From Acidobacteriota bacterium (lineage in GTDB: Bacteria; Acidobacteriota; Blastocatellia; HR10): a DNA stretch of 64,000 nt. The translations under genes were made by a program, and so were the position numbers. Location of the stretch: assembly GCA_030550025.1 (NCBI GenBank), contig JAUQQC010000013.1:1263-65262 (forward strand), written 5' to 3'. Below the pieces are notes generated by a model. The model made no database searches and was not told the origin of the DNA. It saw only the letters and a list, made by a program, of their open reading frames with translations. Below are positions 1-64,000 of this stretch, one piece after another. The first letter of the stretch is position 1. Each line of letters opens with the position of its first letter.

Positions 1-233
1 ATGTCGATGAAGCCCGGGGCGACGATCAATCCTTCTGCTTCGATACATTCCCGCGCCGGTTTCCCCTTGAGCACACCAAGAGCGACAATTCGTCCATCCC
101 GAATCCCAATATCGGTCACCTGTCCGGATTGCCCCGTGCCATCGAGGACATGACCCCCAGTGATGAGAAGATCGAAGGGGCGAGCATCCTCTAGGACGTC
201 CCCTCTAGCCCTTTCTCTTCCCAATGTCGTCAT
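1..233 (-). CDS. N-terminal part of an amidohydrolase (D-aminoacylase-like), cut by window edge
   Basis: Only the first 77 codons are in the window; the C-terminus lies beyond base 1. The visible part shows the short beta-sandwich that precedes the barrel in cyclic amidohydrolases: a LLITGGHVLDGTG segment, then DIGIRDGRIVALG, then AEGLIVAPGFID, which leads into the first metal-binding HxH (not reached). This pattern is typical of N-acyl-D-amino-acid deacylases and related dihydroorotase-like enzymes. The ATG at 233 overlaps the stop of the upstream oxidoreductase by ATGA, with a GGAGGAG-like ribosome site inside that gene. Family is reasonably sure from the N-terminal signature; substrate cannot be told. 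Confidence 0.75.
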   Translation of the reverse strand, partial: MTTLGRERARGDVLEDARPFDLLITGGHVLDGTGQSGQVTDIGIRDGRIVALGVLKGKPARECIEAEGLIVAPGFID

Positions 234-1285
234 CCCTCCTCCTCCTGAACGATTTCGAGGCTCGTGCGACGACGGATCGCTTCGTGCAGGGCAAGCGTCA
301 AGCTCAAACTGCGATACCCATCTCGAGCATCGGGCGATGGCGGGCGATCCTCTCGAATCGCCGTGAGGAAAGCCTCCAGTTGCGCGTCGAAGTTCAACTC
401 ATAGGGTGGCAGGCGCTTTTGGATGACCCCCTCCGAACGCACAAGTTGTGTGCGACCAGTCCGTAGATCATGCCAGGCGATTCCCCGCGAGCCGAAGATC
501 TCGATCTCTGGATACTTCACCTGGGGGTATGGACCTCGATGCTCATCGGCTTCGGCGATCGGATGTAGCCACCCCATCTCCAACTTACCAATGGAACCGT
601 CCGCGAACTCGATGACGCCAATCCAATGATTATCCTCGGGAAGCTCGCCTCGTGTTCTCGCCGATACCCCGCTCACGCGAATCGGCGGAGAGGAGGCGAA
701 ATAGAGCGCCATATCGGCCAGATGGGCGCCACCGACAACAAGTGGGGTGCTGGTCCGAAGTACCTCGATGACCCGACGATTATGATCGGGGTCGGTGACC
801 ATCCACGGTTCATTGAAGGCTCCCAGGCGAATCACCATCGGGGATCCGATCGCCCCCTCGGTGATCCAGCGCTTGAGCATCCGGACGCCCGCATTGAAGC
901 GAAAGATGAACCCAACCTGGAATTTTCGCCCCGATGCCTCGGCCGCCTCCACCACGCGGCGCCCCATCTCGTACGAGATCGCAATGGGCTTCTCGCACAG
1001 CACATGCTTGCCAGCCTGTAGACAATCGATCGCGATCTGAGGGGTGACCTCCGGAGGAGTCGCGATGATGACGGCCTCGATCGCAGGATCCTTGATCCAA
1101 TCGCGATAATCGAAGGTTGCCCGTTCAGCCCCGAACTCCCGGGCGGCACGATCAAGCGCCGTTTCATCCACATCCGCCAGTGCCAGAAGCGCGACGCTCG
1201 GATGTCGTCGCACGGCCGGCAGGTGAAATCCACGCGCCACCGCCCCGCAGCCGATCACGCCGATACCAATCTTCCCTTCCCTCAT
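230..1285 (-). CDS. Gfo/Idh/MocA family NAD(P)-dependent oxidoreductase
   Basis: 351 residues. The N-terminus has the Rossmann dinucleotide signature GVIGCGAVARGFH, and a CEKPIA segment near residue 95 supplies the Lys of the family's EKP motif. The C-terminal half is the alpha/beta substrate domain. Such enzymes oxidise or reduce hydroxyls of sugars, inositols and their acids, or act as trans-dihydrodiol dehydrogenases. The ATG at 1285 is chosen because it overlaps the upstream stop by ATGA; an in-frame ATG 42 bases earlier would invade the upstream gene further. It sits in a coupled run of eight genes (1-7228) with lyases and aminotransferases, which suggests sugar-acid or amino-polyol catabolism. 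Substrate unknown. Confidence 0.88.
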   Translation of the reverse strand: MREGKIGIGVIGCGAVARGFHLPAVRRHPSVALLALADVDETALDRAAREFGAERATFDYRDWIKDPAIEAVIIATPPEVTPQIAIDCLQAGKHVLCEKPIAISYEMGRRVVEAAEASGRKFQVGFIFRFNAGVRMLKRWITEGAIGSPMVIRLGAFNEPWMVTDPDHNRRVIEVLRTSTPLVVGGAHLADMALYFASSPPIRVSGVSARTRGELPEDNHWIGVIEFADGSIGKLEMGWLHPIAEADEHRGPYPQVKYPEIEIFGSRGIAWHDLRTGRTQLVRSEGVIQKRLPPYELNFDAQLEAFLTAIREDRPPSPDARDGYRSLSLTLALHEAIRRRTSLEIVQEEEG

Positions 1286-2124
1286 GAGAGTCCCAGAAGC
1301 CGTAGCGCGTCGCGTTCGAGAATCCAAGCGATCGCCTCATCCGGCAGAGGAGGCAAACTCCACCGCCGCGCGAAGTCGTTGATCCCCCGCACGCCCTCGA
1401 TCGCCTCCTGCGGCGTGGCGAAGGGATAGTCCGAACCAAAGAACAGTTTCTCCATGACGCCATACTCCAGAGCGAGCATCATCCCGTTGTAGAACTGCCA
1501 AGGGCGATAGTGCAAGGCCGAGATGTCCGCGTAAAGGTTCGGATGTTTCCGAATGAGGACGATCGTCTCCGCAATCCACGGGTGTCCGAGATGTGCGATG
1601 ATCATCACCAAGTCGGGATGAGCGAACGCGACCTCCTCTAAAAGCAGCGGGGAGGCGAAGCGAAGGGGCGCGCGGCGAGCGAAGGTCGTTCCCTGATGGA
1701 TGAGGATGGGAAGATGGCGTCGCTCGCAATATTCATAGATCGAGCGCATTCGCTTATCCATCGGATGGACGTTCTGATAGACGGGGCCGAGCTTCACCCC
1801 TCGGAGCTTCAAATCCTCGATGGCGCGTTCAAGCTCAACCATATAACTCGGCTCCTGCGGGTCAACGGAGGCGAATCCGATGAGCTTCTCCGGAAAGCGA
1901 CGGACGAACCCGGCGACGAAGTCGTTCGGCACGAGCAACCCCACGTGTCGCGCCCGCAATCCGAAGACGATCGCGCGATCGACGACGCGCAGAGCCTGCG
2001 CATATGCCTCTTCGGTCACCTCTAACCAGACGGGAGAACCCCGCGCACGCTGAGATTCGCGCGCCAATTCCTCCGACCAGTGTTCGCGCCGCCAAACATG
2101 CGTGTGGACGTCAACGATCATCAT
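1282..2124 (-). CDS. Amidohydrolase-2 family metal-dependent hydrolase or decarboxylase
   Basis: 280 residues with the full signature of the PF04909 TIM barrel: DVHTHV at residues 4-9 (HxH metal ligands), LIHQG (His on strand 5), AHLGHPW (His on strand 6) and FGSDYPF (catalytic Asp on strand 8). The family includes ACMSD, gamma-resorcylate decarboxylase and lactone hydrolases such as 2-pyrone-4,6-dicarboxylate or sugar lactonases. All expected ligands are present, so it should be active. Start: ATG at 2124 overlaps the upstream stop by ATGA; the next codon, also ATG (2121), has the better spacing from GGAGG. In this context a lactonase or acyclic hydrolase of a sugar derivative is plausible, but this is inference. 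Confidence 0.85.
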   Translation of the reverse strand: MMIVDVHTHVWRREHWSEELARESQRARGSPVWLEVTEEAYAQALRVVDRAIVFGLRARHVGLLVPNDFVAGFVRRFPEKLIGFASVDPQEPSYMVELERAIEDLKLRGVKLGPVYQNVHPMDKRMRSIYEYCERRHLPILIHQGTTFARRAPLRFASPLLLEEVAFAHPDLVMIIAHLGHPWIAETIVLIRKHPNLYADISALHYRPWQFYNGMMLALEYGVMEKLFFGSDYPFATPQEAIEGVRGINDFARRWSLPPLPDEAIAWILERDALRLLGLS

Positions 2125-3344
2125 TCCTCCAATGCCGCCAGAGCACGCCGGATCCATTGAAGCCGGGAGGCGGGGAGCGTCCCATAGTTGTAGAATCCCA
2201 CGCTGGTGAACCCAAGGTCCGCCATATGCCGAAGCGCCACCTCGACATCTTCGAGCGTCCGGGTATAGGAGTGGCCGAGATTCAAGACCGCCCCCAACGC
2301 GCACGGGAGTTGCAGGTCAGCGACGAAGGCGACTTCGGCCTCTCGCCGCTCCGCCTCCTCGAAATACAGAGCGACGACCAAGCGATCTGCGATCTCTCCG
2401 ACGGCTCGCGGATCGAACCCTTCCACCCATCCCAGCGCCGTGGGGCGAGAGAAGACCGGGCCCAAACAAGAGAATTCGACCCCCTTTCGACGAGCGAACA
2501 CGGCCAGTTCAGCCAGCAGCGCAGCTACGCGTTCGTTGCGCCGCCTGAGATAAGCTTGAAGCTCCACATGGGCCAGGAGGAAATCCAAAAGTGCCGCCAC
2601 ATCATCGGCCGCAGTCGCCGGACCGCGTTCGACCGATCCGTTCAGCCGCCGATCGAGCGCCTGACGGACGCTCCCCCGCAAGCGCTTCATGTCCAAACCC
2701 GCCTCCTTCCCCATCTGCTCGCACGCCGGACAGAAACAGAGCGCCAAGAGCGCTTGCTCGAAGACCCCGAGGCTCACGCTGTAGAATTCGTGATGATATC
2801 CATGGAGGAACCCAAGGTATCCGAAAGATTCCACCTCGAGGCCATCGAGCGGATATTGTTCGAGCAGGTCCTCGACCAGTGCCAGAAGGAAAGCCCGCAC
2901 GGCCTCGTGACTGGGACAAAGGGCGTAGACGTATGGATCCCCATAAGCGTTCCGAGAGAGAAGCTCCGGATGCTGCCCCCCTAATCGGGTATTGTGTGTG
3001 CCGACGACCCAACCGATGAGCCGAAGCCCAGAGCGCGAGCAAGCGCGCGCGATCCCAGCAAGCACATCCTCTTCTCGAACCAATTCGCTGACCACCGGTC
3101 GAATGGGCAGATCGCGAAACCGCGCCTCGGAGGGACGGAAGTAAATCACCCCGCCCTCCGGGAAGATGACGCGCCGATGCGGATGGCGTGGGGAGAGGAA
3201 CTTCCCACTATGATAACTCGCCGCCACGCTCACGGCCGTGAGCCCGAGATCGGCGATCGTCGCCAGAGCGGTTTCAATCCCCTCTTCTCTCAAGTCCCAT
3301 GGGTAAGCGTAGATCGAGCGCTGCTGAATCACCACACCGTCCAT
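2121..3344 (-). CDS. Uncharacterised protein, probably a TIM-barrel (glycosidase-like) fold
   Basis: 407 residues without a signal peptide. I do not recognise a named family. The N-terminal half alternates short hydrophobic strands and amphipathic helices (GIETALATIADLGLTAVSV, then RPVVSELV, LIGWVVGTHN, DGLEVESFGYLGF), as in a (beta/alpha)8 barrel; the LEVESFGY segment places a Glu at a strand end, as in glycosidases. A LCFCPACEQM segment near residue 210 could bind a metal. The start is uncertain: ATG 3344 lies directly after GGAGG, while GTG 3335 or 3332 would be better spaced, the last giving a GTGA overlap with the upstream SDR. Its place between an SDR and an amidohydrolase suggests an enzymatic role in the same pathway. 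Confidence 0.7.
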   Translation of the reverse strand: MDGVVIQQRSIYAYPWDLREEGIETALATIADLGLTAVSVAASYHSGKFLSPRHPHRRVIFPEGGVIYFRPSEARFRDLPIRPVVSELVREEDVLAGIARACSRSGLRLIGWVVGTHNTRLGGQHPELLSRNAYGDPYVYALCPSHEAVRAFLLALVEDLLEQYPLDGLEVESFGYLGFLHGYHHEFYSVSLGVFEQALLALCFCPACEQMGKEAGLDMKRLRGSVRQALDRRLNGSVERGPATAADDVAALLDFLLAHVELQAYLRRRNERVAALLAELAVFARRKGVEFSCLGPVFSRPTALGWVEGFDPRAVGEIADRLVVALYFEEAERREAEVAFVADLQLPCALGAVLNLGHSYTRTLEDVEVALRHMADLGFTSVGFYNYGTLPASRLQWIRRALAALEE

Positions 3345-4162
3345 CCTCCATCCACAATGATATTCTGCCCAGTGATGTATTCCGAGGCGCGCGAGGCGAG
3401 GAAGACCACGACGCCCTTCAGATCGGTCGCCCCCCCCATACGCCCCAGCGGGGTGCGCGCAATATAGTTGGGGACGAAGACCTGTTCATAATCCTCTCGC
3501 GTGCGCAACCGTTCGTCATAGAATCCCCCAGGGGTGATACAGTTGACGCGAATCCCATAGGGGGCCAGATATGTGGCCAGCCACCGCGTCAACTGGATGA
3601 CGCCAGCTTTCGCCGCTCCGTAGTTGCAGGGATTGTTGAGGCCCGTTCGCCCGTAGATTCGATGATCGGGAGAGACGACCCCGTAGATGCTCGCGATGTT
3701 GATGATCGCCCCTCGTTCCGCCTCTTTCATCACGGCGCTCACCGCTTGCGCGCAGAGGAAGACGCTCGTCAGGCCCCCTCGCACGGCGGATTCGAATTCC
3801 TCGAGCGTCATCTCTTCGAACGGCCGATGAAGACCACTATAGGCATTATTCACCAAGATGTCGATGCGACCGAAGCGAGCCAGGACGGCGTCTCTCAGCG
3901 CGCGCACAGATTCCGGAACGGTCACGTCCACGGAGACGGCCATCGCTTCGGCATACCGCTCGGAGAGCTCGTTCGCTTTCCGCCGACAACGCTCAAGATC
4001 TCGCGAAGCGACGACGACATGGGCTCCGGCTTCGGCCAAGGCATCGCACATCTGCGAGCCGAGTCGTCCCGCGCCTCCCGTCACGATGGCCACTTGCCCT
4101 CTCAAATCGAACAACTCCCAAATCGTCGGCATTGCCGATTTCCTCCCCATGAGAGCGATCAT
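3329..4162 (-). CDS. Short-chain dehydrogenase/reductase
   Basis: 277 residues, classical SDR length. The cofactor loop TGGAGRLG lies near residues 28-35, NNAYSG follows strand 4, the catalytic Ser sits in NIASIYG, and Tyr-x3-Lys is present as YGAAK. The C-terminal INVDGGWT-type ending (IIVDGGWTVW) is also classical. The overall pattern is close to gluconate 5-dehydrogenase-like or sugar SDRs. GAGRLG instead of GxxxGIG is a common subfamily variation. ATG at 4162 overlaps the upstream aminotransferase stop by ATGA, so it is translationally coupled. Likely oxidises a hydroxy-acid or polyol intermediate together with the Gfo/Idh enzymes. Confidence 0.9.
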   Translation of the reverse strand: MIALMGRKSAMPTIWELFDLRGQVAIVTGGAGRLGSQMCDALAEAGAHVVVASRDLERCRRKANELSERYAEAMAVSVDVTVPESVRALRDAVLARFGRIDILVNNAYSGLHRPFEEMTLEEFESAVRGGLTSVFLCAQAVSAVMKEAERGAIINIASIYGVVSPDHRIYGRTGLNNPCNYGAAKAGVIQLTRWLATYLAPYGIRVNCITPGGFYDERLRTREDYEQVFVPNYIARTPLGRMGGATDLKGVVVFLASRASEYITGQNIIVDGGWTVW

Positions 4163-5460
4163 GCCTGGCGAAAGATCGGACGAACCGGAGGCCCTTTCAG
4201 ACGGGCCGCGATGTCACCCTGACGCACGGCCTCGGCGATCACCGCGAAGATCTCGGCATATTGCTCGAGAGTCCATTCGATGTCGGCCTCCGTATGCGCG
4301 AGGCTGAGCATGTGAATGCCAAGCGTGAGAATGCCACGCGCGAGCGCCTCCTGCTGAAAGAGGGAACGGAGGGTCAGCTGTTCCCCCTCGTCTCGGCCTC
4401 GGAACCGCAGGGCTGTGAACGGCGGCATCCCGACGCACTCGATGTACTCGGTGAGCTGATGCTCCGCAAGCAGCGCATTGGTCCTCTCCTTGAGGCGCGC
4501 GCCAACGCGCCAGAGCGACGCCACCCCCTCCCCCCGCTCGAGTTTCTCGAGCGTCGCCCGAGCAGCCGCCAGGCTCACGGCTTCGCCTCCATGCGTGGTG
4601 GAGAAGAAGACTTCCTCGGCAAGAAGGTGCATGATGTCGGCGCGCCCGACCAAGGCCGCCAGGGGGAATCCATTCGCCAGCGCTTTCCCCAAGCAAGCCA
4701 AATCTGGCGTCACGCCGAAATAGGCTTGCGCGCCTCCCAACGCCAGGCGAAACCCGGTGACGACTTCGTCGAAGACGAGGAGAGCCCCGTGGCGGCGACA
4801 GAGCGCTCGCACCTCTTCCAGATACCCAGGCGAAGGGGGATCGAAGGTCACCGGTTCCAAGATCACAGCGGCGACCTCGCCACGGTGTTCGCCGAAGAGG
4901 CGGTGCAAAGCGTCCAGATCATTGTAGGGAAATCGAATCGTAAGACGACGAACGGCTTCCGGCACGCCCCGGTTTCGTTCGGTGGCGCCGATGTACCAAT
5001 CGTGCCACCCATGATACCCACAGCAGAGGATCTTCTCGCGCCCCGTATAGGCGCGAGCCAGGCGCACGGCAGCGCTGGTCACATCGGATCCATTCTTGGC
5101 AAAGCGTACCATCTCGGCACATGGGATCAAACGGACGAGTTGCTCGGCGACCTCAACCTCGACCGGATGCGGAAGACTAAAACTGACCCCCTCTTCCATT
5201 TGCGCGCGCGCGGCCTCCAGCACATCGGCATCCCCATGCCCCAGGATCACGGCGCCAAGACCCATGATGTAATCCAGGTAGCGAGAGCCATCGACATCCC
5301 ATGCAAAGGCCCCCCGAGCCCGCGCCAAGAAATTTGGAGCAATGCCTTGAACGAAACTCCTCGGGCTCTTGCTGAACGTTTGCGCCCCCCCAGGAATCAC
5401 GCGCTCGCTCCGAGCCAGCCATGCCGCCGATCGTTCTCGCCTCCGATCCATCGCTCTCAT
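4159..5460 (-). CDS. Class-III PLP aminotransferase or aminomutase (glutamate-1-semialdehyde aminomutase-like)
   Basis: 433 residues. It has the fold-type I features of this family: VIPGGAQTFSK near the N-terminus (as in HemL), WDVDGSRYLDY, FAKNGSDVTSAAVRLARA for phosphate binding, GYHGWHDW, the LVFDEVVTGFR Asp that contacts the pyridine N, and the Schiff-base Lys in LGKALANGFP. HemL itself usually has GKIIGGG-like sequence, so this is probably a dedicated catabolic or sugar aminotransferase and not the tetrapyrrole enzyme. The ATG at 5460 is picked for its ATGA overlap with the upstream DapA-like gene; longer frames run into that gene. A second member lies at 16962-18266. Confidence 0.88.
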   Translation of the reverse strand: MRAMDRRRERSAAWLARSERVIPGGAQTFSKSPRSFVQGIAPNFLARARGAFAWDVDGSRYLDYIMGLGAVILGHGDADVLEAARAQMEEGVSFSLPHPVEVEVAEQLVRLIPCAEMVRFAKNGSDVTSAAVRLARAYTGREKILCCGYHGWHDWYIGATERNRGVPEAVRRLTIRFPYNDLDALHRLFGEHRGEVAAVILEPVTFDPPSPGYLEEVRALCRRHGALLVFDEVVTGFRLALGGAQAYFGVTPDLACLGKALANGFPLAALVGRADIMHLLAEEVFFSTTHGGEAVSLAAARATLEKLERGEGVASLWRVGARLKERTNALLAEHQLTEYIECVGMPPFTALRFRGRDEGEQLTLRSLFQQEALARGILTLGIHMLSLAHTEADIEWTLEQYAEIFAVIAEAVRQGDIAARLKGPPVRPIFRQA

Positions 5461-6440
5461 CCCTCGGCGAGGACCTCCGGGCGCCACTCGACCCATTCCC
5501 GAAGACCACTCTGTTCCAGAGCGCGTCGAGCGGCTGCTTCGTATTCCGGCGAAGGCGGGGCCTGTGGAGGAAAGGCCGGCCCCGTCTCCATGCCGAAGAG
5601 CCTCAACCATAGCCGCGATGTCGGGCCTTCGCCTACGCCGATCCAGCGCTGTTGCTCCGGGCGAATGAGGCGGATGAAGGGATCGAAGCGAAGCCGCATG
5701 TATAAGGCGTCGAATTCGTCGTACTGTCGGTGACTGAGCAGTTCCCAGAACTTGAGGGAAAGGCGCGGGGCGACATTGGCGAAGAAATCAATGAACCCCC
5801 TTGCCCCAAGTCGAAAGGCGAGGGAGAGAATAAGCATGTTGTCAATGAAGGAGAACGAGTCGTGGAAGAGGCGGAGGATCGAAGTGTAGTGCCACACGTC
5901 GTAGGAGGCCCACTTGATCCCTACCACGCGCTCCAACCCCAAGAACCGCTCCAGCAGTCGCGCCGAGAATTCATATCCGGGAGCGGGCATCGCCCAAGGC
6001 GTGTGATAGGCCAGGATGCCGATCGGGGCCGCCTCGTGGACGTATCGAAAGTGCGCGAAGATCTCCTCCTCCGACGGAAGCATGTAGTGCGGAGGGGCAA
6101 GCTGAATGAAGTCTACGCCCGCAGAAGCCGCATATTGCGCCTTTCGCGCCGCGTCGCGCGAGCTGAGCTCGAAGATGCCGACCATGGTGGGAACCCGACC
6201 CGCCGCCTCCTCGACCAGAGCGTCCGTCAGCGCGCGGAATTCTTCGTCGGTGAGGAAATACCCCTCGCCCAACCCTCCAGCGCCAAGCAGAACGCCCGTT
6301 CCCGTTCGAATCCCTCGTTCGATCAGCCACCGAACATGCCGACGAAAGGGCGTGATCTGTACACGATGCTCTTGATCGCAGAAAGTAGGCAATGAGACGA
6401 CGACGCCGACTAACTTCTCCTTCAACAGCTCTCGGTTCAT
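5457..6440 (-). CDS. DapA/NanA-family lyase (dihydrodipicolinate synthase-like)
   Basis: 327 residues. It shows the N-terminal GVVVSLPTFCD pattern, a GAGGLGEGYFLTDEE segment in place of the usual GTTGE loop, and VVGIKWAS, whose Lys is the expected Schiff-base residue. The family forms or cleaves C-C bonds of 2-oxo acids (pyruvate lyases, KDG aldolases, dehydratases of sugar acids). The altered GTTGE loop argues against lysine biosynthesis and for a sugar-acid aldolase or dehydratase. It lies between an HpaI-type aldolase and a class-III aminotransferase. The ATG at 6440 overlaps the upstream stop by ATGA. Confidence 0.87.
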   Translation of the reverse strand: MNRELLKEKLVGVVVSLPTFCDQEHRVQITPFRRHVRWLIERGIRTGTGVLLGAGGLGEGYFLTDEEFRALTDALVEEAAGRVPTMVGIFELSSRDAARKAQYAASAGVDFIQLAPPHYMLPSEEEIFAHFRYVHEAAPIGILAYHTPWAMPAPGYEFSARLLERFLGLERVVGIKWASYDVWHYTSILRLFHDSFSFIDNMLILSLAFRLGARGFIDFFANVAPRLSLKFWELLSHRQYDEFDALYMRLRFDPFIRLIRPEQQRWIGVGEGPTSRLWLRLFGMETGPAFPPQAPPSPEYEAAARRALEQSGLREWVEWRPEVLAEG

Positions 6441-7228
6441 CCCCCCCCTCCCTTCCGAAACTGAGCCAACAGAGAGCGCGTCCGAGCGAGCGCTTCGTGC
6501 GCTCCCTGAAGCAAGAATCCGAGATCGCCACCAATCGTCACAAGCGTCGCCCCTTGAGCGATGGCCCAAGTGGCCTCCTCGGGAGTCCGAGTCAGGATGC
6601 CGAAGGGGAACTGGGCAGCACGGGCCCGGGTCATGATCTCCATGATTGTTCGCCGCACCTCCGGATGATCGCTCTGGCCGATGAACCCCATTGAACTGGC
6701 CAAGTCGTTCGGACCGATGAAGAGCGCGTCAACACCTGGCACGGCCATGAGAGCCTCCAAATTCCGAATGGCGGTGACCGTCTCAATTTGGAGAATGAGC
6801 AGGAGTTCTTCATTGGCCCGACGCACGTACTCCTCAAGCCGTGTGAAATACTGACTGGCGCGCACGGGACCAAATCCCCGTGATCCCAAAGGCGGATAGC
6901 GACAGGCTTCGACTGCCCGGCGCGCGTCTTGAACGGTCTCGACCAACGGGACAAGAATTCCCTCAGCTCCCAGATCAAGTGCCGTTTTGAAGAGGTCCGG
7001 GCGATTGTCCCCCACGCGGACAATCGGTGCTGCCGTCCCCCCTTTCAGGGCGATGAGGATATCGCGTAAGCTCTCGACGCCAATCGGGCAGTGCTCCGTA
7101 TCGATGACCAACCAATCGAAGCCCGCTTCGGCCATGACCTCGACGGCATACGGATCCGCCAGAGCAATCCAACTCCCAAGGATCGGCTCCCCTCTCCGAA
7201 TGCGTCCTTTCAACCGGCCTGCGAACAT
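6437..7228 (-). CDS. HpaI/HpcH-family 2-oxo-acid aldolase
   Basis: 263 residues, typical of class-II HpaI aldolases. Visible signatures: GSWIALADP, DWLVIDTEHCPI (general-acid His region), RVGDN, GAEGILVPLVET, a metal-ligand Glu in LQIETVTA and a second ligand Asp in FIGPNDLASSMG. These enzymes cleave 4-hydroxy-2-oxo acids such as 2-keto-3-deoxy-L-rhamnonate or 2,4-dihydroxyhept-2-ene-1,7-dioate to pyruvate plus an aldehyde using a divalent metal. The start has a GAGGGAG site 4 bases upstream. With the DapA homologue it gives the locus two independent aldol-cleaving enzymes, pointing to breakdown of a keto-deoxy sugar acid. Confidence 0.92.
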   Translation of the reverse strand: MFAGRLKGRIRRGEPILGSWIALADPYAVEVMAEAGFDWLVIDTEHCPIGVESLRDILIALKGGTAAPIVRVGDNRPDLFKTALDLGAEGILVPLVETVQDARRAVEACRYPPLGSRGFGPVRASQYFTRLEEYVRRANEELLLILQIETVTAIRNLEALMAVPGVDALFIGPNDLASSMGFIGQSDHPEVRRTIMEIMTRARAAQFPFGILTRTPEEATWAIAQGATLVTIGGDLGFLLQGAHEALARTRSLLAQFRKGGGG

Positions 7229-7237
7229 CGGTCTCCC

Positions 7238-7990
7238 TCAGCGCGCTCGCGCGACCGACTTCGCCACGCGAAATCCAATGCACTCATGTCGAAGCGTCGG
7301 ATGGTCTGGATGCCGATACGCGCAGCGCAAGGGCTCCGGCTTCGGCGTGAGGAAAGAGCCCCCACGAATGACCTTATTCTCCCCCTCCCCCATGCGCGGC
7401 CCGCGCGGATTCCGTCGGGGAAGGTTCCGAAAGTATCTCGGATTGTACCAATCCGCGCACCACTCCCACACATTGCCGGCCATATCATACAGCCCATAGC
7501 CATTGGGGGGGAAGGAGCCGACCGGCTTCGGTTTCTCCTGCCCTCCCCACCAGCAGCGCTCCAGAGTCGGCGGCTCATCCCCCCACGGATAGGCCTTTCC
7601 CTCCAACCCACCTCGCGCCGCCTTCTCCCACTCAGCATCGGTCGGGAGGCGATAGGGCTCTCCGGTCACACGACGCAACCACCGGCAATAAGCCACGGCG
7701 TCGTACCAACTGACACCAACGACCGGTTGTCGAGGGTCGTTGAAGCGCGGATCCTCCCACAAGAGCGGTTTCTCGTATCCCCTCGCTTGAAGGAAGCAGG
7801 CATATTCGGCATTGGTGACTGGATAGAGGCCGATCTCGAAAGCGTCGAGATAGACGATGGTCTCGGGACTCTCACCGGGAAAGCGCTCCCAGTCTGCGCT
7901 CCCCATTCGGAAGGAACCGGCCGGGATCAACCGCGTTTTCGGGATCAGGAGAACATGCCCATTGCTTCCCTCAGACGAACCGGAACGCAT
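7238..7990 (-). CDS. Formylglycine-generating-enzyme-like protein (SUMF1/EgtB/PvdO family)
   Basis: 250 residues with the FGE-sulfatase domain: IPAGSFRMGS at the start, GVSWYDAVAYCRWL, YRLPTDAEWEKAARGG, YPWGD, GNVWEWCADWY, VIRGGSF and terminal GFRVAKS. Family members oxidise a sulfatase Cys to formylglycine or catalyse other O2-dependent reactions with ergothioneine or pyoverdine precursors. The two closely spaced active-site Cys of true FGEs are not evident, so the sulfatase-activating role is doubtful; no sulfatase gene is in the window. The ATG at 7990 is chosen because the domain begins about 15 residues later; it overlaps the upstream gene by 20 bases. No export signal is visible. Confidence 0.87.
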   Translation of the reverse strand: MRSGSSEGSNGHVLLIPKTRLIPAGSFRMGSADWERFPGESPETIVYLDAFEIGLYPVTNAEYACFLQARGYEKPLLWEDPRFNDPRQPVVGVSWYDAVAYCRWLRRVTGEPYRLPTDAEWEKAARGGLEGKAYPWGDEPPTLERCWWGGQEKPKPVGSFPPNGYGLYDMAGNVWEWCADWYNPRYFRNLPRRNPRGPRMGEGENKVIRGGSFLTPKPEPLRCAYRHPDHPTLRHECIGFRVAKSVARAR

Positions 7991-9524
7991 AGAGGCGACC
8001 TCGTCGAAGATGGAAATGGATCCGTAACAGCTTTCCTCGAAGCGCGGAGCAATCGCTTTTGCCTTTCCATCGAATGGGCACCCAGAGGGCATCGCCCTCC
8101 ACGCCATCGCAATCATCAAGGGCATAGCCGGAGATCGGCGTGCCATCAGGTTCGACCAGCCCCACGCGTAATCGTCCGCGATGAGACCAGAAGTTGACGT
8201 GAAGCTCGCCCCCCGTGAACGAGACCACCTGCGTCCAACACTCGCCTTCCGTTTCCGCCTCAAGCGCCATGAAACCATCCTCGCGCAGAGTGGCGAGCCA
8301 AATCCCCCCAGAAGGACGCGTGAGATATTCGGGCCAGCTCAGATTGTGCGTCATTCTCGACCGAGTTACTGGGAAGGCCCACTGCCCTCGCCCCAACGGG
8401 ACGATCCCCACGCCCGCATAAACTTGACCCTCGGAGCCCGATCCCGGAGGGCCGACAGGGATATAAGGCTCCCGACTTGGACGGAACCAACGGCGCCCAT
8501 CGCGGCTGACCGCCAGATGGACCTCGACGGTATCGGCGGCGCGACGGTAGAAGGCCGGAAGCATCAGGTGCGCACGAGCGGCTCCCGGCCACCGGTGATA
8601 GGCATTCGTGTAAATATCCATGTCCGGCGGATCCTCAGGAGCCGGCATGAGCACGATCTCTGGATCCGAAAAGCGACGGAAGTCCACCGACTCCGTTCGC
8701 TTCACGACCCGACGTCCACCAAAGCCGGCCCGCGTCTGCGGCTCCCAACCGCGCACATAGGCCACATAGCGTTTCAGCTCTTCGTCAAAGAGGCAGACGT
8801 TTTGCGTATCGCTTGTGTACTTGAGCACCGGTTCGCGTAAGCGCGTCCAGCGCAGACCATCCGGGGAAACGGCGCCGAACAGCCAATTCAGTGGTCGCGT
8901 CCCCGTGGGATCGGGCTCCGTCGCCCGATCCGTGTAGAGGAGCTTATAGCGCTCCGAGGGAGGTGCCGAAGGGTCTTTGAAGATCGTCGCGCCGTGAGCC
9001 CCTAGGAGGACGATATTGTTGTCGCGCGACCCCTGGTACTCGATGAGCCCGAGCTTCGGCTTCCTCCAGCGCCAACCGTCCGTGGATTCGGCGTAGCAAA
9101 TTTTCGCCTCCTCATCGCTCTGCAGCGTCTCATACCCTTCATACCAGAGGCGATAAAGCCCGTCCTCATAAAGGAGCGTACAATAGCCTCCCATGAAAAC
9201 ATCGGCCGGAGTATCGGGGACGAGAATCGGTTCCGGCGAGATGACGGGCGGCACGACGGTCAATCGAACGCCCCGAGGCATGAAGACAGGGTTCCAGGAG
9301 CGCGCCCGCTGCTGGGCGACAGTGAATGGTATGCCGTAGCCGGGCTCAATGAACCACCAGTCGAGGAAGACTTGTTTGTCCGAGCCCAGCTCGATCGGAA
9401 GCGTTCGGACGGGCGTCCGAGGAGCCGAAGGATGTAATTGCCTACCAGTCAACGATCGCCAAGAGGCGCCCCCAAGAGCGAGCGCCCCCGCAGCGATTCC
9501 CCGCAAGAAGGTTCGTCGGCGCAT
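7971..9524 (-). CDS. Exported beta-propeller protein, glycoside-hydrolase-like (Tat-type signal)
   Basis: 517 residues. The N-terminus MRRRTFLRGIAAGALALGG resembles a twin-arginine signal (RRRTFLRG plus hydrophobic core). The mature part contains repeated ESTDGWRW- and SPDGLRW-like blades and a KPKLGLIEYQGSRDNNIVL segment; such repeats occur in five-bladed propellers of the GH32/GH43/sialidase superfamily. The protein at 12069-13580 shares the same KP-LGLI--QGSR-NNIVL segment and the same overall length, so the two are paralogues. A role in extracytoplasmic glycan handling is inferred; catalytic carboxylates cannot be assigned by eye. GGAGGAGG precedes the ATG. Confidence 0.8.
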   Translation of the reverse strand: MRRRTFLRGIAAGALALGGASWRSLTGRQLHPSAPRTPVRTLPIELGSDKQVFLDWWFIEPGYGIPFTVAQQRARSWNPVFMPRGVRLTVVPPVISPEPILVPDTPADVFMGGYCTLLYEDGLYRLWYEGYETLQSDEEAKICYAESTDGWRWRKPKLGLIEYQGSRDNNIVLLGAHGATIFKDPSAPPSERYKLLYTDRATEPDPTGTRPLNWLFGAVSPDGLRWTRLREPVLKYTSDTQNVCLFDEELKRYVAYVRGWEPQTRAGFGGRRVVKRTESVDFRRFSDPEIVLMPAPEDPPDMDIYTNAYHRWPGAARAHLMLPAFYRRAADTVEVHLAVSRDGRRWFRPSREPYIPVGPPGSGSEGQVYAGVGIVPLGRGQWAFPVTRSRMTHNLSWPEYLTRPSGGIWLATLREDGFMALEAETEGECWTQVVSFTGGELHVNFWSHRGRLRVGLVEPDGTPISGYALDDCDGVEGDALWVPIRWKGKSDCSALRGKLLRIHFHLRRGRLYAFRFV

Positions 9525-9536
9525 AGGCCTCCTCCG

Positions 9537-10499
9537 TCAACGGATGACCTGGCGAAGAACAGTCATGATGTGATGTTCGGTGGAGAAATCGTTCGGGAAT
9601 ACGGCCTCGCCACGGATGGCGGCGAGGAACGCGCGCATCTCCTCCACATAGGTTTGCTCGATAGCCTCCAGCTCCAACTCGGGCAGGAATGTCCAGTCCG
9701 TGCCACCAGCTCGGAAGAAGCGCACCGTCCGCCCCTCCCAAACGATCGTCCCATTCTCGCTGATGAACTTCACATAGCGCTCGCCCTTACGTTGGATCAT
9801 GTCGAAGTGCATCGTCAAGAGGACTCCATTGTCGCACTCCAACAGAAGCTGGATCACATCGACGGTTTGAATCTCTAAGCGGCTGAGCTTGCGGGCGAAT
9901 CCGCGGACCTGCTTCACCCGCACATCGCCCAAGAGCCAGAGCATCCAGTTCAGCTCGATTGCAGGGACGTCTAATCCCCCTCCCAACCTCAAATCGGCAG
10001 CGTAAAAGGTACGATAATCCTCCCACGGATGCCATTCCGGGAGATATTGCCCAACCTGATGAAGGACGCAGAGAACAGGAGCGAACCATTCCTCTTGAAG
10101 CAGCTGCCACAGCAGGCGCACAGTAGGAAGGAACTTCCACGTGCTGCTCGGAGCCGCAACCCCCTCAAACCGAGACTCTTGCATGAGCTGCTTTAACCGT
10201 TCGATCTCCGAAGGATCGGGCGACAGCGGCACCTCGCAGAAGAAATGGCGATTGTGGCGTATGGCCCACTCGACATAAGGAGCATGCCACGCCGGAGGCG
10301 TCGAGATCACCAGTACCTCCGGCTCTCGGGCGAGGGCCTCTTCGAAGGTCGAGAAGACCGGAACCCCATATCGCCCGGCAACCTCTTGCCGGCGATCCTC
10401 TCGCGGATCGAAGGCGAGGAGATCCCTCTCTCCCAACTGATGAAGGTTTCGGATCCGCCGCTTTCCCATCGAACCGCATCCGATGATGAGAAATCGCAT
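9537..10499 (-). CDS. Gfo/Idh/MocA-family oxidoreductase with altered EKP motif
   Basis: 320 residues. The Rossmann signature is IIGCGSMGKRRIRN at the N-terminus, followed by LVISTPPAWHAPY. At the place of the conserved EKP (Lys is the catalytic or structural residue in most members) the protein has FFCEVPLSP, so Lys is replaced by Val. That may mean an unusual reaction or a binding role. The second half has the usual predicted sheet for substrate (DVPAIELNWMLWLLGDV). A strong AAAGGAGGG site precedes the ATG. It lies between the symporter and the first beta-propeller gene. Family assignment is safe, activity less so. Confidence 0.85.
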   Translation of the reverse strand: MRFLIIGCGSMGKRRIRNLHQLGERDLLAFDPREDRRQEVAGRYGVPVFSTFEEALAREPEVLVISTPPAWHAPYVEWAIRHNRHFFCEVPLSPDPSEIERLKQLMQESRFEGVAAPSSTWKFLPTVRLLWQLLQEEWFAPVLCVLHQVGQYLPEWHPWEDYRTFYAADLRLGGGLDVPAIELNWMLWLLGDVRVKQVRGFARKLSRLEIQTVDVIQLLLECDNGVLLTMHFDMIQRKGERYVKFISENGTIVWEGRTVRFFRAGGTDWTFLPELELEAIEQTYVEEMRAFLAAIRGEAVFPNDFSTEHHIMTVLRQVIR

Positions 10500-10513
10500 A
10501 GACGTTCCCTCCT

Positions 10514-12025
10514 TTATTCGAGATGCGAACCGGTCGCGAGCTCACCTTTCGAGTCCGAGCGAGAGCGCAACAGAAGGGTCGAGACCCATGCGCGCTCTTC
10601 CACGCGCCCCCTCCAAAGGAGGCTCGCGCCCCACCCGACGAGCACAGTCGCGAAGCATCCAATCGGGCTGTACCACAGGAAGGAGAGACTCGTGGATCCC
10701 CCGACGACGGTGACAGTGGCCATCCCAACGCTTGCTCCGCAGATCGCCCCCCTACGGTTGGCAGAAGGCACGAGGATACCGAGCAGGAAGATTCCTAGAA
10801 GAACTCCCGTGAAAAAGCTATTCGTCTTCAGCGAGATCTCAACAATCGTTCCCAAACGCCCGACGAAAAGAGCGAGGAGAGTCGCTCCAGCCCCCCAGAG
10901 GATGGCCATCAACCGGGCCATCTTCACGTAATGCGGCATCGAAGCCTGAGGACGAAGGGCCCGTTGATAGAAGTCCACGATCGTCGCCGTGGTGATCGCG
11001 GTGATCCCCGAGCTGATGCTCGACATGGTCGCCGCCAAGATCCCGGCGATCACAAGCCCCGAAAGCCCCTCAGGCAGTTGCGTGAGTGCAAAGTGAGGAA
11101 TAACGCGGTCCGGTTCGATCGCAAGACCCTGCTTCGTATAGAACGCGTAGAACCCAAGGCCGAGGAGAAAAAGCGGGATCATGATGAAGACGCCGACCAC
11201 GGCGTTTGCCCAAAGTGAACGGCGGCTCTGTTCGAGATCCTTGGCCGTCAGATATTGCTGAAGGATGACTTGGTCGACTCCGTAAGAGGCCAGGTTGATG
11301 AAGAAGTATCCGATGAGGACATTCCAGAGCGTCACTTCTCGGAGCGACACGGAGAGATCGACAACTGCCGTTCGGCCCCCGGCCTCAGCGATGGCCCAAA
11401 TCGCTCCAATGTCCCCCTGGAAAGCCCTCACGATCGTTCCGAACATGGCGAAGATCGCTGTCGTGAAGACGAGGAACTGAGCGACGTCCGTCCAAAGCAC
11501 AGCGCGCATGCCCCCAAGCGCCGTATACAGGCAAGTGCTGCCGCCGAGAATGAGGATAGCCAGGGGCCGGCGAAGCCCCGTGATCTGCGAGACGGCCACA
11601 GCCGTCGCGTAGAGGGCGGCCGCCAGCCAACAGAGTCGAAGGAGAATGAAGAGGAGACTGGCCGCAGCTCGCAACCCGTAGGAGAACCGGCGTTCGAGGA
11701 ACTCATAAGCCGTGAAAAGCTCGAGCCGATAGTAGGTGTTAGCGAAGAGGCGGATGACTATCGGGACGACCAAGGGGAGTGTCGCCAATCCAGGCAAAAG
11801 CATGAGGTTGTATTTGAGGACATAGGCCGGGACGCCCATGAAGCTGATAGCGCTCAAATCGGCGGCGACGATCGAGAGGGCGATGGGGAGCCAGGACATC
11901 TGGCGCCCGGCTAAGAGGAAATCGCGCGTATCCCTCTGCTGACGGGCGAAGAACCCACCGAGCAACAGACATCCGAGCAAATATGCGATCACCACACCGA
12001 AATCGAGCGGAGAAAAGCTCCTCAC
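10514..12025 (-). CDS. Sodium:solute symporter (SSS family)
   Basis: 503 residues with about 13 hydrophobic segments. The SSS signatures are visible: FLLAGRQMSWLPIALSIVAAD in the TM1-TM2 region, AYEFLERRF, TALGGMRAVLWTDVAQF and GILAATMSSISSGITA in the TM8 region, where Ser residues usually form the Na2 site. It should import a small organic solute (sugar, amino acid or carboxylate) with Na+ through the inner membrane. The start is GTG with GGGGAGG 5 bases upstream. In the locus it can provide inner-membrane uptake after passage through the Oar-like receptor at 13637-16912. Confidence 0.93.
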   Translation of the reverse strand: MRSFSPLDFGVVIAYLLGCLLLGGFFARQQRDTRDFLLAGRQMSWLPIALSIVAADLSAISFMGVPAYVLKYNLMLLPGLATLPLVVPIVIRLFANTYYRLELFTAYEFLERRFSYGLRAAASLLFILLRLCWLAAALYATAVAVSQITGLRRPLAILILGGSTCLYTALGGMRAVLWTDVAQFLVFTTAIFAMFGTIVRAFQGDIGAIWAIAEAGGRTAVVDLSVSLREVTLWNVLIGYFFINLASYGVDQVILQQYLTAKDLEQSRRSLWANAVVGVFIMIPLFLLGLGFYAFYTKQGLAIEPDRVIPHFALTQLPEGLSGLVIAGILAATMSSISSGITAITTATIVDFYQRALRPQASMPHYVKMARLMAILWGAGATLLALFVGRLGTIVEISLKTNSFFTGVLLGIFLLGILVPSANRRGAICGASVGMATVTVVGGSTSLSFLWYSPIGCFATVLVGWGASLLWRGRVEERAWVSTLLLRSRSDSKGELATGSHLE

Positions 12026-12068
12026 GGTGCCTCCCCTTCACTCGATGTCGTCACCACGTGTATCCACC

Positions 12069-13580
12069 TCATGGACGAGCAGGAGCGACCACAAAAGCAT
12101 ACACCTCTGCCCGCCTCAGCCAAAATCGGAATCGCACGACCTGTCCTCGAAGGTCACGGAGCGTCCGTCCGGCCGACCAGCGCACTTCTTGCTTCAAGGC
12201 GTCCCCTTGAAATGGAAGGGTTTCCGATCGAGTGAACCCTTCGATAGGGCGAGACGTGCGATCGAGCACCTCAACGACGATGTATCCCCCCGGATCGGTG
12301 CGCGCATTGAGAAGCAGGTGCTCCCCCCGCAGGACAAAGGGCTTCGTCACCAATACCCCTTCGGCCTCCCCAGCCCGCAGGGAGGCAAATCCATCGAGTC
12401 GCAGTTTCGCAAGCCCCACAGTTCCTCGGTGTTCAGCCTTTCGCTCAGGCAGATAATGCGGAGCATTCCGAGCGGAGTAGTAAATCCAGATCTCATCGCC
12501 GACGACAAGCGGGGGTCTGGCGACCACCATGTAACTATCAAAGGCTCCTCGCGGACCGGTCGGCAGAAACGTCCGTCTCGTGCGATGCCAGAAGATGTGG
12601 TCGCGGCTGTAGGTGAGCTCGATCTCCATGATCCGATCATTGTTGTGAAAGATGTTGAGCAAGCCGATGAACATCCCCTCGTAAGGGAAAGCGGCCATTC
12701 CATAGAAGTCCACGTCCCGGGGATCTTCTTCGTCCGGGCGAAGCACGATGATCGGCGGAGACCAGGTGCGGAGGTCGGCGCTCTCCCGCAGCACGACGAC
12801 GCGCACCCCCATTCCCATTCGGACCGTGGGATTGCTCTCGACCCCACGCGGGAGAAGGTAGGTCTTATGCAGGACGACATATCTCTCGCGGATGTCATCT
12901 CGAAAGGCGTAGACCGTGTAATGCCCCGTGAAAAGCGGATTCCCCGCATGCTTCTCCCAGCGGATGCCGTCCGGGGAAAAAGCTACGCAAATCCCCTCCC
13001 TCCCAGGAGCAACCGTGTCGTAGAAGAAGAGCTTGTACCGACGGCGTGGATCGGGATCAGACACGTCCTTGATCACAGCGCAGCCATCCAAAATGTAATG
13101 TCCATAACCCTCGAGCACGATGTTGTTCTCCCTCGAGCCTTGGAAAGCGATGAGTCCGAGTCTCGGCTTCTCCCAGGTCTTGCCATCACGGGAGCGGGCA
13201 TAGCAGATATAACTGGTTCGCTTGTAATCTCCGGCCGCGTAAGCGGAATCCGAGAAGGTTTGATACCACATCTTGAAGATCTGCTCCTGCTCATCGAAGA
13301 TCACCGTCCCGTAGGTGATATGCTCTCCCTCCCAAGGCTCCGTCGGCGTGAGCACGGGATTTCGGTCGAACTTCACAGGATGATGGAGCTCGAGCGTTAT
13401 GTTCTCGCTTCGTTCGAGGAATGCGGGGTCCAGAGCCAACTGCTTCCGAGTTCCGACCTCGAAATTCGTCCCGGATTGAATTGGCCAGGCCAACGGATCG
13501 CTCAATCGAGGGGGACCGAAGAGGAGAAGAGCGGTCGGCCAAACGATCGAAACGATCCTCAGAATCCACCAAGACCTCAT
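12069..13580 (-). CDS. Exported beta-propeller protein, glycoside-hydrolase-like
   Basis: 503 residues. A hydrophobic N-terminal stretch (residues about 4-22, WWILRIVSIVWPTALLLF) is a signal peptide or anchor. The rest resembles the protein at 7971-9524, including SRDGKTWEKPRLGLIAFQG, FSPDGIRWEKH and SRDHIFWHRTRR, i.e. repeated blade motifs of five-bladed propellers. Such proteins are often labelled glycosyl hydrolase family 32/43-like or sialidase-like; no specific activity can be assigned. The ATG has AAAGGAGAGG upstream. Two paralogues flanking a symporter and an oxidoreductase suggest surface or periplasmic recognition of a glycan-like substrate. Confidence 0.78.
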   Translation of the reverse strand: MRSWWILRIVSIVWPTALLLFGPPRLSDPLAWPIQSGTNFEVGTRKQLALDPAFLERSENITLELHHPVKFDRNPVLTPTEPWEGEHITYGTVIFDEQEQIFKMWYQTFSDSAYAAGDYKRTSYICYARSRDGKTWEKPRLGLIAFQGSRENNIVLEGYGHYILDGCAVIKDVSDPDPRRRYKLFFYDTVAPGREGICVAFSPDGIRWEKHAGNPLFTGHYTVYAFRDDIRERYVVLHKTYLLPRGVESNPTVRMGMGVRVVVLRESADLRTWSPPIIVLRPDEEDPRDVDFYGMAAFPYEGMFIGLLNIFHNNDRIMEIELTYSRDHIFWHRTRRTFLPTGPRGAFDSYMVVARPPLVVGDEIWIYYSARNAPHYLPERKAEHRGTVGLAKLRLDGFASLRAGEAEGVLVTKPFVLRGEHLLLNARTDPGGYIVVEVLDRTSRPIEGFTRSETLPFQGDALKQEVRWSAGRTLRDLRGQVVRFRFWLRRAEVYAFVVAPARP

Positions 13581-13636
13581 CCCCTCTCCTTTAGGACAGG
13601 AGGCACGGACTCCCGCCCGCTCCCCCTGTCGACGCC

Positions 13637-16600
13637 TCAGAAGAGGAATTTCAAACCAAACTGAATTTGCCGCCCAGGATAAGCGCTTGAGATCCTACCT
13701 GTTGTCGGCAAGGGAAAGAGCGAATCCGGAGCGAGGAAGTTCGGATGGTTGAACGCGTTGAAGAATTCGGTCCGAAATTGAAGGCGATACCTCTCCCCGA
13801 ACAAGAAGTTCTTGAAGAGCCCGATATCAGCGAGCTTCGTCCCCGGCGTCTCGATGATATTCCGCCCCGCATTCCCGAAGGTATAGAGTGCCGGGATGGC
13901 GAAACAACTGACGTCGAACCACCGCTCGACCTTTCGCTGCGCCGGTGGGAGGTTCCCATCGCATACGCGATCAGGGCGGTTATGATTGACCCCATCGTTC
14001 AAGACATTGGTCACGAGCCGAACCGGAACCCAGAATCCGCTCTGAAACACAACGATCCCGTTAAGCTGCCAACCGCCAAAGAGCGTTCGGGCGATCCCAC
14101 CAATGCGCTCGGGGAACGGAAGCTCGTAAAGGAAGCTGAGCGAGAGCCGTTGACGGAAGTCGTAGGAGGCGAGGGACTTGTCAAGCCGCTGAATATCGTA
14201 CGGAGGTGTGAAAAGAGCTCCCCCCATTCCACCTGGCCCTCCCATGCCATCACTATCGGTGATGGCCTTCCCATAAGTATAAGCCGCAAGCAGAGAGAGA
14301 CCATGCCATCGTTGCGTCTCAAGTGAGAGTTGAAGAGCATGGTAAGTCGAATTCGCACTATCCTCGAGATTCGTCACATCTCCTGCCCAAGGGATGGGCC
14401 GTCGAGGTTGAACGGGACCCGGGCCCGGCTTCGTCCGATTCCGCTTCCAAATTCGCGGGAGTTTCGTCCCTTTTTGTCCAACGTAGGAGACATCGAGAGC
14501 TACGGCGGCCGCCAATCGTCGCTGGATGCCCAAGCTCCACTTTTGGACGTATCCCTTGACGAAGTTCTCGTCATGCGACTCGAAGAAGGGGAACCGCTTC
14601 AAATAGGTCTCCAGATCTCCCGGGATGCCATCCTGAATTCGGAAATTCGGCATGGCGAGATCGCCCACCACCGTGGCAGTCGTCCAATTGAAGGGAGCGT
14701 TGTTCCCGAATTCGTTCGGGGAATTGCCCGTCGTCACGTCGTAGAAGATGCCATATCCTCCCCGAAGCACAGTATCCGTCGAGCCGAAGAGCCGATACGC
14801 GAATCCAAGGCGAGGAGCGATATTGTTCTTATCGAAGTAATCGAGCGTCTCTCGATCCACGAACCGATGTGGATACGGAATGCGATCCGGCTCCAAGCGA
14901 AGCACGTTGCGGAGGTAGGGGATCGCCTTGCTCAGATAGACCATCTCCTTCCGGCTGTAGTCGATATTGGCCATGCGCCCGTAGATCTCCGCCCATGGCC
15001 ATTGCAGTTCGTACCGGATCCCAAGATTCAGCGTGAGATTCTTCGTCGCTTTCCAATCGTCGGCCAAGAAGAGGAAAAGCTGTGTCGTCTCCAGGTACAC
15101 GAAATCTTGGTTCATGAAGCCCAAGCCACTTGCCGGGAATCCGAGAAGGAAATCGGCGAGTCCGGTCAAGGCGGAGCTTCCCACCCGCGGCCCTGTGTAT
15201 TGCCCATTGAAGCTCAGGCTGATGCCTCCCGTCCACCCCTGGAAATTCGCTTGGCGAATGCGCCGGACATCAACTCCCGACTTCAACGTGTGGCTGCCGC
15301 GAATGAGGGTGAAGTGATCGAGGAACTGGAACGTGTGGTTCTTCCGATTGAATGGGGCGGGCACGCCGATGGCTCCCACGGGGCGCAAGCTCGTCAAGCC
15401 GGCGACGCTGATTTGTGGGAACCCTTTATTGTTCTCTGCCTGAGGTGGGACGGGGATCCCAAACTCGCGCACGTAGTCTCGCACAACGGATTCGTGAAGC
15501 GTATTGAAGTTCGTGTAGTTATACCCGAAGCGGAACTCGTTCGACGCCGTCGGCCCGAAACCGTGATTCCACGTGAAGACGAAATTCTGCGCACGTTCGT
15601 CCTGAGAAGTCCCCGTGACGCCCGTCGGGAACATCCCGGGATCTTGACGATCGCGTTGCTGGATAATGTAGCGACCGAAGATCGAGTCCTTCTCGGAGAA
15701 GGTGTGATCCAAGCGCACGATCGCTTGATCCGCATCATCCCGAACGGTTCCGGCGAAGAGGTAGTTGAAGGGACCCGGACGATTAGGGAGCGGCCAGAAG
15801 TCCAGAATCTTCCGGCTGATCGGATTGATCCGATCGGGAGGGATGACGTTCCCCGGGAACGGCTGACGCTCTTGAGTCTGAGGGTTCAGCGTGAGGGGAT
15901 CGTAGATCGTATATCCGGACCGAGAGAAATCGCCGCGCCGTTCCTCGGCCGTCGGAACGATCCCAAGCCGGGATAAGCCCTCGCGGATTCGCGTCCCCTC
16001 ATACCCCGTGAAGAAGAAGCTTCGGTTCCGCCGGATCGGTCCTCCGGCCGTGATCCCGAATTGGTTACGCTTGAACTCCGGCTTCCTGGCCGCGAAGAAG
16101 TTCCGCGCATCGAGATTGTCATTGCGCACGAAGGCAAAGACCGTTCCATGGAGGTCATTGGTTCCCGATTTGGTCGCGATATTGACGACCGCGCCGGAAG
16201 CAGAGCCGAATTCGGCCGAGTATTGGCTCGTTTGGACCTTGAACTCTTGGATCGCATCGATCGAAGGAACGATGTTGAAGGTGCTGATGAACGTCTCCAT
16301 ATTGGAGATCCCATCGAGCATGTAGTAATTCCCCTCCGTACGACTGCCGATGGCATTGATGGCCATCCCGCTCATGACGGCCCGCCGATCATTCGGCTGG
16401 CCCGGAGTCACCCCGGGGATCAACTGCGCGAGTTGAAGGAAGTTCCGACCGTTCAAGGGGAGGTCCACGATCTTCTGCTGATCGATCACCTGCCCGATCT
16501 CGGCTGAATCCGTTCGAACCAAAGGAGCTTCACTGACGATGGTCACGGCCTCGGTGATTGCCCCCACTTCAAGCGTCAGATCCACGCGCACGCGCTCGTT

Positions 16601-16912
16601 GATGGTGAGCACGATATCGGTCACGGCCGATTTCTTGAACCCCTCCATTTCCGCCTCGACTTTGTATCGCCCGATGGGGAGGTTCGGAACGACGTAGTCC
16701 CCGACCTCATTGGTCCGCACCGTTCGAGAGAGCCCCGTATTGAGATTGGTCACCGTGATCCTTACTCCCGGCACGCTCGCTCCCGTGGCGTCGCGCACAG
16801 TTCCCAAGATCACGCCCTCGGTGGCCTGGGCTCGGACCGGGAAAGTGGCAAGCCCAAGAGCGAGCAGAAGGAAGAGGCTCGCGAGGATTCTCATCATGTT
16901 CGTGGCATTCAT
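13637..16912 (-). CDS. Oar-like TonB-dependent outer-membrane receptor with N-terminal carboxypeptidase-regulatory-like domain
   Basis: 1091 residues. A signal peptide (about residues 1-28, ending VRAQA) is followed by a CarboxypepD_reg-like beta-sandwich (ILGTVRDATGASVPGVRITV to about residue 105), a plug domain (LPLNGRNFLQLAQLIPGV; QTSQYSAEFGSASGAVVNI) and a long barrel ending in QFGLKFLF with a terminal Phe, as expected for Bam-dependent insertion. Oar-type receptors take up or bind large substrates and are expanded in Acidobacteriota. ATG at 16912 is chosen because of the AAGGAGGTGACGAAG leader and the signal peptide; a longer reading frame upstream is not needed. Likely the uptake port for the Region A substrate. 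Confidence 0.92.
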   Translation of the reverse strand: MNATNMMRILASLFLLLALGLATFPVRAQATEGVILGTVRDATGASVPGVRITVTNLNTGLSRTVRTNEVGDYVVPNLPIGRYKVEAEMEGFKKSAVTDIVLTINERVRVDLTLEVGAITEAVTIVSEAPLVRTDSAEIGQVIDQQKIVDLPLNGRNFLQLAQLIPGVTPGQPNDRRAVMSGMAINAIGSRTEGNYYMLDGISNMETFISTFNIVPSIDAIQEFKVQTSQYSAEFGSASGAVVNIATKSGTNDLHGTVFAFVRNDNLDARNFFAARKPEFKRNQFGITAGGPIRRNRSFFFTGYEGTRIREGLSRLGIVPTAEERRGDFSRSGYTIYDPLTLNPQTQERQPFPGNVIPPDRINPISRKILDFWPLPNRPGPFNYLFAGTVRDDADQAIVRLDHTFSEKDSIFGRYIIQQRDRQDPGMFPTGVTGTSQDERAQNFVFTWNHGFGPTASNEFRFGYNYTNFNTLHESVVRDYVREFGIPVPPQAENNKGFPQISVAGLTSLRPVGAIGVPAPFNRKNHTFQFLDHFTLIRGSHTLKSGVDVRRIRQANFQGWTGGISLSFNGQYTGPRVGSSALTGLADFLLGFPASGLGFMNQDFVYLETTQLFLFLADDWKATKNLTLNLGIRYELQWPWAEIYGRMANIDYSRKEMVYLSKAIPYLRNVLRLEPDRIPYPHRFVDRETLDYFDKNNIAPRLGFAYRLFGSTDTVLRGGYGIFYDVTTGNSPNEFGNNAPFNWTTATVVGDLAMPNFRIQDGIPGDLETYLKRFPFFESHDENFVKGYVQKWSLGIQRRLAAAVALDVSYVGQKGTKLPRIWKRNRTKPGPGPVQPRRPIPWAGDVTNLEDSANSTYHALQLSLETQRWHGLSLLAAYTYGKAITDSDGMGGPGGMGGALFTPPYDIQRLDKSLASYDFRQRLSLSFLYELPFPERIGGIARTLFGGWQLNGIVVFQSGFWVPVRLVTNVLNDGVNHNRPDRVCDGNLPPAQRKVERWFDVSCFAIPALYTFGNAGRNIIETPGTKLADIGLFKNFLFGERYRLQFRTEFFNAFNHPNFLAPDSLFPLPTTGRISSAYPGRQIQFGLKFLF

Positions 16913-16961
16913 CTTCGTCACCTCCTTGGATGGGATGAGTCCCGAGGCGCGTGCCCTGTGA

Positions 16962-18266
16962 TCATGCGCCCGACCCAGAGACACTCAGCTCCCGCAAGAC
17001 GTCCTCAGCCACCTGCAGGCTGTGCTCGATCTGCGCCTCGGTATGGCTGAAGCTGATATGATTGCGTTTGAGATTAAGAGGTAGCTCGAAGATGCCGCGT
17101 TCGATGAGCTTGCGCCGATAGGCGAGGAAGCGCTCGCTATCGTTGCGCAGCAAATCCTCGTAGCTTTCGATGGGCCCCTCCATGAAATACAGGACGAAGA
17201 TGGATCCGAAGCCCGCGACCGTAGCGCGGATCCCCAGTCGCTCGACGATCTCCTGCAACCCACTCCGCATGCGCTCTCCCAGGCGAAAGATATGTTCGTG
17301 CACAGGCTGCGTCTCCAGGACCTCAAGGGTCGCCAGCGCGGCCGCACATCCGATGGGATGGCCGTTATAGGTCCCGGCGAAGAAGACATCACCTTCAGGA
17401 TGGGTGTTGAAACGGTCCATCAACTCGCGGCGACCGCACAGAGCCGCGATGGGATAGCCATTGGCCATGGATTTCCCCAACGTCGTCAGATCGGGAATCA
17501 CGCCGCAGATCTTCTGATATCCCCCCAGATGATGCCGGAATCCGGTCACCACCTCATCGAAGATGAGCAGGATGCCATGCCAGCGTGTCAGCTCTCGAAG
17601 TCCTTCGAGGAACCCCGGTTTTGGAAGAACGCATCCGATGTTGTGCGGGATCGGCTCCAGGATAATGGCAGCGATCTCCCCAGGATTCTCCCGAATCGCG
17701 CGCTCCACATCGTCCAGATCATTGAAGCGGCAGACGATGGTGGCATTGGTGACTTCGGGGAGAGAACCGGCCGACAGCAGGTCTTGCCGCCCGAGCTTCT
17801 CGGCTGGACTGATCACGTTCAGAGCAACGGCATCGTGCCAGCCGTGATAGCATCCTTGAAACTTGATGATCTTCTTGCGCCCGGTGACGGCACGCGCGAG
17901 TCGAATCGCCTGATACGTCGCCTCCGAACCGCTGTTACAAAAGAGCACCTTCTCGGCCGAGGGAACATGCGCGCAGATCTTGCGCGCTAGGGCGATCTCC
18001 AGATCGGTCACCCCGACACCGACAAGATCCAATCGCTGCATCGCGTCGCGAACGCGCTGATTCACGGCCTCAAAGTTGTGTCCAAGAAGCACCGGTCCAA
18101 AAGCCGCGTGGTAGTCGAGATACTCGCGCCCCTCGACATCGGTGATGATCGCCCCCTGAGCGCGAGCGAAGACCAGGGGCGGGACGATCCGTCGGAGCGA
18201 CGTGTTCACCCCTCCCGGAATGACTTCTGAAGCCCCCAAGAACAACGTTTGATTACAATCCGCCAT
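16962..18266 (-). CDS. Class-III PLP aminotransferase or aminomutase (glutamate-1-semialdehyde aminomutase-like)
   Basis: 434 residues. It has VIPGGVNTSLRR near the N-terminus, FCNSGSEATYQAIRLARA, GCYHGWHD, LIFDEVVTGFR and the Schiff-base Lys in LGKSMANGYP. It resembles the protein at 4159-5460, and the GK-x-MANG variant again points away from housekeeping HemL. The start is ambiguous: ATG 18266 has GGAGCGGGGA at good distance and is preferred; ATGs at 18290 and 18311 are in frame. It is transcribed away from the IclR-type gene, sharing a 153-bp intergenic region, so it is a likely target of that regulator, and the Oar-like receptor follows 49 bases downstream. Confidence 0.88.
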   Translation of the reverse strand: MADCNQTLFLGASEVIPGGVNTSLRRIVPPLVFARAQGAIITDVEGREYLDYHAAFGPVLLGHNFEAVNQRVRDAMQRLDLVGVGVTDLEIALARKICAHVPSAEKVLFCNSGSEATYQAIRLARAVTGRKKIIKFQGCYHGWHDAVALNVISPAEKLGRQDLLSAGSLPEVTNATIVCRFNDLDDVERAIRENPGEIAAIILEPIPHNIGCVLPKPGFLEGLRELTRWHGILLIFDEVVTGFRHHLGGYQKICGVIPDLTTLGKSMANGYPIAALCGRRELMDRFNTHPEGDVFFAGTYNGHPIGCAAALATLEVLETQPVHEHIFRLGERMRSGLQEIVERLGIRATVAGFGSIFVLYFMEGPIESYEDLLRNDSERFLAYRRKLIERGIFELPLNLKRNHISFSHTEAQIEHSLQVAEDVLRELSVSGSGA

Positions 18267-18356
18267 TCCCCGCTCCAATGCATTCAGCATATTGGACAAA
18301 TGGGCCCTCATCCCGATCGAATTCTGGGATATTTGGTGATTTCGTCAAGATGGTGG

Positions 18357-18386
18357 TGGCGAGTATACTCGCCTTGTGTCTATAAT
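18357..18386 (+). promoter_or_regulatory. Predicted promoter of the IclR-type gene
   Basis: A perfect -10 hexamer TATAAT lies at 18381-18386. Eighteen bases upstream is TGGCGA (18357-18362), a weak -35 with three of six consensus positions. The start codon is 34 bases after the -10, with GGAGGAGGTGG as ribosome site. The weak -35 and the operator-like palindrome inside the spacer suggest regulated expression. Confidence 0.5.
18358..18373. promoter_or_regulatory. 16-bp perfect palindrome, candidate IclR-family operator
   Basis: GGCGAGTATACTCGCC reads the same on both strands without mismatch. It fills most of the spacer between the predicted -35 and -10 of the IclR-type gene, and lies 92 bases before the start codon of the divergent aminotransferase gene. 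IclR-family dimers usually bind palindromes of roughly this size overlapping their own promoters, so autoregulation plus control of the divergent genes is the simplest reading. The site assignment is inference; the symmetry is seen directly. Confidence 0.55.
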
Positions 18387-18419
18387 CCTGGACGAAAAGT
18401 CGCGTGGAGGAGGTGGCAC

Positions 18420-19214
18420 ATGACGGCGGTGAAAACCCCATCGGTGCCGGCTGTGGAGCGGGCGCTGACGCTTCTGGAAGTACTCGCAGAATCGAGGCGG
18501 GGCTATACGCTCTCGGAACTGGCGCGTCTGCTGCGCCTTCCGAGAAGCTCGACGCACTGTCTTCTGCTGACGCTCGAACGTCGAGGATATCTCCACCGGA
18601 ACGAGCAAACGGGGCGATACATGTTCGGTCTGAAGCTGCTCGGTTTGGCGAACAAGGCGCTCAGTCGGATCGAATTGCGCGAGCGCGCAACGCCGTATCT
18701 CCAAGCGCTGATGCAGAGGACGGGGCTGACGGTTCACATGGCGATCTTGGATCAAGGCGAAGCGGTACTGGTGGAAAAGGTGGAACCCCCGGGGCTGCTG
18801 CGATTGGCGACGTGGATCGGCAAGCGGATGGACATCCACTGCACGGGCGTCGGGAAAGCGCTTTTGGCGTATTTGCCGGAAGAAGAGAGAGAGCGCCTGA
18901 TTCGCGAGCGGGGATTGCCCCGCCACAATGAGAACACGATCGCCTCGCCCAAGCGTTTGCGGGAGGAGCTTGCGCGGATTCGAGAGCGAGGCTACAGCTT
19001 CGATGACGAGGAGGACGAGATCGGGCTGCGATGCCTCGGTGCTCCGATCTTCGATCACACGGGTCGGGTCGTCGCTTCAATCAGCATCGCGGGAACGATC
19101 GCTCAGATCACGCCGGAGAACATAGCGGATCTTGCGGAGGTTGTGAAGCAAACGGCGGCGACGATCTCTCGGCAGCTCGGCTTCACCTCAGAAGGGAAGG
19201 ATACGACGTCGTGA
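18420..19214 (+). CDS. IclR-family transcriptional regulator
   Basis: 264 residues, the only plus-strand gene. The N-terminal winged helix-turn-helix is VERALTLLEVLAESRRGYTLSELARLLRLPRSSTHCLLLTLERRGYL (about residues 12-58). The effector-binding domain follows, with the typical CTGVGKALLAYLPEEE and LGAPIFDHTGRVVASISIAG segments. ATG 18420 is preceded by GGAGGAGGTGGCAC; an upstream in-frame ATG at 18249 would run through the promoter and is rejected. IclR proteins commonly regulate sugar-acid and aromatic catabolism. Divergent orientation to the aminotransferase/receptor block suggests that Region A is its regulon. Confidence 0.93.
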   Translation: MTAVKTPSVPAVERALTLLEVLAESRRGYTLSELARLLRLPRSSTHCLLLTLERRGYLHRNEQTGRYMFGLKLLGLANKALSRIELRERATPYLQALMQRTGLTVHMAILDQGEAVLVEKVEPPGLLRLATWIGKRMDIHCTGVGKALLAYLPEEERERLIRERGLPRHNENTIASPKRLREELARIRERGYSFDDEEDEIGLRCLGAPIFDHTGRVVASISIAGTIAQITPENIADLAEVVKQTAATISRQLGFTSEGKDTTS

Positions 19215-19233
19215 TCGCGTGACGTCGCGATCA
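19214..19233. terminator. Short inverted repeat at the end of the IclR gene, possible weak terminator
   Basis: GATCGCG (19214-19220) and CGCGATC (19227-19233) form a 7-bp stem with a 6-base loop, starting at the last base of the stop codon. No T-run follows on either strand, so it is not a classical Rho-independent terminator. The convergent PEP-synthase-like gene ends at 19338. The remaining 104 bases of the gap (19234-19337) show nothing I can name. Confidence 0.3.
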
Positions 19234-19337
19234 AAGGGTGACTCTCAGGGCAAATGGCTTCGGCCAAGGTCAGGGACCTTCAGAATGCGGAAGCCAGTAG
19301 GCCGATGGGCCTGGCAATGGGAAGGAATCGAAGATCC

Positions 19338-20210
19338 TTAGAGGGGGTTGGGGAGATCTGAGTGGGGCTCAACCGTCCGTACGAGTTGAGCCGTTCGCTC
19401 GAAGGCTTCGGGGGAGACAGAGAGGGAGGTGAGGCCAAGTGGCAAAAGCGAAGTCACGATCTCCGGACGCCGTGACGGTGCATCTCCGCATACACAGCAT
19501 TCCATCCCCCTCTTCCGACACGCGCGCACGACCTGCTCGACGGCCCGCATCACGGCTTCGTCCCGCTCATCCCAGAGGGGAATTAGGCGCGGATTGTCGC
19601 GATCTACACCGAGGATGAGCTGAGTGAGATCGTTAGTCCCGATGGAGATGCCGTCCACAAGTGGGAGGAATTGCTCGATGAGGAAGACGACCGAGGGCAC
19701 CTCGACCATGATCCAAAGGGGGATGTCACCTACTCCCTCTTCGCGCAGGATCTCGCGGCAGGCGAGCAGCTCTGACACCGATCGAACGAAAGGGAGCATG
19801 AGGCGGACATTCGTCCAACCCGCTTCGTAGACGCGCCGCACGGCGCGCAGTTGGAGGCGGAACGGTTCGGGATCATATAAGTAGCGACGACAGCCTCGCA
19901 ATCCAAGCGCCGGGTTCTCCTCCGGCTCCTCGAACTCTTGGCCTCCGCGCAAGCCGCGATATTCATTCGACTTCAGGTCGAGCGTCCGAAAAGTGACCGG
20001 ACGCGGCCAGAAGCAGCGCGCGACCTCAGTCAATCCTTCGGCGAAAAGCCGAATGAAGGCCTCAGCTCCTCCCTCAGCCAAGAGTTTCCTTGGATGGACT
20101 CCGAGCGCAAGGGCGAGGAACTCAGACCGCAGAAGTCCGACGCCATCACTCGGGAGATCGGCATATCGAGCCGCCAGTTGAGGGAAGCTCAGGTTCAAAT
20201 AGATCTTCAT
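19338..20210 (-). CDS. Stand-alone PEP-synthase C-terminal (PEP/pyruvate-binding) domain
   Basis: 290 residues matching the C-terminal third of PEP synthase: LPSDGVGLLRSEFLALALGVHP (compare the NDGVGLARLEFI and GVHP of PpsA), RTLDLKSNEYRGL, NPALGLRGCRR, LMLPFVRSVSE, WIMVEVPS, DGISIGTNDLTQLILGVDRDN, and CVCGDAPSRRPE, whose Cys is the expected proton donor. In PpsA this barrel binds PEP/pyruvate and exchanges phosphate with the mobile His domain. Here it is a separate gene, beginning within a TGATG junction with the His-domain gene. No ATP-grasp domain is encoded in the window. An alternative is a fused gene split by a frameshift, but both halves end and begin cleanly. It should work with the adjacent carboxylase-like genes. 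Confidence 0.85.
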   Translation of the reverse strand: MKIYLNLSFPQLAARYADLPSDGVGLLRSEFLALALGVHPRKLLAEGGAEAFIRLFAEGLTEVARCFWPRPVTFRTLDLKSNEYRGLRGGQEFEEPEENPALGLRGCRRYLYDPEPFRLQLRAVRRVYEAGWTNVRLMLPFVRSVSELLACREILREEGVGDIPLWIMVEVPSVVFLIEQFLPLVDGISIGTNDLTQLILGVDRDNPRLIPLWDERDEAVMRAVEQVVRACRKRGMECCVCGDAPSRRPEIVTSLLPLGLTSLSVSPEAFERTAQLVRTVEPHSDLPNPL

Positions 20211-20554
20211 CAAGCGCATTCCTCGAGGAAGATCTCCCCCTCGGCCGTGAATCGCACGCGACGCCCTTCCAATGCCTCCACCCCTTCGACGCGGCCCCCC
20301 ATCACACACGGAAGATCGAACTCCCGCGCGACGATCGCCAAATGCGACGTGACCCCTCCAGAAGCGCAGATGAGCCCCCGAATCTTCGGCAGGATCGGCG
20401 TGATCGCCGTCACCGATGCCGAAGGCGTGAACACGATCGTCTCCGAAAGATCGGTCTCCATCACGCGCAAAACATCCTCAATCGTCTCGACCTTTCGCAG
20501 AATGCCCACGGCCCCTCGCCCACCAATCGGTTCTCCCTCTCCGACCTTTCGCAT
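20210..20554 (-). CDS. Stand-alone PEP-utilising-enzyme mobile (swivelling His) domain
   Basis: 114 residues. The core GLICASGGVTSHLAIVARE is the swivelling phosphohistidine domain of PEP synthase, PPDK and PTS enzyme I; His71 is the expected phosphorylated residue. LPCVMGG follows, as in the family. ATG 20554 is chosen for GGGAGGTAGAG directly upstream; an ATG at 20575 has no ribosome site. The gene follows the HyuB-like carboxylase gene by 22 bases and shares one base with the PEP-binding-domain gene. Phenylphosphate synthase of denitrifiers also uses detached PEP-synthase-like parts, with ATP as donor; here only the two phosphotransfer domains are present. Confidence 0.85.
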   Translation of the reverse strand: MRKVGEGEPIGGRGAVGILRKVETIEDVLRVMETDLSETIVFTPSASVTAITPILPKIRGLICASGGVTSHLAIVAREFDLPCVMGGRVEGVEALEGRRVRFTAEGEIFLEECA

Positions 20555-20576
20555 CTCTACCTCCCGATGGCGCATC

Positions 20577-22835
20577 TTATTCGAGATCGAGTTGAAGATC
20601 CCACAAAGGCGCATCCGAGGATCGCGCCAGTTCCGTCTGCAAAAGCGCTCCGCACTTCGGGCAGTAATAGTGCCGCCACTCGATGTCCTCCTCGATGTAG
20701 CACTTCGGATCAAGAATGTGTGGGTTGGCTTCCTGGAGCGGGAATCGCTTCTGCACACATCCGAGCTTATAGTTCTCCGCCGCCGACGCCAATGGATGAT
20801 CACAATACCGGCACCGAATCCATCCCGCGGTGAGTTTCAAGCCTTCTGCCAGAGGGCGTGCCTCCGGCTCATCGGTCGCCGTCTGTGGCTTCGGCTCGCT
20901 CCCAATACGCTGCCGACGCATCTCCAAGCGCAGCCGCTCCGTCTCTGAGCGGACGACAGCTCCTGCCTCATCGAGCACAACCCCATAAGCCTGCCGCGCC
21001 CACTCCCGTGTGATGCGCCCTTCGCGATAGTCCTCAGCCACCCACTCGGGATCCCGCTGCAACGGATCCCCGTACCCCCCTGCCGACGCCCATGACATGA
21101 GGAAAACGTCATTGGGGTTTTGAACAATATGGAACGCCTTCGGCGGGACCAGCTCCACTGTCCCGCCCAAAGCCTCCGTGCGATCGGGCACTCGCCCGGC
21201 CGACATCAACTCTCGCGCGTCTGTTCCTCGGACCAGAACATAGCGCGTCGTCGAAGTAGGAAACCCTCCGAAAAGCCCAGGCCCCGGCACCGCGCAATGC
21301 CCCGTCGCCGTGAAAAGCGAGACGCGATCCGTCCCATGCGGGATGAAGGCCAACTCCGCCGCGTTCCCCCCACGGAACTTCCCCGCCCCTCCTGAATCCG
21401 GCAACTCGCGACGCCAGAGATAGAGGATCGGATAGAACCATTCGCTCTCCTCGACGTTCGGCATCGTGCTTTGCAGATCCCAAGGCCATCCTCCCGTGTC
21501 TACCCCATCGCGCCAGGAGAGCCCGGCTAACGCGGCCCCCACCGGATCAAGCAGGAACGAGACATAGGGCGCGCCACGTTGATTCACGCCGTTCAATGCC
21601 GCGATGGGATACATCGGCGCGCCCATGCAACTCTGCACTTCCGTCCGTAATTCCGGATCGTTGGAGCAGGCGAGCATCTTCGAGATCACAAGCCCGGATA
21701 GAGCGATCGTTTGAAGAAGCGTGAGGGCTGGAGCTGCGCTCACCGCCGCCGGGAAGAGAGCGCAGGTGAGCGTACCCGGCTGAACCTCGAATTCCACGTG
21801 ACGATAGGCTCCCTCGACGACGAACATCTGATCGAAGAGCATCTGCGCCGAGACCATCGCCATGATAGCCCCGCGCCAGCCGACGAGCGTGCAATTGAGC
21901 GTGCCAGCCTGCGGATCTGTCCCCTCATTGGAAAAGATCAGCCGATCTCCTCGTTTGGTGAGCGTCAGGCAATTTCGATACACGTGCCGATCGTCCGGAT
22001 GCGCCCACTCCACCCACCCGACCTCGCGCCATGTCCCGTCGGGGATGGTCTCCAATCGCCGCACGAAGGCGCGCTCCGAATCATCCTGCAACTTGCGCAT
22101 GACGCCCTTGACGGTCGCCGCCCCATATCGGGCAAGCAACTGCTTGATCCGTTCGCGCGCGACATGACATCCGGCGATCTCGGCGCGCAGATCCAACGCG
22201 ACTAACTCCGGCATGCGCGATCGGCGAATGTACTCCTCTTCAAGGTCGCGGCGCAAGCGGCCGCGTTCGACGATCTTGATCGGCGGAATACACCCAGCCT
22301 CCCAGTAGACGTCCGGGGCCATGGGATTGAATCCCCCAGGTGCGGTCCCACCGAGATCCCATTGATGGAGGGTGTTCCCCACCCAACAGAACAGTTCCCC
22401 ATCCCAGAAAACGGGTGCGATCAATGTCACGTCGGATTGATGCGTCGCCCCAATCCACGGATCGTTCGTCAGGAAGATGTCACCCTCCTCGATCCCCGGA
22501 TTCTCCGAACGATACTCTAGCGTCCATTTCACTGCCGAACTGGTCGCCGAGGAGAGGTATTGCAAGAATGGGCCGAAGAAAACGAAATCCCCCTTCTCGT
22601 CGAGAAGACACGGGTTGAAATCGTGCCCGTAAGCGCAAATGGGCGAGCCGGAGATCTTCATGATCGTCACCCCGTGCTCGACGTTGATGTTCCACAAAGC
22701 ATGACGAATGACTTCGTACGTGATCGGATCAATGCGTTCGGCTGCCTCCGTGTGCAATTTCAATCCGGGAGCGATCCGCAGCTCCCGACCGTAAACGTAC
22801 GGATATTGCCGACCATCCCATCGCGCCGACGACAT
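20577..22835 (-). CDS. Acetone/acetophenone-carboxylase-like HyuB-type subunit with fused gamma-like zinc domain
   Basis: 752 residues. Residues 30 to about 640 are a hydantoinase-B/oxoprolinase domain (DPITYEVIRHALWNIN; GDIFLTNDPWIGATHQSDV with possible metal ligands; GGAGKFRGG; GGYGDP). The last ~80 residues differ: IRCRYCDHPLASAAENYKLG, then WRHYYCPKCGALLQTE and a hydrophobic end. This resembles the acetone carboxylase gamma subunit (REYYCPGCGTQLEVE-type ending) and carries two CxxC pairs for zinc. The fusion supports ketone carboxylation over hydantoin or oxoproline hydrolysis. GAAGGAGGG precedes the ATG, and the HyuA-like gene is 19 bases upstream. Substrate unknown; acetone, acetophenone or an alicyclic ketone are options. 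Confidence 0.85.
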   Translation of the reverse strand: MSSARWDGRQYPYVYGRELRIAPGLKLHTEAAERIDPITYEVIRHALWNINVEHGVTIMKISGSPICAYGHDFNPCLLDEKGDFVFFGPFLQYLSSATSSAVKWTLEYRSENPGIEEGDIFLTNDPWIGATHQSDVTLIAPVFWDGELFCWVGNTLHQWDLGGTAPGGFNPMAPDVYWEAGCIPPIKIVERGRLRRDLEEEYIRRSRMPELVALDLRAEIAGCHVARERIKQLLARYGAATVKGVMRKLQDDSERAFVRRLETIPDGTWREVGWVEWAHPDDRHVYRNCLTLTKRGDRLIFSNEGTDPQAGTLNCTLVGWRGAIMAMVSAQMLFDQMFVVEGAYRHVEFEVQPGTLTCALFPAAVSAAPALTLLQTIALSGLVISKMLACSNDPELRTEVQSCMGAPMYPIAALNGVNQRGAPYVSFLLDPVGAALAGLSWRDGVDTGGWPWDLQSTMPNVEESEWFYPILYLWRRELPDSGGAGKFRGGNAAELAFIPHGTDRVSLFTATGHCAVPGPGLFGGFPTSTTRYVLVRGTDARELMSAGRVPDRTEALGGTVELVPPKAFHIVQNPNDVFLMSWASAGGYGDPLQRDPEWVAEDYREGRITREWARQAYGVVLDEAGAVVRSETERLRLEMRRQRIGSEPKPQTATDEPEARPLAEGLKLTAGWIRCRYCDHPLASAAENYKLGCVQKRFPLQEANPHILDPKCYIEEDIEWRHYYCPKCGALLQTELARSSDAPLWDLQLDLE

Positions 22836-22854
22836 AAGCGTCCCTCCTTCTCGT

Positions 22855-25011
22855 TCACGAAAGCGTCAGGATGAAATCCCCATAGGCATCGACCGTGAGG
22901 ACGCTGCCTGGCCGCACAACGATCGTCGTCACAGGCAGCTCGATGATCGCCGGACCTTCGATCGTCGCTCCCGGTGGAACGTCTTCTCCAGCGAAGATCG
23001 GCGTCCGCCGGTGCTGCCCAAGTTCCCGCCAATAGACCTCACGTCGCCATCTGGGTGCGACCTTCCTAGCACGCCCGAGGGCCACTTCCTTCATCCCGCG
23101 CGGACCGATACGACCGAGTGCGACCACACGCAACAGACCGATCTCCATCCCCGCGGCCGTGAACGCCGATCCCCGTCCATAGAGCGCCTCGTACTTCTGA
23201 ACGAACGCCTGTTCCAGTTCGCGCATGTTCTCATCCGTCAAAACCCCTCCGGGAACGGGGACCTCGACCCGATGGATCTGAAGACGGAACTTCATCTCGG
23301 CGAAGCGCTGAAGGATCACGCAGTCCTCGGGAACCCCCTCCTCGTGAAGCTGCCGTCGCGCCCGCTCCTCCAATTCGAGGAAGAGCTCCATGACGCGCCC
23401 AGCCTCAAATGGCGCGACGAGCAACTCCGCCTTCTCGTACACGTGTTGAATGTCGGTCGAGAGGATACCGAAAGCCGACCAAGTCGAAGCCAATGCTCCG
23501 CCCGGGATGACGACCGTGCGACAGCCCAACTCTCGCGCATAGGCGACGGCATGCGCCCCAGCCGCCCCGCCATACGCATAGATGACAAAGTCGCGCGGAT
23601 CATACCCTCGCTGAATCGTCATCTGCCGGATGAGGTCGGCCATGTGTGCCTCCACGATCCGCGTAGCCCCATCCGCCGCCTCCAGGACATCTAAACCGAG
23701 CGGCTCAGCTACTGTCCGCATCGCCCGATGCGCGGCCTCACGATCAAGCGCGAGCCGACCGCCCAAGAAGAAGTCCGGATTGTAATAGCCCAGAAGCAGA
23801 TCGGCATCCGTCACCGTAGGCCGCGTGTTCCCCCGTCCATAACAGGCCGGTCCCGGATCCGCCCCCGCCGATTCGGGGCCGACCTTCATCGCGCCACTCA
23901 ATTCATCGATCCAGATGATAGATCCACCCCCAGCGCCTATCGAGACGATATCCAATCGCGGCATGAAGAACGTGTATTGATGGAGCGTCGTCTCGGAAGC
24001 CGAGAGCGGCCGCCCCTCGGCAATGAGGCCGACGTCGAAGCTCGTCCCCCCCATGTCGGTGGCGATGACATGCGAATGCCCAACTCGTTCGGCCAGAAAT
24101 CGGGACCCCATCAACCCTCCCGCCGGCCCTGACCCGATCGTGAAGAGTGGTGCTCGCACGATCTCCTCGGCCGGCGCCACTCCTCCCGAGGCCTGCATGA
24201 TGAGCAACGGCCCTCGATATCCCAGGCTGCGCGCTCGTTCCTCTACCCGGCGTACGTAGCGCGAGGTCTTCGGCCCAATGAAGCAATTGATCACCGTCGC
24301 CGCCGTCCGTTCGTACTCCCCCGGTTTGGCGATCAACTCGTGCGCGCACGTCACAAAGAGATCGGGAGCCATCTCTTGGACCATATGGCGCACTTCGCGT
24401 TCGTGAACGGGATTGACGAATCCCCAGAGAAACGCGATGGCGATCGCCTCGACCTGTTGTTGCAACAGCTCTTCGATGGCTCGTCGCGCTTCATCCCGAT
24501 TCAAGGGCACGACGACCTCGCCCCGCCAATCCACGCGTTCGCTCACTTCGCGAATGAGATGGCGGGGGACAATCGGCTCCGGTTTCCGATGACGCGAGAC
24601 GTGCAAAAGCGTCTCGATCGGCAATCCGGCTGAGCGCCCGACCGAGCGCATGATGAGAAGCGCATCGCCATGCCCGCGCGTCGTGATCAGTCCCACGCGC
24701 GCGCCTTTCATCTCCACCATGGCGTTCGTCCCCACCGTCGTCCCATGCAGGAGCACCCGAGTGCGCGCCATCAGCTCCGTGAGCGTGAGCCCAAATCGTT
24801 CGGCCGCGACCGAGAGCGCTGCGAAGAACCCCTCGGAGAAATCCCCCGGCGTTGAAGGGCTCTTGGCGAAGACCACATTTCCCTCCGAATCGCGCACGAC
24901 GCAGTCGGTGAAGGTTCCGCCCGTGTCCACAGCGCAGTAATATTCCCGCTCTTCCTTGGCGTGACTTGAGCGCGCCGATTCCGAAACGCTCAAGACGTTC
25001 TCGCTCCTCAT
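22855..25011 (-). CDS. Acetone/acetophenone-carboxylase-like HyuA-type ATPase subunit
   Basis: 718 residues. The N-terminal Hydant_A_N domain starts with CAVDTGGTFTDCVV (phosphate loop of the ASKHA fold), LLHGTTVGTNAM follows, and the hydantoinase-A part has FIGPKTSRYV, IMQASGGV, GSGPAGG and TDMGGTSFDVG. The C-terminus is a Hydant_A_C domain ending DGPAI-like (EGPAIIELPVTTIVVRPG). In hydantoinases, oxoprolinases and acetone or acetophenone carboxylases this subunit binds ATP and phosphorylates substrate or bicarbonate. ATG 25011 follows GAGGAGGGC; a longer frame has no support. It is encoded with the HyuB-gamma fusion and two orphan paralogues upstream, forming the core of the putative ketone-activating locus. 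Confidence 0.9.
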   Translation of the reverse strand: MRSENVLSVSESARSSHAKEEREYYCAVDTGGTFTDCVVRDSEGNVVFAKSPSTPGDFSEGFFAALSVAAERFGLTLTELMARTRVLLHGTTVGTNAMVEMKGARVGLITTRGHGDALLIMRSVGRSAGLPIETLLHVSRHRKPEPIVPRHLIREVSERVDWRGEVVVPLNRDEARRAIEELLQQQVEAIAIAFLWGFVNPVHEREVRHMVQEMAPDLFVTCAHELIAKPGEYERTAATVINCFIGPKTSRYVRRVEERARSLGYRGPLLIMQASGGVAPAEEIVRAPLFTIGSGPAGGLMGSRFLAERVGHSHVIATDMGGTSFDVGLIAEGRPLSASETTLHQYTFFMPRLDIVSIGAGGGSIIWIDELSGAMKVGPESAGADPGPACYGRGNTRPTVTDADLLLGYYNPDFFLGGRLALDREAAHRAMRTVAEPLGLDVLEAADGATRIVEAHMADLIRQMTIQRGYDPRDFVIYAYGGAAGAHAVAYARELGCRTVVIPGGALASTWSAFGILSTDIQHVYEKAELLVAPFEAGRVMELFLELEERARRQLHEEGVPEDCVILQRFAEMKFRLQIHRVEVPVPGGVLTDENMRELEQAFVQKYEALYGRGSAFTAAGMEIGLLRVVALGRIGPRGMKEVALGRARKVAPRWRREVYWRELGQHRRTPIFAGEDVPPGATIEGPAIIELPVTTIVVRPGSVLTVDAYGDFILTLS

Positions 25012-25024
25012 TGCCCTCCTCAGC

Positions 25025-26176
25025 TCATAGAGAGATTGGGGAGAAGAACTCCCCCTCCGTCGTCGCCATGAACCGCCAGATCGAAGGCGGTTCGGGCTCT
25101 TCGAGCAGTCGATGGAGGAACGGAACTGCCGCCTCCTCGAAGGCCCGCCGAATCCGCTCACCCGCCTCCACACCGGCGATGTCGAAGAAGGCCTTCATGT
25201 GATTCGCGAAGAGATAGAGACCGTACTCGATCTTGAAGCGCGGCGACCAAGAGAGCGCGGCTCGGTAGAGCTCCAACTGCGCCTCAGCCGCGCAGCGTTC
25301 GATCTCCGCAATCTCCTCGAAAGGAACAGCGCACACCACCCCATCGTCGCGGACGGTCAGAAGTGCGCACGCGCGCACGCGATCCGCATATTCCGCAGGC
25401 TCTATACGCACCCCTCCGAAGAGATCGAACCGCACGGTCGCTTCTTCAAGCGCGAGCCCGAGCGCCAGATTTGGATAACGGTTGCGCGTCCGCGTCCATG
25501 CCCACGGTAGGTACGTATTCTGCAAGTCGGTGAATTCGCGGAAAATGAGCACCTCTCGATCGCCCGCATCATAAGGCCCGTGCGCGAAGAGGCCATCTCG
25601 TTGCTCCCCGTGCAAGATAAACGCATACAGCTCTAACGTTGCCGCCATGCGGCGCAGGCGCTGAAGCGTGGGCGGATCTACCTCGACGAGATAATCCCGC
25701 AGCGAAGCGATCGCCTCCAGCGGCAGGATCCGCATCGTCGCCTCCCGCTCATTCGGAAGGAGCCCATCGGCCTCGCGGTACGCGCGACACACTCGCCGCC
25801 AGAACTCCACGACGAACCCGATCCGCTCCAGATCGTCCTCGGGAAAAGGCTCGCCCGGCTTCACCTCCAGATCAAGGATATGCTGTTGACGTCCGCCGAG
25901 ATAACAACAAATGAGGACGCTCAAAGTGAGGAAGTTCGGACGCGCACACAAGCGCTTCATTCGTCGCCCGATCTCTTCGGGCGCGATGATCGAGACCAAC
26001 TCCGTGAGCAGTGGATACGCCGTGCGATAGAGGCATTCCCATCCGAGCGACGAGCGACGCGGTACATCGAAAAGAGCCGATCGCAAAAGCGCCCGCCGCT
26101 CCGCTCGCATGAAATTCTTCAAGCTCTCGGAGACGATCTGAATGTGGTGATTGACCTCTTCGAGCAGCATCCCCAT
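25025..26176 (-). CDS. Unknown protein A, paralogue of the upstream gene, linked to the carboxylase-like genes
   Basis: 383 residues. I do not recognise a family. It is rich in Arg, Glu and aromatic residues, mostly alpha-helical by eye, without signal peptide or clear transmembrane segment. It resembles the neighbouring protein (26186-27313) throughout: similar length, a shared C-terminal pattern (IEYGLYLFANHMKAFFDIAGV versus IAYGAELYGNLLRVFGDQAGL in staggered form), a GLFAHGPY versus GIFHHGPY motif mid-protein, and a common ending EGE-FSPI versus EGE-YSPI. The HGPY His and Tyr are the best conserved polar candidates. GAGGGGGAAC precedes ATG 26176. It likely works with the HyuAB-like subunits, as an additional subunit or enzyme. 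Confidence 0.75.
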   Translation of the reverse strand: MGMLLEEVNHHIQIVSESLKNFMRAERRALLRSALFDVPRRSSLGWECLYRTAYPLLTELVSIIAPEEIGRRMKRLCARPNFLTLSVLICCYLGGRQQHILDLEVKPGEPFPEDDLERIGFVVEFWRRVCRAYREADGLLPNEREATMRILPLEAIASLRDYLVEVDPPTLQRLRRMAATLELYAFILHGEQRDGLFAHGPYDAGDREVLIFREFTDLQNTYLPWAWTRTRNRYPNLALGLALEEATVRFDLFGGVRIEPAEYADRVRACALLTVRDDGVVCAVPFEEIAEIERCAAEAQLELYRAALSWSPRFKIEYGLYLFANHMKAFFDIAGVEAGERIRRAFEEAAVPFLHRLLEEPEPPSIWRFMATTEGEFFSPISL

Positions 26177-26185
26177 CGTTCCCCC

Positions 26186-27313
26186 TCACGCGATGGGACT
26201 GTAGATCTCCCCCTCGGCCTCCGCAATATGTCGCAAAATGGCTGGAGGCTCACCGGCGAGTAAAGCCTCCAGATGCCGATCCACGCTCTCTTGGAAACGT
26301 TCGCGGATCTCTCGATGAAAATCCATCCCCAAGCCCGCCTGATCGCCGAAGACGCGAAGCAGATTCCCATACAGTTCTGCTCCATAGGCGATACGGCGAC
26401 GCTCATCCCATGCGAGGAAGCGCCGGTAGAGGCGCATCTGCGCATCGGCCGCTTGTGCCGCGATCTCCTCCACCTCCTCAAGCGCTACGGGACGAACGCC
26501 CTCCTCCGTCATCGCGAAGAGACCATAGGCGACGAGATGTCGGCTGTATTCTCTGGGCTCGGTCCAAAGCGAGCCGAAGAGGCCAATCCGCACCGTGACG
26601 TCTCTCAAACGCATGAGGCACGCCAGATGCTCAACGGGAAGCCGCACGGACTCATCCGCCCAGGAATAAAACTCGTCTCGCAATCCCACCTGTTCCTTGA
26701 TGAGCAGGTACGTACCATCCGGCAATGGATAGGGCCCGTGATGGAAGATCCCCACGCGCGCCTCGCCATTGAAGACGAAGGTGAAGAGATCCAGCATCGC
26801 CAGCGCGCGATGCCAACGTCGACGCCGCGCCTCTTCCGACTCAGGACGCAGTGCCGGAAGGAGCGCCCCGATCATCCGATCCTCCAAAACCGGCAACGTG
26901 AAACCGCTCTCTTCCGGCAGGAGCCGACCATCCCGACGATAGACGGAGAGAAACCGCACCCAGAAATCCAAGAGGAAGGCGATCTCGTCAGCTCCTTCCC
27001 TCACCCGGTGACCGAGCAGTCGTTTCTGTTCGCGCCCGTTCAAGTAACCGAGCAGCAGCGAATTGATGGAGATCTCATTCGGCCGCGCGCCCAGCCGCTT
27101 CGCTCGATGCGCTAGCGCTTCCGGCGGCATGCGCTCGGCGACGCGCCGTAACAGCGGCACCAAGTTCTCAAGGTAGCAGTAGCTTCCCAAGATCAACCGC
27201 CCTGGCAGATGAAAAAGTGGGGAGAGCATCTGCGAGCGCTGCTGCGCGCGAAAGAAATGGCGAACGCTCTCCCCGAAGCGATGAAGGAGTGCGTTGAGAT
27301 GAGCGCGTTCCAT
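26186..27313 (-). CDS. Unknown protein B, paralogue of the downstream gene
   Basis: 375 residues, start ATG 27313 (a GTG directly before it is also possible; the ribosome site is a weak GAAGAAG). Like protein A it has no recognisable domain, no signal peptide and a predominantly helical look. Shared features: an N-terminal helix with FRAQQRS versus FMRAERR, ARPNEISINSLLLGYLNGREQ versus ARPNFLTLSVLICCYLGGRQQ, RIGLFGSLWTEPREY versus RFDLFGGVRIEPAEY, and the HGPY motif. The tandem arrangement with a 9-base gap suggests a heterodimer from a gene duplication. Function unknown; context points to the ketone-carboxylase-like system. Confidence 0.75.
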   Translation of the reverse strand: MERAHLNALLHRFGESVRHFFRAQQRSQMLSPLFHLPGRLILGSYCYLENLVPLLRRVAERMPPEALAHRAKRLGARPNEISINSLLLGYLNGREQKRLLGHRVREGADEIAFLLDFWVRFLSVYRRDGRLLPEESGFTLPVLEDRMIGALLPALRPESEEARRRRWHRALAMLDLFTFVFNGEARVGIFHHGPYPLPDGTYLLIKEQVGLRDEFYSWADESVRLPVEHLACLMRLRDVTVRIGLFGSLWTEPREYSRHLVAYGLFAMTEEGVRPVALEEVEEIAAQAADAQMRLYRRFLAWDERRRIAYGAELYGNLLRVFGDQAGLGMDFHREIRERFQESVDRHLEALLAGEPPAILRHIAEAEGEIYSPIA

Positions 27314-27369
27314 CACCGGTCTTCTTCGAAGCGCTTCCCAGAAGAGCCCCTAGGACGATCTTCGACGGG

Positions 27370-28326
27370 TCAGAACTCGATCACCTGCACCCTCTCCTCG
27401 GTTGTGACGAAACTCCACGTCAGGCATCCATACCCCTTCGTCCCCTGACTCTCGTACTCCCCAATGGAGAAGAGGAGATGATCGAACCGATGAGGCCAGT
27501 GATGCGACGTCTCAATGATGCCGAGTGGCCGGGCCGAGAGCGCGAGCGAACGCCCGCGCGCATCAGTGATGCGGGCATCCACCCGTTCGATGGATTTCCA
27601 TCGGCGTTCGCTCCAAGTGATGCGCATACGAGCCGAGCACAAAAGGGCGCGTTCACCATCCCGAGCGATATAGCCGCAGAGTTGGCGCCGGCCACCGACG
27701 AAGTTCATGGCTGCCACGTTGACGACGAACGAAGGGGAGAAGGGGGCCCAGAGCACGAGATACCCCCGCCAGAGAGCACGTCCCCCCCATCCCCACATCC
27801 GATCGCGCATCCCGAGCGCCGCGACGGAGACCTCCTCCCCATCAACGTTCATCCATCCCTCGTACCACCCGACCTGATCGAAATGACGGCTCCGCTCCCC
27901 TTCAGCCGCCTCCTCCATCCAGAGCTTAGCCTCTGCCCAACTGAAGGCGCGATGAAGCGCGCGGAAAGTGAGATCGAACTGCAATCGCGGACTATCATAG
28001 CGCAAGCGCCATCGCGCAAACGGCTCGAGCATCTCCAAGTTCAAGGGGCCGAAGCACAAGCGCTCTCGTCCGATGTCGCGCGGGATCACGTAGTCCATCT
28101 TCATCAGCTCATAGCGCAGACGCCCATCCGCGAATACATAGAGGGTGAGGTCACCACGACCAGCATTTGGGAAGACGCCCTGGTAGACCTGGAATTGAAC
28201 GCGTGCGGTCGGATCGAAGAATTCGAAATACCAAGCCTCGCGCCACCATGGTTCCGGGCCCACGACGTGAATGTCATCGTCGGTGAGATCGAGGCCAACA
28301 GGAACGAAATCGTTGTCCTCGGACAT
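27370..28326 (-). CDS. Uncharacterised two-domain beta-rich protein (lipocalin/AttH-like appearance)
   Basis: 318 residues, no signal peptide. Sequence alternates short beta-strands and Trp/Tyr-rich turns: WWREAWYFEFFD, VQFQVYQGVF, WRLRYDSPRLQFDLTF, WYEGWMNVDGEEVSV, RDRMWGWGG. This resembles the paired beta-barrel proteins (AttH/CrtC-like, DUF7064/DUF7065-type) seen beside lipid and steroid catabolic genes in other bacteria; that comparison is from memory and weak. AAGGAGGAGAGCC precedes the ATG. It lies between the orphan pair and an enoyl-CoA hydratase gene. It may bind or convert a hydrophobic substrate. Confidence 0.6.
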   Translation of the reverse strand: MSEDNDFVPVGLDLTDDDIHVVGPEPWWREAWYFEFFDPTARVQFQVYQGVFPNAGRGDLTLYVFADGRLRYELMKMDYVIPRDIGRERLCFGPLNLEMLEPFARWRLRYDSPRLQFDLTFRALHRAFSWAEAKLWMEEAAEGERSRHFDQVGWYEGWMNVDGEEVSVAALGMRDRMWGWGGRALWRGYLVLWAPFSPSFVVNVAAMNFVGGRRQLCGYIARDGERALLCSARMRITWSERRWKSIERVDARITDARGRSLALSARPLGIIETSHHWPHRFDHLLFSIGEYESQGTKGYGCLTWSFVTTEERVQVIEF

Positions 28327-28368
28327 CGGCTCTCCTCCTTGCTCGTCCCATGGGGTGAAGCCTCCGCG

Positions 28369-29166
28369 TCAGCGACCGCGGAAGTGCGGCGGACGCTTTT
28401 CGATGAAGGCGCGCACGCCTTCGCGAAAGTCTTCGGTCACCGCGAGCCTGCCGACGATCTGCCGCTCGCGCTCCAATTGCTCGTCCAGAGAGGCCGTGAG
28501 GCTCATCGCCAACAAGTGCTTGATGGCGACAAGCGCCTGCACGGGCCCCTGGGCCACGCCCGCGGCAAACGCCTGTGCCTCCTCAAGCAACGCGTCCTCG
28601 GGAACCACGCGATGCACGAGCCCCCACCGCACGGCCTCTTCCGCCTCGATCAACTCCCCACTCACCATCCATTCGAATGCTCTCCCCCAACCGATCAGCC
28701 GCGGCACGATGAATGTCCCACCACAATCCGGCGCGATCCCCAACCGGACGAACGCCTGATTAAAGCGCGTCCCCGCGGCCGCCAACCGATAATCGCACGC
28801 CAGCGCGAGATTGCAGCCGCCGCCGCTGGCGACCCCATGAATGGCCGCAATGACGATCTTCGGCATCGCGCGAATGATCCGAACAACATCATTCAAGGGA
28901 ACGAGGAGCTCGTCCAGAAGGCGATCGGCCGAAGCCCCCTCCTCCAACCGCCGCTCGAGATACCTCAGATCGGCTCCCGCCGAGAACGCGCGTCCGGCTC
29001 CAGTGAGGATCACGGCCTGGACATCCTCCCGCCCGCGAAGATCTCGAAAGGCATCGCGCAGTTCTGCCGCCAACGCAGCATCAATGGCATTCAACACCTC
29101 GGGGCGATTCAACGTCACCACGGCCACCCCTTCGCTCACTAGAAGCCGTACCGTCTGTCCACTCAT
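28369..29166 (-). CDS. Enoyl-CoA hydratase/isomerase family protein (PaaG-like active site)
   Basis: 265 residues of crotonase fold. FSAGADLRYLERR and HGVASGGGCNLALACDYR give the CoA-binding oxyanion hole. The two hydratase Glu are absent: GGGCNLALA has Asn where hydratases have Glu, and AFVRLGIAPDCGG has no Glu but keeps the Asp after AP that is typical of isomerases such as PaaG. It therefore more likely isomerises a double bond or opens a ring CoA-thioester than hydrates it. GGAGGGGGGAG precedes the ATG. It lies between the carboxylase-like block and the ETF genes. Confidence 0.9.
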   Translation of the reverse strand: MSGQTVRLLVSEGVAVVTLNRPEVLNAIDAALAAELRDAFRDLRGREDVQAVILTGAGRAFSAGADLRYLERRLEEGASADRLLDELLVPLNDVVRIIRAMPKIVIAAIHGVASGGGCNLALACDYRLAAAGTRFNQAFVRLGIAPDCGGTFIVPRLIGWGRAFEWMVSGELIEAEEAVRWGLVHRVVPEDALLEEAQAFAAGVAQGPVQALVAIKHLLAMSLTASLDEQLERERQIVGRLAVTEDFREGVRAFIEKRPPHFRGR

Positions 29167-29215
29167 CTCCCCCCTCCAGCCATCCGCATAACGCTCGCCC
29201 GCGCTGACGCGCGAC

Positions 29216-30223
29216 TCACGCGCGCTCGGCTCCGCGCAAGCGTTTCACCTCCTCGATCAACGCGGGAACAACTCTCTCGTACTCCTCAACGATCCCCAGA
29301 TCAGCCACTTTGAAGATCGGTGCTCGAGAATCTTTGTTGATGGCGACAATACACCGGGCCCCGGAGATGCCGACGACATGTTGACTGGCTCCGGAGATGC
29401 CGACGGCGATGTAAAGGTCGGGAGCGACCTTCTTCCCCGTCTGCCCGATCTGCCAGCTCGCCGGCACCCATCCGGCATCGCAAGCCGCGCGCGAGGCTCC
29501 GACGGCGCCCCCCAACCACCGCGCCAACTCCCCCAACAGCTGGAATCCTTCAGGTCCCCCCATGCCCCGTCCACCGCTCACAATAATCCGCGCCTCTTCA
29601 AGCGCAGTGTCGGTCGCTGACTCCTCTTGAATCCGCTCCAGGAGCCTGGTCCGCCTCAATAAGGGATCGAGCGTCACTTCGATCCATCTTATGCCCCCCT
29701 CGGCGATCCCTTCCTTGATTGGATCAAATGCGCGCGGGCGCACGCAGACGACGACAGGAGGTCGAGGGGCAACCACCACAGCGTGGGCCTTCCCCCCATA
29801 GACGGGTTTGGTGATGACCACCGCCCCATCTTCAGCCCGCAGCCCGATGGCATCGGTCACCATCGCCGTCCCCAGCCGATAGGCCAGCCGCGGAGCGATC
29901 TCTAGCGCGATCGTCCGACCGGGGAAGAGGACCACGTCCGGTCGAACGGCTGCCAGCAGTTGTTCAAGGGCGCTCACATACAACTCGGGCGCATATTCCC
30001 GAAGCATCGGATGGGCGATGAGGAACGTGCGCGCGTTCGCTGATGCCTCGGATGCGAGGCTCGCCCCCACTCGATACGCGGCGATGGATTCCGCAACTGG
30101 ACCGATGAGGGCTACGTTCACTTCTCCATCGAACGCAGTCGCGAGGGCGCGGGCCGCGCCGATGGCCTCGCGCTCGCTCCGCCCGATCTCAGGTGTCGGA
30201 AGAACGACTAAGATGAGGCGCAT
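29216..30223 (-). CDS. etfA: Electron transfer flavoprotein alpha subunit
   Basis: 335 residues. The N-terminal domain has VLFPGRTIALEIAPRLAYRLG; the C-terminal FAD domain has IIVSGGRGMGGPEGFQLL, GASRAACDAGWVPASWQIGQTGKKV, then PDLYIAVGISGASQHVVG and INKDSRAPIFKVADLGI, all hallmarks of ETF-alpha. With EtfB (encoded 13 bases upstream) it should accept electrons from the two acyl-CoA dehydrogenases of the region and pass them to the quinone pool; no ETF:quinone oxidoreductase is in the window. Alternatively it may serve an electron-bifurcating enzyme. The presence of dedicated ETF genes supports a full CoA-ester oxidation pathway. Confidence 0.95.
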   Translation of the reverse strand: MRLILVVLPTPEIGRSEREAIGAARALATAFDGEVNVALIGPVAESIAAYRVGASLASEASANARTFLIAHPMLREYAPELYVSALEQLLAAVRPDVVLFPGRTIALEIAPRLAYRLGTAMVTDAIGLRAEDGAVVITKPVYGGKAHAVVVAPRPPVVVCVRPRAFDPIKEGIAEGGIRWIEVTLDPLLRRTRLLERIQEESATDTALEEARIIVSGGRGMGGPEGFQLLGELARWLGGAVGASRAACDAGWVPASWQIGQTGKKVAPDLYIAVGISGASQHVVGISGARCIVAINKDSRAPIFKVADLGIVEEYERVVPALIEEVKRLRGAERA

Positions 30224-30236
30224 ACGCTTCCCTCAC

Positions 30237-31049
30237 TCAGAGGATTCGCCGCTCTTGCAGCGCCCGCACAAGACGCGCAGCTTTCTCTTGAACAGTCTCC
30301 CCTTCGATCCACTCGCATGCTTTCGACGTGCTCGGAATGACCAACTCCCGCATCCGCAAGCGTCCACTCCCCCCCCAGAGCTCAGCCGCGTCTCCCACCA
30401 ACTCCGAGATCGTCCACACGGGGATCGGCGCGCGCGCCGCCAGCATCGTATCCCGTACTTTCGGCAAGCGCGGGACGTTCGCCTCATCATTGGTGATCGT
30501 CGCCACCGCCGGTCGCATCGCCCACACGATCTCCCATCCCTCGTCCGACTGCCGCCGCATGAGGAAGCCTCCCTCCGACACCTCAATGCGCGAGACGAAG
30601 TTCACGCACGCCCATCCGAGGGCTTCCGCGAGGAACGATCCGACCTGCCCGCCATGCCAATCCCCCGTCTCACGCCCGCAGAGCACGAGATCCACCGGAG
30701 AGAGCTTCCCCACAGCCGCCGCCAGAAGGCGAGCGACGACGAAACCATCCAGCGAAGGTCCGCCCTCGCTTGAGATCAGGATCGCCCGATCGGCGCGCAG
30801 GCTGAGCGCTTTCCGCAACACATCCGCCGACGACGACGGACCGACCGTGAGCGCGACGATCTCCACCTGCTCACGCTCGATCATCCGCTCCCGCAGTTGC
30901 AAGGCGACTTCCAGCGCGTTCTCATCGAAGATGCTGATGACCTGCTGCCCGATCCCTTCGGCCGCTGCGGTCCTCTCCGCATTGAGCCGAAATTCGCTCG
31001 GCGGAATCTCCGGGTCTAAAATCTGCGTCACACAGACGACGACGCGCAT
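30237..31049 (-). CDS. etfB: Electron transfer flavoprotein beta subunit
   Basis: 270 residues. It shows the ETF-beta start VVVCVTQILDPE, the FDENALEVALQLRE helix, the adenine-binding region ALSLRADRAILIS, DLVLCGRETGDWHGGQVGSFLAEALGW and a C-terminal KVRDTMLAARAPIPVW segment. It forms the heterodimer with the alpha subunit encoded next. The order beta-alpha is the usual one. The gene follows the thiolase gene by 64 bases, a slightly larger gap than the rest of the run, with GAGGGGGAAGAGG before the ATG. Confidence 0.95.
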   Translation of the reverse strand: MRVVVCVTQILDPEIPPSEFRLNAERTAAAEGIGQQVISIFDENALEVALQLRERMIEREQVEIVALTVGPSSSADVLRKALSLRADRAILISSEGGPSLDGFVVARLLAAAVGKLSPVDLVLCGRETGDWHGGQVGSFLAEALGWACVNFVSRIEVSEGGFLMRRQSDEGWEIVWAMRPAVATITNDEANVPRLPKVRDTMLAARAPIPVWTISELVGDAAELWGGSGRLRMRELVIPSTSKACEWIEGETVQEKAARLVRALQERRIL

Positions 31050-31113
31050 CCCTCTTCCCCCTCACGATGAAATGGCCGGGAGTTCGCGAACCTCATGGGA
31101 TGATCGCCGGAGC

Positions 31114-32277
31114 TCACCGCCCTAAGACGACGACGCACGCGACTGAGCCCGGTCCTCCGAGATTATGCACGAGTCCCAACTCGGCGTTCTTCACCTGTCG
31201 GGCCCCAGCCTGACCACGTAACTGAAGGACGATCTCCGTGAGCATGCGGACGCCGCTCGCGCCAATGGGATGGCCGAACGACTTCAATCCTCCACTCGGA
31301 TTCACCGGCAGATCGCCCGCCAGCGCGCTCCGCCCCTCTTCGATGAAGTATCGCCCTTCACCCTTCTTGCAAAACCCCAGGTCCTCATAATTGCTGATCT
31401 CCGTCCACGTGAAGCAATCATGCACTTCCGCGACGGAGATCTCCCGCACCGGATTCCGAATCCCCGCCATGCGATACGCCTCAGCCGCTGCCGCCACCGT
31501 CGCCGGAAATCCGATGTACTCGAACGTGGGATCGAAAAACGGCCATCCGGTCTCCACCGCCAGTCCGATCCCTTTGACGTAGATCGGATCCTCCCGAAAT
31601 TGTCGCGCGCGATCGGCCCGACAGATGACGACCGCCGCGGCTCCATCCGTCGTCGGACAGCAATCGTAGAGCCCAAACGGATAGGCTACAAGCGGCGCTG
31701 CCAGGACTTGCTCCTCACTCACTTCCATCCGAAAATGGGCCTTCGGATTGAGGGCACCATTGTGATGATTTTTCACGGCCACCTTCGCCAGCGTGCGCCG
31801 ATCACCACCGAACCGATGGAAATACCGATTCGCTGCCAGAGCGAAAAGGCCAGGCGGCGTCGCCCCCGCTTCTAGATATGGATGCGTCCCTTCCCGCTGC
31901 AATCCCCGCACGGGCCGATCCCGCAACTTTTCCGCGCCCACAACCAACACCACTTCGTATACCCCAGCCGCTACCGCCAAACACGCGTTCCGAAAGGCGT
32001 CCGTTCCCGTCGCGCAGTAGTTCTCCACCCGCGTGATCGGCTTCCCATACAGCCGCAGGGCATCGGCCAAAGTGACGCTCGCCTTCCCCCCTCCGAATCC
32101 CGGCGAGAACGTCCCTAACCACGCTGCCTCCACCCGCTCCGGTTCGATCCCCGCATCCTCATAAGCGGCGAACGCCGCTTCGGCCATTAATTCGGATAGG
32201 CTCTTGTCATGTAACTCGCCGAATTTCGTGCATCCGATCCCAATGATGGCCACCTTATCCTTGAGGCTCTCCGCCAT
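31114..32277 (-). CDS. Thiolase-superfamily protein of SCP-x / acetyl-CoA acetyltransferase type with intact active site
   Basis: 387 residues. VENYCATGTDAFRNA carries the nucleophilic Cys (residue 88). AEVHDCFTWTEI gives the His/Cys of the HDCF-like motif and SFGHPIGASGVRM the second Cys-activating His. So, in contrast to the two homologues at 47274-49562, the catalytic set is complete and it should thiolyse a 3-oxoacyl-CoA. The SCP-x type lacks the long loop of classical thiolases and usually works with a DUF35 partner; that partner is the DUF35 domain of the next gene, which it overlaps by 23 bases. ATG 32277 has GGAGGGAAGGAG upstream; a GTG directly before it is an alternative. Confidence 0.92.
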   Translation of the reverse strand: MAESLKDKVAIIGIGCTKFGELHDKSLSELMAEAAFAAYEDAGIEPERVEAAWLGTFSPGFGGGKASVTLADALRLYGKPITRVENYCATGTDAFRNACLAVAAGVYEVVLVVGAEKLRDRPVRGLQREGTHPYLEAGATPPGLFALAANRYFHRFGGDRRTLAKVAVKNHHNGALNPKAHFRMEVSEEQVLAAPLVAYPFGLYDCCPTTDGAAAVVICRADRARQFREDPIYVKGIGLAVETGWPFFDPTFEYIGFPATVAAAAEAYRMAGIRNPVREISVAEVHDCFTWTEISNYEDLGFCKKGEGRYFIEEGRSALAGDLPVNPSGGLKSFGHPIGASGVRMLTEIVLQLRGQAGARQVKNAELGLVHNLGGPGSVACVVVLGR

Positions 32278-33709
32278 CACTCCTTCCCTCCGGTCGGCAC
32301 TTCCAGTAGTAGTGATAGAGGCCCCCGCCAGCCCCCAACCGCCGCAACGTCAAACGCACCCGCATCCCAATGCGCACTTCCGAAGGTTCGACGTCAGTCA
32401 TCTGCAAATAGAGTCGCCCTCCCCCCTCCACATCCACCACCGCCAACACCGTCGGCGGCATGGGCGACGGCGTGAGCCAATCCACCGTATACGTGAACAC
32501 CTCCCCCCGCCGACCAAGCGAGACCTCGCGCAGGCTCGTCTTGCTCTGGCACCTTTGACAGATGCGCGTCGGCGGAAACTGCCGCAAGCCACATTCCCCA
32601 CATTCGGTCCCCCGCAGACGAATCGCGCGCACCTCCTCCTTCTCGTAGAAGACGTTCGAGAGCACCGGCCCCTCGTCGTGATGCCGAAAGTATTCCCGCG
32701 CCTTCCGAAACCGCTCGTAAGACGGGAATCGCAGTCCGCGTCGAAGCTGTTCGGCGATCGGATCGCGCACCACATAGTCCTCAATGAGCGGCGTCACTTC
32801 AAAGAGCACAGCATCTGCGCCATTTCCATAACCGACCAAGAGGATTCGATCTCCAGGCTGTGCCCGTTCAAGCGCCGCGCTCAACAGAAACAACGGCGTC
32901 GCGCATCCGATCATCCCCACGCGTTCCAGAAACGTCTCCTGCACCTGCTCGGCACGAAAGCCCAACTCCGCCGCCGCCCGCACCGTCAGCCTCGGATCCA
33001 TAGGCGGCAGGATCACTCGCGTGACCTCCGAAGGTTGGAGCCCACTCTCTTCCAACACCCGTGCGATCGCGCGACGGACGATCCGACAATACCCCTCCAT
33101 CGTAAACCGAGAGGCGAAACTCGTGACCCGCTCATCCTTATCCCGCCGGACGAAATCGAGGAAATCATCGCTCACGCTCGCCCGCGCTTTCGCTTCCGCC
33201 ACGACGTGCTCTCGCCCGACGGCCAAAGCGGCTGCCCCATCCCCGAACCACTGCTCCTCAGGCGACTCCGGCGACGCTTCTCGCGTGTCGGCGGAGACGA
33301 CGACGATCAGCTCCTGCTCCCCTACAGCCACGCGATCCAGAGCCGCCATGAGCGCCACCGTTCCCGCGCGTAACGAATGTGCGAAGTCCGCGACCGCGAT
33401 CTCCTCCGGGAGATCGCACGCCGCCGCCAGCAGTGCGGCGTTCATCCGCTCGAGATACGGCGCCGTCGTGGAAGCGAAATAGATCCCACCGCAAGCGGAG
33501 AGACCCAATCCTTGTACGGCCTCTAAAGCGAGCGTTAGCGCATCTTCGTCGAACCCAATGGCCGTTCGCTCGCCTTCTAAGACGGGCTTTCCCCCGTGGG
33601 CGGCCGCGATCTTCTCCCGCCCGATCCGATGCCGCGGTAGATACACAGCATGTCCCGTGATCCCGATCATCCCCAAAGCCCAAGAAGTCTCATCGTCAGG
33701 CTCAATCAC
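32255..33709 (-). CDS. HMG-CoA-synthase-like protein fused to a DUF35 Zn-ribbon/OB domain
   Basis: 484 residues. Residues about 14-330 look like the archaeal type of HMG-CoA synthase (IGITGHAVYLPRHRI; IYFASTTAPYLERMNAALLA; VVVSADTREASPESPEEQW; DGAAALAVG). Residues about 355-470 are DUF35: CGECGLRQFPP and CQRCQ zinc ribbon, then an OB fold (YTVDWLTPSP; LAVVDVEGGGRLYLQMTD). Where archaeal enzymes have the catalytic Cys of FACKAGT, this protein reads HSLRAGT, so Cys appears replaced by Leu. It could form an archaeal-like thiolase/synthase/DUF35 complex with the thiolase, in a non-canonical role. The start GTG 33709 gives a GTGA overlap; ATG 33670 begins exactly at the domain and is a good alternative. 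Confidence 0.83.
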   Translation of the reverse strand: MIEPDDETSWALGMIGITGHAVYLPRHRIGREKIAAAHGGKPVLEGERTAIGFDEDALTLALEAVQGLGLSACGGIYFASTTAPYLERMNAALLAAACDLPEEIAVADFAHSLRAGTVALMAALDRVAVGEQELIVVVSADTREASPESPEEQWFGDGAAALAVGREHVVAEAKARASVSDDFLDFVRRDKDERVTSFASRFTMEGYCRIVRRAIARVLEESGLQPSEVTRVILPPMDPRLTVRAAAELGFRAEQVQETFLERVGMIGCATPLFLLSAALERAQPGDRILLVGYGNGADAVLFEVTPLIEDYVVRDPIAEQLRRGLRFPSYERFRKAREYFRHHDEGPVLSNVFYEKEEVRAIRLRGTECGECGLRQFPPTRICQRCQSKTSLREVSLGRRGEVFTYTVDWLTPSPMPPTVLAVVDVEGGGRLYLQMTDVEPSEVRIGMRVRLTLRRLGAGGGLYHYYWKCRPEGRSDGGEPQG

Positions 33710-35337
33710 CCTCTTGCCCGCAGCAATCCACGACGATCCACCCGCGTGCGCAAGAGCCGAAGCTCATCTGACGTCGGCGGCGGCGTCTCCGGCACATTAG
33801 CCGGGATGACCAAATCGAACCCCGTGTTCTCTCGAATCTCATCCACGCTTACCCTCGGATGCCGCGAGACCACGCGCATCCGTCCCTCAGCGTCAAAATT
33901 CAACACCGCCAGATTAGTGACGACCAAAAGCTCCGCGAAGGAGTGAGCATACCCCGGAGCCGAGACGAAATCAACGCGTTCGACGAAGACCTGAGGCGTA
34001 TGCCGGCGAAAGAAGGCCACACGACGCCGCGCGCACGGGGCCAGTTCCAATCCCGCGCTCCCTGGCCCCCTCAACCGCGGCGCCGACCACGTCCCCACAC
34101 CCACGAGGTTCACGTTCCCCTGCCGATCGATTTGTAGGCCGCTTAGGAACATCACGTCGAAAGCACCCCGTAGCTCCAGATCGAACAATTCCTCTAACCG
34201 CAGCACGGCTTCCGCTCGCGAGATCGCCCGCGCGGAATTCACCGAGGGCAAAAGCTCCTCCAGTTCCGGGTTGAGCGCCGCCGTTCCCCCCATGGTGAAC
34301 GAGAGATTGGGCGCATGCGTGAGTTGCGCCAACCGCAGCCCAGCCGCTACCTCCGAACATCCCGTACCGACACCGACGAAATCTCCATCTCTGACCAAGC
34401 GCGAGAAGATAACGGCCAGTAGCTCTCTTGATGAGGGCGGTGCGACTTCCGCCGCCTCTTCTGCACGATCTTCCGATGCCCTCGCGATCACCACCTTCTT
34501 CAAGTATCCCGATTCATCGGACGAGAACACGACGTCCTGGAGATAGCGCGCCATCCCTTCGCGCGTCCGGCCATGGGCGAGATAAAACCGCAGATGTTCG
34601 CGATCCACATCGTAAAACGGTTCGCTCGCCGTTGGATGCGCGGCTCCGAACATGGGGACAACCGCATCCACCCAAATGGATGGAAGCGTCGTTCGCTGCG
34701 GTTCCGCACGCACAACGTCGTGCGGAATCAACTCATCGCAACTGAGTATGACCCGACGCGCTGCCCGCGCCAGCAGCGAGTCCATATAGGCCGATCCGAG
34801 ATGTCGCGCATTCCCAAAAGGATCGCTCTGCGACGCGTGCAGCAGTGCCCAATCGGGCGTGAGCGCGGGCACGCAGAGGACCTCTTCACCGGTGAACGGA
34901 TCGCGCGTGAAGCGATAGTCGGGGTTCACCCGAACGAGATCCGTATACGCGAGCGCCCGTGGAAGAGCGAAGAAGGGTGCTCCGGCTGCTCCCGCCTTCA
35001 ACCCGAAAGCGAGGAAAGCTTCTCCAACCTCGCGAATCTCAATCTCCCCACACTCGGCGGCACGCCGAAAATTCGGCGCCACACCAAACTCCTCCAATCC
35101 CACGTAGGAGCTGATCACCCGACGCACGCATCCAGCCCCGATGAGCAGATCGAGCGGAAGGCCCGTCACCGCCGAAGTGATCACCATCAAGTCCCGCTTC
35201 CGCTGACGGATCAACTCTCGCACCAAAGCCATCGGCGCGTTGAAATAAGATAACCCCCCGATGGCGATCGTGCTCCCATCCTCGATCTGCTCGACGGCCT
35301 CGCGGAGCGAGACGATTTTCTCCCGTCGTGCCATCAT
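33706..35337 (-). CDS. Fused class-I CoA-transferase-like protein (IpdA-IpdB-like)
   Basis: 543 residues. The first ~290 are an alpha-like half (EDGSTIAIGGLSYFNAPMALV; DLLIGAGCVRRVISSYVG); the rest is a beta-like half (DGDFVGVGTGCSEVAAGLRLAQ; LQIDRQGNVNLVGVG; HPRVSVDEIRENTGFDL). Class-I CoA-transferases carry a catalytic Glu in a SENG-like motif of the beta part; the corresponding stretch is FTMGGTAAL, with no Glu. Loss of that Glu is the mark of IpdAB, a CoA-dependent ring-cleaving hydrolase of steroid catabolism, so a retro-Claisen ring-opening role is possible. An unfused pair lies at 42089-43789. The ATG at 35337 overlaps the upstream ligase gene by ATGA. Confidence 0.85.
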   Translation of the reverse strand: MMARREKIVSLREAVEQIEDGSTIAIGGLSYFNAPMALVRELIRQRKRDLMVITSAVTGLPLDLLIGAGCVRRVISSYVGLEEFGVAPNFRRAAECGEIEIREVGEAFLAFGLKAGAAGAPFFALPRALAYTDLVRVNPDYRFTRDPFTGEEVLCVPALTPDWALLHASQSDPFGNARHLGSAYMDSLLARAARRVILSCDELIPHDVVRAEPQRTTLPSIWVDAVVPMFGAAHPTASEPFYDVDREHLRFYLAHGRTREGMARYLQDVVFSSDESGYLKKVVIARASEDRAEEAAEVAPPSSRELLAVIFSRLVRDGDFVGVGTGCSEVAAGLRLAQLTHAPNLSFTMGGTAALNPELEELLPSVNSARAISRAEAVLRLEELFDLELRGAFDVMFLSGLQIDRQGNVNLVGVGTWSAPRLRGPGSAGLELAPCARRRVAFFRRHTPQVFVERVDFVSAPGYAHSFAELLVVTNLAVLNFDAEGRMRVVSRHPRVSVDEIRENTGFDLVIPANVPETPPPTSDELRLLRTRVDRRGLLRARG

Positions 35338-36710
35338 TTTTGATGCCGTCGCTCGATGGGTCTCGCTTTATGAGCCGTGCGCTCGAGCGTCCCTTCGGGG
35401 ACCATCTCGATCTCCGGACGCACGCGCAGGCGAGCGTGCATCGTTTCGGCGATCTCCGCCTTCAAGCGCTCGATCTGTTCCCTCTCCAACCCGGCACGGT
35501 ATTCGACCCGAAGCCGCAGCGGCGGTGTCACGCGCGGCCCCGGTTCATCGAGCACGATTCGCATCTCGCCAGTTGTGCGCGGAGAGAACGACTCGACGAG
35601 ATTCTTTACGGCCGCCGGATACACCTTCACCCCCTTGACGATCAACAGATCATCCACGCGCCCAAGCACCTTGATGCGCGGTCCCGGCCGTCCACACGGA
35701 CACGGCGTCGTAAACACTTGATAGATGTCTCCTACGGAATATCGAACCGGGGGCTGCGCTTCCCACTCCAAGGCCGTCTTCACCCGCTCGCCAATAGCGC
35801 CGTCCACCACCGGAATGGGCTCCTTCGTCTCCGGATCCACGAGATCGTAAGAGACGGAGAAATCATCCCCCACTACGTGCATCCCCTGATATTCGGAAGC
35901 ATCGCATGAGATATTGAGGATCCCATGGGCACCACCGAGCATGTCGTAGAGGCGCGCGCCGTATGCCTCTTGAATCTTCCGACGCACCTCGGGTAACCCA
36001 GCTCCCGGCTCCCCCGCACAGCAGATGATCTCAATCCCGAGATCGCTGACCTCGCATCCGAGGACCTTGGGCGCAACCTCGATCAGATATTCGGCATACG
36101 AAGGCGTGCATAACAGCGCTCGGGGGCGCGTCCATCGAATGAGTTTCAATAAGCGTTCGCTTCCGGCCTCAGCGCCGCAGGGGATCGGACGCGCCCCCAT
36201 CCATTCCAACGCCCGAATGACGGGCACTCCAGCCAGGAACATGCTCAGCCCGAAGGCGTGCATCACGACATCCCCTGGTCTGATCCCCGCGCGCCAGAAT
36301 CCTCGCGCCCAAAGGCGATTGGTGATCTCCACGTCACGTCGCGTGAAGGCATAGAATGTCGGTTCTCCCGTCGTCCCCGATGTTGCTGCGACGGCGACCA
36401 CGTGCTCCACCGGCGCACAGAGGAACATCCCAAAGGGATGCCCCAACTCGCGCAGCGATTGCTCCTGGCTCTCCCGATGAATTTCCGGCGTGACGAAGAT
36501 CGGCAACTGACGCAAGTCTTCCAACGTGCGAATATCCCCCGGATGCGCTCCCGCCCGATGAAACTTCTCGCGGTAGAAATCTGATCTCTCATAGGCGTAG
36601 CGGAGTTGACGCCGGAGCTTCTCCACACGCACGGCCTCCAGCTGCTCGCGTGGCATCAACTCCCATTCTGGCTCGAAATACTCCTGAGATTGCCGTTCGA
36701 CTGGCGACAT
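35334..36710 (-). CDS. Phenylacetate-CoA-ligase-like adenylate-forming enzyme (PaaK family)
   Basis: 458 residues. It has the PaaK-type N-terminus (LRYAYERSDFYREKFHRAG), the P-loop-like AATSGTTGEPTFYAFT, RPRALLCTPSYAEYL, a CCAGEPG segment, YSVGDIYQVF, CPCGRPGPRIKVLGRVDDLLIVKG and the C-terminal domain. The CPCG pair may hold a structural zinc. The reaction would be ATP + carboxylate + CoA to acyl-CoA + AMP + PPi. In a ketone-carboxylation scheme it could activate the beta-keto acid product, as benzoylacetate-CoA ligase does after acetophenone carboxylase. ATG 36710 is chosen for GAGGGGACT upstream; an in-frame GTG/ATG further up overlaps the VOC gene. Confidence 0.9.
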   Translation of the reverse strand: MSPVERQSQEYFEPEWELMPREQLEAVRVEKLRRQLRYAYERSDFYREKFHRAGAHPGDIRTLEDLRQLPIFVTPEIHRESQEQSLRELGHPFGMFLCAPVEHVVAVAATSGTTGEPTFYAFTRRDVEITNRLWARGFWRAGIRPGDVVMHAFGLSMFLAGVPVIRALEWMGARPIPCGAEAGSERLLKLIRWTRPRALLCTPSYAEYLIEVAPKVLGCEVSDLGIEIICCAGEPGAGLPEVRRKIQEAYGARLYDMLGGAHGILNISCDASEYQGMHVVGDDFSVSYDLVDPETKEPIPVVDGAIGERVKTALEWEAQPPVRYSVGDIYQVFTTPCPCGRPGPRIKVLGRVDDLLIVKGVKVYPAAVKNLVESFSPRTTGEMRIVLDEPGPRVTPPLRLRVEYRAGLEREQIERLKAEIAETMHARLRVRPEIEMVPEGTLERTAHKARPIERRHQK

Positions 36711-36717
36711 AGTCCCC

Positions 36718-37194
36718 TCATGAGGTCTCGTCCACATCGGGCACCCACCGGTTGTCTTCCACCCGATACCGCGTGGCGACCTCGATCAGCACACCATGCG
36801 CTTTGCGCGGTGGGATGAAAACCCACTTCAACCACGGGATGTTCGATGGCCCCGTCGGCTCAGCGCTCGTCAGCGGAATCCCGGCCCCCTGCAGGTCTTC
36901 GATCGTTTGCGCGAGATCGCTCGTCGTGAAGGCGATGTGATGGACGCGCTCGCCATATTTCTCCAAGAGCCTCTGATCGGCCGGGTGTTGACTCTCGAAG
37001 AACTGAATCGAAGTCCCGTGGGGATTGACGAAGGTGGCCCATCGGAGCTTATATCCATCGGCCTCGCCTTCGTCCCACACGATCTGTTGCGCTTGTTCGG
37101 GATCAAGGATACTCAGGATCTGCTGATAATCCCGCACGGCTTGATCCAGATCGCGCACCAGGAAAGCAATATGATCGAATTTCAACTTCGGCAT
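36718..37194 (-). CDS. VOC-family metalloprotein (glyoxalase/epimerase-like)
   Basis: 158 residues with two beta-alpha-beta3 modules: KLKFDHIAFLVRDLDQAVRDY at the start (first metal His in FDHIA), HGTSIQFFE, and RVHHIAFTTSDLAQT in the second module, followed by PPRKAHGVLIEVA with a Glu ligand near the C-terminus. This order resembles methylmalonyl-CoA epimerase-like members. ATG 37194 is preferred (AAAGGAGAAAATCGCC upstream) over a GTG at 37233 that overlaps the SDR gene by GTGA. It might epimerise or isomerise a CoA-ester intermediate. A second VOC gene starts at 51636. Confidence 0.87.
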   Translation of the reverse strand: MPKLKFDHIAFLVRDLDQAVRDYQQILSILDPEQAQQIVWDEGEADGYKLRWATFVNPHGTSIQFFESQHPADQRLLEKYGERVHHIAFTTSDLAQTIEDLQGAGIPLTSAEPTGPSNIPWLKWVFIPPRKAHGVLIEVATRYRVEDNRWVPDVDETS

Positions 37195-37229
37195 GGCGAT
37201 TTTCTCCTTTGCAGAGCTGTGAGGGTCGG

Positions 37230-38054
37230 TCACAGTCCCGAGACGGGATTGATGAATTCTAATCCGCCATCGATCTGAAGGACCTGCCCCGTGATGAAAT
37301 CCGCCTGTGGGGATGCGAGGAAAGCGATGGCATACGCCACGTCTTCCGGATACCCAGGACGCCCAAAGGGCATCTGTCTGAGGATGCGCTCGCGCACGTC
37401 TGGAGGAAGCCCAAGCCCCGGCGGAGCCCCCTTCCCGCGCTCGGCCGTCAGACGCGTCTCGATGAATCCGGGCGCGACGGCATTGACATTGACGCGAAAG
37501 GGTGCCAGCTCGCGAGCTGCTGCTTTAGTCAAGCCGATCACGCCCGCTTTGGCCGCCGCATAATTGGCATTGCCCACGGCGCCATGAATCCCAGCGATCG
37601 AACTGACGTTAACGATCTTGCGATGCACGCGCTCGCCGCGCTGCTCATCTTGCCGGAACGCTTCTCGGAAATAGGCCGCCGCCGCACGCATGCTGTAGAA
37701 CGTGCCGCGAAGTACGACGTCCATGACGCGATCGTATTGCTCGTCGGCCATGCGATGCAACATGGCGTCGGCCGTAATGCCTGCATTATTGACCACAATA
37801 TCGAGCCTCCCGAACCGCGCGAGCGCAGCCTCCACAAGCTTCGGCGCGAGGTCCACCCGTGCGACGCTGCCGAGGACGACGATCGCTTGCCCACCACGCT
37901 CGTGTACAAGCGCTTCAGTCTCTCGCGCCGGCTCTTCATCCACATCATTGATGAGGACGCGAGCGCCGAGCGCTGCCAGCGTCAACACCGTCGCCCGACC
38001 GATCCCGCGCCCCGATCCGGTCACGATGGCGACTTTCCCCTCCAACGAGATCAT
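37230..38054 (-). CDS. Short-chain dehydrogenase (FabG-like 3-oxoacyl reductase/3-hydroxyacyl-CoA dehydrogenase)
   Basis: 274 residues. The classical SDR motifs are all present: TGSGRGIGRAT, NDVDEEPA after strand 2, VNNAGITADAMLHRM, the catalytic Ser in VNVSSIAG, Tyr-x3-Lys in NYAAAKAG, PGFIETRL, and the C-terminal GQVLQIDGGLEF. TADAMLHRM is a common feature of FabG and of type-10 3-hydroxyacyl-CoA dehydrogenases. In the region it would supply the oxidation step between hydratase and thiolase. GAGAGGAGGCG precedes the ATG. Confidence 0.92.
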   Translation of the reverse strand: MISLEGKVAIVTGSGRGIGRATVLTLAALGARVLINDVDEEPARETEALVHERGGQAIVVLGSVARVDLAPKLVEAALARFGRLDIVVNNAGITADAMLHRMADEQYDRVMDVVLRGTFYSMRAAAAYFREAFRQDEQRGERVHRKIVNVSSIAGIHGAVGNANYAAAKAGVIGLTKAAARELAPFRVNVNAVAPGFIETRLTAERGKGAPPGLGLPPDVRERILRQMPFGRPGYPEDVAYAIAFLASPQADFITGQVLQIDGGLEFINPVSGL

Positions 38055-38104
38055 CGCCTCCTCTCTGCGCCGTTCCAGAAATGTTCACGCTCGGGCCGAT
38101 CCCA

Positions 38105-39310
38105 TCAATAGCTCCGGGGCAGTCCCAAACGCTCTCCGAGGAAATTCAAAACCATCTCATCCGTGATCGGGCCGACGCGATGTAACCGCACATCGCGCCA
38201 ATAGCGCTGCATATCGTACTCGCGGCTGTAACAGTACCCGCCCAGAATTTGCATTCCCATATCGGCGATCTCAAAACCGAAATTGGCCGCCACGAGCTTC
38301 GCCATATTGGCCTCGACGGCGCACTCCCGCCCCTGTGACTGTAGCCATGCCGCCTTATATGTGATCAGCCGCGCCAACTCCAACTTCGTGTACATCCACG
38401 AGAGCTTGTGCTGGACCGCCTGAAATTGGCCGATCGGCTTCCCAAACGCTCGTCGCTCTTTCGCATACGCCAGCGCATCCTCAAACGCTCCTTGCGCCTC
38501 TCCCACACACATGGCGGCCGTCAGGATCCGCTCCTCATTCAACATGCCGAACAACTGATACATCCCCTTGTCCCGCTGCCCGAGCAGATTCTCCCGCGGG
38601 ACCCACACCCGATCATAGAAGACCTCGAAGGACTGCGTGGCGCGGATGCCTACCTTCTCCAATTTCCGGAGCGTGATCCCCGGACTTCGCCGATCCACCA
38701 GAAACGCCGAGATGCCGTCCACTCGCTTCGCCACATTCTCGTTCGTTCGCGCGAAGACGATCAGATAGTCCGACACATGCGCTGCCGTCGTCCACACCTT
38801 CTGCCCGGTGATCACGTACCCGTCCCCATCCTCAACGGCGCGCGTCTTCATAGCTCCGGCCACGTCCGTCCCCCCATCTGGTTCGGTCAGCGAGATAGCG
38901 AACTTGACCCGCCCTTCGGCCAACTGCGGCAAATAGCGTCGCTTCTGCTCCTCCCTCCCCGCCAGAAGTAACGTCATCGCTCCGAAACAAGCCGACATCC
39001 AGAAGGTCAACGCGATGGCGCCACTACGACGTGCTAATTCCTCGGTCACGATCACCAAATCCACAATATCCCCGCCAACCCCCCCGTACATCTCCGGAAT
39101 GGGGAGTTGTAGGAATCCATATTCGGCGAGCTTCTGCCAGATGCGTTCAGGATATTCCTCCTTTTCATCTAGCTCCCGCACGTATTCCCGCGGGCACTCC
39201 CGCTCGACGAACGCCCGAATGTTCTGCCGCAATAACTCCTTCTCCTTTCCGAAGTCGAAGCTCAGCCCTCCTTCGGGGGAAGCACCTCGCTGCGAATAAT
39301 GACCGATCAT
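38105..39310 (-). CDS. Acyl-CoA dehydrogenase with atypical C-terminal catalytic motif
   Basis: 401 residues; N-terminal helical, middle beta (FAISLTEPDGGTDVAG; VITGQKVWTTAAHV) and C-terminal helical domain (RAFGKPIGQFQAVQHKLS) are standard. At the usual catalytic IYEGT motif the sequence is RVGPITDEMVLNFLGE, so the Glu at that position appears replaced by Pro. Some acyl-CoA dehydrogenases place the base elsewhere (as in isovaleryl-CoA dehydrogenase), so activity is still possible, perhaps on a cyclic or branched substrate. ATG 39310 is preferred for CAGGAGGTGAAG upstream; a GTG 9 bases earlier overlaps that ribosome site. The TetR-type gene lies 69 bases upstream. Confidence 0.9.
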   Translation of the reverse strand: MIGHYSQRGASPEGGLSFDFGKEKELLRQNIRAFVERECPREYVRELDEKEEYPERIWQKLAEYGFLQLPIPEMYGGVGGDIVDLVIVTEELARRSGAIALTFWMSACFGAMTLLLAGREEQKRRYLPQLAEGRVKFAISLTEPDGGTDVAGAMKTRAVEDGDGYVITGQKVWTTAAHVSDYLIVFARTNENVAKRVDGISAFLVDRRSPGITLRKLEKVGIRATQSFEVFYDRVWVPRENLLGQRDKGMYQLFGMLNEERILTAAMCVGEAQGAFEDALAYAKERRAFGKPIGQFQAVQHKLSWMYTKLELARLITYKAAWLQSQGRECAVEANMAKLVAANFGFEIADMGMQILGGYCYSREYDMQRYWRDVRLHRVGPITDEMVLNFLGERLGLPRSY

Positions 39311-39379
39311 ATGCTTCACCTCCTGAGCCTAGAAGACTCTCTCTGGACTCACAGCTGCCCTGAGGCCCCTCTATAGCAC

Positions 39380-40060
39380 TCACCGCCGCACCAAGGAGCG
39401 CGCCTTCACGGTTCCCTTCGCACGACGCAGCACATTTGAGGCCGTCGAATCCCGCTTCACAATGCCCTCAAGGATGAGGTTCGTGAAGACGGTCGTGATC
39501 TGCTCCAACGTGAAGCCAAGGTCAGGCCGATACCACCGGTAGACCCAATTGCACATCCCTAGGATCCCATAGACCGCCAATCGGGGATCCAGTTCGCGGA
39601 AGACCCCGGCAGCCTGCCCCTCGCGGATGATCTCGATGTAGCGATCCTGAAACCGACGCATGCGCGCCAGGATGCGGCGCCGACGCCGTTCCGAGAGCGT
39701 ATCGAACTCGTGCAGGAAGAGGCCCACGGTCACCTGATCTCGAATGACGTACTCGATTTCGGCCTCGATGGCGCGACGCAATTTCTCGATCGGATCGCGC
39801 GCCGAGGCGACTTTTTGCAGGAAGTAATCGTCGCCCTTTTTGATGACGTGATCGAGCGTGATATAGAGGAGGTCCTCCTTGGAGTCGATGTAATAGTAGA
39901 GCGACCCCTTGAGCATCCCCACTCGATCGGCGACGTCCTGCATCGTCGTCGCATGATACCCCTTCTCGTAGAATAACTCGGCGGCAGCTCTCAGGATCTC
40001 TTCGAACCGATGGCTCTCTTCGGGAGCGCGTCTCCGCGCGCGTTCTCTTGCAACGACCAC
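39380..40060 (-). CDS. TetR-family transcriptional regulator
   Basis: 226 residues. The N-terminal HTH is complete: RFEEILRAAAELFYEKGYHATTMQDVADRVGMLKGSLYYYIDSKEDLL (about residues 17-64). The C-terminal effector domain is helical (TVGLFLHEFDTLSERRRRRI; TLEQITTVFTNLILEGI), like TetR proteins that sense acyl-CoA esters (FadR/KstR-type look). GTG 40060 is chosen because AAGGAGGTGCAAC is directly upstream; a GTG at 40093 would place that ribosome site inside the gene. It is encoded within the long catabolic run and is the best candidate to bind the inverted repeat at 51647-51666. Confidence 0.92.
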   Translation of the reverse strand: MVVARERARRRAPEESHRFEEILRAAAELFYEKGYHATTMQDVADRVGMLKGSLYYYIDSKEDLLYITLDHVIKKGDDYFLQKVASARDPIEKLRRAIEAEIEYVIRDQVTVGLFLHEFDTLSERRRRRILARMRRFQDRYIEIIREGQAAGVFRELDPRLAVYGILGMCNWVYRWYRPDLGFTLEQITTVFTNLILEGIVKRDSTASNVLRRAKGTVKARSLVRR

Positions 40061-40099
40061 CGTTGCACCTCCTTCCACAAAGATTCCCAGCACCTCAAG

Positions 40100-40130
40100 C
40101 TTGCCTCACCTCGCTCGCTCCCGGCAAGCT
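40100..40130. repeat. Inverted repeat in the leader of the TetR-type gene
   Basis: GCTTGCC (40100-40106) and GGCAAGC (40124-40130) are perfect 7-base arms separated by 17 bases, 40-70 bases before the regulator's start codon. The first arm overlaps a CAAGCTTG palindrome (40097-40104). It could be a hairpin in the leader or an operator half-site pair. It does not match the 51.65-kb repeat beyond the short CTTG core. The rest of the gap (40061-40181) holds nothing else clear. Confidence 0.3.
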
Positions 40131-40181
40131 CTCGGATATCGAAGAGATCGCTGAGAACACCAAGCATTGGCCTCTCCCAGA

Positions 40182-42092
40182 TCAGAGCTTCGCCGCTAGA
40201 TGAGCGCCTTGTGTCACGGCATCCAGGATCGTCCCCGGGCGGACGCAATCCCCGATCCGATAAACGGGCACGGGGAAATCCTCCTCCAAGCAGAAAGCCA
40301 TCTCGTCGCTCGGCCGATAACCCATGGCGAGGACGACGGAGTCACAAGGGAGGATCACTTCCTGATCCCGCTCGTCCAGAGCGACGGCCCGCCCCTCTTC
40401 GATCCGCGCGATACGATGCCGCATCAGCAACTGCACGCCCGCCTTCTTGAACTCGTAGTACAGCCATCGGCGAGTGATCGCCTCGACGCCTCGTCCAATA
40501 TGCGAGAGCAGCTCTAAGATCGTGATCTCATGACCGCGATGCAACAGGTACTCGGCCACGTCGCACCCGGTTCCCCCTCCACCGACGATCACCACGCGAG
40601 GGCCGACCGAAACACGATCGAGCAATACATCCTCGGCGACCGCCACCATCGGGAGATCAACTCCCGGCAACGGGGGAATCGCCGGCACGCTCCCTGTCGC
40701 TAAGATGACGACGTCGGGATGCAGCGCGAGCAGCTCCTCGCGCCCCAGTGTCACCCCAAGTTCCACGCGAACGCGATGCTTCTCGATCTGTCGGGTCAGA
40801 TACGTCGTGAACCGATGGATCTCCGTCTTCGACGGCGCTGCCGCCGACACGTGCAATTTCCCACCCAATCGCCCTTCCTTCTCGAAGAGCCACACCTCAT
40901 GCCCGCGTTCGGCCGTCACGCGCGCGGCCTCCAGCCCAGCCGGCCCTCCCCCAATGATGAGAATGCGCTTGCGCTGTCGCGCCGGTCGAATCTGGAAGAT
41001 GAATTCTTCCCCCAATTCGGCATTGACCGTGCACCGCGCCTCCAGTGCCCGCGAGACGAAGTCCACGCAGTAGTTGCACGATATACACGGGCGAATATCC
41101 TCGACGCGGTTCTCGATCGCCTTCTTCGCCCATTCGGGATCAGCGATGAGGCCGCGCCCCACGGCGATGAGATCGGCCTTTCCCTCTTGCAGGACGCGTT
41201 CGGCCACCTCCACATCGTGCAGGCGACCGACGGCGATGATGGGAATGCGTACGGCGGATTTGATCGCGGCGGCGTCCTCGACGAGATATCCCTTGGGCAT
41301 GAACATGGGCGCCATGATGTAATGGAGCGTCTGCCAATTCCCCGCCGAGACGCTGATCGCGCTGACACCCGCTCGCTCCAGACACCGCGCGATCTCGCGC
41401 GTCTCCGCAAGCGTCAGGCCATCGGGCACATACTCCTGTCCCGAGAGCCGAACCTGAATGGGGAAATCCCCCCCCACCCGCTCCTTAATCCCGGCGACGA
41501 TCTCCAGCAGGAATCGAAGCCGATTCTCCAAAGAACCGCCGTACTCGTCCTCACGATGATTCGACGCCGGCGAGAGGAATTCGCAGATCAAGTACCCGTG
41601 CGCGCCGTGAAGCTCCACGAAGTCGAATCCCGCTTCGCGCGCGCGTCGCGCTCCTTCCACGAACTCCCCCACCACGAACCGAATCTCCTCCGGGGTGAGC
41701 ACGCGCGGGACTGGCCCCCTGGGCGAGATCGGGATGGGCGAGGGCGCGATCGGCGTGCCGAGTGTCGTTTGCCGCCCCATGTGGTTCAATTGCAGGCCGA
41801 CGACGACATCGTACGGCTTGAGCGCGCGCACGAGTCGACTCAGGCCCTCGATATACCGATCATCGTGAATGCGCAGCTCGGGCCCCACGCCGACGACGTT
41901 GGGATCCACGATGCAATTCTCGACGACGATCATGCCGACGCCGCTCTGCGCTCGCCGCAGGTAATACCGGATCACTCGATCGGAGACTGTGCCGTCCTCA
42001 TGAGCGTATCCCATTCCCATCGGGGGCATGACGATGCGATTCTTCGCTCGCAGACCACTGAACGCGATGGGTTCAAGCAGCTTCAAACTCAT
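40182..42092 (-). CDS. 2,4-dienoyl-CoA-reductase-like flavin/iron-sulfur oxidoreductase (FadH/OYE family)
   Basis: 636 residues. The N-terminal FMN barrel shows RIVMPPMGMGYAHEDG, QLNHMGRQT, DFVELHGAHGYLICEFLSPASNHR and IIAVGRLHDVEVAE. A 4Fe-4S loop follows (CISCNYCVDF, then Cys of EARCTVN). The C-terminal half binds FAD and NAD(P)H (ILIIGGGPAGLEAARV; VVIVGGGGTGC). This is the FadH / bile-acid BaiCD / cyclohexenone-reductase architecture. It reduces a conjugated C=C of an enone or dienoyl-CoA. In this pathway it probably saturates or isomerises a ring double bond. The start overlaps the upstream gene by ATGA. Size fits E. coli FadH (672) minus some loops. Confidence 0.93.
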   Translation of the reverse strand: MSLKLLEPIAFSGLRAKNRIVMPPMGMGYAHEDGTVSDRVIRYYLRRAQSGVGMIVVENCIVDPNVVGVGPELRIHDDRYIEGLSRLVRALKPYDVVVGLQLNHMGRQTTLGTPIAPSPIPISPRGPVPRVLTPEEIRFVVGEFVEGARRAREAGFDFVELHGAHGYLICEFLSPASNHREDEYGGSLENRLRFLLEIVAGIKERVGGDFPIQVRLSGQEYVPDGLTLAETREIARCLERAGVSAISVSAGNWQTLHYIMAPMFMPKGYLVEDAAAIKSAVRIPIIAVGRLHDVEVAERVLQEGKADLIAVGRGLIADPEWAKKAIENRVEDIRPCISCNYCVDFVSRALEARCTVNAELGEEFIFQIRPARQRKRILIIGGGPAGLEAARVTAERGHEVWLFEKEGRLGGKLHVSAAAPSKTEIHRFTTYLTRQIEKHRVRVELGVTLGREELLALHPDVVILATGSVPAIPPLPGVDLPMVAVAEDVLLDRVSVGPRVVIVGGGGTGCDVAEYLLHRGHEITILELLSHIGRGVEAITRRWLYYEFKKAGVQLLMRHRIARIEEGRAVALDERDQEVILPCDSVVLAMGYRPSDEMAFCLEEDFPVPVYRIGDCVRPGTILDAVTQGAHLAAKL

Positions 42093-42886
42093 ATCCGCAA
42101 CATCCCTTCCACATCAATTCGCTGGCGCAGCACCTGCAGCTCTTCCACGGTCGGCGGCTCGGTCTCCGGAACAACGTCCGGGATGATCAGCTCAAATCCC
42201 GTGTTCCGCACCACGTCATCCACAGTCACGCCGGGATGAACCGACGCGAGCCGCATTCGCTTAGTCTGCGGCTCGAAATCCATGATGCACAGCGGCGTGA
42301 TGCAATAGATCGGTCCGTTGTCGGGAAGGCCCAGTCGTCGGCGCCCATCGGGTCCACCTTCGCCCCATCCCACCGTCGAGATGAAGTCGCACTTCTCAAC
42401 GAAAATGCGGCGATCGTGAGACTGGACGTAGAGGTAGTAGCGATCCACATAATGGGCCATCGAGGTCGTACCGACAGCCCCCGGGCCACGGAATGTCAAG
42501 TGCCGGTAGTCCTCGCCGACACCGATGAGGTTCGAGTTACCGTATGGATCGATTTGGAGCGCCCCGACGACGAACAGGTTGGAGACCAGGCGGGGATTCT
42601 CCTGGAAATCGTCATGTAAGACATAAGCTTCGGCCCATTTCGCCGGACGGAAATCGGTCACCGTATAGAAAGGCTCCATCTTCGGCTCCTTGAGCAGATT
42701 GGTGAACGTCATGACCACATAAAGCCGAACGTTGGGACAATAGAGCAGATGCGCGAGCAGGATCCCCGCGCGCGGCACATGGAGCCCGGCTCCGACGGCC
42801 ACGCGTTCACCGTCGCGCACTTGGCGGGCGATGAATGTCGCGATCAGCTCCTTCGTCGTGAAGTCCTTCGCATATTCTCGAGTCAT
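42089..42886 (-). CDS. CoA-transferase beta-like subunit (IpdB-like)
   Basis: 265 residues of the class-I CoA-transferase beta fold: DGERVAVGAGLHVPRAGILLAHLLYCPNV, then RLYVVMTFTN where transferases have their catalytic Glu (SENG-type motif), so the Glu is missing. Further on come VGALQIDPYGNSNLIGVG, FVEKCDFISTVGWGEG and HPGVTVDDVVRNTGFEL. The missing Glu and the overall layout match IpdB of the IpdAB ring-opening hydrolase more than a true transferase. The alpha-like partner is encoded immediately upstream (3-base gap). It resembles the second half of the fused protein at 33706-35337, including the final PDVVPETEPPT versus PANVPETPPPT. Confidence 0.88.
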   Translation of the reverse strand: MTREYAKDFTTKELIATFIARQVRDGERVAVGAGLHVPRAGILLAHLLYCPNVRLYVVMTFTNLLKEPKMEPFYTVTDFRPAKWAEAYVLHDDFQENPRLVSNLFVVGALQIDPYGNSNLIGVGEDYRHLTFRGPGAVGTTSMAHYVDRYYLYVQSHDRRIFVEKCDFISTVGWGEGGPDGRRRLGLPDNGPIYCITPLCIMDFEPQTKRMRLASVHPGVTVDDVVRNTGFELIIPDVVPETEPPTVEELQVLRQRIDVEGMLRI

Positions 42887-42889
42887 GGC

Positions 42890-43789
42890 CTAGTACTCGT
42901 GCAAAGCGATGAGGCGTTTAATTCCGATGACTTGAAGATAATCGGCGTGCGTCTCGGGCTCCAAGACGTATTTGCGGAGATACGCCTCGAAGGGTCCGCG
43001 GTCACCGTATTTGGCGTAGGTCGTCGCCGCGGCGACGTACTCGCGCAGATGTTCGGCATCCTCGATGTAGTAGCCCGGGGCGGCAAAGGGGTGCGATCCA
43101 TAGGGCGCGCGCACGATGGCATCTACGCCGTAGAGCGAGGTCGCCAGCGGGTTCTTCCGCACCTCCTCGTTGGGAATGATCCGTTCGACCTGAACGATCG
43201 TTCGATCCGCCGCACGCCAGAGGGCGCGATCGCCAAACCCCGTCCCGATGTGCTGGACGTTCCCGTAAGGATCGGCATGGGCGGCGTAGATGATGGCGAT
43301 GTCAGGTTTGATCGCCGGTATAGCCAGAAGCGGCTCGCCCGTGATGGGGTCGTTGAAGACCTTGATATCGGGATTGATCTCAGGGAACGAGGTGCCGATC
43401 CCGGCTTTCCACGGCGTGAAGGGCAAGCCTTGAGCGGCCGCGCGCAAGGCGCAGTAGTACATTCCCTCATCGCACTCCCAGACCTCCAGCTCTCCACGCT
43501 CGACGGCCGCGCGAAACATCGGAGCGACCGGACAGTAGTGTTCGCCGCCCATGTAGGCCGTCACAAGCTTCCGAACGCATCCGGCCCCGATGAGTAGATC
43601 CAGATCCAAGCCACCGGAGGCTGGCCCAACGACAGTGAGTCCCTTCACCCCACGCCGAATGATCTGACGAACAATCGCCATTGGATGACTCGAGTTGATG
43701 AATCCTCCGATGGCGATCGTCATCCCATCGCGAATCCAAGAGGCCGCGTCCCGTTCGTCTATGACGAGCGATTTCCGTTCCAGAACCAT
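42890..43789 (-). CDS. CoA-transferase alpha-like subunit (IpdA-like)
   Basis: 299 residues. IRDGMTIAIGGFINSSHPMAIVRQIIRRG opens the alpha-type Rossmann-like fold, and LDLDLLIGAGCVRKLVTAYMGGEHYCPV is close to the corresponding part of the fused protein. FGDRALWRAADRTIVQVERIIPNEEVRKNP closes the core, and about 60 C-terminal residues form an extension (HPFAAPGYYIEDAEHLREY) typical of IpdA-like proteins. It should form a heterodimer or heterotetramer with the product of the next gene and hydrolytically open a cyclic diketone-CoA by retro-Claisen chemistry, if the IpdAB analogy holds. ATG 43789 was chosen because the longer frame runs into the upstream FAD-enzyme gene. Confidence 0.88.
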   Translation of the reverse strand: MVLERKSLVIDERDAASWIRDGMTIAIGGFINSSHPMAIVRQIIRRGVKGLTVVGPASGGLDLDLLIGAGCVRKLVTAYMGGEHYCPVAPMFRAAVERGELEVWECDEGMYYCALRAAAQGLPFTPWKAGIGTSFPEINPDIKVFNDPITGEPLLAIPAIKPDIAIIYAAHADPYGNVQHIGTGFGDRALWRAADRTIVQVERIIPNEEVRKNPLATSLYGVDAIVRAPYGSHPFAAPGYYIEDAEHLREYVAAATTYAKYGDRGPFEAYLRKYVLEPETHADYLQVIGIKRLIALHEY

Positions 43790-43803
43790 GGCGATCGGCC
43801 CGA

Positions 43804-45201
43804 TCAATAGTGCCAAGAATCCTTGAACTCTGGGATGCGAAAGCCTAAGACTCGCTCGACGCACGTCAGAGCGGCGCGCGCGGCGCGATCCACACCAATG
43901 CCTCGCGAGCGGAAGGTCTCCGAAGCGAAGAACACCCCCTCGACGTTCGGCGCTTGATAATCGGGCCGATACCGACCGACCAAACACGGCTTCTGGATGA
44001 CGCCGAACGGGGGATGCGCCACCAAATGGCGCTTCTTCCAGATAATGTTTCTCGGCGTGAACGTATCGGGATACATGGCGGCCAAGTCGCGTTCGGCCTC
44101 CGCGAACTTCCGCTCGATCCACTCCCGATCGCGAACGCCTTGAAAAGCGAACCCGCAATTGAAGAGATGCTTCCCCGCGGGAGCCGTCGTCGCATCCATC
44201 CCCGAAACCAGAAATGCCCATCCAGGCAGCCGGCTGTAAGGCGCTTCGAACCACACAGCCAGCTCCGTGAGCGACGTGCCCGTATAGATCGGCTCATGAG
44301 AAGCAACATAGAAGCCCAACCAACAGACGCGAAAGCGATCCTGCGCCAACATCTTCACCTGCGCCACGTACCAATCCGGCAAATCCTGCTCCCATACGAT
44401 CTCCAAGACATTCCAGACAGGCAAGGTGCAGATGACGACCTCTGTCTCCACGTACTCCAGGTTGAAGGCTTCCGTCGGAATAGCCTTTTGAACCGGTTCA
44501 AGCGCAACGGCCACGACCCGTCCGTTTTCGATCACGACTCGATGCGCGCGCGTCTGCAGCCGGATCTCTCCGCCGTGCTCGCGGACCGCTTCGGCAAGGG
44601 TGTGAAACAAGCCATCCCATCCGCCGACGGGCCAGAAGGAGTAACCGGCCGTCTGCTTCTCCTGATAGTGCATCTTGCGGACGTAGAGATTATCGCTGGC
44701 CGAGTGATCGTACCACTTCTCGGTGAGACACTCAGCCATGGCAATGTACTCGAACAGCTCGATGACCCCTTCGCTGCGCGTGTGCTCTAAAAGCCACGCC
44801 CGAAGCGGAAGATGGTCATACCGATCGAACTCCTCGAACTCGGTCTCGCACAGAATGCGAATGACCTTCTTCAGCTCGTTTTTGTCCACGCGGTAGCGTT
44901 CCTGGATGGGTCGCCATCGCCCCTCGCGATTATCCCAGTACGGGAGTCCTTGATTGACGACACCGTGCTCGAGCCGCTTCCCGAGGAACTCGAAGATGCG
45001 GGTGATGCCCGATCCGCTGTCTTCGAGCAGATGCCCGCCGAGGTTGAGCCGATATCCCTCGTACGGGATGGCCATGGCGCGCCCCCCCAAATACGCATCG
45101 CGCTCAACGATGAGCACCTTCTTCCCGAACTTCGCCAGCAGTGCGCCAGCCGTCAATCCGGCCGCTCCGGCCCCAATGACGATGACATCGTACTTTGCCA
45201 T
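43804..45201 (-). CDS. FAD-dependent oxidoreductase (phytoene-desaturase/amine-oxidase-like)
   Basis: 465 residues. The N-terminal dinucleotide fold is DVIVIGAGAAGLTAGALLAKFGKKVLIVERD, followed by LGGRAM and LGGHLLEDSG; the C-terminus has VEGVFFASETFRSRGIGVDRAARAAL, the second FAD-contact region. The plan fits the phytoene dehydrogenase/retinol saturase/amine oxidase superfamily. It could desaturate or saturate an alicyclic ring, perhaps as a ketosteroid- or terpenoid-type dehydrogenase. There is no signal peptide. GGGAGCGTCAT precedes the ATG. It lies between an acyl-CoA dehydrogenase and the IpdAB-like genes, so it probably acts on the ring before cleavage; substrate unknown. Confidence 0.85.
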   Translation of the reverse strand: MAKYDVIVIGAGAAGLTAGALLAKFGKKVLIVERDAYLGGRAMAIPYEGYRLNLGGHLLEDSGSGITRIFEFLGKRLEHGVVNQGLPYWDNREGRWRPIQERYRVDKNELKKVIRILCETEFEEFDRYDHLPLRAWLLEHTRSEGVIELFEYIAMAECLTEKWYDHSASDNLYVRKMHYQEKQTAGYSFWPVGGWDGLFHTLAEAVREHGGEIRLQTRAHRVVIENGRVVAVALEPVQKAIPTEAFNLEYVETEVVICTLPVWNVLEIVWEQDLPDWYVAQVKMLAQDRFRVCWLGFYVASHEPIYTGTSLTELAVWFEAPYSRLPGWAFLVSGMDATTAPAGKHLFNCGFAFQGVRDREWIERKFAEAERDLAAMYPDTFTPRNIIWKKRHLVAHPPFGVIQKPCLVGRYRPDYQAPNVEGVFFASETFRSRGIGVDRAARAALTCVERVLGFRIPEFKDSWHY

Positions 45202-45211
45202 ATGACGCTCC

Positions 45212-46360
45212 CTACCGATAGCCCAACGTGTATTCGGCGATCAGCACGCGATGCAGCTCGTTGACGCCCTCGACGATCTGGAAGACCTTGGCGTCGCGAT
45301 AGTACCGGCTGACGGGATATTCGGCCGAGCATCCATAAGCGCCGAAGATCTGGACGGCATGCGTGGCCGCCATGAGCGCCACATCCGTTGCCACCATCTT
45401 GGCGATCGAAGCCTCGCGGCGCACATCGGGCACCCCTTGATCCTTGAGCCACGCCAACCGGTACGTCAGATAGCGCGCGCTCTCGATCCCTATGACCATA
45501 TCGGTGATCTTGGACTGCACGAGCTGGAACTTCCCGATGGGTTGACCGAAGACCACGCGTTCGCGGGCATATGCGATGACCTCATCCAAACACGCCTGAG
45601 CCATCCCGACGGCGCGCGCGGCAACGCCCAACCGCCCGTTCTCCACCGCGCACATGGCGACGCGAAATCCCTCGCCCTCTTCGCCGATCCGATTTTCGAT
45701 CGGAACTCGACAGTCCTCGAAGACCACTTCGCCCGTGCAGAGGGGTCGGAATCCCAGTTTGTGCTTATATGGTCGGAACGTCATCCCCGGCGCCCCGCGC
45801 TCGATGATGAACGCGCAAATCCCCTTATGTCCGAGGCTCCGATCAAGCGTGGCGAACGTCAACACCCAATGGCATACGTCGAGGAAACTGATCCACGCCT
45901 TCGATCCGTTGAGGACATAGGATTTCCCGTCCCGCCGGCACGTCGTGCGCATGGCGGCGACGTCCGTACCCGATCCCGGCTCGGTAAGAGCTACAGAAGC
46001 GAACGCTTCACCTTGTGCGAGGGGCCTCAGATACCGCTGCTTTTGCTCCTCCGTCCCATAGCGAAGGAGCGCCGAACCAGCTAACCCGCTCGGGAAAGAG
46101 AGCGCGCAGCCGATGACCTGACAGACGCGCGAAATCTCCTCGATGATGAGCGCATAGGTAACGTAGTCCAGACCCGCGCCCCCGTACTCGACCGGGACGA
46201 CGCCGCCCATGTACCCCTGCGCCGCCGCCTTCTTGACGATCTCCACGGGAAACCGCTCCTCTTGATCATACGCGGCCACATAGGGCGCGATCTCACGAAG
46301 GGCGAATTCCCGCACGGCCTTTTTGATCTGTAATTGCTCCTCAGTGAAGCCAAAGTCCAT
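45212..46360 (-). CDS. Acyl-CoA dehydrogenase with canonical catalytic Glu
   Basis: 382 residues, standard length. MDFGFTEEQLQIKKAVREF, VALTEPGSGTDVAAM, YVLNGSKAWISFLD, GHKGICAFIIERGAPGM, GEGFRVAMCAVENGRLGVAARAVG, VFGQPIGKFQLVQSKI and FQIVEGVNELHRVLIAEY follow the family plan. The Glu of VEGVNEL is at the usual catalytic place, in contrast to the homologue at 38105-39310. It transfers electrons to ETF (etfAB at 29216-31049). It is the most conventional beta-oxidation enzyme of the set. Confidence 0.95.
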   Translation of the reverse strand: MDFGFTEEQLQIKKAVREFALREIAPYVAAYDQEERFPVEIVKKAAAQGYMGGVVPVEYGGAGLDYVTYALIIEEISRVCQVIGCALSFPSGLAGSALLRYGTEEQKQRYLRPLAQGEAFASVALTEPGSGTDVAAMRTTCRRDGKSYVLNGSKAWISFLDVCHWVLTFATLDRSLGHKGICAFIIERGAPGMTFRPYKHKLGFRPLCTGEVVFEDCRVPIENRIGEEGEGFRVAMCAVENGRLGVAARAVGMAQACLDEVIAYARERVVFGQPIGKFQLVQSKITDMVIGIESARYLTYRLAWLKDQGVPDVRREASIAKMVATDVALMAATHAVQIFGAYGCSAEYPVSRYYRDAKVFQIVEGVNELHRVLIAEYTLGYR

Positions 46361-46376
46361 TGTTCCCTTTCCTCCA

Positions 46377-46808
46377 TCAGCCGAGGCTTCCCGATCTCAC
46401 CGGAGCGAAATAGGCGATGTCTAGGATGCTTCCCGTCCGGTCTTCGCGCCATACGGCGCGAACGCGGATCACGCGCCCCAATTCGGCCGGCTCCACTTCG
46501 CCGAGACGATGCACCAGGTGGGTATCCGCCCCTTCCAGCCGAATCAGGCCTAGGATCACCGGAGGCCCCACAGGCCGCACCGTGTAACTCACCAGTTCTC
46601 CCTCATCCGGCAGTTCTTGCCATTCAGCGATCTCTCGCCAGCACCGCCCGCAAAATCCAAGCGGCGGAACGTACACGCGCCCGCATCCCTCACATCGCGT
46701 CGCCCAAATGCGACGCTCCGCAAGCCCCATCAGAAAGCGCGACATCGCCCGGCCTGCCGTATACCGGAAGGGGATGCGAATCTTCTGTCGAACGATCCAT
46801 TCGCTCAT
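46377..46808 (-). CDS. DUF35 Zn-ribbon/OB-fold acyl-CoA-binding protein
   Basis: 143 residues. The zinc ribbon is CEGCGRVYVPPLGFCGRCW (two CxxC pairs), followed by an OB-fold (LVSYTVRPVGPPVILGLIRLEGADTHLVHRL; VIRVRAVW). DUF35 proteins pair with thiolase-type proteins (BbsA/BbsB, ChsH2-Ltp2) to form thiolase or retro-aldolase complexes. The two thiolase-like proteins encoded upstream lack the usual catalytic Cys and are likely partners. ATG 46808 follows GAGGAGTGAG and lies one base after the upstream stop. A second DUF35 gene is directly upstream, giving two DUF35 and two thiolase-like genes in a row. Confidence 0.92.
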   Translation of the reverse strand: MSEWIVRQKIRIPFRYTAGRAMSRFLMGLAERRIWATRCEGCGRVYVPPLGFCGRCWREIAEWQELPDEGELVSYTVRPVGPPVILGLIRLEGADTHLVHRLGEVEPAELGRVIRVRAVWREDRTGSILDIAYFAPVRSGSLG

Positions 46809-46809
46809 C

Positions 46810-47277
46810 TCACTCCTCGAGGAGACGAAAATGCAAAACGTCTCGCAACGATCCCTCGCGCTTCTCGCGGAAGACGGCACACACGCGTTGTCCAACGCGA
46901 ATCTTGCGCTCGTCGGTTTCATCCAGAAAGTGATAGAGGCTAGTCGAGGCGCCATCCAGCCGGACGATGGCGAATCCATAGGGGACGGGACGTTGTTCTC
47001 CCGTCATCGGATCAATGAACGGGATGCGCACGACAGTCCAGCCGACGATCGTCCCCCCAGGGCCGACTTCGACCCACTCCTGCAGCTCGCGATAGCAGAT
47101 GCCACACACCGGACGCGGCGGAACGTACACGCGCCCACACTCCAGACACTGCACGCCCACGAACCGCGCATGATCGCGCAGTTCGGTGAAGAATCGCGTC
47201 CCGTACTGACCGACCGCGTACTGATACTCGGTGTCCAGAAGGAAATCGACGCGCAGCGTTGGTGACTCCTCGCTCAT
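46810..47277 (-). CDS. DUF35 Zn-ribbon/OB-fold acyl-CoA-binding protein
   Basis: 155 residues. An N-terminal helix region (YAVGQYGTRFFTELRDHARFVG) precedes the zinc ribbon CLECGRVYVPPRPVCGICYRE, then the OB fold (IVGWTVVRIPFIDP; YGFAIVRLDGASTSLYHFLDE; VRVGQRVCAVF-like end). It overlaps the thiolase-like gene by ATGA, so the two are translationally coupled and probably form a complex. The long insert around FIDPMTGEQRPVPYG is also found in DUF35 partners of SCP-x-type proteins. The paralogue follows directly. Confidence 0.92.
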   Translation of the reverse strand: MSEESPTLRVDFLLDTEYQYAVGQYGTRFFTELRDHARFVGVQCLECGRVYVPPRPVCGICYRELQEWVEVGPGGTIVGWTVVRIPFIDPMTGEQRPVPYGFAIVRLDGASTSLYHFLDETDERKIRVGQRVCAVFREKREGSLRDVLHFRLLEE

Positions 47278-48437
47278 GGTTTCTCCTGACTCAAAATCAT
47301 GACGTCGGTCCACGCATTGCCCCCATAGCCCGTTGCCAGCGCCATCCGCGCTCCTTCGACTTGACGCCGCCCGGCCTTCCCCATGATCTGCAAGGCCGCC
47401 TCGGCGACACGAATGAGCGCTGTCGCCCCAATGGGATTCGTGGACATGACGCCCCCCGATGGATTCACCGGCAGTTCCCCGGTCAATTCCGTCACCCCCA
47501 TATCAATGAGCTTCCCTCCCTCGCCCCGATCGCAAAATCCCAGATTCTCGTACATGGCCAATTCGGCGAAGGATGCGACCTCATAGATCTCGGCGACATC
47601 GAGTTCCTTACGTGGATTCGTGATCCCCGCCGCTTGATAGGCCCGACGCGATGCGGCGATCAAACTCCGCATCTCGGCAAGCCGCTTTGGACTATCCCCC
47701 ATGTATTGCTGTTCATGAGCCGTCGCCACGGCTCGGATCCATGCCGGTCGCGGAGCGAGCCTCTGCGCTTTTGACTCCTCGGCGAAGATGACTGCCACCG
47801 CCCCATCCGACTGCGGACACATATCGAGCCGCTTCACCGGATAGGCGAGCACCTCCGATCTTAGGACATCCTCGACCGTGATGTCGGGCATCTGCAGATG
47901 AGCGTACTCGTTGAGGCAGGCGTTGCGCCGCGCCTTGACGGCCGCCTTGGCCGCCTGTTCCTCGGTCACGCCACTCTCGTGCATGTAGGTCGTCGCCATG
48001 ACAGCGAAATTGCCGATAGCGCCAGCCATGACCGAACGTTCCCAGATGGGATCGCCAACGGTCGTGATGGCCGTCTGCGTATGCCCTTCGGACTGTTTTT
48101 CGAATCCCACGGCCATCACCACATCATAGATGCCGCTGGCGACATAGTAGTACGCCGCGATGGCCGTCGTCGTCCCCACCGTCCCTCCCGTATTGAACTT
48201 CACCGAGGGCTTCATATATCCCCCCCATCCTTCGACCGCCCACAGCTCCGGAAAGAGAAAGCCCTCGAACGGCTCCATGTTACCAAGCAGCACGGCGTCA
48301 ATATCCCGCATCGTCAGATCAGCGTCTTGCAAGGCGCGAGTGACAGCTTCGGTGATCAACTCGCGAATGTTGACATCGAGCCGTCGCGCCGTGTGCTTGG
48401 TTTGCCCCGTGGCAATGATGGCGACGCGTCGCGGCAT
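47274..48437 (-). CDS. Thiolase-like protein lacking the catalytic Cys (lipid-transfer-protein/Ltp2-like)
   Basis: 387 residues of SCP-x-type thiolase fold (RRVAIIATGQTKHTARR; DIDAVLLGNMEPFEG; AGAIGNFAVMATTYM; GKAGRRQVEGARMALATGYGGN). At the nucleophile position (ENYCATGTD in the intact homologue at 31114) it has KFNTGGTVG, i.e. no Cys. HDCF is replaced by YEVASF, and GHPIGASG by TNPIGATA, so the activating His residues are gone too. That loss is seen in Ltp2-type retro-aldolases of steroid side-chain degradation, which work with DUF35 partners. It is coupled by ATGA to a DUF35 gene. Assignment as aldolase is inference. Confidence 0.88.
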   Translation of the reverse strand: MPRRVAIIATGQTKHTARRLDVNIRELITEAVTRALQDADLTMRDIDAVLLGNMEPFEGFLFPELWAVEGWGGYMKPSVKFNTGGTVGTTTAIAAYYYVASGIYDVVMAVGFEKQSEGHTQTAITTVGDPIWERSVMAGAIGNFAVMATTYMHESGVTEEQAAKAAVKARRNACLNEYAHLQMPDITVEDVLRSEVLAYPVKRLDMCPQSDGAVAVIFAEESKAQRLAPRPAWIRAVATAHEQQYMGDSPKRLAEMRSLIAASRRAYQAAGITNPRKELDVAEIYEVASFAELAMYENLGFCDRGEGGKLIDMGVTELTGELPVNPSGGVMSTNPIGATALIRVAEAALQIMGKAGRRQVEGARMALATGYGGNAWTDVMILSQEKP

Positions 48438-48443
48438 ACGATC

Positions 48444-49562
48444 TCACTCTCGCCGTAGGATCACGACCGTTTGATTCTGCCCGCAGATACCACCTGCGCC
48501 ATGAGCTAAGGCCACGCGCGCCCCTTCAACTTGACGCGCTCCGGCCTCTCCGCTCAACTGCCAATACGCTTCGACGGCGCGCACGAGCCCGCTAACGGTC
48601 GGCGGATTCCCGCAAAGCGGACCTCCGGATGGGGTGATGAAGGAAGCACGGTCGCGCGCGATCAATTCCACCGGGGATGCGTGAAGGCCGAGCGCCTCAA
48701 TAGCCATCAGCTCTTCATGTGCATACCGTGCCGAGATCTCGACGACGTCAATCTCGCGAGCGGGATCGCTGATGCCCGCCATGGTATAGGCGCGCCGCGC
48801 GGCTTCCTGAAGCGCCCGCGCTTCGGCCAAATCCCGTTCAGTCCAATACGCGTCCGTGCAGTTCCCAATACCCGCGATGCACACCGGACGATCGACCAGC
48901 CTGCGCGCCCGCTCCTCGCTCGCTAAGAGCAGGGCGCACGCTCCATCCGAACGCGGTGCAGCTTCCAGCTCATGAATAGGGTCCGCCAGAAGGGGTGACG
49001 CCAGCACGTCTTCGACGGTGAACTCTCCAGCCCGCTGAGCATATGGATTCTTGAGCGCCTGACGATGCGCTTTCACGGCGACGAGCGCCATATCCTCCGA
49101 CGTTATTCTTCGTTTCCGGCAATAGCAGCGCGCCTGCAGCGCCGCAGCCGTCAGCTCATCCAACCCTAACGGACGCTGGACAAAAGGATCGAACATGAGG
49201 CTCGTGATCGCCGACGACTGCCCTTCGGATTCCTTGCAATGAGCGACGACGAGCGTCAGATCGAACTCTCCCGAGAGGATGCGGGCGACCCCATAGAGCA
49301 ACGCTTGCAAACCATCGGCCGCCACCTTCGCCTCGGATTTCAAGTACGCGCCCACGACCTCATTGATCGCCATCCCGGAGATGGTCTTCCCATCATAGGC
49401 GTCCTGCGAGGCCGTCACCATGCTCTCGATCTCGCGCATCGAGATGCCCGTGCGATCGAGAAGCTCCCGGACGACTCCATAAACCAGCTCGTTGTACGCA
49501 AGCGAGGCCTTTCGAGCCTCAAACCGCGTCTGCGCCGCTCCGATGATCGCCACCCGCCTCAT
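48444..49562 (-). CDS. Second thiolase-like protein lacking the catalytic Cys
   Basis: 372 residues. It starts RRVAIIGAAQTRFEARK and has the SCP-x-type layout (AINEVVGAYLKSEAKVAADGLQALLYG; VVAHCKESEGQ; EIDVVEISARYAHEELM; GEAGARQVEGARVALAHGAGG). The expected nucleophile position reads KVAADGLQA without Cys, and the GHPxGxSG motif is reduced to GNPPTVSG. The His in YAHEE may be a remnant. Together with the previous protein it likely forms a heteromeric pair, each with a DUF35 partner. Overlap by ATGA with the enoyl-CoA hydratase gene defines the start at 49562; a longer frame would lie inside that gene. Confidence 0.88.
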   Translation of the reverse strand: MRRVAIIGAAQTRFEARKASLAYNELVYGVVRELLDRTGISMREIESMVTASQDAYDGKTISGMAINEVVGAYLKSEAKVAADGLQALLYGVARILSGEFDLTLVVAHCKESEGQSSAITSLMFDPFVQRPLGLDELTAAALQARCYCRKRRITSEDMALVAVKAHRQALKNPYAQRAGEFTVEDVLASPLLADPIHELEAAPRSDGACALLLASEERARRLVDRPVCIAGIGNCTDAYWTERDLAEARALQEAARRAYTMAGISDPAREIDVVEISARYAHEELMAIEALGLHASPVELIARDRASFITPSGGPLCGNPPTVSGLVRAVEAYWQLSGEAGARQVEGARVALAHGAGGICGQNQTVVILRRE

Positions 49563-50350
49563 CGCCCTTTCCACTGCGGAGAGCGCTTTTCGAGAAAAGC
49601 GGTGATCCCCTCCCGCGCGTCCTCGGAGAGGAGCGCATGCAAGCAATACCGCCTCTCGATCTCCAACCCTTCTGCCAACGTCATCCCCGCCGACTCGACC
49701 AAGCAGCGCTTGATCGCGCGTATCGCCACAGGAGCTTGAGCCGCCAAGCGGCGCGCGAACGCTCGCGCCTCCTCCCGCGTGCGCTCCGGCTCGCACGCCC
49801 GCGTGATCAGTCCAATGGCTTCCGCTTGCTCGGCATCCAATAGCTCTCCAGTCATGATCAGCTCCGCCGCGCGCATGCGCCCGATCAATCGCGGGAGCCG
49901 TTGCGTTCCGCCTCCTCCAGGGAGAATGCCCAATCTAATCTCCGGCAGCCCGATGCGCGGCGTTCCCTTGGACATGAAGCGGAAATCCAAGGCCAACGCC
50001 AGCTCGCATCCCCCGCCGAGCGCATGCCCGGTGATGGCCGCGATGGTGGGCTTGGCGAGACGTTCGAGGCGATTGAACGTCGCATGCACCAACTCGATCT
50101 TTCGCTCTAGCGGCTCTCGTTCGAACCGATATTCGGCCATCTGCTTGATGTCCGCCCCAGCGATGAAGATGTTCTCCAAGGCGCTCGCGAAGATGACGGC
50201 GCGCGTCTCCTCATCGGCCTCCAAATTCTCACTCGCTCGAATGAGCTCTTCGTATAATTCCGGATCCAACGTGTTCATCGGCGGCTTGCGCACGACCACT
50301 TCCGCCACGCCATCGGCTCGTGCGATCGTTAGGAAGCGATAGTCAGACAT
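49559..50350 (-). CDS. Enoyl-CoA hydratase with both catalytic Glu
   Basis: 263 residues. IFIAGADIKQMAEY and ITGHALGGGCELALALDFRFMSKG give the oxyanion hole and the first catalytic Glu (GGGCELALA). GLPEIRLGILPGGGGTQRLPRLIG gives the second (PEI). Thus, unlike the homologue at 28369-29166, it is a normal hydratase (crotonase). It should hydrate an enoyl-CoA in the beta-oxidation-like part of the pathway. It lies between the thiolase-like gene (ATGA overlap) and the amidohydrolase gene (3-base gap). Confidence 0.95.
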   Translation of the reverse strand: MSDYRFLTIARADGVAEVVVRKPPMNTLDPELYEELIRASENLEADEETRAVIFASALENIFIAGADIKQMAEYRFEREPLERKIELVHATFNRLERLAKPTIAAITGHALGGGCELALALDFRFMSKGTPRIGLPEIRLGILPGGGGTQRLPRLIGRMRAAELIMTGELLDAEQAEAIGLITRACEPERTREEARAFARRLAAQAPVAIRAIKRCLVESAGMTLAEGLEIERRYCLHALLSEDAREGITAFLEKRSPQWKGR

Positions 50351-50353
50351 CGC

Positions 50354-51208
50354 TCACTCCTCGAACTTGAAGACCTTCACGGCCGTCTCGCGCAAGAGGG
50401 CTTGCTTAGCCTCCGGCTTCAACCCGAGCTGCTCAATCTGTGTGAGGCTCTCCTCATGAAGGATGAGCGGATAGTCCGTCCCCCACATGACTTTCCCGAT
50501 ACCGCGCGAATTCATGAAATGAACCAGGGATTTGTCCCAATACTTGGGCGCATGCCCGCTGACAGCGATGTAGACGTTCGGATGCTTCCACGCCAAAGCG
50601 ATCAATTCCTCAACCCATGGCCACCCGGTATGGGCAGCAACCAGACGCAGCTCGGGGAAATAGAGGGCGACCTCATCGAGCAAGATTGGACGCCCACAAG
50701 CGCTCGGCATGAATTCGGCTGAATGTCCTGTTTGAATGACGATGGGAATGTCCAACTCCACGCATTTAGCATAGAAGGGGTACCACTCGGCGGCATTGAG
50801 CGGCAAGCCGAAGCCGTAAGGGTGAATATGAGCGCCTCGAAATCCATATTCTCGAACGGCATGCTCGAGCCGACGCACACCCGCCATGCGATCGAAGGGA
50901 TTGAGGCCCGCCAGCCCCACGATCCGATCCGGATACGCGCGAACCAATGCGGCGATCTCCTCGTAGGAGAAGTCCGCCCCCATCCTGTTCTTTCGATAGA
51001 ACGCCTGCTTGAGAGCGGGGACACACACTTTCTCGATGCCGAGCCGATCCATCATGGCGATGAATTCGCTGGGCTCATAGCCCTTCATGTTCGCGGCGCG
51101 CCCCCACTGAATCCCCATCATGAAATAGACTTCCTCATTGTCGAGGAAGAGATGCTTGATCCCTGCTGGCGTGAACGGATTACACCAAACGTCAATGGCC
51201 CCCTTCAT
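50354..51208 (-). CDS. Amidohydrolase-2 family protein with altered first metal motif
   Basis: 284 residues of the PF04909 barrel. The usual D-x-HxH start is here AIDVWCNPFTP, so both His of the first motif are replaced (Trp and Asn). Other typical elements remain: IVIQTGHSAE, AAHTGWPWVEE with its His, and VMWGTDYPLILHEE with the Asp. The family includes decarboxylases and C-C hydrolases that need a metal; the substitution suggests a different metal site or a metal-free reaction. It overlaps the VOC gene by ATGA and is the second gene of the long run, so it probably acts early in the pathway. Compare the intact homologue at 1282-2124. Confidence 0.87.
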   Translation of the reverse strand: MKGAIDVWCNPFTPAGIKHLFLDNEEVYFMMGIQWGRAANMKGYEPSEFIAMMDRLGIEKVCVPALKQAFYRKNRMGADFSYEEIAALVRAYPDRIVGLAGLNPFDRMAGVRRLEHAVREYGFRGAHIHPYGFGLPLNAAEWYPFYAKCVELDIPIVIQTGHSAEFMPSACGRPILLDEVALYFPELRLVAAHTGWPWVEELIALAWKHPNVYIAVSGHAPKYWDKSLVHFMNSRGIGKVMWGTDYPLILHEESLTQIEQLGLKPEAKQALLRETAVKVFKFEE

Positions 51209-51636
51209 GCGCTTCCCTCCTCCGCGCGTTCGTCCGGCTCTTCCGCCAACTCGATGAGGATCTCCCCATGCATCCCCAGGTTCAGGAACGCGATCTTCCG
51301 CCCGTGCAGTCCCGCCCGCGGCTGCGGATCGAGGACACGCGCCCCCTGCTCCCGAAGGCGCACAAGCTCAGCCTCAAGGTCCGATGCGTGAAAGGAGATA
51401 TGGTGGATGCCTTCGCCGCGCTCGCGAAGCAGGCGCCCGACTTTCGTATTCGAGTCCGTGGCACTGAGCAACTCCAGATGAATGCCTCCGATCTCGAGTA
51501 CGGCGACCTCGGTCTGTGACTCCAGCAGGAAGCCCCGCTCGCACAACCGGGCGCCTAGCAGCCGCTGAAACCGCTCGATGCTCGCCTCCATGTCCGCGAC
51601 CAGAAGCGCGATGTGATTCAATCCGCCAATCACCAT
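51205..51636 (-). CDS. VOC-family protein, methylmalonyl-CoA-epimerase-like
   Basis: 143 residues, usual length for methylmalonyl-CoA epimerase. GGLNHIALLVADMEASIERF contains the first metal His, GGIHLELLS the second region, GIHHISFHASDLEAE the third and GEILIELAEE the last Glu ligand. It could epimerise methylmalonyl-CoA or a related acyl-CoA produced at the end of the pathway; a propionyl-CoA yield would fit that. It is the first gene of the long run after the promoter/inverted repeat at 51647-51702, with AAAAGGAGACG before the ATG. Confidence 0.88.
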   Translation of the reverse strand: MVIGGLNHIALLVADMEASIERFQRLLGARLCERGFLLESQTEVAVLEIGGIHLELLSATDSNTKVGRLLRERGEGIHHISFHASDLEAELVRLREQGARVLDPQPRAGLHGRKIAFLNLGMHGEILIELAEEPDERAEEGSA

Positions 51637-51646
51637 CGTCTCCTTT

Positions 51647-51666
51647 TACCAAACGCTTGTTTGGTA
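51647..51666. promoter_or_regulatory. 20-bp inverted repeat, candidate TetR-family operator
   Basis: TACCAAAC-GCTT-GTTTGGTA: two perfect 8-base arms and a 4-base centre, typical in size and spacing for TetR dimers. It lies 11 bases upstream of the first start codon of the catabolic run and covers the predicted transcription start, so binding would block initiation. The TetR-type gene at 39380-40060 is the obvious candidate protein. I saw no second full copy in the window by eye. Confidence 0.65.
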
Positions 51667-51672
51667 GCTCTT

Positions 51673-51702
51673 ACTCTACTCGATAGGTGGGTCTTCTGTC
51701 AA
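51673..51702 (-). promoter_or_regulatory. Predicted sigma-70-type promoter of the catabolic run
   Basis: Read on the minus strand: a perfect -35 TTGACA (51702-51697), an 18-base spacer and TAGAGT (51678-51673) as -10, four of six consensus positions. Transcription would start near 51666, at the edge of the inverted repeat. The promoter lies inside the 3' end of the selenoprotein-candidate gene, so that gene probably has its own transcription and may also feed into the run. Confidence 0.55.
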
Positions 51703-52248
51703 ATCGCTCTCCTGCGGCGCGCGCCAGGAGCACGCATAGACGATGCGGAACACAGTGTTGAACTTCTGAAATCCCGTGACGAGGGCGAAATACATGCCCA
51801 CCTCCACGAGCTCCTCATCGGTCAACTCCCGCCGCAGTTCCTCGAGCACCGTTCCTTCCAGCACGGCTTCCGAGCGATGCGCCATCAATTCGGCCATTCG
51901 CAGGATGGCGCGCTCGCGCGGCGTGAACGGACCGCGCTCGGGATCGTCAACGCCCTCGACCTTCTCCTCGGGAATGTGGTTCCGCCTGGCCCAGGCGAGG
52001 TTCGCTGCCTTTCAATATTCGCACCCGTTCAACTGCGCCAACCGCAAGCGTGCCAATTCCTTGATCTCGGACTCGACGTGACCGCCAAGCAGCGAGAGAT
52101 ACAGCTCGTGAAAGGCTCGAAAGGCCTCAGGCCGATGGGCGATGACGCGAGCGAAGGTCGTATCGCCGATCCATGCCTCATACAAAGCTATGAGTTGTTG
52201 AAGATCCTGAGGAAGATCGCTCGTCTTCTTCAGCTCGACGGCCGGCAT
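51676..52248 (-). CDS. Carboxymuconolactone-decarboxylase/AhpD-like protein, candidate selenoprotein (in-frame TGA)
   Basis: 190 residues if TGA at 52012-52014 is read as selenocysteine (residue 79). Before it: ELARLRLAQLNGCEY; after it: KAANLAWARRNHIP, then TPRERAILRMAELMAHRSEAVL. Family members have CxxC followed by x3-His in this place (NGCEYC-type); here it is C-E-Y-TGA, and the His position is Asn. The frame is open for 112 codons after TGA. A hairpin follows at 51982-51998. The first ATG has GGAGGACGGAT upstream. AhpD-like proteins are thiol-based peroxidases; selenoproteins are known in this family. Alternative: nonsense mutation of a Cys codon. Gene callers will report two short fragments. 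Confidence 0.8.
51982..51998 (-). promoter_or_regulatory. Bacterial-SECIS-like hairpin after the in-frame TGA
   Basis: The minus-strand RNA reads UCGCCU-GGGCC-AGGCGG: a 6-bp stem (five Watson-Crick pairs plus a closing U-G) with a 5-base apical loop starting GG. The loop starts 20 bases after the UGA. Bacterial SECIS elements are stem-loops with a G in the first two loop positions, about 16-37 bases downstream of the UGA, so stem, loop and spacing all fit. It lies within the coding sequence, as usual in bacteria. Confidence 0.6.
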
Positions 52249-52296
52249 ATCCGTCCTCCGATAGGTCCCCTCGCGGCCCTCAAAAGCAGCGCGGGT

Positions 52297-55236
52297 TCAA
52301 AACGTGAATCGCAGAGCGAGCTGCGTCTTGAAGGCATCGCCGACAGCGCGCGGCGTATTGAAGGTAGCGATCGGCGGCTGCGCGAGCGTCGGTCGTCCCC
52401 ATACGGTGAAGAGATCGGTGATGTTCACCCTGTTGAAGAGGTTGTAGAACTCTGCGATGGCCTCTAGGCTGTAGCGCTCGGCCATGCGGAAGCGTCGCAC
52501 CAGGCGCAGGTCCAACGACACGAAATCATCCCCTCGATGGGTATTCCGTCCGAGTATATCCGGACGATCCGTGACGCCGTTGAGATCTCGGTTCACGTCC
52601 GAGCCCACCGTCACGTTGAAATACCGAGGGCTCTGCGCCGTCGCGATCGCATGCACTCCGAATCCCTTCAAGACAGGGAGTTGCGGCGGCGCCTCCGCGC
52701 TCAGGGTCAGGATGAAGCGATGCTTGGCGTGCTCAGCCGAGAGTCCTCGATCCAACCGCGTATTGTACGGATCCTCAGGCGCGATGAACGTGCTGTTGCC
52801 AGCCCCGTTATCGATCGCTCGCGAGAAGACGTAGTTGGCCGTGATCCCGAAGTGGCGCGCGAATACCCGGCGCACGGTGAGCGTCCCCGCATGGTAGATC
52901 GAATACCCGATGGGCTGCCCGATATAGGTCACGCCAAAGCGGGTATCGTAAAGTCGCCCTTGATAATCGTTCTTCCCGTTGGGGAGACGGGCGACGGCTG
53001 GCCGCAGGTTATGATTGACGAGTAGCGGGAGCTTGAACGAACGCAAGCCCGAATAGCTGATAGTCACGACCCAGGAGGGCGAGAGCTGCCGTTCGACCTC
53101 CAAACTCCACTGTTGCGCATACGGATTCGGAATATCTGGCGCCGAGATGACCATGAACTGCGGTGATGGAGCCGTGGGGATCACCCCCCGCCGCACGTAA
53201 TCCAGAAAGGCCGCCGTTGCTGCCTCCACCCCGGTGATGATGAGGGGAACGACTGTGTCCGGCAAGGGCTTGTATTTTCGAACGAAGGGATTCGCCCGCG
53301 CATATTCCTCGTTGAAGCTCGGGAAATTGGAGCCGTGGACGAATCCGTCGATGAGTAGATAAGGATGGTAACGATCGGAGATGAAGACCCCGTAGCCGCC
53401 GCGAATCACCATCGGACGGAGTTGCCCCACCGAATATGCGAATCCAACGCGCGGCTGGAAATTATTGTGATCTCCTTCGACGAGGGTCGTGATCCCGCGA
53501 ATCCGCTCGACGTCATATCGAACCCCATAGGTGAACGTCAGGTTCCGGCGCGCTTGCCACTGATCCTGGAGGAACCACCCGAACTGATCGGCGTCCATGG
53601 ACAAGCGCAGCCGATATTGCTCCGGATGGATGCGGACTTGAAAGACGAGCGGACCATTCGGGGCAGTGAAGGCAGCTAATCCAGGGATGACCGCCAAAGA
53701 CCCGGGCGTGACATGGTTCGCAAGGTCCGTCCGTAAATACTCGGCGCCGATCTTCACATGATGGTTTCCGCGGAGGTAATTCGCGTGAGAGAAGACGTGC
53801 CAGCGTTTCTCATCGAGCCCCTGTTCATCGGCGGCTTCCACTCCACTAGAGAACGCTCCGACGACGGCTAGCTCCACCATGGGCACCCCCGGTCGCGGCC
53901 GCAACTGGTAGGCATGCTTGGCAAAGCCGACCCCCATCGTCGTGACCAGCTGCGGCGAGAACGTGGAGTTGAGCAGCAGCACCGCCCCCTGATCCCGCAA
54001 CGTATGGAGGCGCGCCGCAAGCGTTGTGATCGGTTCCCCCGTCACTCCCGACGCCCCGATCCGATCGTTTTGATTCTCCATATCATAGAAGTTGTAGCGC
54101 ACCATCCCCGTATGCTTCTCTCCCAAGACGAAATCTAACCTCACCAGAAACTGATCCACATCCGAAGTCTGCAACACGTTCGGCGTCTCTCGCTCTAGAT
54201 ACCCCAATCGCTCTAGCACGGCGTTGATGGCCTCCAGATTTTGCAAATAGACGGCGGGGAATCGAGGTGCCTTCGCTTGCCGCTGTCCCTCGTAGTTGCC
54301 GAAGAGGAAGAACCGATCTCGTCGCAACGGCCCACCGATCGTTCCCCCAAACTGCCCTCGCCGAAAAGCCCGGAAGCCCGGCGTCGTCAGGATGTCCGTC
54401 TTGTCCAGCTTGTCGTTCCGCAAAAACCCGTACAAGCTCCCATGCCACTCGTTCGTTCCCGAACGGGTGATCACATTGATGATTCCTCCCATCGCATGTC
54501 CCTGCTCGACCGTGTATAAGCTATTGACGACCCGGAACTCCCGCACCGCCTCGAGCGAATAGAAGGACTTCACCACATTGGCCGTCCACACGTAGGCATC
54601 GGCCCCATCCATCGTTTGGTAATTGAACTGATAGCGCAGTCCGCTGAAGCTGAATTGATTCTCCTTGTAACGATCTCCCATGTAGGCCCCGCGTCCGCTG
54701 GCCGCGCTGGCTGGAACGACTTTGGGCGTGATGAGCGTCAACTGCACGAAACTGCGCGTGTTGATCGGCAAGGCGTGCACCTGCCGTTCATCGAGGACCT
54801 GCGCGATCGCCGTCCGCGTCGGTTCCACCAGGGGCGCTTGCGCCGTGACCTCGACCATCTCCTGCACGGCCCCTACTTTCAATACGATGTCCAGAGTCGC
54901 CGCCTGTCCCACCGTTAAGGTCACGCCGGGAATCACACTCACCGCGAATCCCGCGGCCTCGACCTTCACCTCGTACCGCCCCGGCAGGAGTGAGACTACT
55001 CGATAGCTCCCACGCGTGTCGGTCTCCACCAGCTGACTCACTTCCGTATCGAGATTCCGCACCGTCACCCGCGCTCCCGCCACGACGTTCCCCATCGGAT
55101 CGGTCACCACGCCGTTCAAGCTCGCCGTCGCTGGCATCTGCCCGGCGAAAGCCACGGCCGCCAGGAACAACGTGCCCCCGATCACCCCGTAGAGATCCGC
55201 GCGAAGGTTCCTGCCAATCTTATTCCCCCAAAGCAT
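52297..55236 (-). CDS. Oar-like TonB-dependent outer-membrane receptor
   Basis: 979 residues. A signal peptide (hydrophobic about residues 16-31, ending AFAGQ) precedes a carboxypeptidase-regulatory-like sandwich (SLNGVVTDPMGNVVAGARVTV to about 125), a plug (ALPINTRSFVQLTLI; YTVEQGHAMGGIINVITRSGTNEWHG) and a barrel ending LALRFTF with terminal Phe. A possible insertion site in the plug (ASGRGAYMGDRYKENQFSF) matches other Oar-like proteins. It is close to the selenoprotein-candidate and the catabolic run, so it is a likely uptake receptor for their substrate. GGAGGGAAGG precedes the ATG. The gene ends 48 bases before the next start. Confidence 0.93.
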   Translation of the reverse strand: MLWGNKIGRNLRADLYGVIGGTLFLAAVAFAGQMPATASLNGVVTDPMGNVVAGARVTVRNLDTEVSQLVETDTRGSYRVVSLLPGRYEVKVEAAGFAVSVIPGVTLTVGQAATLDIVLKVGAVQEMVEVTAQAPLVEPTRTAIAQVLDERQVHALPINTRSFVQLTLITPKVVPASAASGRGAYMGDRYKENQFSFSGLRYQFNYQTMDGADAYVWTANVVKSFYSLEAVREFRVVNSLYTVEQGHAMGGIINVITRSGTNEWHGSLYGFLRNDKLDKTDILTTPGFRAFRRGQFGGTIGGPLRRDRFFLFGNYEGQRQAKAPRFPAVYLQNLEAINAVLERLGYLERETPNVLQTSDVDQFLVRLDFVLGEKHTGMVRYNFYDMENQNDRIGASGVTGEPITTLAARLHTLRDQGAVLLLNSTFSPQLVTTMGVGFAKHAYQLRPRPGVPMVELAVVGAFSSGVEAADEQGLDEKRWHVFSHANYLRGNHHVKIGAEYLRTDLANHVTPGSLAVIPGLAAFTAPNGPLVFQVRIHPEQYRLRLSMDADQFGWFLQDQWQARRNLTFTYGVRYDVERIRGITTLVEGDHNNFQPRVGFAYSVGQLRPMVIRGGYGVFISDRYHPYLLIDGFVHGSNFPSFNEEYARANPFVRKYKPLPDTVVPLIITGVEAATAAFLDYVRRGVIPTAPSPQFMVISAPDIPNPYAQQWSLEVERQLSPSWVVTISYSGLRSFKLPLLVNHNLRPAVARLPNGKNDYQGRLYDTRFGVTYIGQPIGYSIYHAGTLTVRRVFARHFGITANYVFSRAIDNGAGNSTFIAPEDPYNTRLDRGLSAEHAKHRFILTLSAEAPPQLPVLKGFGVHAIATAQSPRYFNVTVGSDVNRDLNGVTDRPDILGRNTHRGDDFVSLDLRLVRRFRMAERYSLEAIAEFYNLFNRVNITDLFTVWGRPTLAQPPIATFNTPRAVGDAFKTQLALRFTF

Positions 55237-55250
55237 CCTTCCCTCCCTTC

Positions 55251-55267
55251 TCCCTCGCGACGAGGGA
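55251..55267. repeat. Hairpin in the leader of the Oar-like receptor gene
   Basis: TCCCTCG (55251-55257) and CGAGGGA (55261-55267) form a 7-bp stem with a CGA loop, 15 bases before the start codon on the transcript and just upstream of the purine-rich ribosome site. It might affect ribosome access or RNA stability; no known riboswitch is recognisable. The rest of the gap to 55299 shows nothing else. Confidence 0.3.
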
Positions 55268-55299
55268 ATGATGGAAACGTGGCGATCGGACCTTTTCGT

Positions 55300-55788
55300 T
55301 TACGAACGTTTTGAAACTCCCACATCGGACTCGCCAACGCGAAAGACTTGACATGTATTTTTGAGCAACGGCAACCAGCGCTGGCGATGCTCCTGTTCGG
55401 AGATCCCGCCCAAACCTCCTTCGCTCATCCCCGTGCGCCGATCAATGAGATACGTCGCCGTGAATCGAACAGCAGATTGCGCGATCTCGACCAGATGTAC
55501 GCAGCCGCTCGCCCCGCCGAGTCGCTCAGCGATCCGCCGATTGATCCCCGGTCCAATGACTTCCCCTTCGAGGCGAGCGACATTCGCCAACGCTGGAAGG
55601 CAGAGCGTGGGATAGGGTCGCTTGACCATCTCGGCATGTACTCGAAGAATCCGCCCGGTCTCGACCTCCACGATCAACTCAATATGGAAGCTGTGTTCGA
55701 CATCCAGGAGCGACCCTTGCACACGCAGGGTCGACCCGCGATCGTCGAAGATCTTCACGTTGACGTTTCGCTCGAGGATCTTCGTCAT
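55300..55788 (-). CDS. DUF2889-family protein
   Basis: 162 residues. The conserved features of DUF2889 are present: STLRVQGSLLDVEHSFHIEL near the start, VKRPYPTLCLPAL (P-Y-x2-C), a VARLEGEVIGPGINRRIAERLGGASGCVHLVEI segment (the RLGG-x2-GC-x-HL core), and a final helix. The Cys and His of the GCVHL core and the Cys of PTLC could form a metal or redox site. Function unknown in general; such genes occur beside oxidoreductases. ATG 55788 overlaps the LLM gene by ATGA, so it is coupled to that enzyme. Confidence 0.85.
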   Translation of the reverse strand: MTKILERNVNVKIFDDRGSTLRVQGSLLDVEHSFHIELIVEVETGRILRVHAEMVKRPYPTLCLPALANVARLEGEVIGPGINRRIAERLGGASGCVHLVEIAQSAVRFTATYLIDRRTGMSEGGLGGISEQEHRQRWLPLLKNTCQVFRVGESDVGVSKRS

Positions 55789-56822
55789 ACGTTCTGGCTG
55801 TGAAAATACGGCACGACCTCGCGCCCGAAGAGGGCGAGGCATTGCAAGACCTGATCCCACCGAGGCCCTTTGGGCAGCCGGAAACGAAGGACGATCTCGT
55901 CCACATCATACTCCCGGGCGTACATCTCGATCTGACGGATGCATTCTGCCGGCGATCCGAGGATGAAGTGACGGCTGGCGCGCTCGATGGTGAAGTCGGA
56001 TTCGGATTGGAATTCCGGATGATGGGTGAGGATGCCCCAGCGGAAATAGAAGAGCCACTCTTCGACAGCAAGACGACCGAAGACCTCCTCGGCTTCCTCC
56101 CGCGTGGGCGCTACCCATCCGTCCCGCATGAGGACGACTTTCGAGGAACGTCCGGCCGCACGAGCGGCCTCACGATAGAGGTGGACTTGCTCGAGCCAGA
56201 CTCGCTGATCTAGAGGAAATGGATCGCTGCACCAAGCATCGCCAATGCGTCCGGCTCGCGCGATCGTCTTCGGAAACATGCCACCGACCCACCATTCGGG
56301 CATCGGCTTCTGATAAGGCTTCGGCGTGAGCATGACATCGTCGAACTGATAGTACCGGCCATGGTAGGAGAACCGCTCTTCAGTCCAAGCGAGCTTGATG
56401 ATCTCGACCTGCTCCTCAAATCGTGCGCCTCGCTCATGATGGGGGATCCCGAACATCCGACTGTATCCGGAATGGTATCCAGCGGCGACACCAAAGATGA
56501 CGCGCCCGCGAGAGACCTGATCGATCATGGCCACCTGTTCGGCCACGTGAATCGGGTGATGGAGCGGGAGCACGAGGATATAACTACCCAAGCGAATGCG
56601 GCTCGTTCGAGCTGCGATAACCGAAAGCAACACCAGAGAGGAAGGAAAGAAGCACTCGGTGCGCCCATGTCGCTCGGGCACGACGATCGAATCGAACCCC
56701 CCTTCCTCAGCCAGCTCGATCTCGCGGTAGAGCTGATCAATGAACGCACTCACCTCATCGCGCGTCGGGATTGGGCGATTGTAAGATCCGGCGTGCGTAT
56801 CCAGGAGATAATGCAGCCTCAT
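55785..56822 (-). CDS. Luciferase-like (LLM class) flavin-dependent oxidoreductase
   Basis: 345 residues, full-length bacterial-luciferase-type barrel: GGFDSIVVPERHG (strand 2, typical H), RIRLGSYILVLPLHHPIHVAEQVAMIDQVSRGRVIFGVAAGY, RGARFEEQVEIIKLAW and the C-terminal GSPAECIRQIEMYARE. Such enzymes are FMN/FMNH2- or F420-dependent monooxygenases or dehydrogenases; two-component monooxygenases need a flavin reductase, which is not seen in the window. It is encoded upstream of DUF2889 with an ATGA overlap, and downstream of a paralogue (44-base gap). Start: GGAGAGGAAAGCC before the ATG. Confidence 0.9.
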   Translation of the reverse strand: MRLHYLLDTHAGSYNRPIPTRDEVSAFIDQLYREIELAEEGGFDSIVVPERHGRTECFFPSSLVLLSVIAARTSRIRLGSYILVLPLHHPIHVAEQVAMIDQVSRGRVIFGVAAGYHSGYSRMFGIPHHERGARFEEQVEIIKLAWTEERFSYHGRYYQFDDVMLTPKPYQKPMPEWWVGGMFPKTIARAGRIGDAWCSDPFPLDQRVWLEQVHLYREAARAAGRSSKVVLMRDGWVAPTREEAEEVFGRLAVEEWLFYFRWGILTHHPEFQSESDFTIERASRHFILGSPAECIRQIEMYAREYDVDEIVLRFRLPKGPRWDQVLQCLALFGREVVPYFHSQNV

Positions 56823-56865
56823 GGCTTTCCTCTCCTCGCGATCTTCCGCCGGCGCGATCCACCGA

Positions 56866-57909
56866 TCATTGGCGGAAGTGTGGGATGACCTCTTTTCCGA
56901 ACAGTTCGATGCATCGCATTGTCGCTCGATGATCGGGCCCGGTGGGATGACGGAAGTAGAAGACGATGTATTCGCATCCGACCTCGCGGCGATAGCGTTC
57001 GATCTCGGCGACGACTTCCTCCGGGGTCCCGGCGATCACCCGATTGGGGGCCACGCGCTCATAAGTCCAGTCCTCATCGCGAGCCGTGCGCACCCAAGGC
57101 TCCCACTGAGCGTTGAAGCGACCGGATTCGAAGAACCCGAGATGTTTGTAGAACAGGTGATAGTCTCGAACAGTCGGCCACCACAACTGGCGAATCTCCT
57201 GGGGATCATAAGAGACCCATCCATCGCGGATGAGGACGACCTCAATTCGATCCGCGTGGCCGTGCTCGATCGCCGACCCCCGATAGATATCGGCCCAGGC
57301 CTTCATGACCTGAATGACGTGCAGCGGATCAGAAATCCATCCTGTGCCGAGGCGTCCGGCGCGACGCAGGGCGGGTTCGCTCATGGCGCCGATCCAGATC
57401 GGGGGATGTGGCCGCTGCACGACGCGCGGCGTGACTCGGACGTCCTCCAGTGTGAAGAATTCCCCTCTGAAGGAGAAGGGCTCGCCGCTCCACGCACGTC
57501 GCACGATCTCGATCTGCTCGACAAATCGCCGGGTTACTCCCTGCCGCTCGATGCCGAAGAGCCGGAATTCGGACTCGACGAGATTGAGGCCGACACCGAG
57601 GATGACGCGCCCTTTTGAAATATTGTCCAGCACGGCGACCTCTTCGGCCACATGGATCGGATGCCACTCGGGAAGCTGCAGAATGGATGTGCCCACGCGC
57701 AATCGCTTCGTGCGGGCGGCCACAGCAGCCAAGAGGACCAGCGGAGCACTCAAGTATCCGTCAGGCATCATGTGATGTTCGGGCACGAAGATGGCATCGA
57801 ATCCAACTTCCTCGGCCAGTTCAGCTTCCTCCAGGATCTCGTCATAAAGCTCCGCGATGCGCGCTCCATCAGGTGGGTCTTGCGTATTAACGAGCATGCC
57901 GAATTTCAT
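56866..57909 (-). CDS. Luciferase-like (LLM class) flavin-dependent oxidoreductase
   Basis: 347 residues. GFDAIFVPEHHMMPDGYLS, RLRVGTSILQLPEWHPIHVAEEVAVLDNISKGRVILGVGLN, TRRFVEQIEIVRRAW and IAGTPEEVVAEIERYRREV are the equivalents of those in the neighbour, so the two are paralogues and may form a heterodimer. The C-terminal YIVFYFRHPTGPDH is also seen in altered form in the neighbour. The N-terminus (KFGMLVNTQDPPDGAR) lacks a signal peptide. The ribosome site AGGAGG (57917-57922 on the other strand) is part of a hairpin (see that entry). Confidence 0.9.
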   Translation of the reverse strand: MKFGMLVNTQDPPDGARIAELYDEILEEAELAEEVGFDAIFVPEHHMMPDGYLSAPLVLLAAVAARTKRLRVGTSILQLPEWHPIHVAEEVAVLDNISKGRVILGVGLNLVESEFRLFGIERQGVTRRFVEQIEIVRRAWSGEPFSFRGEFFTLEDVRVTPRVVQRPHPPIWIGAMSEPALRRAGRLGTGWISDPLHVIQVMKAWADIYRGSAIEHGHADRIEVVLIRDGWVSYDPQEIRQLWWPTVRDYHLFYKHLGFFESGRFNAQWEPWVRTARDEDWTYERVAPNRVIAGTPEEVVAEIERYRREVGCEYIVFYFRHPTGPDHRATMRCIELFGKEVIPHFRQ

Positions 57910-57913
57910 CTCA

Positions 57914-57929
57914 CGACCTCCTGAGGTCG
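57914..57929 (-). promoter_or_regulatory. Hairpin masking the ribosome site of the LLM gene
   Basis: On the transcript CGACCUC-AG-GAGGUCG: perfect 7-base arms separated by two bases. The AGGAGG Shine-Dalgarno sequence is part of the loop and 3' arm, 7 bases before the start codon. A second perfect stem, 57934-57941 with 57959-57966 (GAGAGGUC/GACCUCUC, 17-base loop), lies directly upstream and brings further GACCUC copies that could compete for pairing. Translational control is possible; the element matches no known riboswitch I can name. Confidence 0.4.
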
Positions 57930-57985
57930 ACCTGAGAGGTCACCCCCTCGCGGGACGCGACCTCTCGGATCGCATGACTCTTACC

Positions 57986-60900
57986 TCACCACGTCAACTT
58001 CAACGCGAACTGGACCTGTCGCGGTGTCCCAACAGTGCTCGTGATCCGGCCGGCTTGTGGATTGCAGGAGTGGATCTGCGCTTGCTCGGCCGTCAGCCGG
58101 CACGGCAGCGCCTCCAGCTCAGCCGGCGTGGGGGCACGTCGGAATTGCGGAACGAAGCCGATGTAGAGCTGATTGAACGGGAGAGCGAAGTTCGGATGGT
58201 TGAGGACGTTGAAGGCCTCCACACGAAACTGTGCGCGCACCGTCTCCCGAATAGGGAACTCCTTCGAGAGCCCGACGTCGAGGTTCGAGAAGCCAGGGCC
58301 ACGCACGGATGTGCGCGGAGCATTCCCCAAGCGGCCAGGCTCTTGCAATGCGAACGCCTTCGGATCGAAATACCGATCCACGCGTCCGATGACGGGATTG
58401 GCCCGCAGGATGTTCGGCCGATCAGGGAAATCTATGTTGTCCCCTACGCCCGTGATGCCAAATCCGGCCAACACCGAGAAAGGATATCCGCTACGAAATT
58501 CGCCGAGAGTGGTAATCTTCCATCCCCCGAAGAGCGCTTGAGCCAGACCGCGCGCATCGCTGAGGAAGCGCTTGCCGCGCCCCACCGGCAGCTCATACAC
58601 GGCGTTCACGGTCGCGCGATGCCGAATGCTGAAGAGCGACTCCGAGCGATCCAGCCTGCGATTGAGAGGATACTGGCTTGCCTGTGCGACGCCACGAATG
58701 ATGTTGTTGGAATTGAAAGCATCGGATTCCGAGAGGGCTTTGGAGAACGCGTAAGAGCTTTGGAACGTCAACCCTCCAGAGAGCCGACGCGCCACCTGAA
58801 CGCTCACCGAATGATAGTTCGCCGTGGTGTCAAAGCGGCGCGCGTAGAGGGAGAAGGCGATCCGACTCACTGCCGGGGCTGCCGTCCCACATCCTCCGGT
58901 GAAGATGGGCTGTCCATTCTCGAACCGGCACGGGAGGTTGTGATTGGCCTCAATCTTCCGCGGGATATGATATGACTGGGACCCGGCATAGGTAAGCGTC
59001 AGGCCCAACTTCGCCGGCAGTTCGCGTGCGACCTCCAAATGCCACTGAACGGAGGTTGGCGAATTCACGGGATCCAGGAGCCCCGTGACCAGCCCCACAT
59101 ACGGAGTCGGCTGCGTGCACGTCGCGCACTGCGGGAACGGGATCGGCGGCAGGAATCCCGGAGCGAGCGGCTCCCCGAAGAAGGTGTTGAGCACCGGCTG
59201 AGGCGCGTTCCACTGGAGGATCCCCTGGGCCGTCCCCTCGAATCCGAGGAACTCATTGAAGACACCGAAGCCTGCGCGAATGACCGTCTTGCCGTTGCCG
59301 AAGGGATCATAGGCGATGCCCACGCGCGGCTGGAACTGCGTGAGCGAATAGTTGTCATAGGGCTGACCAACAGTGACCTGCGTGTCTTCGGGACGTCGCC
59401 AATTGCCCAACTTATTGTGGATATCCTTGAGGACCGGCACTTGGAATTCGTGCCGCAGTCCGAGCGTGAACGTCACGCGAGGGGAGAGCCGCCAAGCGTC
59501 TTCCACATACCAAGCGAAGAGCGTCGTGCGGATACCGAAGCTGGCATCGGCTCCATCCCGACGAATGATCAGCACGGCAGGATTTGCGGCCAACAGATCA
59601 TTCAGAGTGAGGAAGGTATAGCTCCCTCCCGGAATGACCGCTGAATTCCAATTCCACTGGAAGCGGTTCACCATCCCACCAAGCTTCACCGTGTGATTTC
59701 CACGCGCGTACGCGAGGTCATTGTTGACGACAAAGTTATTGCGCACGAGATGGAAGGGGCTGGCATCATCATTCCCCAGTAGCGTCAACGTGCCGCTCAC
59801 GGTACCCGCCGTCCCACCACCGACGGAAATCACGCCGATCGTCTTTCGAGCCGGATTGCCCGTATATTGCTCCGGGCGCAGGGAGATGGTTGGTTCGGTG
59901 GCGGCGAAGACGTTGGACCGCAGGAAGCTGAAGCTCGCGGTGTTGACGAGATTGGGTGTGAAGACGCGCGACCACCGGAGCAGGTAGTTCTGCACGCGAT
60001 CCGTCCGAACGAATTCGAAGGTCGGGAAGTGAAAGGCGGCGAGAGCGTCGGCATCAGTGATCGAGTAACGACCGGAGAATTGATCTTTCGGCGAGAGCGT
60101 GGACGTGATGTGAACGAGCCCGAAGTCCTGGCGCGTCGGCTGGCGATTCTGGAAGATATATTCGGCGATCCCCCCCCCGAGATCGGCCCCGTTGGGCCGT
60201 GGATAGAGCTCCAGAATGGCCTTCACGGCCGGGGAGATGGCAACGGGTCGTCCTCCGGGACCGACGACCGGAAAGTCACACGTCCCTCCAAGACCCCCAT
60301 TTCGCGCGCATTCGCTTGGGACGAAGGAGATCTCAGTCGTCGTCAGTCGCTGCCGCAGCCCTTCGTAGTTAGTGAAGAAGAATGCGCGATCCCGACGGAT
60401 GGGCCCGCCCAAGGCCGCTCCGAATTGATTGCGTCGGAAGGGTGGTTTCTCCCGATCGAAGAAGGAGCGCGTATCGAAGATGTCGTTACGCACGAACTCG
60501 TAGGCGCTGCCATGCCACTCGTTGGTACCGCTACGCGTGGCGAAACTGACTACGGCGCCTGAGGCACCGCCATAGGCCGCGCTGAAAGAATGGGTGATCA
60601 CCTTGAATTCTTGAATGGCTTCGACCCCCGGCATGTCGCCAGCTGCCGCCGTCCCTGGGGCGGTGAAATTCCCATTGCTGAAGTTCACGCCATCCACGAG
60701 GTACGCCACAGAAGATCCCATCAATCCATTGGCGCTGATGTAAGACCCGGTATTGGTCGCCGCGCCGAGCACAGTCGGCGGCGTCGCGTTGGTCATGCGC
60801 ACAAGCCCAGGTTGCTGCGTGACCAAGGCCGTGAAGCTTCGTTGGTTCAACGGTAGCTCGCGCACTTGCACGGGGAGGATGACGGTGCTGACTTCGACCT

Positions 60901-61315
60901 TGGTCGTCTCCACGATGGGGACGACTTCCACGCCCACGTCAACGCTCTCGGTCAGTTCGCCGACTTCGAGCGTGACCCGCACGGTCTCGGTCGCCCCTAC
61001 CGTGAGAGGTACATCCCGGATAATCGCCCTCTTGAACCCAGGCGCTTCGACGCTCACGTCATAGCGCCCGGCTGGGAGCTGAGAGATGACGAATTGTCCC
61101 TGCTCTCCCGTCGTGGTCTCACGGGTCAATCCCGTCTCTTGGTTCTTGATGGCGACGCGCGCTCCGGGAACGACAGCACCGGTCTTGTCGGCGACATCCC
61201 CGGTGATGGTCGCCGTCGTCACTGCTCCTTGAGCGAAGGCCGATGCCCCCCCCCAAGGACCGAACGCTAACGAGAGCAGGATGCCCCAGAATAGAGGCGT
61301 GCTTCTCCTCCACAT
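57986..61315 (-). CDS. Oar-like TonB-dependent outer-membrane receptor
   Basis: 1109 residues. The signal peptide ends near SAFAQGA (residue 30). The carboxypeptidase-regulatory-like domain is TATITGDVADKTGAVVPGARVAI to about 115, the plug has LPLNQRSFTALVTQQPGLV and FSAAYGGASGAVVSFATRSGTNEWHG, and the barrel ends QFALKLTW with terminal Trp. ATG 61315 is selected for AGGAGGTGAGGGT upstream and because the signal peptide starts there. It lies between the acyl-CoA synthetase and the LLM genes; uptake of the same hydrophobic or polymeric substrate is possible. Confidence 0.93.
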   Translation of the reverse strand: MWRRSTPLFWGILLSLAFGPWGGASAFAQGAVTTATITGDVADKTGAVVPGARVAIKNQETGLTRETTTGEQGQFVISQLPAGRYDVSVEAPGFKRAIIRDVPLTVGATETVRVTLEVGELTESVDVGVEVVPIVETTKVEVSTVILPVQVRELPLNQRSFTALVTQQPGLVRMTNATPPTVLGAATNTGSYISANGLMGSSVAYLVDGVNFSNGNFTAPGTAAAGDMPGVEAIQEFKVITHSFSAAYGGASGAVVSFATRSGTNEWHGSAYEFVRNDIFDTRSFFDREKPPFRRNQFGAALGGPIRRDRAFFFTNYEGLRQRLTTTEISFVPSECARNGGLGGTCDFPVVGPGGRPVAISPAVKAILELYPRPNGADLGGGIAEYIFQNRQPTRQDFGLVHITSTLSPKDQFSGRYSITDADALAAFHFPTFEFVRTDRVQNYLLRWSRVFTPNLVNTASFSFLRSNVFAATEPTISLRPEQYTGNPARKTIGVISVGGGTAGTVSGTLTLLGNDDASPFHLVRNNFVVNNDLAYARGNHTVKLGGMVNRFQWNWNSAVIPGGSYTFLTLNDLLAANPAVLIIRRDGADASFGIRTTLFAWYVEDAWRLSPRVTFTLGLRHEFQVPVLKDIHNKLGNWRRPEDTQVTVGQPYDNYSLTQFQPRVGIAYDPFGNGKTVIRAGFGVFNEFLGFEGTAQGILQWNAPQPVLNTFFGEPLAPGFLPPIPFPQCATCTQPTPYVGLVTGLLDPVNSPTSVQWHLEVARELPAKLGLTLTYAGSQSYHIPRKIEANHNLPCRFENGQPIFTGGCGTAAPAVSRIAFSLYARRFDTTANYHSVSVQVARRLSGGLTFQSSYAFSKALSESDAFNSNNIIRGVAQASQYPLNRRLDRSESLFSIRHRATVNAVYELPVGRGKRFLSDARGLAQALFGGWKITTLGEFRSGYPFSVLAGFGITGVGDNIDFPDRPNILRANPVIGRVDRYFDPKAFALQEPGRLGNAPRTSVRGPGFSNLDVGLSKEFPIRETVRAQFRVEAFNVLNHPNFALPFNQLYIGFVPQFRRAPTPAELEALPCRLTAEQAQIHSCNPQAGRITSTVGTPRQVQFALKLTW

Positions 61316-61409
61316 ACCCTCACCTCCTGAATGGAAATGTGTCCCTACCGGGATTGGCCAAAGGGAACACTCCAGATAGCGCTCTCTCACGGCCCTCCCT
61401 CGAATCTCC

Positions 61410-63113
61410 TCACGATGCGGGGAGAGGGGATTCGATGCCTCCCCTCCTCTCCCTCTCGAAGGATTCCCGAAGCTGAGATTTTTGAATTTTCCCGCTTCCC
61501 GTCATGGGGAATTCCGAAACGAAACGAACATATCGCGGGACCTTGAAGGGAGCGAGATGTCGACGGCAGTACGCTATGACCTCTTCCTCAGTCAAGCGCT
61601 CCCCTTCTTTGAGCTTCACGAAAGCGGCCGGGACCTCCCCCCACTGGGGATCAGGAACGCCAATGATGGCCGCGGCGATGATCTTCGGATGCGCCAGAAG
61701 GAAATTCTCGACCTCCAGAGCTGAGACGTTCTCACCTCCAACGCGCAGCACGTCCTTCAATCGCCCGAGGAAGACCAGATATCTCTCTTCCGTCAACGCG
61801 CCGAGATCACCGGTGTGTAACCATCCTTCCGCATCAATGGCACGAGCCGTCTCGTCCGGCATGTTGTAATAGCCCATCATCACGTTATAGCCGCGCACGC
61901 AGATCTCGCCTGCTTGTCCGGGCGCGAGGCGCTCTCCGGTCTCGGGATCCCGAATCTCCACCTCAACGCCCGGATGGGGTCGACCATTCGTTCGCAACCG
62001 CCTCTCCCGTGCATCTCGCCAATCGGTGATGCAAACATTCGGACTCGCTTCCGAGAGCCCATAGACGGAACACACATGCCGGATGCCGATCTCATCGGCG
62101 ATCATCTGCAGGAGCGCCGGAGGGCCCGCCGCCCATCCCTTCCTCAGACTCGAACGATCCCGACGCGAGAAATCAGGATGATCACGAAGCATGAGGAACA
62201 TCGTCTCGATGCCAATATACGCGGTGATCCGCTCTTCCTCGAAAAGTCGCAGCGTCTCCCCGGCGTCGAACTTGGTCATCATGTGTAAGACGTAGCCGCG
62301 CGTGACGGCCCCAAGGAGCGCACAGACCGAACCGCCGATGTGAAACATCGGCATGGCCGAGAGTACGCGATCGCTCTCGTCGAAGCCCGCGCGTCCGGCC
62401 ATGAGGAAGGCGTTGCGCAAGGTCTGATCGTGTGCGAGCATGACGCCCTTCGGAAAGGCTGTGCTCCCGGACGTGTATTGAATGAGCACGACGTCATCCG
62501 GGCGGACATCCGCCTCTCGTTGGCGAAGCGCGCGCTCCCAATGAGGATCCGCGCCGAGCGCGAGCACGTGGGAGTAGGCGAACATCCCGGGCGCTCCGGG
62601 CCCAAGCGTGATCAGGCGCTTCAAATTTGGGAATCGGCGCGACCGAAGTCGTCCAGGTGGATAGACATTCGCCTCCGGACAGAGAGTACGGATGACGGCT
62701 TCGTATTCCGCGTCTAGGAAGCGATCCATCGTGATGAGCGTCGCCGCCTCAGATTGCCGCAAGACATATTCGAGCTCTCCCGCTTTGAACCGCGTGTTGA
62801 GAGGAACCACGACGGCTCCGATCTTGGCGATAGCGAACTGCGCGATGGCCGCCTCCGGCAGGTTGGCCAACCACAAGGCGACGCGCTCGCCCGGAGCAAC
62901 GCCGAGCGCCAGCAACCCCCAAGCCAATCGATTCACTGCAGTCAAAAAGTCGGCCGCCGTATACGCTCGCCGAGTGGCTCTCCCATCGGATTCGGGGATC
63001 TCGACGTGATGGAAGACGAAGAGCTCTCTTTCCGGAGATCGCGCGGCCAAACGTTCCAAAGCCGCTCCATACGTGAGACGCGGCCACTCGAAGACCTCTT
63101 CATAAAGCGTCAT
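61410..63113 (-). CDS. Acyl-CoA synthetase (AMP-forming, long/medium-chain fatty-acid-CoA-ligase-like)
   Basis: 567 residues. The P-loop reads IQYTSGSTAFPKGVMLAH (A3 motif, usually YTSGTTGxPKG). SVYGLSEASPN is the A5 region, WLHTGDLGALTEERYLVFLGRLKDVLRVGGENVSALEVE covers A7-A8, and the catalytic Lys of A10 is in GKIQKSQLR. STAF in place of TTGx is a small variation. The product would be an acyl-CoA from a carboxylic acid that enters the pathway; a substrate cannot be told. The gap 61316-61409 (94 bases) upstream of the receptor start shows no clear signal. It is coupled in orientation with SnoaL-like and SDR genes upstream. Confidence 0.93.
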   Translation of the reverse strand: MTLYEEVFEWPRLTYGAALERLAARSPERELFVFHHVEIPESDGRATRRAYTAADFLTAVNRLAWGLLALGVAPGERVALWLANLPEAAIAQFAIAKIGAVVVPLNTRFKAGELEYVLRQSEAATLITMDRFLDAEYEAVIRTLCPEANVYPPGRLRSRRFPNLKRLITLGPGAPGMFAYSHVLALGADPHWERALRQREADVRPDDVVLIQYTSGSTAFPKGVMLAHDQTLRNAFLMAGRAGFDESDRVLSAMPMFHIGGSVCALLGAVTRGYVLHMMTKFDAGETLRLFEEERITAYIGIETMFLMLRDHPDFSRRDRSSLRKGWAAGPPALLQMIADEIGIRHVCSVYGLSEASPNVCITDWRDARERRLRTNGRPHPGVEVEIRDPETGERLAPGQAGEICVRGYNVMMGYYNMPDETARAIDAEGWLHTGDLGALTEERYLVFLGRLKDVLRVGGENVSALEVENFLLAHPKIIAAAIIGVPDPQWGEVPAAFVKLKEGERLTEEEVIAYCRRHLAPFKVPRYVRFVSEFPMTGSGKIQKSQLRESFERERRGGIESPLPAS

Positions 63114-63141
63114 CCCCCCTCCTCCCCTTGCGGCCGAGGCG

Positions 63142-63534
63142 TCAGGCTTTTGGAAGCGCTCCGATCATCTCCAGGACGCGCGCGCTGTCGTAGAAGATCT
63201 GCAGCTTCCGAATTTGCCCGTCCCGAATCGTGAAGAGGTCTACAGCTTCGAAGACCACCCGCTGTCCAGTTCGCGTCGTCCCCTCAAAGTGAATCTCGAC
63301 GGCGACATCGCCTTCCGGGCTGAAGAAGAGCCGACGCACGTCATCAAACCGCTCAGGATAAAACTGCAGGACGTTCGCATAGAACCGACCGATCGCCTCG
63401 CGCCCGACGATGGGATCGGACATTGGGAAATGCAGCGAGGCGTCATGCGCAAAGAGCGCGACCAGATCATCGAGGCGCGTCTCATTCACGGCGGCGAAAT
63501 ACGTGCGGACGATCCGTTCGGATTCAGCGCTCAC
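63142..63534 (-). CDS. SnoaL-like/NTF2-fold protein
   Basis: 130 residues, the usual size of SnoaL/nuclear-transport-factor-2-like small enzymes: VRTYFAAVNETRLDDLVALFAHDASLHFP at the start, IVGREAIGRFYANVL, DVAVEIHFEGTTRTGQRVVFEAVDLFTIRDGQIRKLQIFYDS. The cone-shaped fold binds polyketides or steroids, and acts as an isomerase, cyclase or hydrolase. LHFPMSDPIVG has the Asp typical near the pocket entrance. Steroid delta-isomerases share this fold. No certain function here. GGAGAGTGAGAAGTG precedes the start. Confidence 0.87.
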   Translation of the reverse strand: MSAESERIVRTYFAAVNETRLDDLVALFAHDASLHFPMSDPIVGREAIGRFYANVLQFYPERFDDVRRLFFSPEGDVAVEIHFEGTTRTGQRVVFEAVDLFTIRDGQIRKLQIFYDSARVLEMIGALPKA

Positions 63535-63563
63535 TTCTCACTCTCCTTGGGGAAAGCTCTCGG

Positions 63564-64000
63564 CTATTGAGCCGTGAATCCCCCATCAGCGACCAAGACG
63601 GCACCGGTCACATAGCTGGCGTCATCGCTGGCGAGGAATGCGATACAGGCGGCGATCTCCTCGGGCCGCGCGATTCGCTTGAGGAGCGTGAGGTTGGCGT
63701 ACATCTGTCGCACCTCCTCCGGGCTTCTCCCACCTGGAACGCGCCGACAGGCGCGTTCGAGCAAGGGGGTATCCACCGGTCCCGGACAGATGCAGTTGAC
63801 CCGAATACCGTGCTCGGCGTAATCGGCAGCCATGCTCCGCGTCAGTTGAATGACGGCCGCTTTGGAAGCTCCATAGGCGGAGAACTCGCGCACGGCCACC
63901 AAACCACCAACCGAGGCGACATTAACGATAGCTCCCCCACCAGCCCGAATGATCTCAGGGATGGCGAACCGGCTCATGCGATAGACGCCGTTGAGATTGA
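63564..64000 (-). CDS. C-terminal part of a short-chain dehydrogenase, cut by window edge
   Basis: The visible ~145 residues include LNGVYRMSRFAIPEI, the catalytic Ser of VNVASVGGL, Tyr-x3-Lys in SAYGASKAAV, NCICPGPVDTPL and SYVTGAVLVADGGFTA at the end; all are typical of the SDR catalytic half. The N-terminal Rossmann part with the cofactor loop lies beyond base 64000. An internal ATG at 63977 is not the start, because the frame and homology-like sequence continue to the window edge. It follows the same orientation as the SnoaL-like and ligase genes. Confidence 0.9.
   Translation of the reverse strand, partial: NLNGVYRMSRFAIPEIIRAGGGAIVNVASVGGLVAVREFSAYGASKAAVIQLTRSMAADYAEHGIRVNCICPGPVDTPLLERACRRVPGGRSPEEVRQMYANLTLLKRIARPEEIAACIAFLASDDASYVTGAVLVADGGFTAQ

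Follow-up and report, generated by a model that had tools for sequence, protein, structure and literature searches.

A probable CxxU selenoprotein of the CMD/AhpD-like type associated with a catabolic gene cluster in Blastocatellia

CxxU selenoproteins of the CMD-like (PF02627) and AhpD-like (TIGR01926) types have been known since 2005 (PMC1088965), and published surveys report them from the Sargasso Sea, from GOS and from later datasets (PMC1088965, PMC2398784, PMC13188914). These reports agree with the initial annotation of our locus, which had taken AhpD-like selenoproteins as already established. The protein studied here shares with the surveyed ones a CMD domain, a CxxU motif, a bSECIS element just downstream and widespread Cys homologues, but differs from them in having Asn for the relay His and in its fixed place in a catabolic cluster. 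In the literature searched, including the searched passages of these three papers, no description was found of this Acidobacteriota branch or of a fixed place beside a breakdown pathway. The AhpD-like structures compared previously contain a relay of Glu, Cys, Tyr/His, Cys and His, in which both Cys and the His are invariant, whereas gamma-carboxymuconolactone decarboxylase (gamma-CMD) is a decarboxylase-type sequence without CxxC (PMC3141380).

The closest described structures are PA0269 and other AhpD-like peroxidase-related proteins (2IJC, 2O4D, 2PRR, 6K40), which have the same fold and Glu/Cys/Tyr/Cys spacing and give the best PDB matches; they carry Cys where our protein has Sec, and relay His55 where it has Asn83. 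The debrominase Bmp8 (6OHI, 6OHJ) belongs to the same fold and CMD family at about 22 % identity, but is a Cys enzyme that acts on bromopyrroles. The best-scoring NCBIfam model, NF053654 (GroundWater_YciW, YciW-related (seleno)protein), describes a CMD fold with CxxU and Asn at the relay-His place, yet our protein reaches only 56 bits against its cut-off of 310, and the model fits instead a separate clade with a CEFU motif (L035, 344.7 bits), a branch with a differently placed hairpin. The score for TIGR01926 (peroxidase-related enzyme) was 46.1 bits against a cut-off of 81.8, and the protein reached the cut-off of no named NCBIfam (seleno)protein model. Judged from sequence comparison, it is a real selenoprotein on an unnamed branch of an already known CxxU CMD/AhpD-like type, and it extends the Acidobacteriota selenoproteome by one well-supported branch.

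The gene and its signals were located in the window, by which we mean the whole 64-kb stretch of DNA that was analysed, as follows.

52248..51676, minus strand: predicted CMD/AhpD-like selenoprotein gene, 190 aa, CEYU motif with C76 and U79, TAG stop
52014..52012, minus strand: in-frame UGA, predicted to be read as selenocysteine 79, at the second Cys place of CxxC
51982..51998, minus strand: putative bSECIS apical hairpin UCGCCUG-GGC-CAGGCGG, 7-bp stem, loop beginning 20 nt after the UGA

The frame starts at an ATG at 52248, a few bases behind a GGAGG, and ends at the TAG at 51678-51676. As the initial annotation had described, it is one frame with a single internal TGA, flanked by NGCEY before and KAANLAWAR after; this is codon 79, within NGCEYU-KAANLAWARR on the minus strand, which the initial annotation had left unstated. 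The read-through protein matched PF02627 (Pfam CMD) with 39.5 bits against a gathering threshold of 23. A scan of the 64-kb window found no other gene split by a single TGA. Seen in one sequence, a lone in-frame stop in a good family member has the look of a young pseudogene, with a Cys codon turned into a stop by mutation, or of a base-calling error, and an annotation pipeline would split this ORF into two fragments or label it a pseudogene.

Among the 162 genomes of the class that were searched, six held a close relative (63–87 % identity) with one internal TGA; four of these are from the same genus and two from another family of the same order, which with the window gene makes seven orthologues in two genera and two families. 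The TGA sits on the identical codon of the alignment in 7/7, which is more than chance would give; moreover, a TGC or TGT misread as TGA is countered by the assemblies of the six relatives, which read TGA too. Purifying selection was seen on both sides of the TGA among the seven orthologues, with dN/dS of about 0.07–0.26 where calculable and nonsynonymous change several-fold to more than tenfold below synonymous change. Third codon positions made up 70 of the 126 variable sites before the TGA and 75 of the 142 after it. Conservation of the codon across seven genomes at identities as low as 63 %, constraint past the TGA, a covarying SECIS and the presence of the selenocysteine machinery (both below) leave a pseudogene or assembly error with a vanishingly small probability, and this explanation was rejected on the seven orthologues. 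What would pass for a broken gene is here most probably a functional selenoprotein.

Alignment of homologues placed the TGA exactly on the second Cys of CxxC, as had been proposed: among 58 homologues, column 79 was TGA in 32, a Cys codon in 26 and nothing else, and in a 42-row alignment it was the sole invariant column, always Sec or Cys. This bears upon a second alternative, that the TGA is read as another amino acid, through a code 4-like assignment to Trp or general read-through. The frame is indeed open if TGA is taken as sense, but column 79 is never Trp, the hairpin accompanies the TGA forms and not the Cys forms, and TGA is an ordinary stop nearby, ending 18 of the 22 listed genes of the cluster. 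We therefore consider a different amino acid at this codon scarcely credible; Trp recoding was discarded in view of the seven orthologues and of the stop codons that neighbouring genes use. Decoding as selenocysteine, which is backed by the orthologues, the Cys/TGA column, the covarying hairpin and the machinery, is almost certainly correct, in agreement with the assignment of residue 79 in the initial annotation.

In the tree, the seven orthologues formed one clade (support 100/99), and at least six Sec/Cys switches were needed over all homologues. The joining of this clade to Bacillota Cys forms may reflect long-branch attraction. Another Blastocatellia family holds a second clade of Sec CMD proteins, separate from the first and marked by the CEFU motif (L033, L035–L038, L040, L043, L045 and L050). 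In three further Sec homologues (L135, L137 and L139) the open frame continues to about 275–320 aa, which suggests a fused second domain. Four Cys-type homologues (L140, L142, L149 and L158) carry Thr in place of the first CxxC Cys and keep the Cys at the Sec position; three of their hosts (G316, G469 and G505) have no detected tRNA-Sec and the fourth (G410) has one.

The initial annotation had also described a 5-base loop starting with GG, 20 bases past the UGA. A hairpin was found there and the distance of 20 nt holds for a GGC loop, whereas the 5-nt loop, GGGCC, belongs to an alternative drawing and begins at 19 nt. The limits published for bSECIS elements (PMC13188914) are a loop of 3–9 nt with G at its first two positions, a stem of 4–16 bp, a loop 16–37 nt after the UGA and an MFE of −7.5 or lower. 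The window hairpin lies within them (loop GGC, 6–7 bp, 20 nt, −9.4 kcal/mol for the 17-nt hairpin), and in two g3 orthologues the 17-nt hairpin alone gave −7.4 and −7.0 kcal/mol, at the edge of the published value. On a single sequence the hairpin is weak, because 50–60 nt of the region folded no better than their shuffled counterparts (z +0.4 to +0.6) and codon shuffling yields a stem of this kind with a chance of about 0.02; it is the comparative data that make it strong.

A stem of 6–8 bp with an invariant GGC loop exactly 20 nt past the UGA was found in 23 TGA homologues from across the phylum. The alignment was gap-free on the codon frame and so was not fitted to the structure, although the sequences are kin. 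Among these homologues 160 of the 161 stem cells were paired, six of the seven pairs were doubly compensated, and 45 cells were doubly changed against a shuffled mean of 13. None of 500 shuffles reached the observed pairing, sliding the partner lowered it to 32–53 %, and RNAalifold recovered the identical helix unaided. At the same place in Cys homologues just 57 of 182 cells pair and the hairpin is lacking; in nine TGA homologues of the CEFU clade, the loop begins 17–18 nt past the UGA. The stem sequence differs greatly from clade to clade while pairing is kept, so that the sequence of this SECIS turns over and its geometry (20 nt, GGC loop) is retained across the phylum. Synonymous change over the hairpin was 0.28 against a gene mean of 0.44, which is weak support because 7 of 148 other windows were equally low. 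A covariance model trained solely on the 16 TGA homologues that do not belong to the seven-member clade gave its best score in the 64-kb window to the UGA site (15.3 bits, E 0.012), just above a match that lacks the hairpin (15.0). The genome-wide matches inspected were short non-coding frames or sense codons, and the model is no selenoprotein finder.

The machinery was sought in the genome that carries the window (29 contigs, 98.7 % complete) and was present in full: tRNA-Sec (selC, 75.9 bits, ARAGORN concurring), selA (584.3 bits, cut-off 268), selB (373.9 bits, cut-off 242) and selD (361.6 bits, cut-off 125). Comparative sequence evidence points to SelB and charged tRNA-Sec, which would read UGA79 as selenocysteine owing to the bSECIS hairpin. 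In a set of 56 genomes, nearly all with a TGA or Cys homologue, six had no tRNA-Sec match, of which five carry Cys forms and the other, G016, a TGA form (73 % complete). Weak matches only (49–55 bits) were seen in a few TGA genomes (G131, G262, G355 and G342), so the co-occurrence test is good and not perfect. The host SelD (L018, on contig C23) is a selenoprotein too, with U18 in GAGUACK.

An AlphaFold2 model of the protein was all-helical (pLDDT 93), and all of its significant PDB matches were CMD/AhpD-like. The best Foldseek matches were 2PRR, 2IJC and 6K40 (TM 0.65–0.77 by query), and Bmp8 was also among the neighbours. The protein does not group with the gamma-carboxymuconolactone decarboxylases, as it carries CxxU and matched the gamma-CMD structure with an E of just 0.2. 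The AhpD-like relay is incomplete: E64, C76 and Y78 are kept and Sec79 stands for the second Cys, but the His is replaced by Asn83 in 7/7 orthologues. Asn occupied this place 16 times together with Sec, in two clades including the CEFU clade, and in none of the 26 Cys forms, which had His (22) or Gly (4). Ordinary AhpD peroxidase chemistry is not assured, because the relay His is Asn83; since a selenol needs no base to ionise, the His may have become dispensable, which offers a simple hypothesis on the benefit of Sec, based on two clades.

A thiol/selenol redox function is very probable, and the selenol-based redox enzyme that had been proposed stands as the best interpretation. By analogy with AhpD and PA0269, the U79 selenolate would make the nucleophilic attack and the thiol of C76 would resolve it, in a cycle through a selenenylsulfide. 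Of the AhpD proton relay, Glu64 and Tyr78 are retained, and Asn83 would be tolerable for a selenol ionised at neutral pH. Either a lipoyl/flavin reductase or some small thiol protein may supply the electrons; neither ahpC nor a gene for a dedicated reductase was found beside the selenoprotein gene.

The surrounding genes are as follows.

39380..40093, minus strand: TetR-family regulator of the cluster, candidate to act at the palindrome
40182..51208, minus strand: downstream catabolic genes, namely amidohydrolase_2, enoyl-CoA hydratase, two thiolase-like and two ChsH2-type OB/zinc-ribbon genes
40182..51208, minus strand: downstream catabolic genes, continued, namely acyl-CoA dehydrogenase, FAD oxidoreductase, CoA-transferase A and B, and OYE-type reductase
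51205..51636, minus strand: glyoxalase-superfamily gene, first past the palindrome
51648..51667, no strand assigned: perfect 8-4-8 palindrome TACCAAAC-N4-GTTTGGTA, candidate TetR-type operator, lying after the selenoprotein gene and ahead of the downstream operon
52297..55236, minus strand: outer-membrane beta-barrel (TonB/Oar-like) gene just upstream of the selenoprotein gene
55300..57909, minus strand: genes for a DUF2889 protein and for two luciferase-like LLM oxidoreductases (TIGR03619, F420-type)

Further neighbours include an acyl-CoA ligase, and the Oar/TonB-like barrels total two. The host is able to synthesise F420, with cofE above its cut-off, and the Pfam/NCBIfam annotation of the cluster leaves its substrate unfixed. 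The neighbourhood was syntenic in the six relatives (G016–G021) within the 20 kb compared (3.8 kb for G020), and the glyoxalase gene always came directly after the selenoprotein gene. In G020 and G021 no Oar gene lies between the selenoprotein and DUF2889 genes, and the selenoprotein is still present. The LLM1 gene has an orthologue in exactly the 7 of 162 genomes that hold the selenoprotein, G022 having a 37 % relative only.

These data divide the earlier proposal that the enzyme guards or serves the adjacent catabolic system: the association is borne out by synteny and co-occurrence, but support does not extend to the actual reaction. The protein is most likely a selenol peroxidase or thiol oxidoreductase serving the cluster, which would reduce by-products of the acyl-CoA/F420-LLM catabolic pathway, whether peroxides, other electrophiles or disulfides. 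We infer its link to the pathway's products with moderate confidence, and the chances are about even that its role is defence of that pathway against peroxide or by-products. A general stress protein beside the cluster by chance would also fit the gene's place upstream of the palindrome, where the downstream operon seems to begin; the gene may not share that operon's control. However, synteny retained in two families although the adjoining Oar gene differs, and co-occurrence with LLM1, make such an accident distinctly improbable.

Bmp8, a CMD-family debrominase, removes a substituent reductively with Cys, a strategy that may be likened to that of deiodinases. The selenoprotein could likewise catalyse a step of the pathway itself instead of guarding it, its selenol acting as the nucleophile in a Bmp8-like reductive removal. 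In its favour, Bmp8 (6ohi/6ohj) is clearly related in fold and profile, the protein has lost the relay His and its gene is tied to one catabolic cluster; against this, the fold is no closer to Bmp8 than to peroxidase-related proteins, and no leaving-group-specific gene was identified in the cluster. We regard a catalytic step as unlikely, and the serving peroxidase or oxidoreductase as the preferred function. A more specific reading, offered tentatively and with rather low confidence, is a CMD selenoprotein subfamily, with Asn for the relay His, in which the selenol performs a dedicated step of an uncharacterised F420-linked acyl-CoA catabolic pathway of Blastocatellia and not general peroxide defence. 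The locus links selenium to one defined catabolic gene cluster, and this makes its physiological role testable.

The position of the palindrome between the selenoprotein and glyoxalase genes indicates that the selenoprotein ends the upstream unit and that the palindrome probably controls the following operon. It recurs in relatives, near-identical in L160–L163 and L165 and degenerate in L164, and is probably, as a candidate from sequence, the operator of the cluster's TetR regulator. At 46377-49796, the two thiolase-like and two ChsH2-type OB/zinc-ribbon genes adjoin one another, pairs that presumably recall the retro-aldolases of steroid side-chain degradation. Along with the CoA-transferase, LLM and amidohydrolase genes, they may represent an undescribed degradation pathway in Blastocatellia.
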